DNA from: Candidatus Methylomirabilota bacterium
GTDB lineage: Bacteria; Methylomirabilota; Methylomirabilia; Methylomirabilales; Methylomirabilaceae
Length of the DNA stretch: 17,052 nt
Direction of reading: 5' to 3'
Assembly (NCBI GenBank): GCA_028869615.1
Contig: JAGWRQ010000022.1
Location: 1 to 17,052, forward strand
The notes beneath the pieces were generated by a model. It did not search any database and was not told the DNA's origin. It saw only the letters and a list, made by a program, of their open reading frames with translations. This document shows, in pieces, positions 1 to 17,052 of this stretch. The translations under genes were made by a program, and so were the position numbers. Position 1 is the stretch's first letter. The number at the start of each line of letters is the position of its first letter.

Positions 1-1776
1 GCCCGCCACACCGAGACCCTCTCGTACAGCGAATTCAAGGTACTCTTGAAAGCCGGCAAGGTAGAAGACTTGGCCCTCGGGACGCGTATCATCTCCGGGC
101 GGCTGAAACGGGATGGGCTGGGAGGTCTTCTCTCCAAAGAGAAGGTGGAGGAGATTGAACGGGTGACGACCGGTGGAGAGCTTCGCTTCGTGACCATCAG
201 AGTCGACGATCCGACCCTCATCCAGGAATTGGAGGCGTTGAAGGTACGTTTTGCCGGCGAGGTGGAGAGCACGTGGTTTATTACCCTGCTCTCCTGGGTG
301 CTCCCTGCTCTGATCTTCGTTGGTGTGTGGATGTTTCTCATGAAGCGAGTCGGGGGGCCGGCGAGCGGTCTGATGGCGATCGGTAAGAGTAAGGCTAAAG
401 TGTACATGGAGAAAGAGACCGGCGTGACCTTCGCGGATGTGGCGGGGATCGACGAGGCGCGCGCTGAGCTGATGGAGGTCGTTGAATTTCTGAAGACGCC
501 CGAGCGGTACCGCCGCCTTGGGGGAAAGATCCCCAAAGGGGTCCTGATCGTCGGGGCTCCGGGGACCGGGAAAACGCTGTTGGCCAAAGCCGTAGCCGGG
601 GAGGCAGGGGTTCCATTCTTCAGCATGAGCGGGTCGGAGTTCGTCGAGATGTTCGTGGGGGTCGGGGCGGCTCGGGTACGGGACCTCTTCGCCCAGGCTC
701 AGGAAAAAGCCCCCTGTATTATCTTCATCGATGAGCTGGACGCCCTCGGAAAGGCTCGTGGGCTCAACCCGATGGGCGGACACGATGAACGTGAGCAGAC
801 CCTCAATCAACTGCTGGTGGAGATGGACGGCTTCGACACGAACAAGGGGGTGATCATCATGGCCGCGACGAACCGCCCGGAGATCCTCGATCCGGCCTTG
901 CTCCGCCCCGGGCGCTTCGACCGCCACGTGGCCCTCGACCGCCCCGATATCAGGGGACGGGAGAAGATCCTCCGGGTGCATGTCAAGCCGGTCAAGCTCG
1001 CTCAGGAGGTGGACCTCTCGGCCATCGCCGCGAGGACCCCGGGATTTGTCGGTGCCGATCTGGCCAACTTGGTGAACGAGGCGGCGCTGCTTGCTGCGCG
1101 GAAGGGCAAGGATGCGGTGGAGACGGCGGATTTCGATGAGGCCATCGACCGGATCGTGGCCGGCCTCGAGAAAAAGACACGGGTGATGAATCCCGTGGAA
1201 AAGGAAACGGTAGCCTACCATGAGGCCGGCCATGCCCTGGTGGCGGAGTCCCGTCCTCACGCCGACCGGGTCTCGAAGATCTCCATCATCCCGCGCGGCG
1301 TGGCCGCGCTCGGCTACACGCAGCAGTCGCCCACAGAGGATCGGTACCTGCTGAAGAGGGCTGAGATACTCGACCGACTCGACGTGTTGCTGGGGGGTCG
1401 GGTGGCCGAAGAGATCGTTTTCGGGGACGTCTCTACCGGGGCGCAGGATGATCTGCAGCGGGCGACCGATATGGCCCGCCTCATGGTGACCCAGTACGGG
1501 ATGAGCGAACATCTAGGCTTGGCGACGTTTGAAGAGCCGCGCACCTCCCCATTTCTCAACATTGCGAAGCCTCAAAGAGTACGAGAATATAGTGAGCAGA
1601 CTGCTCAGACGATTGATGAGGAGATCAGAAAGCTCCTGGCCGATGCCCACACCCGAGTCGAGCAGACGCTGGCCACCAGGCGCAACGAGCTGGACGCGCT
1701 GGCCAAGCTGCTGCTGGAAAAAGAGGTCGTCGATCGGGAGACTCTGACGCAACTGCTTCAGCCCCAGAGGCCCTAG
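1..1776 (+). CDS. ftsH: ATP-dependent zinc metalloprotease FtsH (5' end outside window)
   Basis: Membrane-anchored AAA+ protease that unfolds and degrades misfolded or short-lived membrane and cytosolic proteins as a hexamer. The frame is open from base 1, and the codons before the TTG at 46 read as the usual FtsH periplasmic segment ([14 protein letters not shown]), so the TTG is an internal Leu and the true start lies upstream. 591 residues are visible; the first membrane helix and perhaps 20-45 residues are missing. In order: periplasmic segment, second membrane helix (277-339), Walker A GAPGTGKT (553-576), pore loop FVGVG (652-666), Walker B ending IDE (to 735), arginine-finger region RPGRFDR (904-924), zinc site HEAGH (1219-1233) and the third zinc ligand Asp in GAQDD (about 1450). 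All key residues are intact. The beta-propeller gene follows after a short gap. Family identity is certain; only the N-terminus is unknown. Confidence 0.97.
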
Positions 1777-1847
1777 AAACCAAGATCCACAGGAGGGGAA
1801 CTGGAGATTCAAGCATGGAAGCCGGTAAACGAGAGGGGAGGGGCGGC

Positions 1848-2957
1848 ATGCCGATAATCCGGCGCGCCGTGCATATCGGCATCGTGACGTTGGCGTCGCT
1901 GCTGGTCGTTCGCTCTGCCGCGCTCGCGCACGGGGCAGGTGTGCACGGCACGCAGGCGCTTTATGTCGCGAATGAGGGCTCGGATACGGTCTCGGTTATG
2001 GATCTCGGGTCGATGAAGGTGACCGGCACCATTGCTGTGGGTTCCGGCCCGCAGGATGTCGCAATCAGCCCGGATCGGCGTTTCGCCTTTGTCACGTGTA
2101 GCCGTTCGGCTGACGTTTGGATTCTGGCCTTGCCCGCGCACACCGTCGTTGCCACGGTGTCCAATGCGACCGGCCCAGGGGGCCAGACGGTTTTTGGAGC
2201 CGGCGCGACCTATGCCTACGTGACCAACAGTCTATATAGCCGAGTTACAGTAATTGAGACCGCTACCGGAAAGAAGGTGGCGATGATCCCGGTGGGAGAA
2301 GCGCCGACCAAGATCAGCATCTCCCCGGATGGCAGCCATGCCTATGTTCCCAGCGAGCGATCCCATACCGTCGCTACGCTGAACCTTTCGCTGAATGTCG
2401 TCGCGGCGGAGCTACCGATCGCAGTGAGGCCCTATGCCGTCGAGATCTCTCCCGATGGCAAGTACCTGCTGGTCTCCAGTCCTGATTCAAACACTGTCAC
2501 CGTCATCGAGGCGGCCACTCAGATGTCGTTGCGCAGGATCCCCGTCGGTGACGATCCCCATCACGTGATATTTGGCCCAGGCGGAGCTTTTGCATATATT
2601 CTAAATAGGGGTTCGGATAGCCTGAGCGTGATCCAGATGGCGAATCGTCAGGTGGTGGCGACCATCCCCGTGGGGAAGGAGCCGAGTGACGCCGACATCA
2701 CCCCGTCCGGCCACTACATCTATGTGACCAACATGGGAAGCGGCGACGTGTCGGTCATTTCGACGCTCACCAGCGCCGTGGTAGGGACGATCCCTGTAGG
2801 AACCCGTCCCCACGATATCGTCATCTCGGGTGACGGACGGTACGGCTTTGTGGCCAATACCGGATCGGATGATATCTCCGTGATCAACCTGCTGTCCCAG
2901 ACAACGGTGGGGCGAGTACCTGTCGGCAAGCGCCCCCGTGGGATGGCCCTCTGGTAG
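1848..2957 (+). CDS. Exported YVTN/YncE-type beta-propeller protein
   Basis: Secreted or periplasmic repeat protein of the YncE/YVTN (surface-layer-like) beta-propeller class, which usually serves as a binding scaffold; ligand unknown. From the ATG at 1848 the product has a typical signal peptide: basic start MPIIRR, hydrophobic stretch IGIVTLASLLVV, and a likely cut after SAALA. The rest is eight units of about 42 residues with the pattern Y-V-x-N-x-G-S-D-x-V-S-V-I then IPVG-x-x-P then ISPDG; unit 2 is the most diverged. The last unit ends at GMALW, which could close the ring with the first unit. An in-frame ATG at 1815 adds 11 residues; I prefer 1848 because GGGGAGGGG (1835-1843) lies just before it and the signal peptide is then of normal length. 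No catalytic motif is visible. It lies between ftsH and the CBS/oxidoreductase genes, with only 10 nt to the next start. Confidence 0.88.
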   Translation: MPIIRRAVHIGIVTLASLLVVRSAALAHGAGVHGTQALYVANEGSDTVSVMDLGSMKVTGTIAVGSGPQDVAISPDRRFAFVTCSRSADVWILALPAHTVVATVSNATGPGGQTVFGAGATYAYVTNSLYSRVTVIETATGKKVAMIPVGEAPTKISISPDGSHAYVPSERSHTVATLNLSLNVVAAELPIAVRPYAVEISPDGKYLLVSSPDSNTVTVIEAATQMSLRRIPVGDDPHHVIFGPGGAFAYILNRGSDSLSVIQMANRQVVATIPVGKEPSDADITPSGHYIYVTNMGSGDVSVISTLTSAVVGTIPVGTRPHDIVISGDGRYGFVANTGSDDISVINLLSQTTVGRVPVGKRPRGMALW

Positions 2958-2967
2958 GTCGCATCAG

Positions 2968-3381
2968 ATGACGCAGCTTTCAGAGATCATGAATCGGACG
3001 CTCATCACCGTTGATACGCGTACTTCCCTGCGTCGAGCTCAACGAATGCTGGATCAGCATAAAATCCGCCATCTGTTTGTGATGGACGGCAAGCGTCTGG
3101 TGGGGATCGTTACCGATCGCGATCTTCGAAAGGCCGCTCCCTCTTCCAAGTCGCCTTTGACGACCAGTGAACGCGAGGAGTTCATGGATGAGTTGAAGGT
3201 TGTGGAGGTGATGTCGCGCAAGCTGATTACGGCCTTGCCTACGACCACTGCGCGGGAGGCAGCGAAGGTGATGGTTCGGGAGAAGATCGGCTGCCTGCCG
3301 GTAGTGGATGGCAATACACTGGTTGGGATCGTGACCGAGACCGATCTGCTCGAGATACTGGTCCGGGGAGAGGCATCATGA
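2968..3381 (+). CDS. Tandem CBS-domain protein upstream of the oxidoreductase
   Basis: Small protein (137 aa) made only of two CBS motifs, a module that usually binds AMP, ATP, NAD(P) or SAM and regulates a partner. CBS 1 runs from about residue 4 (SEIMNRTLITV) to the GIVTDRDLRKAA stretch; CBS 2 runs from VVEVMSRKLITA to GIVTETDLLEIL. The G-I-V-T-D/E-x-D signatures fit the adenosine-nucleotide binding type. I chose ATG 2968 over the in-frame GTG at 2938 because the latter lies inside the propeller gene and adds a non-CBS tail (GWPSGRSHQ). The stop overlaps the next start as ATGA (3378-3381), which points to translational coupling with the alpha/gamma oxidoreductase subunit. It closely resembles the CBS part of the CBS-ACT protein at 14659, sharing the K-A-A-P-S segment, so the two are probably paralogues. 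Ligand and partner are inferred. Confidence 0.9.
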   Translation: MTQLSEIMNRTLITVDTRTSLRRAQRMLDQHKIRHLFVMDGKRLVGIVTDRDLRKAAPSSKSPLTTSEREEFMDELKVVEVMSRKLITALPTTTAREAAKVMVREKIGCLPVVDGNTLVGIVTETDLLEILVRGEAS

Positions 3382-5336
3382 CCAGCGAGCGATTTCGTTT
3401 TCCAGGCATTCCGGCCACAGCGGACGGCTCGGCGGCAGTGGTCTGGGTGGACTCGCATATTACGCAAGGCGCCTGCGCCTATCCGATTACCCCCTCCACC
3501 AACATGGGGACCGGATACCAGGCGGAGGTCGCGAACGGCGCACGCAACCTCTGGGGTGAGCCGCTCTTCTTCCTCGAGCCCGAGTCGGAGCATAGCTCCG
3601 CCTCCGCGTGTGAGGGGTTTGCCCTGGCCGGTGGGCGGGTCTCGAACTTTACCTCCGGCCAGGGGCTGGTCCTGATGAAGGAGGTCCTCTACACCATCGC
3701 AGGGAAGCGGCTCCCGGCGGTCTTCCACATCGGCGCCCGCGCGCTGACCTCTCAGGCCCTGAACGTCCACGCCGGTCATGACGACGTGATGGCCGTGGCG
3801 GATGTCGGTTGGGGCATGCTCTTCGCCAAGAACGCTCAGGATGCGGCCGATCTGGCGCTCATCGCCCGCCGCGCCGCCGAGGAGGGGGAGACCCCCTTCA
3901 TGACCGTACAGGACGGTTTCCTCACCACCCATACCATTGAGAACCTCCTGCTTCCGGAACCGGAGCTGATGAAGGAGTTCATCGGGGACCCGTATGCCGG
4001 CACGCGCCTGCGCAACCTTATGAACCCGTTGCAGCCGATCATGAGCGGGGTTGTGCAGAATCAGGACAGTTACATGAAGGGCAAGATCGCCCAGCGGTTT
4101 TTCTACGATCGGCTGCCGGCGATTGTCGAGGGAGCCATGGAGCGGTTCTACTCCCTGACGGGCCGCCGGTATGGTCTGGTGGAAGCGTACCGGCTGGAGG
4201 ATGCCGACTACGCCATCGTAGGGATGGGAGGGATGGTCGAGACCGCCATGGCGACCGTTGATTATTTACGACTGCACCGCGGCGTTCGAGCGGGTGCCCT
4301 CCACGTGACATGCTTCCGTCCATTCCCAGGCCCGCAGATCGTCGAGGCGACGAAGCACCTGAAGGCGATGGCTGTGATCGAGCGTATGGACAACCCGCTG
4401 GCCGAATCGAATCCGCTCACTGCCGAGATCAAGGCGGCGTTCGCCGATGCGCTGACGGGTACGCCGGGGTTTCCGCCCGTGGGTCGGATACCGATCGTCT
4501 ATTCCGGTTCGGCCGGACTGGGCAGCCGGGATATCCGTCCCGGCGACCTGGTGGTCGCGATAGACAATATGCGCCGCGACGATGGCGGGTCTCGCTACTT
4601 CGTCGTGGGGATCAGGCACGACCTGGCGCTCGTGCCATCCGAAGATCCGGACGTCCGGCCGGCCGGGACCTTCTCGATGCGCGGCCATTCGGTCGGCGGC
4701 TTCGGATCGGTGACGACCAACAAGGTGATCGCCACGATTGTCGGCGATCTCTTCGGCTTGAAGGTTCAGGCCTACCCGAAGTATGGCTCCGAAAAAAAGG
4801 GGCTGCCTACCACTTACTATCTGACCGTGGCCAAGGAGCGGATCCGTACCCATTGCGAGCTGACGCAGGTCGATTTCGTGCCCCTTAACGACATCAATGC
4901 GTTCAACCTCGGCAACCCGCTGGCCGGCTTGGCGACAGACGGCATGGTCTTCATCCAGACCGACAAAAAGACACCGGAGGAGGTCTGGACGCGGATCCCT
5001 GACTATGCGAAGCGGATCATCCGGGAACGCCGTATTCGGGTCCTTGCCCTGGACACTGTGAAGATTGCGCGCGAGGTCGCCAGTTCTGCAGACCTGGAGC
5101 AACGAATGCAGGGGATTGTCCTCTTGGGGATTTTCCTCCGCTGCACGCCGTTTCTCCGCGAGCAGCGCCTGTCCGAGGCGCAGGTCTTCTCGGCGGTAGA
5201 GCGGTCGCTGCGGAAGTATTTCGGCAAGCGGGGCGAACAGGTGGTGCAGGACAATTTGGCCGCAGTGAGGCGAGGCTATACCGAGGTGTTTGAGGTCCCA
5301 GTGGAGACGATGGCAGAGGCGGGATTGATCGGCTGA
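3378..5336 (+). CDS. 2-oxoacid:ferredoxin oxidoreductase, fused alpha-gamma subunit (PFOR domains I-III)
   Basis: Half of a TPP-dependent enzyme that interconverts a 2-oxoacid (pyruvate most likely) plus CoA with acyl-CoA, CO2 and reduced ferredoxin. Residues 1-250 resemble PFOR domain I: YPITPST (Thr38, like the substrate-binding Thr31 of Desulfovibrio PFOR), SEHS with Glu71 (like Glu64, which activates TPP), and GARALTSQ with Arg121 (like Arg114, which holds the carboxylate). Residues 265-420 are domain II. Residues 430-600 are the gamma domain III, opening with MRGHSVGGFGS and containing YPKYGSEKKG. The 652 aa length matches PFOR domains I-III (about 627). GGAG at 3367-3370 precedes the ATG, which overlaps the CBS stop. 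Domains IV-VI are on the protein at 5796, so an active enzyme needs both chains. Pyruvate specificity is suggested by the conserved Thr/Arg pair but not proven; another 2-oxoacid is possible. Confidence 0.93.
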   Translation: MTSERFRFPGIPATADGSAAVVWVDSHITQGACAYPITPSTNMGTGYQAEVANGARNLWGEPLFFLEPESEHSSASACEGFALAGGRVSNFTSGQGLVLMKEVLYTIAGKRLPAVFHIGARALTSQALNVHAGHDDVMAVADVGWGMLFAKNAQDAADLALIARRAAEEGETPFMTVQDGFLTTHTIENLLLPEPELMKEFIGDPYAGTRLRNLMNPLQPIMSGVVQNQDSYMKGKIAQRFFYDRLPAIVEGAMERFYSLTGRRYGLVEAYRLEDADYAIVGMGGMVETAMATVDYLRLHRGVRAGALHVTCFRPFPGPQIVEATKHLKAMAVIERMDNPLAESNPLTAEIKAAFADALTGTPGFPPVGRIPIVYSGSAGLGSRDIRPGDLVVAIDNMRRDDGGSRYFVVGIRHDLALVPSEDPDVRPAGTFSMRGHSVGGFGSVTTNKVIATIVGDLFGLKVQAYPKYGSEKKGLPTTYYLTVAKERIRTHCELTQVDFVPLNDINAFNLGNPLAGLATDGMVFIQTDKKTPEEVWTRIPDYAKRIIRERRIRVLALDTVKIAREVASSADLEQRMQGIVLLGIFLRCTPFLREQRLSEAQVFSAVERSLRKYFGKRGEQVVQDNLAAVRRGYTEVFEVPVETMAEAGLIG

Positions 5337-5364
5337 GAGTTCGAACACCAAAGAAGGAGAGCTG

Positions 5365-5760
5365 ATGGCGGAGGAGTTGGTGAGAGACTGGATGCACCGG
5401 GGTGTGATCACCTGTGGACCCGAGACGCCCATCCAGACGGTGGCCGACGCAATGAAGGCGCACGACATCAGCGCCTTGGTGGTGGTGGACGAGGCAGGCG
5501 ACGCGATCGGCGTGATCTCCCGCACCGATCTCGTCAATGCTCGGTTTGTCGAGCCGTATCTCAAGCACTGGCGGGGACTCACCGCCAAGCACCTGATGAG
5601 CGCTCCGGTCATCAGTGTCTCGGATGCCACGCCGCTTGCTGAGGCGGCGGCGCGGCTCCGCGACAGGAAGATTCACCGGGTAGTGGTGACCGAGAGACGC
5701 GGGCCACACGAGAAGCCGATCGGCATCCTCTCGGTGACCGATTTGGTGGGGAAATTGTGA
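5365..5760 (+). CDS. Tandem CBS-domain protein between the two oxidoreductase halves
   Basis: A 131-residue protein consisting of two CBS motifs. CBS 1 covers about residues 5-60 (VRDWMHRGVITCGP to GVISRTDLVNA); CBS 2 covers about 74-131 (AKHLMSAPVISVS to GILSVTDLVGKL). Start ATG 5365 has AAGGAGA (5354-5360) at good spacing. It is clearly different from the CBS proteins at 2968 and 14659: no K-A-A-P-S segment and a short linker with EPYLKHWRG. It sits exactly where a one-chain NifJ/PFOR would continue from domain III to IV, 28 nt after one subunit gene and 35 nt before the other, so co-expression with the enzyme is very likely. By analogy with CBS modules that control IMP dehydrogenase or AMPK, it may regulate the oxidoreductase according to adenylate level; that is inference. 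Confidence 0.9.
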   Translation: MAEELVRDWMHRGVITCGPETPIQTVADAMKAHDISALVVVDEAGDAIGVISRTDLVNARFVEPYLKHWRGLTAKHLMSAPVISVSDATPLAEAAARLRDRKIHRVVVTERRGPHEKPIGILSVTDLVGKL

Positions 5761-5795
5761 CAGTATAAGAGCAGTATCATAAGGAAGGTTCAGCC

Positions 5796-7478
5796 ATGGC
5801 AGATCACGAGCCGGCCTATAACCCTCTCGATGAGGAGCACGTCGAACAGGTCGCGGGGACGAAGCCTCGCGGGCTTGAGAAAGCGATCCACGAGAGCGCC
5901 TTGCCCCAGACCGGGGTTCTGGAACTTGATCTTGAGCGATACGTGGGCGATTTCAACGAGCGGATCATCGGGGCCTACGCGGCCGGGACCGGAGAGCAGA
6001 CTCTGCCCGCTGATGTCGGGGTGGCCCGCAGCCTGATCCCGCCCGGGACCGGCGCCCTGCGCGACTTCAGTTACATTGCGCCGGAGATCCCCCGGTTCGA
6101 CCGGGAGCGATGCGTCGGCTGCATGGCCTGTGTCACGGAGTGTCCCGACACCGCCATCCTGGGCAAGGCGATCCCGAAGTCGCGCGTGGAGGCCGAACTC
6201 AACCTCATCGCCGACGATCAGGAGCGTGAGGGAATTCGGGCTCAGTGGGCTGTGACGAGGAAATACTGTGAGGTCTACGAGAAGAAGGGCGAGGAAGGCG
6301 CCCTGTTCGGTATCTTCGTCGATCCGACCAAGTGCAAGGGGTGCGCTGAGTGCGTTGAGGTCTGCGGGGCCCTCGGCTATCATGCCCTCACGATGGTGAA
6401 GAAGGACGAGCAGACGCTCCCACGCTATCGAAACTACTTTAACTTCTTTCGGCAAGTTGGCGCCACACCACGTGAATATATCAATGAGCGGGCGCTGGCG
6501 GACATGATGCTGTCCGAGGAGGCGCTCCTCTACGTCGGCGGCGCCGGCTCGTGCATGGGGTGTGGCGAGGCGACGGCGATCCGGATGATGCTGGCCGCTA
6601 CCGGATTCGTCCATGGCGCGGAGCAGGTGGGGATCGTGGCGGCGACAGGGTGCAACACGGTCTACGGTTCGACCTATCCGTACAACCCGTTCCTGGTTCC
6701 CTGGACCAACTCGCTGTTCGAGAATGCGCCGGCCGTGGCGATGGGGGTCCGCGCCAAGTGGGACCAACGGGGATGGCAGGAGAAGAAGCTCTGGGTCATT
6801 GGAGGGGACGGCGCGATGTACGATATCGGCTTCCAGGCGCTGTCGCGGATGCTGGCCTCCGGGATGGACATCAACGTGCTGATCCTGGATACACAGGTCT
6901 ACTCCAACACGGGAGGACAGGCCTCCACGGCGACCTTTACCGGGCAGGATGCCAAAATGGCCGTGTTCGGCAAGACGACGCCCGGCAAGCAGGAGCGGCG
7001 AAAGGAGCTGGCGCTCATCGCCATGATGCACCCGGATACCTTCGTCGCGCAGACCACGGCGGCCCACATTAACCATTTTTACCGAGCCATCATGGCGGCC
7101 AATGAGTACCCGGGTCCGGCCGTGGTCAATGTCTACACGACCTGTGAGCCCGAGCATGGCGTGGCGGACGACCGCTCCTCGTGTCAGGCGAAGCTGGCGG
7201 TCGATGCTCGGGCCTTCCCGCTCTTCATGTACGACCCACGCAAGGGAGAGAGGATCAAAGAGCGACTCAGCCTGGCGGGTAACCCCGCAATGGGTGAGGA
7301 CTGGTACAGACTGCCTCGCACAGGGGAAGTAGTCGACTTTATTGCTTTTGCCAGGACGGAGGGCCGTTTCGCGAAACAGTTCGACCCGGAGGGCTGCCCG
7401 TCTGATACCCTGCGCTACGCCCAAGCCGAGCGGCTGCAGTACTGGCGACGCCTGCAAGAGTTGGCCGGCATCCGATAA
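5796..7478 (+). CDS. 2-oxoacid:ferredoxin oxidoreductase, fused ferredoxin-TPP (delta-beta) subunit (PFOR domains IV-VI)
   Basis: The electron-transfer and TPP half of the enzyme begun at 3378. Residues 1-100 resemble the short PFOR linker domain IV, ending in IAPEIPRFD. Residues 101-200 are a two-cluster ferredoxin domain: Cys106/109/112/116 and Cys180/183/186/190, the second ending CG instead of the usual CP. Residues 245-470 are the TPP domain: SCMGCGE (Cys253, Cys256), ATGCNTVYGS (Cys286) and YTTC (Cys450) supply the four ligands of the proximal [4Fe-4S] cluster, GGDGAMYD starts the TPP-Mg motif, and VYSNTGGQ holds the active-site Asn371. KLAVDARAFPLFMYDP (466-481) matches the end of NifJ-type PFORs. 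The extra C-terminal domain VII of Desulfovibrio PFOR appears absent. Start ATG 5796 follows AAGGAAGG (5781-5788). All cluster and TPP residues are present, so the enzyme looks functional. Confidence 0.94.
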   Translation: MADHEPAYNPLDEEHVEQVAGTKPRGLEKAIHESALPQTGVLELDLERYVGDFNERIIGAYAAGTGEQTLPADVGVARSLIPPGTGALRDFSYIAPEIPRFDRERCVGCMACVTECPDTAILGKAIPKSRVEAELNLIADDQEREGIRAQWAVTRKYCEVYEKKGEEGALFGIFVDPTKCKGCAECVEVCGALGYHALTMVKKDEQTLPRYRNYFNFFRQVGATPREYINERALADMMLSEEALLYVGGAGSCMGCGEATAIRMMLAATGFVHGAEQVGIVAATGCNTVYGSTYPYNPFLVPWTNSLFENAPAVAMGVRAKWDQRGWQEKKLWVIGGDGAMYDIGFQALSRMLASGMDINVLILDTQVYSNTGGQASTATFTGQDAKMAVFGKTTPGKQERRKELALIAMMHPDTFVAQTTAAHINHFYRAIMAANEYPGPAVVNVYTTCEPEHGVADDRSSCQAKLAVDARAFPLFMYDPRKGERIKERLSLAGNPAMGEDWYRLPRTGEVVDFIAFARTEGRFAKQFDPEGCPSDTLRYAQAERLQYWRRLQELAGIR

Positions 7479-7546
7479 AGACGGATGTATGACGCACTAC
7501 AGTAGGGAAATAGCTGAACACCGCGAGACGGAAACACTTCCATTTT

Positions 7547-7561
7547 CCCGCCGCTGGCGGG
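7547..7561 (+). other. GC-rich hairpin just before a Usp ribosome binding site
   Basis: CCCGCC (7547-7552), loop GCT, GGCGGG (7556-7561): a perfect 6-bp stem in the 101-nt gap between the oxidoreductase and Usp genes. It ends 5 nt before a near-perfect Shine-Dalgarno, AAAGGAGGTT (7567-7576), for the ATG at 7580. No T-run follows, so it is not a classical terminator. It could be an mRNA processing, stability or translation-control element. Function inferred. Confidence 0.4.
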
Positions 7562-7579
7562 TGGCTAAAGGAGGTTCCA

Positions 7580-8086
7580 ATGATTACACTCAAGAATATC
7601 CTTGTACCGACGGACTTTAGCGAGACCTCGAAGGCGGCGGTTACGTATGCTCGGGAGCTCGCCTCCACGTACCACGGCTCGGTGCATCTCCTGCACGTGT
7701 TGCCGGATCCCGCGGTTCAGCCTTGGGCGTTCGCGGTCGAGACTGAGGCTATGGGGCTGTCATTCCCGGAGCGGGTGAAGCGGTGGGAGGAGAGGGCAAA
7801 CGCGCAGATGAAGAATCTGCTCTCGGAGACGGAGCGGAAGGAACTGCATGTGCGAACTGTGGCGCAGGTGGGCCATCCAGTCCAGCAGATTCTTCAGTAT
7901 GCAAAAGACCAGACGATCGATCTCATCGTGATGGGGACAACCGGTCGAGGTACCCCGGCGCCCGAAACGTTCGGGGCATTCCCAAGGCATTCACCGATGG
8001 GCAGTGTCGCCGAGCGAGTGGTTCGCCAAGCCCCGTGTCCGGTCCTCATCGTTCGACATCCGGAGCACGAGTTCGTTACGCCCTAG
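7580..8086 (+). CDS. Universal stress protein (UspA family) with a widened nucleotide loop
   Basis: Single-domain Usp of 168 aa. The start MITLKNILVPTDFSETSKAAVTY is the classical Usp first strand and helix, and the C-terminal part has IDLIVMGTTGRG, then GSVAERVVRQAPCPVLIV. In ATP-binding Usps the loop reads G-x2-G-x9-G-S/T. Here about 17 residues (rich in P, F and A) separate GTTGR from GSVAERVV, against 8 in the canonical Usp at 9911, so about 9 extra residues sit in the nucleotide loop. ATP binding may therefore be changed. The Shine-Dalgarno at 7567-7576 is the strongest in the window, suggesting high expression. It follows the oxidoreductase operon by 101 nt and a hairpin lies 24 nt after its stop, so it is probably the last gene of that unit. 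Usps are tied to survival in stress and anoxia; the target here is unknown. Confidence 0.93.
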   Translation: MITLKNILVPTDFSETSKAAVTYARELASTYHGSVHLLHVLPDPAVQPWAFAVETEAMGLSFPERVKRWEERANAQMKNLLSETERKELHVRTVAQVGHPVQQILQYAKDQTIDLIVMGTTGRGTPAPETFGAFPRHSPMGSVAERVVRQAPCPVLIVRHPEHEFVTP

Positions 8087-8110
8087 ACGTCTTCCGTAAA
8101 GCGTAAGCGG

Positions 8111-8139
8111 CTGGCGTCGGCCCTCTAGTCCGGCGCCAG
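8111..8139 (+). terminator. Possible transcription terminator hairpin (no T-tract)
   Basis: CTGGCGTCGG (8111-8120) pairs with CCGGCGCCAG (8130-8139): ten pairs including one G-U, with a 9-nt loop. It begins 24 nt after the Usp stop codon, where a terminator would be expected. The bases after it (CGCAGGGCG) contain no U-run, so it is either a weak or factor-assisted terminator or a 3'-end stabilising stem. Confidence 0.4.
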
Positions 8140-8281
8140 CGCAGGGCGAATCGGGACACCGTGGCCTCTTGCTGGCTTGCCGACGTCGCCGCTTGCTCCA
8201 CACTGACTCTTCTCGGATTGATTGTCCTGGCTGTGGGGCTGGTTCAGCAATCAGAACGATTCGGCTCGACTCCGTGGTGTG

Positions 8282-8299
8282 TAGCGTATTGATATGCTA
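8282..8299. promoter_or_regulatory. Operator-like palindrome over the -35 element
   Basis: TAGCGTAT-TG-ATATGCTA is an 8-2-8 inverted repeat with one mismatch (G against T), as expected for a dimeric helix-turn-helix regulator site. It covers the proposed -35 hexamer (8289-8294) of the radical SAM gene, so binding would probably repress transcription. I do not recognise the motif as a known site; it does not fit the FNR consensus. Confidence 0.35.
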
Positions 8300-8317
8300 T
8301 GCTTAGATAAGTATTAC
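8289..8317 (+). promoter_or_regulatory. Candidate sigma70 promoter for the radical SAM gene
   Basis: TTGATA (8289-8294, 5 of 6 to TTGACA), a 17-nt spacer, then TATTAC (8312-8317, 4 of 6 to TATAAT). It lies in a locally AT-rich stretch about 130 nt upstream of the radical SAM start. Transcription would begin near 8323. Predicted by eye only. Confidence 0.45.
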
Positions 8318-8337
8318 TCCCCTGTTGTGTGGGAGTA
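8315..8337. promoter_or_regulatory. Perfect inverted repeat at the predicted transcription start
   Basis: TACTCCC (8315-8321) and GGGAGTA (8331-8337) form a perfect 7-bp inverted repeat around 9 nt. It overlaps the proposed -10 element and transcription start, which suits a DNA operator better than a complete RNA hairpin. No T-run follows, so it is not a terminator. Confidence 0.35.
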
Positions 8338-8443
8338 CAGCGAGTGAAGATCATGAATCGACCGATCCGGAGTCGGATAAGCAAGGCTCGGACCAGGGTC
8401 CGGGTGGGAAAGAGGTCAGGCATCAAGCTGCCGAAGGAGGGGT

Positions 8444-9559
8444 ATGTATCCTGTTATTACTGGCTTTGATCATCTGGTCTTCGCCGAGGCGCCCAAGCTG
8501 ATCTATTGGGAGCTGACGCGGGCCTGCGACTTGGCATGCACGCATTGTCGCGCCGAGGCCATTCCGGCGCGCGACCCATTTGAACTGAGCACGGAGGAGG
8601 CCAAGGCGCTGTTGGCGCAGCTTCGGGCGTTCGGCGACCCGCCCCCGCAACTGGTCATGACCGGAGGCGACCCGTTGAAGCGTCCGGATTTCTTTGATCT
8701 GGTGCGGCATGGCAGAAGCATTGGGATGCCGATATCCGTGGCCCCGAGCGGTACTCCACTGCTCACACCGGACGCGATCTCAGCTCTGGCGGAGAACGGC
8801 GTCATGAGTATGTCGCTCAGCATCGACGGCGCAACGGCCGAGAGCCACGATCGGTTTCGCGGGGTTGCAGGCTGCTTCGATACGACCATGCGCGCCATCC
8901 AGGCTGTTCGGGCGGCAGCGATCCCGTTGCAGATCAACACCCTTGTCACCCCCGAAACCATGACGGAACTACCCGGTGTATTCCGGTTGCTGAAGGACCT
9001 GGGGATCATGCGGTGGAGTCTCTTTTATCTGATCGCCACGGGGCGCGGTCGGGCCCTCCGCGAGATCAGACCCAGCGAGGCCGAGGCGCTTCATAGCTGG
9101 ATCTACGACATCGTCAAGACGGCTCCATTCGCCATCAAGGCGACGGAGGCCCCGCACTTTCGCCGCGTTGCCTACATGCGAATGCGGCTGGAAGGCCTGG
9201 ATGACGCTGCCATCCGGCAGACACCCATCGGGCGGGGGTTCGGAATCCGCGACGGGAACGGTATCATGTTTATCTCGCACACCGGGGATGTCTATCCGTC
9301 CGGGTTCCTGCCGGTGACAGCCGGGAACGTGCGCCAACAAAGCCCTGTATCGTTATACCGTCATTCAGAGGTTTTTACGCGCCTCCGCGACGCGGATCAA
9401 TATGCCGGCAAGTGCGGCCTCTGCGAGTTTCGCTGGATCTGTGGCGGGTCGCGGGCCCGCGCGTTTGCCGAGACCGGCGACCCCAATGGAAGCGATCCGC
9501 TGTGCGCCTATAGGCCGGAGGCCGCGCTGGTAGGGGCGGCGGACAGCAGTCGAGGATAA
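8444..9559 (+). CDS. Radical SAM/SPASM-type protein (TIGR04053-like, related to NirJ/AhbD)
   Basis: 371-residue radical SAM enzyme. The SAM cluster motif is CDLACTHC (Cys28, Cys32, Cys35), followed by MTGGDPL, the usual SAM-contacting GGD/GGE segment. The C-terminal region has Cys324, Cys327, Cys333 and Cys354 in the pattern C-x2-C-x5-C-G-G-S-R-A-R-A then DPLC, consistent with one auxiliary [4Fe-4S] cluster. YPSGFLPVTAGNVR (about 284-297) lacks the extra Cys seen in full two-cluster SPASM proteins. This layout resembles the NirJ/AhbC/AhbD group (heme d1 and alternative heme synthesis) and above all the TIGR04053 subgroup, whose reaction is not established to my knowledge. Start ATG 8444 has AAGGAGG (8434-8440) close upstream, and a TAA at 8378 bars any longer version. 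It stands alone, with long spacers on both sides and its own candidate promoter. Substrate unknown. Confidence 0.9.
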   Translation: MYPVITGFDHLVFAEAPKLIYWELTRACDLACTHCRAEAIPARDPFELSTEEAKALLAQLRAFGDPPPQLVMTGGDPLKRPDFFDLVRHGRSIGMPISVAPSGTPLLTPDAISALAENGVMSMSLSIDGATAESHDRFRGVAGCFDTTMRAIQAVRAAAIPLQINTLVTPETMTELPGVFRLLKDLGIMRWSLFYLIATGRGRALREIRPSEAEALHSWIYDIVKTAPFAIKATEAPHFRRVAYMRMRLEGLDDAAIRQTPIGRGFGIRDGNGIMFISHTGDVYPSGFLPVTAGNVRQQSPVSLYRHSEVFTRLRDADQYAGKCGLCEFRWICGGSRARAFAETGDPNGSDPLCAYRPEAALVGAADSSRG

Positions 9560-9910
9560 GCGCGGCCAATAGCCTGGGAAGAGTGTAGCTCCACGGATTA
9601 GATCTGCGATTCTCACACGTTACGTGCATCGACCTCTGAGAGGTGAGGTGCCGATACTTCACCAACGTGGTCTTCAACAGTGGTCGGCTATGACGGCTGA
9701 TCGAACACCCCTATTTATTCCCTCAATCTACCCAATTAGGCATGCAGATGCTCTAGCCGATTGGTGGTATCTGGCATAAATTGTGTGTAGGAGATGCGGC
9801 GCTATAAGCATCGGGCCGACAGCCTGTGAGGAGTTTATGGCGCATCTGCAGGGACGGAAGGTCACGTAGTGCAGCCGACCCAAAGGCGGCGCAGCCGACA
9901 GGAGGGACGA
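9560..9910. other. Gene-poor spacer (351 nt) upstream of the stress operon
   Basis: No convincing gene is seen. Short symmetric elements are present: palindrome CACGT-T-ACGTG (9616-9626), hairpin ACCTC-TGA-GAGGT (9632-9644), and two copies of GCAGCCGAC 20 nt apart (9871-9879 and 9891-9899) just before the Shine-Dalgarno of the next gene. A candidate promoter lies at 9781-9808. A 10-codon frame (ATG 9837 to TAG 9869) with GAGGAG before it could be a leader or chance. Confidence 0.55.
9781..9808 (+). promoter_or_regulatory. Candidate promoter for the Usp/Hsp20/MAT gene run
   Basis: TATAAG (9803-9808) matches 5 of 6 bases of the -10 consensus; TTGTGT (9781-9786) 16 nt before it is a weak -35 (3 of 6). 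It would give a leader of about 95 nt before the Usp start at 9911. Judged by eye; another sigma factor may be used. Confidence 0.3.
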
Positions 9911-10369
9911 ATGCAGATCTCACGGATCCTTTTTCCGACCGACTTCTCCCATGATGCCGGGCACGCATTCCAGTATGCGCTCACCTTTGCCCGCGAGTTC
10001 GGCGCCGAACTCTACCTGCTTCACGTCATCTACTTCCCCCCCCAGACGCCTGAGTACGACATCGGACAGGTCATCGACAGCCTGGTCAAGAATGCTGAGG
10101 ACAGCTTGAAAAAGCTGGTCGACAGCGCCAAAGAGCCGAACGTGGTCTTCCGTACGGACGTGCAGGTCGGGGTGGAGCACGCCGAGATCACGAAATTCGC
10201 TGAGAGGGAAAAGATCGATCTCATCGTGATGGGGACCCGCGGACGAACCGGGCTGGCGCATGTCTTTCTGGGAAGTGTCGCCGAGCGGGTGGTGCGTCAT
10301 GCCCACTGTCCCGTCCTGACCGTCAAGCTCCCGGCACGGAAAGGCGAAGAGGCAGCGAAAGAGGGGTGA
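9911..10369 (+). CDS. Universal stress protein (UspA family), canonical ATP-binding type
   Basis: Single-domain Usp of 152 aa. It opens with MQISRILFPTDFSHDAGHAFQYAL and ends with IDLIVMGTRGRTGLAHVFLGSVAERVVRHAHCPVLTV, containing the full G-x2-G-x9-G-S loop typical of ATP-binding Usps. ATG 9911 is chosen over the in-frame GTG at 9869 because AGGAGGG (9900-9906) sits directly before it and the extra 14 residues (PTQRRRSRQEG) do not belong to the fold. It is the first gene of a run of closely spaced genes reaching the end of the window, so it probably leads a stress operon; a candidate promoter lies about 100 nt upstream. The next gene begins within 5 nt of its stop. Confidence 0.95.
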   Translation: MQISRILFPTDFSHDAGHAFQYALTFAREFGAELYLLHVIYFPPQTPEYDIGQVIDSLVKNAEDSLKKLVDSAKEPNVVFRTDVQVGVEHAEITKFAEREKIDLIVMGTRGRTGLAHVFLGSVAERVVRHAHCPVLTVKLPARKGEEAAKEG

Positions 10370-10374
10370 GTGAC

Positions 10375-11493
10375 ATGACGGTGCAGCACAGGGCGCTGGC
10401 ACGATACCTCGAGACGACCCTTGGTGGCGTCGTACAGGTGCAGGCCGTTCGGCCACTCACGGGCGACGAGCCTTCCATCGTTGGGAAGGAGCTGGGAGCG
10501 CTGCAGAGTCACGATCTGAAGGCGTTCGGCTACGGCCGGCCGATCCAGATTGACCTGCTCCTGAACGGCATCCCTCGCTCCTACGTGCTTTCCACGATGC
10601 GGGGCGGCCCAGGCTTTGGTCACGATCACAAGGCCGACAGGGCGGGTACCTTGATCTGGGCGCATGACGCCTACGGTAAGCTGGCGCACCACGTGGAGAG
10701 CGTTGACGTCGGCTTCTTCACGCAGGAAGGTCAGTTGCAATCGGCCGGGCGCGCAGAGGAGTACTTCCTCCTGATGGAGAAAGTCGAAGGGGCCGCGTAT
10801 TGGCTGGATCTGGAGCGGATTCAGGCGGAGGGGAAGGCGACCGATCTGGATTTCGACCGCGCCAGGGTCCTGTCGGAATATCTGGCCAAGATCCACGCAC
10901 AGAAAGGCCAGGATGAACAACTGTATTTCCGTCGGATCCGGGATCTGATCGGCCATGGTGAGGGGATCATGGGGATCCTTGACGGCTATCCGGCCGAGTA
11001 CCCCCTCCTCCCTTCCAAACAGCAGTACGTCGTCGAGAGCGGATGTGTGGCCTGGCGACAATACCTGAAAGAGAAGACTGCGCGCCTGAGCATCGTCCAT
11101 GGGGATTTTCACCCTTGGAACATCCTCTTTCGAGAGGAGACCGATTTCACGCTGCTCGATCGGAGTCGTGGAGAGTGGGGGGAGCCTGCCGATGACATCG
11201 CGGCCCTCACCATCAATTTTCTTTTCTTCTCGCTCTTGCGGTCGGGTCGGCTGGAGGGGCCGTTCCGGGAGCTGTTTGATCTCTTCTACGGCGCGTACCT
11301 TGAGCGGACCCGCGATCTGGAACTGAACTCCGTGATCCCGCCCTTCTACGTCTTCCGGGCCCTGGTGATCGCGAGCCCGCGTTGGTACCCCGACCTTCCG
11401 GAGGATGTGCGCGCCAAGCTGTTCCGGTTCGTCCGGACGATGCTCCGGATCGAGCAGTTCGATCACGAGGATCTCAATCGATATCTGATGTGA
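10375..11493 (+). CDS. APH-fold phosphotransferase-like protein
   Basis: 372-residue protein of the aminoglycoside-phosphotransferase/protein-kinase-like fold. The catalytic loop HGDFHPWN (11098-11121) is intact, with Asp at 11104 and Asn at 11119. The metal-binding Asp that follows is in LLDRSRGEWGEPADDIA (Asp at 11158), although the usual aromatic or acidic residues after it are replaced by R-S-R. No membrane segment is seen. ATG 10375 is preferred, with GAGGGG (10361-10366) 8 nt before it; a GTG at 10366 overlapping the Usp stop is an alternative that adds three residues. It is followed after 9 nt by an APS-kinase-like P-loop protein, and the same two activities are fused in one chain in some bacteria. 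An antibiotic-resistance role is unlikely in this setting. Substrate unknown; a sugar, nucleoside or protein is possible. Confidence 0.82.
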   Translation: MTVQHRALARYLETTLGGVVQVQAVRPLTGDEPSIVGKELGALQSHDLKAFGYGRPIQIDLLLNGIPRSYVLSTMRGGPGFGHDHKADRAGTLIWAHDAYGKLAHHVESVDVGFFTQEGQLQSAGRAEEYFLLMEKVEGAAYWLDLERIQAEGKATDLDFDRARVLSEYLAKIHAQKGQDEQLYFRRIRDLIGHGEGIMGILDGYPAEYPLLPSKQQYVVESGCVAWRQYLKEKTARLSIVHGDFHPWNILFREETDFTLLDRSRGEWGEPADDIAALTINFLFFSLLRSGRLEGPFRELFDLFYGAYLERTRDLELNSVIPPFYVFRALVIASPRWYPDLPEDVRAKLFRFVRTMLRIEQFDHEDLNRYLM

Positions 11494-11502
11494 GGCGGTC
11501 GG

Positions 11503-12069
11503 ATGGCGTGGGTAGCGTGGTTCACAGGACTGCCCGGAAGCGGCAAGAGCAGCGTGGCATGCGAGGTCGCATTGCGCCTGCGGGCGCGTGGAATGCGGGT
11601 GCGGATGTTGGAACTCGATGAGATCCGACGGGTGGTGACCCCCTCGCCACGCTATACGGCTGAGGAACGCGAGGTCGTCTATCGCGCCCTGGCCTATATG
11701 GCGTGGCTTCTCTACAACGAGGGGATAAGCGTCATCATCGATGCGACCGGCCACAGGCAGCGGTTTCGCGATGTCGCCCGCGCGCTGATTCCTGCCTTTG
11801 CTGAGATCTATCTCTGCGCGTCGTTGCCGACGTGTCGCGCGCGGGCGGGGTATCGGCATGGCGGCTACGCCCCTGCCGATGTCTACGGGCAAGCGGGTCG
11901 CGAGGGATCCACTGTTCCGGGCGTCGATGAGATGTACGAGCCGCCGCGTCATCCTGAGTTGGTGCTTGATACCGAAGCGCTTCAAGTGACGGATGCCGCA
12001 GAACAGGCGGTGAGATTTCTTGAAGCATTTCAGGTCAACCAGGCTGCCAGTATGGTTGAACAGGGATGA
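11503..12069 (+). CDS. APS kinase-like (CysC-related) P-loop kinase
   Basis: 188-residue P-loop kinase. Walker A is GLPGSGKSS (residues 9-17). The C-terminal segment VPGVDEMYEPPRHPELVLDT closely follows the adenylylsulfate kinase pattern (FTGIDxPYExPxxPEL), and VIIDATGHRQRFRD resembles the central strand of that fold. Two points differ from CysC: the D-G-D-N-V-R substrate motif reads ELDEIRR, and the K-G-L-Y-K-K-A-R stretch reads ADVYGQAGR. So it may phosphorylate something other than APS. No other sulfate-assimilation gene (ATP sulfurylase, PAPS reductase) is nearby. ATG 11503 has only a weak Shine-Dalgarno and lies 9 nt after the APH-like gene, suggesting translational coupling. Automatic annotation would probably say adenylylsulfate kinase; I read it as a divergent member. 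Confidence 0.8.
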   Translation: MAWVAWFTGLPGSGKSSVACEVALRLRARGMRVRMLELDEIRRVVTPSPRYTAEEREVVYRALAYMAWLLYNEGISVIIDATGHRQRFRDVARALIPAFAEIYLCASLPTCRARAGYRHGGYAPADVYGQAGREGSTVPGVDEMYEPPRHPELVLDTEALQVTDAAEQAVRFLEAFQVNQAASMVEQG

Positions 12070-12099
12070 TGAGAACAGGCTGACCGCGGAGGGAGAGTG

Positions 12100-12372
12100 A
12101 TGAGCGCGCTGCTGAACCCACGGATGTTGGATTGCGTAAGTGAGCAGGGTGAGCGAAGTCAGGCGTGCCCCTACTTGAAACGAGCAATCCTCACCTCCCG
12201 GTACCCCATCGAGGGATACTGTGTGGGACATCCTCACGGGAGGCTTCGGGTCGTGACGATTGCCGAGTTTCGTGAGTTATGTACAACAGCCGAGCACGTT
12301 CAGTGTCAACTGTATCGCGAGCTGCGCCATCAGGGTCTGGCCGAGGGAGATCCGGAGTGCGGAGCTGCCTGA
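12100..12372 (+). CDS. Small Cys-rich protein, possible metal or Fe-S binder
   Basis: 90-residue protein that I do not recognise as a named family. It has six Cys: Cys12, 23, 41, 61, 69 and 87. The middle four form C-P-Y-L...G-Y-C (23, 41) and F-R-E-L-C-x7-C-Q-L-Y (61, 69), a layout common in small proteins that bind zinc or an iron-sulfur cluster. No signal peptide or membrane segment is seen. GGAGG (12088-12092) lies 7 nt before ATG 12100; a GTG at 12097 adds only one residue. It sits 30 nt after the APS-kinase-like gene and 75 nt before hsp20, same strand. Codon use looks like that of its neighbours, which supports a real gene. Function unknown. Confidence 0.7.
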   Translation: MSALLNPRMLDCVSEQGERSQACPYLKRAILTSRYPIEGYCVGHPHGRLRVVTIAEFRELCTTAEHVQCQLYRELRHQGLAEGDPECGAA

Positions 12373-12447
12373 TGCGGGAGCATGTGCGCAGTCTGGCGAG
12401 CGTCAACTGAAACGAGTGATGGTGAAAGGACAGAAGGAGGAACGACC

Positions 12448-12891
12448 ATGGCGCTCGTAAAGTGGACACCATTCGGCGATTTAACCACGTTCAGGCGAGA
12501 GATGGACCGAGTGTTCGAGCGGTTTTTCGGCGAGTTGCCGCGCCTGGACCTGTCCGGGGCGGGGTGGACTCCGCACCTGGACATGACCGAAACCAAGGAC
12601 CGCGTGATTGTCAAGGCCGAGTTGCCTGGGCTGGACGCCAAAGACCTGGATATCACCATCTCCGGGAACACGCTGAGCCTGAAGGGGGAGAAGCGACAGG
12701 TCAAAGAGGAACATGACGAACACCACCACCTGCTTGAGCGCTCCTATGGGGCCTTTACTCGGACGGTTGAGCTGCCGGCGCCGGTAGCCGCCGATAAAAT
12801 CAAAGCGGCCTTCAAAAACGGGGTGCTGACTATTACCCTTCCGAAGACAGAGGAGGCCAAGCGAAAGGGGATTCCGATTCAGGTTGAATGA
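12448..12891 (+). CDS. Small heat shock protein Hsp20 (alpha-crystallin family)
   Basis: 147-residue holdase chaperone that binds unfolding proteins without ATP and forms large oligomers. The alpha-crystallin domain spans about residues 38-138: PHLDMTETKDRVIVKAELPGL at the start and AAFKNGVLTITLPK near the end, the latter being the A-x-x-x-N-G-V-L hallmark. The tail IPIQVE holds the I-x-I motif used in assembly. The N-terminal arm, with VFERFFGEL, is typical. ATG 12448 has AAGGAGG (12434-12440) at 7 nt; a longer in-frame reading from 12382 would add non-homologous residues and is rejected. No CIRCE-like inverted repeat is seen upstream, and expression probably follows the operon. The next gene starts 10 nt after the stop. 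Confidence 0.97.
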   Translation: MALVKWTPFGDLTTFRREMDRVFERFFGELPRLDLSGAGWTPHLDMTETKDRVIVKAELPGLDAKDLDITISGNTLSLKGEKRQVKEEHDEHHHLLERSYGAFTRTVELPAPVAADKIKAAFKNGVLTITLPKTEEAKRKGIPIQVE

Positions 12892-12901
12892 GGAGCGAGC
12901 G

Positions 12902-13423
12902 ATGAAGACACCCATAGTTGCACGCAGGCGTTACGACACTGCATCGTCTAAAAAGAGCGTGGGGAGCGAGACCGATTCCTACCTGGCCAAGGGAGCGCCC
13001 GGTAAGATGGTGGTGTGTCACGGGTGCCATGCCATCTCAGCGGGGAGGCGATGGTATCAGGATGAGGCGGTCTATGCCAAGCTCCTCAAAACGGGTACGG
13101 TGAAAGAGGTGTACTGCCCGGCGTGTGAAAAGATTCGCGACGGGTATCCGAGCGGGCAGGTGACGCTGAAGGGCCCATTCCTGGCTGAGCATCATGATGA
13201 GATCCTGCGCATCATTACCAACGAGGAGAAACGGGCCCGGGAGCGTAATCCGCTTCACCGGATCATGAGCCTCCGCGAGGAGAACGGGCAGCTTGAGATT
13301 ACGACAACCGATGAGAAGCTGGCGCAGCGGATCGGACGGGAACTCCGCAAGGCCTGCGGGGGGACCGTCGCGTACGGTTGGTCGCATGACAACAAATTCC
13401 TCCGGGTGCAGTGGGAGCGTTGA
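12902..13423 (+). CDS. BCAM0308-family protein with zinc-ribbon-like CxxC pairs
   Basis: 173-residue cytosolic protein resembling the BCAM0308 family, named after a Burkholderia cenocepacia gene. Two knuckles, VVCHGCHAIS (about residues 39-48) and YCPACEKI (about 73-80), probably bind one zinc. GYPSGQVTLKGPFLAEHHDEIL and NPLHRIMSLREENGQLEITTTDEKLAQRIGREL match the family's C-terminal half; the TTTDEKLA-type stretch resembles NMD3-like domains, which suggests RNA or ribosome contact, a tentative link. ATG 12902 has GAGGAG (12890-12895) at 6 nt; the TTG at 12884 would lie inside hsp20 and is rejected. It lies 10 nt after hsp20 and 11 nt before the MAT gene. In B. cenocepacia, BCAM0308 lies in a low-oxygen-activated gene block as I recall, in keeping with its neighbours here. 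Molecular function unknown. Confidence 0.85.
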   Translation: MKTPIVARRRYDTASSKKSVGSETDSYLAKGAPGKMVVCHGCHAISAGRRWYQDEAVYAKLLKTGTVKEVYCPACEKIRDGYPSGQVTLKGPFLAEHHDEILRIITNEEKRARERNPLHRIMSLREENGQLEITTTDEKLAQRIGRELRKACGGTVAYGWSHDNKFLRVQWER

Positions 13424-13434
13424 GGGGTAGATCG

Positions 13435-14637
13435 ATGCCGCAGGCGCATGTTCAGCGGTTACAGCAGCCGCCCATCGGCGAGCAGCGGATAGAGATCGTC
13501 GAGCGGAAAGGGTTGGGCCATCCCGACTCGATCTGCGACGCGGTGATGGAGGAGGTCGCGCGGGCCATTAACGCCGAATATCAACAACGCTTCGGCCAGG
13601 TCCTTCACAACAATATCGACAAGGGGCTCCTGGTGGCCGGGCGGGTGCGTCGGCGGCTCGGCGGTGGGCGCGTGCTGCAACCGATGGAGCTGGTGATCGG
13701 AGACCGCGCGACGTACCGCGTCGGGAGGGTCAGAGTCCCGATCAAGGAGATTGCGGTGGAGGCGGCCAAGGAGTGGTTCCGCAAGTCGCTGCGCCACGTG
13801 GATCCGAACAAGCACCTGCGATACCGGGTTGTCCTTGCGGAGGGCTCCGACGAGTTGGCCGACATCTTCAAGCGCGAGGGGGTCAGAGAAGCCAATGACA
13901 CGTCAGCGGCCGTCGGGTACGCTCCCTTGAGCGAGACCGAACAGATGGTTCTCTGGGTAGAACGACACCTGAACTCTCCCGGCTTCAAGACGGCATTTCC
14001 TGAAACGGGGGAGGATGTGAAGGTCATGGGGGTCCGCGCCGACCGGACGCTGACCTTGACGGTCGCCATGCCGCTCCTGTGTAAGGCGATCGCATCTGAA
14101 GCGGCCTATTTCCGTAAGAAGACAGAGATTGTACAGGCCCTACGCCAGGCGCTTCCGCCCTCACCCGGCCTGGACACAATCAATCTGTTTTTGAACCCGC
14201 TGGATCGGGAGGGTCGCGGGATGGGCGGCATGTATCTCTCGCTGCTCGGGACGTCAGCGGAGGACGCCGATTCCGGTCAGGTGGGAAGGGGCAATCGTGT
14301 CAATGGGGTCATTCCTTTGAACCGGCCCGTAGGCGGCGAGGCAGCGGCCGGAAAGAACCCGGTCAGTCACATCGGGAAGATCTATACTGTCCTGTCGCAT
14401 CGGATGGCCGATCAGATCTACCAGCGGGTCGACGGGGTACGCGAGGTCTACGTCTGGCTTGTGGGTCAGATCGGCCAACCGGTCGATCAGCCGTGGGTGG
14501 CTGTCCAACTGATTCAGGCGCCTGATGCGGAATGTGAGCGGATCAGGCGAGAGTCCCAAATGGTGATCGATCGGGAACTGAACCGCTTGACCGATTTTTG
14601 TAGTGAGTTGACCGAGGGGAAGTATCCGGTTTGCTGA
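13435..14637 (+). CDS. mat: Archaeal-type methionine adenosyltransferase (SAM synthetase)
   Basis: Makes S-adenosylmethionine from methionine and ATP. The 400-residue sequence follows the archaeal MAT family (PF01941), not bacterial MetK: ERKGLGHPDSICD (residues 23-35), NNIDKGLL (about 59-66), ANDTSAAVGYAPLSE (about 153-167), GTSAEDADSGQVGRGNR (272-288) and AAAGKNPVSHIGKIY (from about 303). Length matches the family (about 400). ATG 13435 has GAGGGG (13422-13427) at 7 nt; the GTG at 13411 is inside the previous gene and is rejected. It lies 11 nt after the BCAM0308 gene and 21 nt before a CBS-ACT gene. Archaeal-type MATs occur in scattered bacteria, implying old gene transfer; whether this genome also has metK cannot be seen here. 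It would supply SAM to enzymes such as the radical SAM protein at 8444, though any direct link is inference. Confidence 0.95.
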   Translation: MPQAHVQRLQQPPIGEQRIEIVERKGLGHPDSICDAVMEEVARAINAEYQQRFGQVLHNNIDKGLLVAGRVRRRLGGGRVLQPMELVIGDRATYRVGRVRVPIKEIAVEAAKEWFRKSLRHVDPNKHLRYRVVLAEGSDELADIFKREGVREANDTSAAVGYAPLSETEQMVLWVERHLNSPGFKTAFPETGEDVKVMGVRADRTLTLTVAMPLLCKAIASEAAYFRKKTEIVQALRQALPPSPGLDTINLFLNPLDREGRGMGGMYLSLLGTSAEDADSGQVGRGNRVNGVIPLNRPVGGEAAAGKNPVSHIGKIYTVLSHRMADQIYQRVDGVREVYVWLVGQIGQPVDQPWVAVQLIQAPDAECERIRRESQMVIDRELNRLTDFCSELTEGKYPVC

Positions 14638-14658
14638 GGCCAAGGAAAGGAGCCGACG

Positions 14659-15303
14659 ATGCGAGTTAAGGATCGAATGAGGCGCTCGCTGGTCAGTGTC
14701 GCACAGACCGACACACTGGATCATGCGCTGACGACGTTGAAGCGGTTCAATATCCGCCACCTCCCGGTGGTCAAAGGAGACCGTGTGGTGGGGATCTTGT
14801 CGGACCGAGACGTGAAGAAGGCCGCCCCCTCTCCCTTTGACTACCCGACCGCGGAGGAGTTCCGGGCCTTTACGTCCGCAGTGACGGTCAAGGAGATCAT
14901 GACCAAAGAGGTGGTCACGGTCGCTCCGCTCACCCCTATCGAGGAGGCAGCCTGTCTGATGAACCAGAAGCGTATCGGTGCGCTGCCGGTGGTCCAGGAG
15001 GGGCGGCTGGTCGGGATGCTTACCGAGACCGATGTCCTTGGTGTCATGACTGAGATGATGGGCGCCACACAGACCGCGTCTCGCGTTGAGATCGAGATTC
15101 CGGTAAGCCCGGGAACGCTCACCGAGGTCATCGGGATCGTCGAGGCGCAGCAGGTGGAGATCGCCAGTCTCGTAACCCTGCCGTACCGTGAGGGGGCGAG
15201 GCGTCTGCTGATCTTGAGGCTTCGAACCATCAATCCGGACCCCGTTGTCAGGGCGTTGGAGGCGCGCGGGTATCCGCAAGTTGTCGGCGAGTTCGTGTGC
15301 TAG
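14659..15303 (+). CDS. CBS-pair protein with C-terminal ACT domain (AcuB-like)
   Basis: 214-residue regulator. Two CBS motifs cover residues 1-60 (VKDRMRRSLVSVA to GILSDRDVKKAAPS) and about 76-132 (VKEIMTKEVVTVA to GMLTETDVLGVM). A C-terminal ACT-like domain covers about 140-205 (RVEIEIPVSPGTLTEVIGIVEAQ..., with RLLILRL). The layout matches AcuB-like proteins, which sense small molecules: adenylates or SAM through CBS and often amino acids through ACT. AAAGGAG (14646-14652) precedes ATG 14659. It lies 21 nt downstream of a SAM synthetase and 7 nt upstream of a tandem Usp. Since CBS domains can bind SAM or ATP and ACT domains often bind amino acids such as methionine, it could sense MAT substrates or product; that is inference. 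Its CBS part is a close paralogue of the protein at 2968. Confidence 0.9.
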   Translation: MRVKDRMRRSLVSVAQTDTLDHALTTLKRFNIRHLPVVKGDRVVGILSDRDVKKAAPSPFDYPTAEEFRAFTSAVTVKEIMTKEVVTVAPLTPIEEAACLMNQKRIGALPVVQEGRLVGMLTETDVLGVMTEMMGATQTASRVEIEIPVSPGTLTEVIGIVEAQQVEIASLVTLPYREGARRLLILRLRTINPDPVVRALEARGYPQVVGEFVC

Positions 15304-15310
15304 TGCCGTG

Positions 15311-16123
15311 ATGCAGAAGATCCTGATGAAGGTGGACGGGTCGTTCGCCGCAGAAGCGGGCGCGCGCTATGCCCTTGCTCTGGCCAAGGCCTGCGCGGCG
15401 GAGCTCGATCTGCTCTTTGTCGCGGGGGATCAGTCCGCCGGCGCGATGAAATGCGCCGAGGAGTCGCTGCTGCGCCTCCTTCGACAGGCGCATGCCCTTG
15501 GCCTGAAGGCGCGGAGCGTGACAGAGATCGGCGATCCAGTCCGGGTCATGCGGGAATACGTGGCGCGAGAGGGGATCACGCTGGCCATGGCGTCCGTGAC
15601 CGGACCGGAGGTGGTGCGTCGCCTCCTGCGAGAGGTCCCTTGCGCCATGCTGCTGGTCCGGGTGGTCCATCCTGGTAGGATGGCGTCACCGCACGAGATT
15701 CTGGTCCCGGTCTATGGCGGTGAGTTCGAAGGCGGCGGCCTGGAGGCGGCGGCCGATCTCCTGGCCAACCTTGGAGCGTACTGGCACGCCCAAGTCGTCC
15801 TCTTCCAGTTGAGACAGCCGTTGACGCGACTATTCGATCGCCGACGCTTTGGAGAAGAGACACCGGAACAGGCGGAGCGCAAGCTGCACGGGTTTATCGC
15901 CGCGCTTTCCCGCCGGGGTCTGGCGCCTGGGACGCGGGTCTCGTGGGGCCGTCGCCACGGCCCAGGGATTACGGCTGAAGCCGCAGCCAGGCGTCATGAT
16001 CTCATCTTTGTGGGTACGAAGGGGCCGAAGAGCTTTCTGCAGTGGTTACGTACCGGAACCGTTGACCATCTGGTGCAGAAGAGCCCGTGCGACCTGATGC
16101 TCTTCCGGCCGGCAGCCGCCTGA
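15311..16123 (+). CDS. Tandem universal stress protein with degenerate nucleotide loops
   Basis: 270-residue protein made of two Usp-like domains. Domain 1 (about 1-120) opens MQKILMKVDGSFAAEAGARYAL and ends in VPCAMLLVRVV, but the G-x2-G-x9-G-S loop is gone: ASVTGPEVVRRLL replaces it. Domain 2 (about 127-268) opens HEILVPVYGG and ends DLIFVGTKGPKSFLQWLRTGTVDHLV, a near-complete loop one residue longer than the consensus. Domain 1 is thus probably not an ATP binder, while domain 2 may be. ATG 15311, 7 nt after the CBS-ACT stop, is chosen; GTG 15308 is an alternative, and the longer TTG 15245 reading overlaps the previous gene. The Shine-Dalgarno is weak, so coupling to upstream translation is likely. 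The P-type ATPase follows after 27 nt. Confidence 0.88.
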   Translation: MQKILMKVDGSFAAEAGARYALALAKACAAELDLLFVAGDQSAGAMKCAEESLLRLLRQAHALGLKARSVTEIGDPVRVMREYVAREGITLAMASVTGPEVVRRLLREVPCAMLLVRVVHPGRMASPHEILVPVYGGEFEGGGLEAAADLLANLGAYWHAQVVLFQLRQPLTRLFDRRRFGEETPEQAERKLHGFIAALSRRGLAPGTRVSWGRRHGPGITAEAAARRHDLIFVGTKGPKSFLQWLRTGTVDHLVQKSPCDLMLFRPAAA

Positions 16124-16150
16124 GACCTTACGGGCGAAAGCGACGCGACG

Positions 16151-17052
16151 ATGCAGATCCACCGTCTGTCAGTCGAAGAGGCGCTGAAGGCCCTTGGAAC
16201 CACTGACCAAGGGTTGAGCGAGGCCGAGGCGGAGAGGCGACTCAGCGAATTCGGCCCCAATGAACTTCAGGCTGCAGAAAAAATCCCTTACGGGACCATG
16301 CTGGCGAAGCAGTTTACTCATGACTTGGCCGTTCTGCTCTGGGCTGCGGCGGTCCTGGCATTTGCTGCCGATTGGATGAAGCCCGGAGAGGGAATGGAGT
16401 TGCTCGGTTGGGCCATCATCGGGGCCATCCTGGTGAACGCCCTCTTCTCTTTCGTCCAAGAGTACAGGGCAGAGCGGTCTATCCTCGCGCTCAGGCGTCT
16501 TCTTCCGATCCATGTCAAGGTCTGTCGATTCGGCGAGATCAGGGAAATCGCGGTGTCCGAACTGGTTCCGGGAGACCTGGCGGTGCTTGGGGAAGGTGAT
16601 CGGGTTCCCGCCGATGGGCGCGTGATTAGGGCAGCCCTGCTCCGAGTGGACAACTCGCCACTGACCGGCGAGTCGATCCCCAAGAGCCGCACAGCCGAGG
16701 CCGCTCCTGCGGGGCCGCTCGTGGAAAGCCCCAACATCGTGTTGGCTGGGACGAATGTGCTTTCGGGGACAGCCAGGGCGGTCATCTTCGCCACGGGGAT
16801 GAACACGGAGTTCGGTAAGATCGCGCATCTTACCTCTGTGGTCGAAACGGAATTAAGTCCCCTGCAGCAGGAGATTGCCAAGGTGACTCGCGTAATCGCC
16901 ATCCTTTCTGTAGGGATCGGCTTTGCATTTTTCGGCTTCGGTGTGGCGATCAAAAGGAGCTTGTGGGAGAATTTTGCTTTTGCCATGGGGATCCTGGTGG
17001 CAATTGTGCCTGAGGGGCTCCTGCCCACGGTCACGCTCTCGCTGGCGGTGGG
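16151..17052 (+). CDS. Cation-transporting P-type ATPase, N-terminal part (3' end outside window)
   Basis: The frame is open to the last base, so this is the first 300 residues of a larger membrane pump (family usually about 850-950). Residues 1-45 are the N-terminal cation ATPase domain (LSEAEAERRLSEFGPNEL). Two membrane helices follow (about 58-74 and 86-103), then the actuator domain with PGD (140-142), GDRVPADGR and the dephosphorylation motif TGES (172-175). Helices 3 and 4 cover about 246-266 and 276-300, with PEGLLPTVTLSLA at 287-299. The PEGL motif places it among P2-type pumps (Ca2+, Na+/K+-like), not heavy-metal pumps, which carry CPC. The phosphorylation site DKTGT lies beyond the window. 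ATG 16151 follows the tandem Usp by 27 nt with a weak ribosome site. DosR-controlled CtpF of mycobacteria is a P2 pump in a similar gene set. Ion unknown. Confidence 0.93.
   Translation, partial: MQIHRLSVEEALKALGTTDQGLSEAEAERRLSEFGPNELQAAEKIPYGTMLAKQFTHDLAVLLWAAAVLAFAADWMKPGEGMELLGWAIIGAILVNALFSFVQEYRAERSILALRRLLPIHVKVCRFGEIREIAVSELVPGDLAVLGEGDRVPADGRVIRAALLRVDNSPLTGESIPKSRTAEAAPAGPLVESPNIVLAGTNVLSGTARAVIFATGMNTEFGKIAHLTSVVETELSPLQQEIAKVTRVIAILSVGIGFAFFGFGVAIKRSLWENFAFAMGILVAIVPEGLLPTVTLSLAV

Follow-up and report, generated by a model that had tools for sequence, protein, structure and literature searches.

A CBS pair as a likely dedicated partner and candidate nucleotide-sensing module of a split PFOR-type enzyme in Candidatus Methylomirabilis and other bacteria

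PFOR lies at the pyruvate/acetyl-CoA node and is a source of low-potential electrons. CBS proteins that affect acetyl-CoA or pyruvate metabolism via partner proteins are known; AcuB and DarB are examples, according to the accessible portions of the reports (PMC13121692, PMC8822347). CBS pairs carry a ribose-phosphate motif, G-h-h-S/T-x-x-D/N, as described in the available part of another (PMC11172384). We came across no account of PFOR with an attached CBS module in the open-access literature, as far as its accessible text goes. Here, we analyze a stretch of 17,052 nucleotides (the window) from a Candidatus Methylomirabilis genome, in which a two-chain enzyme of this type is encoded together with two CBS pairs. 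The order is CBS1, PorAG, CBS2, PorDB, all on the + strand and tightly packed:

1815..2957, + strand: YVTN beta-propeller gene (domain match), context, directly upstream of CBS1
2968..3381, + strand: CBS1, stand-alone CBS pair, 137 aa (Pfam CBS, two domains, 109.6 bits)
3378..5336, + strand: PorAG, alpha-gamma chain with PFOR domains I-III, 652 aa (Pfam POR_N, PFOR_II, POR)
5365..5760, + strand: CBS2, CBS pair between the two chains, 131 aa (Pfam CBS, two domains, 95.7 bits)
5796..7478, + strand: PorDB, ferredoxin (delta) and TPP-binding (beta) chain with domains IV-VI, 560 aa (Pfam Fer4 families, TPP_enzyme_C)
7580..8086, + strand: universal stress protein (Usp) gene, context, downstream (Pfam Usp, 110.5 bits)

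For the CBS1 and CBS2 matches, the Pfam CBS cut-off is 24 bits. CBS1 ends at 3381; its start may be the ATG at 2968, and a GTG at 2938 is open as well. An ATGA overlap joins the end of CBS1 to the start of PorAG. The other junctions are short: the YVTN gene stops at 2957 and CBS1 starts at 2968, PorAG stops at 5336 and CBS2 starts at 5365, and CBS2 stops at 5760 and PorDB starts at 5796. AAGAAGGAGAGCTG precedes the CBS2 start at 5365, and AAGGAAGG precedes the PorDB start at 5796. A consensus scan across 1600-8500 revealed no terminator-like sites on the + strand and one on the other strand, versus a shuffled mean of 3.5. Along the + strand the genes run FtsH-like, YVTN propeller, CBS1, PorAG, CBS2, PorDB, Usp, radical SAM (TIGR04053) and a second Usp, followed by APH-family, APS-kinase-like, a small ORF, Hsp20, NMD3-like, methionine adenosyltransferase (PF01941), CBS3 and another Usp. 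The stretch 7580-16123 has the look of a stress-type island, with three Usp genes, Hsp20, the APH-family and APS-kinase-like genes, CBS3 and the PF01941-type methionine adenosyltransferase; its content presumably resembles a hypoxia or dormancy regulon. The frame at 12884-13423 encodes a bacterial protein that matches the NMD3 family (31.5 bits, cut-off 24.9).

Both chains belong to the 2-oxoacid:ferredoxin oxidoreductase superfamily (PFOR/POR), with matches to POR_N, PFOR_II, POR, TPP_enzyme_C and several Fer4 families above the Pfam cut-offs. PorAG 14-639 aligns with 6-614 of PDB entry 1b0p, a one-chain PFOR (E 2e-82), and PorDB profile positions 43-318 and 326-493 match 1b0p 627-879 and 951-1115; the chains also match PDB 6cin and 9bt4. 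Because the 1b0p matches end at 614 for PorAG and begin at 627 for PorDB, the chain break coincides with the III/IV boundary, in what we take to be the domain numbering of 1b0p. The sequence-only reading of this DNA is borne out here: it had placed four genes on the + strand where we find them, with all the elements that it named, including one CBS gene joined to the first subunit by ATGA, another in the gap between the chains (5365-5760), and two chains that rebuild NifJ/PFOR domains I-III and IV-VI. In PorDB, two CxxCxxCxxxC motifs (Cys 106/109/112/116 and 180/183/186/190) and four cysteines of the TPP domain (253/256/286/450) are invariant among 11 aligned sequences, providing the ligands that three 4Fe-4S clusters require; which cysteines serve which cluster is presumed by us. 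The stretches YPIT and GARA, which we take to have a role in pyruvate binding, are invariant in 15 sequences. Neither chain reaches the 911.35-bit cut-off of the one-chain equivalog TIGR02176 in NCBIfam (PorAG 376.6, PorDB 215.5), and pyruvate is for this reason a presumptive substrate rather than a proven one. Judged by sequence, the locus encodes a two-chain 2-oxoacid:ferredoxin oxidoreductase whose substrate is most likely pyruvate. Split PorAG forms one clade apart from 11 one-chain enzymes in two trees (supports 100/100 and 100), from which one record, L042, was omitted as too short. Among the one-chain relatives, L137 and L139-L142 have frames of ~1550-1800 aa, 39-51% identity to PorAG and inserts in the beta part; L137 has an additional C-terminal cysteine motif.

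How constant are the CBS genes among close relatives? We searched 14 other Methylomirabilis genomes, and named records of this genus rank among the nearest matches. In all, 13 Methylomirabilis genomes carry the enzyme and form the count. Both CBS genes are found in five (G000, G003, G004, G006, G013), CBS1 alone in four (G002, G005, G009, G010), CBS2 alone in one (G008) and neither in three (G007, G012, G014). Hence CBS2 is missing in 7/13 and CBS1 in 4/13. The completeness of G002, G010 and G012 is just 80-83%; G005, complete and in one contig, has no CBS2 match. We considered that CBS2 might have been relocated in the genomes that lack it, and rejected this idea: whole-genome searches of all seven gave a best score of 31.4 bits, versus at least 243 for orthologues. 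In the genomes without CBS1, the corresponding search gave at most 95.3 bits, versus at least 217. That both CBS genes encode obligate subunits is ruled out by the three relatives with neither, and absence in part of the genus means that these proteins are optional. In G004, ~3.2 kb with long open frames separates CBS2 from PorDB (L268 2625-5878), and one of these frames is response-regulator/sensor-like by eye.

Beyond the genus, split PorAG was detected in 24/95 Methylomirabilota genomes (E <= 1e-120). Elsewhere, matching genomes numbered 4/288 in the phylum of Verrucomicrobia record L057 (one split, three one-chain), 19/343 in the phylum of Planctomycetota record L053 (14 split, five one-chain), 3/297 in the phylum of Deltaproteobacterial record L050 (two split, one one-chain), 16/301 in the phylum of Chloroflexota record L049, and 53/396 in the class of G1210, three of them counted before; these rates are not representative of the phyla, because the samples were centred on genomes already holding the enzyme. 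The PorAG-PorDB interval is visible in 109 genomes, and 43 of these have CBS2: 30 as a separate gene, 12 as a fusion to the PorAG C-terminus and one as both (hence fused in 13 and separate in 31, with one genome counted twice). The other 66 have none. The split by group is 16 separate and seven none in Methylomirabilota (n=23); no CBS in Verrucomicrobia (n=4); one fused and 13 none in Planctomycetota (n=14); one separate and one none in the phylum of L050 (n=2); 13 separate, one fused and two none in the L049-centred Chloroflexota sample (n=16); and ten fused, one fused plus separate and 39 none among 50 new genomes from the class of G1210, also Chloroflexota. Across all 53 matching genomes of that class, CBS is present in 12 and absent in 41. 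Across Methylomirabilota and Chloroflexota the separate gene keeps its position, as it does in a single genome from the phylum of G098. There are 25 CBS-domain matches (E<=0.001) in the 2.06 Mb of the window's own genome; G1276 has just five (E<=1e-8) in ~3.0 Mb, yet a CBS pair sits exactly in its PorAG-PorDB gap. G094, whose contig ends inside PorAG, is not part of the 109, and L165, of the phylum of L053, is truncated where its contig stops, and its assignment relies on a single short PorDB match in the same frame. Two extra Rokubacteria-type records, L042 and L043, were used in trees and stand outside the 109; L043 sits on a contig equal in length to that of G071, and its PorAG is identical to that of L123.

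A hidden CBS2 is unlikely in the intervals scored as empty, because the majority leave too little room for a CBS pair. The gaps between matched regions measure 35 to 220 bases in one set of 27 loci, L156 (1070) excepted, and 114 to 271 bases in another of 18, except L234, whose locus stopped short of PorDB and which is the same as L265 (~1.4 kb). In a further 21 loci without CBS beside L265, the gaps are ~310 bases or less. The two long intervals, in L156 (~1.1 kb) and L265 (~1.4 kb), gave no CBS match, although a very diverged CBS could escape such a search. A long PorDB N-terminus was tried as a mark of CBS and discarded, as L050 has one and lacks CBS.

The fused frames are 793 to 864 aa long with no internal stop; the exception, G1482/L263, is cut at a contig end at 499 aa. 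PFOR domains and CBS occur together, by Pfam, in 3/3 tested fusions of the 13. Many of these records come from metagenome assemblies, but with fused frames present in 13 genomes, misassembly is an unlikely explanation. These natural PorAG-CBS fusions come from Chloroflexota and Planctomycetota. At one locus both kinds are seen: L224 219-3190 encodes PorAG with a fused CBS pair, then a separate CBS2 gene, then PorDB.

Fused and separate CBS2 sequences, 46 in all, fall into a single clade, apart from 46 background pairs (SH-aLRT 99), in a quick search without bootstrap over 139 alignment columns that leave many forks unresolvable, and with CBS2 rows chosen by position and similarity to CBS2 queries, which favours a single clade. 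An earlier CBS tree had 102 sequences thinned to 80 by removing background rows only. Inside the CBS2 clade, the domain from the Planctomycetota fusion joins those of 11 Chloroflexota fusions (99). Both the fused and the separate CBS of L224 fall outside this fused group, so a further fusion event is likely. Mapping CBS presence and absence on 110 split PorAG rows requires 8 changes, and hence several losses, gains or transfers of CBS2. PorAG and CBS2 distances correlate with r = 0.907 (n = 33), a signal that holds within groups too and is due in part to shared descent. The sequences themselves show the division of the enzyme into two chains, where CBS2 lies, its fusions to PorAG, its single clade and its co-divergence with PorAG. 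With fusion on the one hand, and kept adjacency plus a single clade on the other, CBS2 has the marks of a dedicated module, and we are confident, short of certainty, that it is a dedicated partner of the PorAG/PorDB enzyme.

CBS1 presents a different picture. It lies upstream of PorAG in 9/13 Methylomirabilis, and no orthologue beside PorAG was seen outside the genus among the other loci that hold upstream sequence, nor was any CBS1 fusion. In place of Por, a gene of the carboxymuconolactone-decarboxylase family and a further CBS gene come after YVTN-CBS1 on a 3.1-kb contig of G001 (L144); at E <= 1e-120, no split Por was detected in this genome, whose completeness is 81%. Because G001 keeps YVTN-CBS1 without detected Por, CBS1 is linked to YVTN at least as strongly as to Por. 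The CBS tree places CBS1 outside the CBS2 clade, among background CBS pairs. In the Rokubacteria-type L043 and L045, a CBS gene lies 1.3 to 2.8 kb upstream of PorAG, and the tree puts it in the background, apart from CBS1. On this comparison, CBS1 is probably a genus-level CBS neighbour and not a module of the enzyme. In some Rokubacteria-type genomes (L043, L023, L123), a radical SAM gene similar to that of the window is directly upstream of PorAG.

The earlier reading had both CBS genes belonging to the enzyme, asked whether the order CBS-porAG-CBS-porDB is conserved across genomes, and held that absence of the CBS genes in close relatives would refute it. Its claim is well supported for CBS2, whose position is kept across phyla and which shows fusions, one clade and co-divergence, and finds no support for CBS1, for which no such adjacency was seen beyond the genus. 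Gating by AMP/ATP, which it also suggested, is plausible in view of the motif and the fold of CBS2. Absence in close relatives does occur, for CBS2 in seven, CBS1 in four and both in three of the 13.

With two CBS domains and a CBS-pair fold, CBS2 qualifies as a Bateman module. The ribose-phosphate motif is present at both sites in 32/34 CBS2 sequences; it is unspecific, in that 40/46 background CBS pairs also have two copies. An AF2 model of the window CBS2, built from 9 sequences, has a mean pLDDT of 86.9 and a pTM of 0.79, and matches CBS pairs bound to SAM/MTA, AMP, ADP and ATP; these fold matches fail to discriminate SAM from adenine nucleotides. PDB sequence matches 9e6q, 9zni and 9sr9 are multi-CBS chains. 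The AF2 model of a PorAG-CBS fusion was too poor for any docking to be read from it (mean pLDDT 64, pTM 0.61).

Taken together, the motif, the modelled CBS2 fold and the precedents of AcuB and DarB favour a nucleotide-sensing regulatory module. With 66/109 genomes, including 7/13 close relatives, lacking CBS2, the enzyme evidently functions without it. We consider it reasonably likely that CBS2 is an optional module of this kind for split PFOR. In some lineages it would be a subunit of its own, in others the C-terminal domain of PorAG, and its place would be near the PorAG C-terminus at the PorAG/PorDB junction. Since the fused domain directly follows PFOR domain III, it would sit where PorAG meets PorDB, a geometry taken from sequence order. 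We infer that separately encoded CBS2 touches the enzyme, binds nucleotides and affects activity. Adenine nucleotides would occupy one or both Bateman sites, and adenylate state would raise or lower activity via CBS2; that CBS2 senses adenine nucleotides and changes enzyme activity is, from sequence and model, a proposition we lean towards only slightly. Whether encoded between the two chains or fused, CBS2 may let the nucleotide state of the cell directly control the PFOR reaction. More tentative, and in our estimate somewhat less probable than its negation, is direct allosteric gating of PFOR by adenylate energy charge, in which CBS at the PorAG C-terminus, next to the junction with PorDB, would switch electron transfer or the assembly of domains on or off with the exchange of AMP, ADP and ATP. 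As to direction, our guess is that AMP and ADP favour pyruvate oxidation. CBS1, in contrast to CBS2, would be a CBS protein in its own right, specific to the genus level and probably linked to the enzyme by co-transcription alone.

It has to be asked whether CBS1 and CBS2 instead simply belong to a stress-gene island (CBS, Usp, Hsp20, FtsH), being expressed alongside the enzyme and acting elsewhere. The same 17 kb indeed holds three Usp genes, Hsp20, an FtsH-like gene and CBS3, CBS genes have been gained or lost inside the genus, and G001, at 81% completeness, retains CBS1 with no split Por detected. For CBS1, nothing here speaks against this explanation. For CBS2, however, it is at odds with the PorAG fusions, the position kept in several phyla, the single clade and the co-divergence with PorAG, and we regard it as unlikely overall.

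A structural part for CBS2, in assembly, oligomerisation or chain joining and with no ligand control, would suit its location, which is precisely where the chains are divided, and two subunits do unite their CBS pairs into four-domain modules, according to the available part of one source (PMC11172384). Yet most split enzymes seen (66/109) lack CBS2, and 32/34 sequences retain the ribose-phosphate motif at each of the two sites, which makes a purely structural part distinctly improbable. Alternatively, CBS2 could regulate the enzyme in response to another adenosyl ligand (SAM, c-di-AMP, Ap4A) or to redox state, like CBSX proteins; we give this a minor chance. If CBS2 does bind nucleotides, as the preferred reading of a nucleotide-sensing module has it, the pyruvate/acetyl-CoA node gains an allosteric control that is testable on single fused proteins. 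The states found among lineages (free subunit, fused domain, both, absent) form a natural series for tracing the origin of such control.

Compared with one-chain PFOR (NifJ/PFOR; PDB 1b0p, 6cin), the locus has the same domain order and keeps the cluster cysteines, but consists of two chains cut at III/IV. A CBS module lies between the chains or is fused in 43/109 split-locus genomes, whereas the 11 one-chain relatives that we inspected yielded none. AcuB of Bacilli combines CBS with an ACT domain and targets the deacetylase AcuC; CBS2 consists of nothing but a CBS pair, and its gene accompanies the genes of the catalytic enzyme or is fused to one of them. DarB/CbpB of Bacillus subtilis is c-di-AMP-responsive and serves a different enzyme from that of CBS2; CBS_CbpB is absent from the 18 NCBIfam matches of the window CBS2. 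CBS-pyrophosphatase has its CBS pair inserted into the catalytic chain, whereas CBS2 has its own gene or is appended at the C-terminus. On our reading of CBS2, the two systems are nonetheless alike in that the enzyme also exists without the CBS pair, which serves as an optional means of regulation, as far as the accessible text on the pyrophosphatase indicates (PMC11172384).
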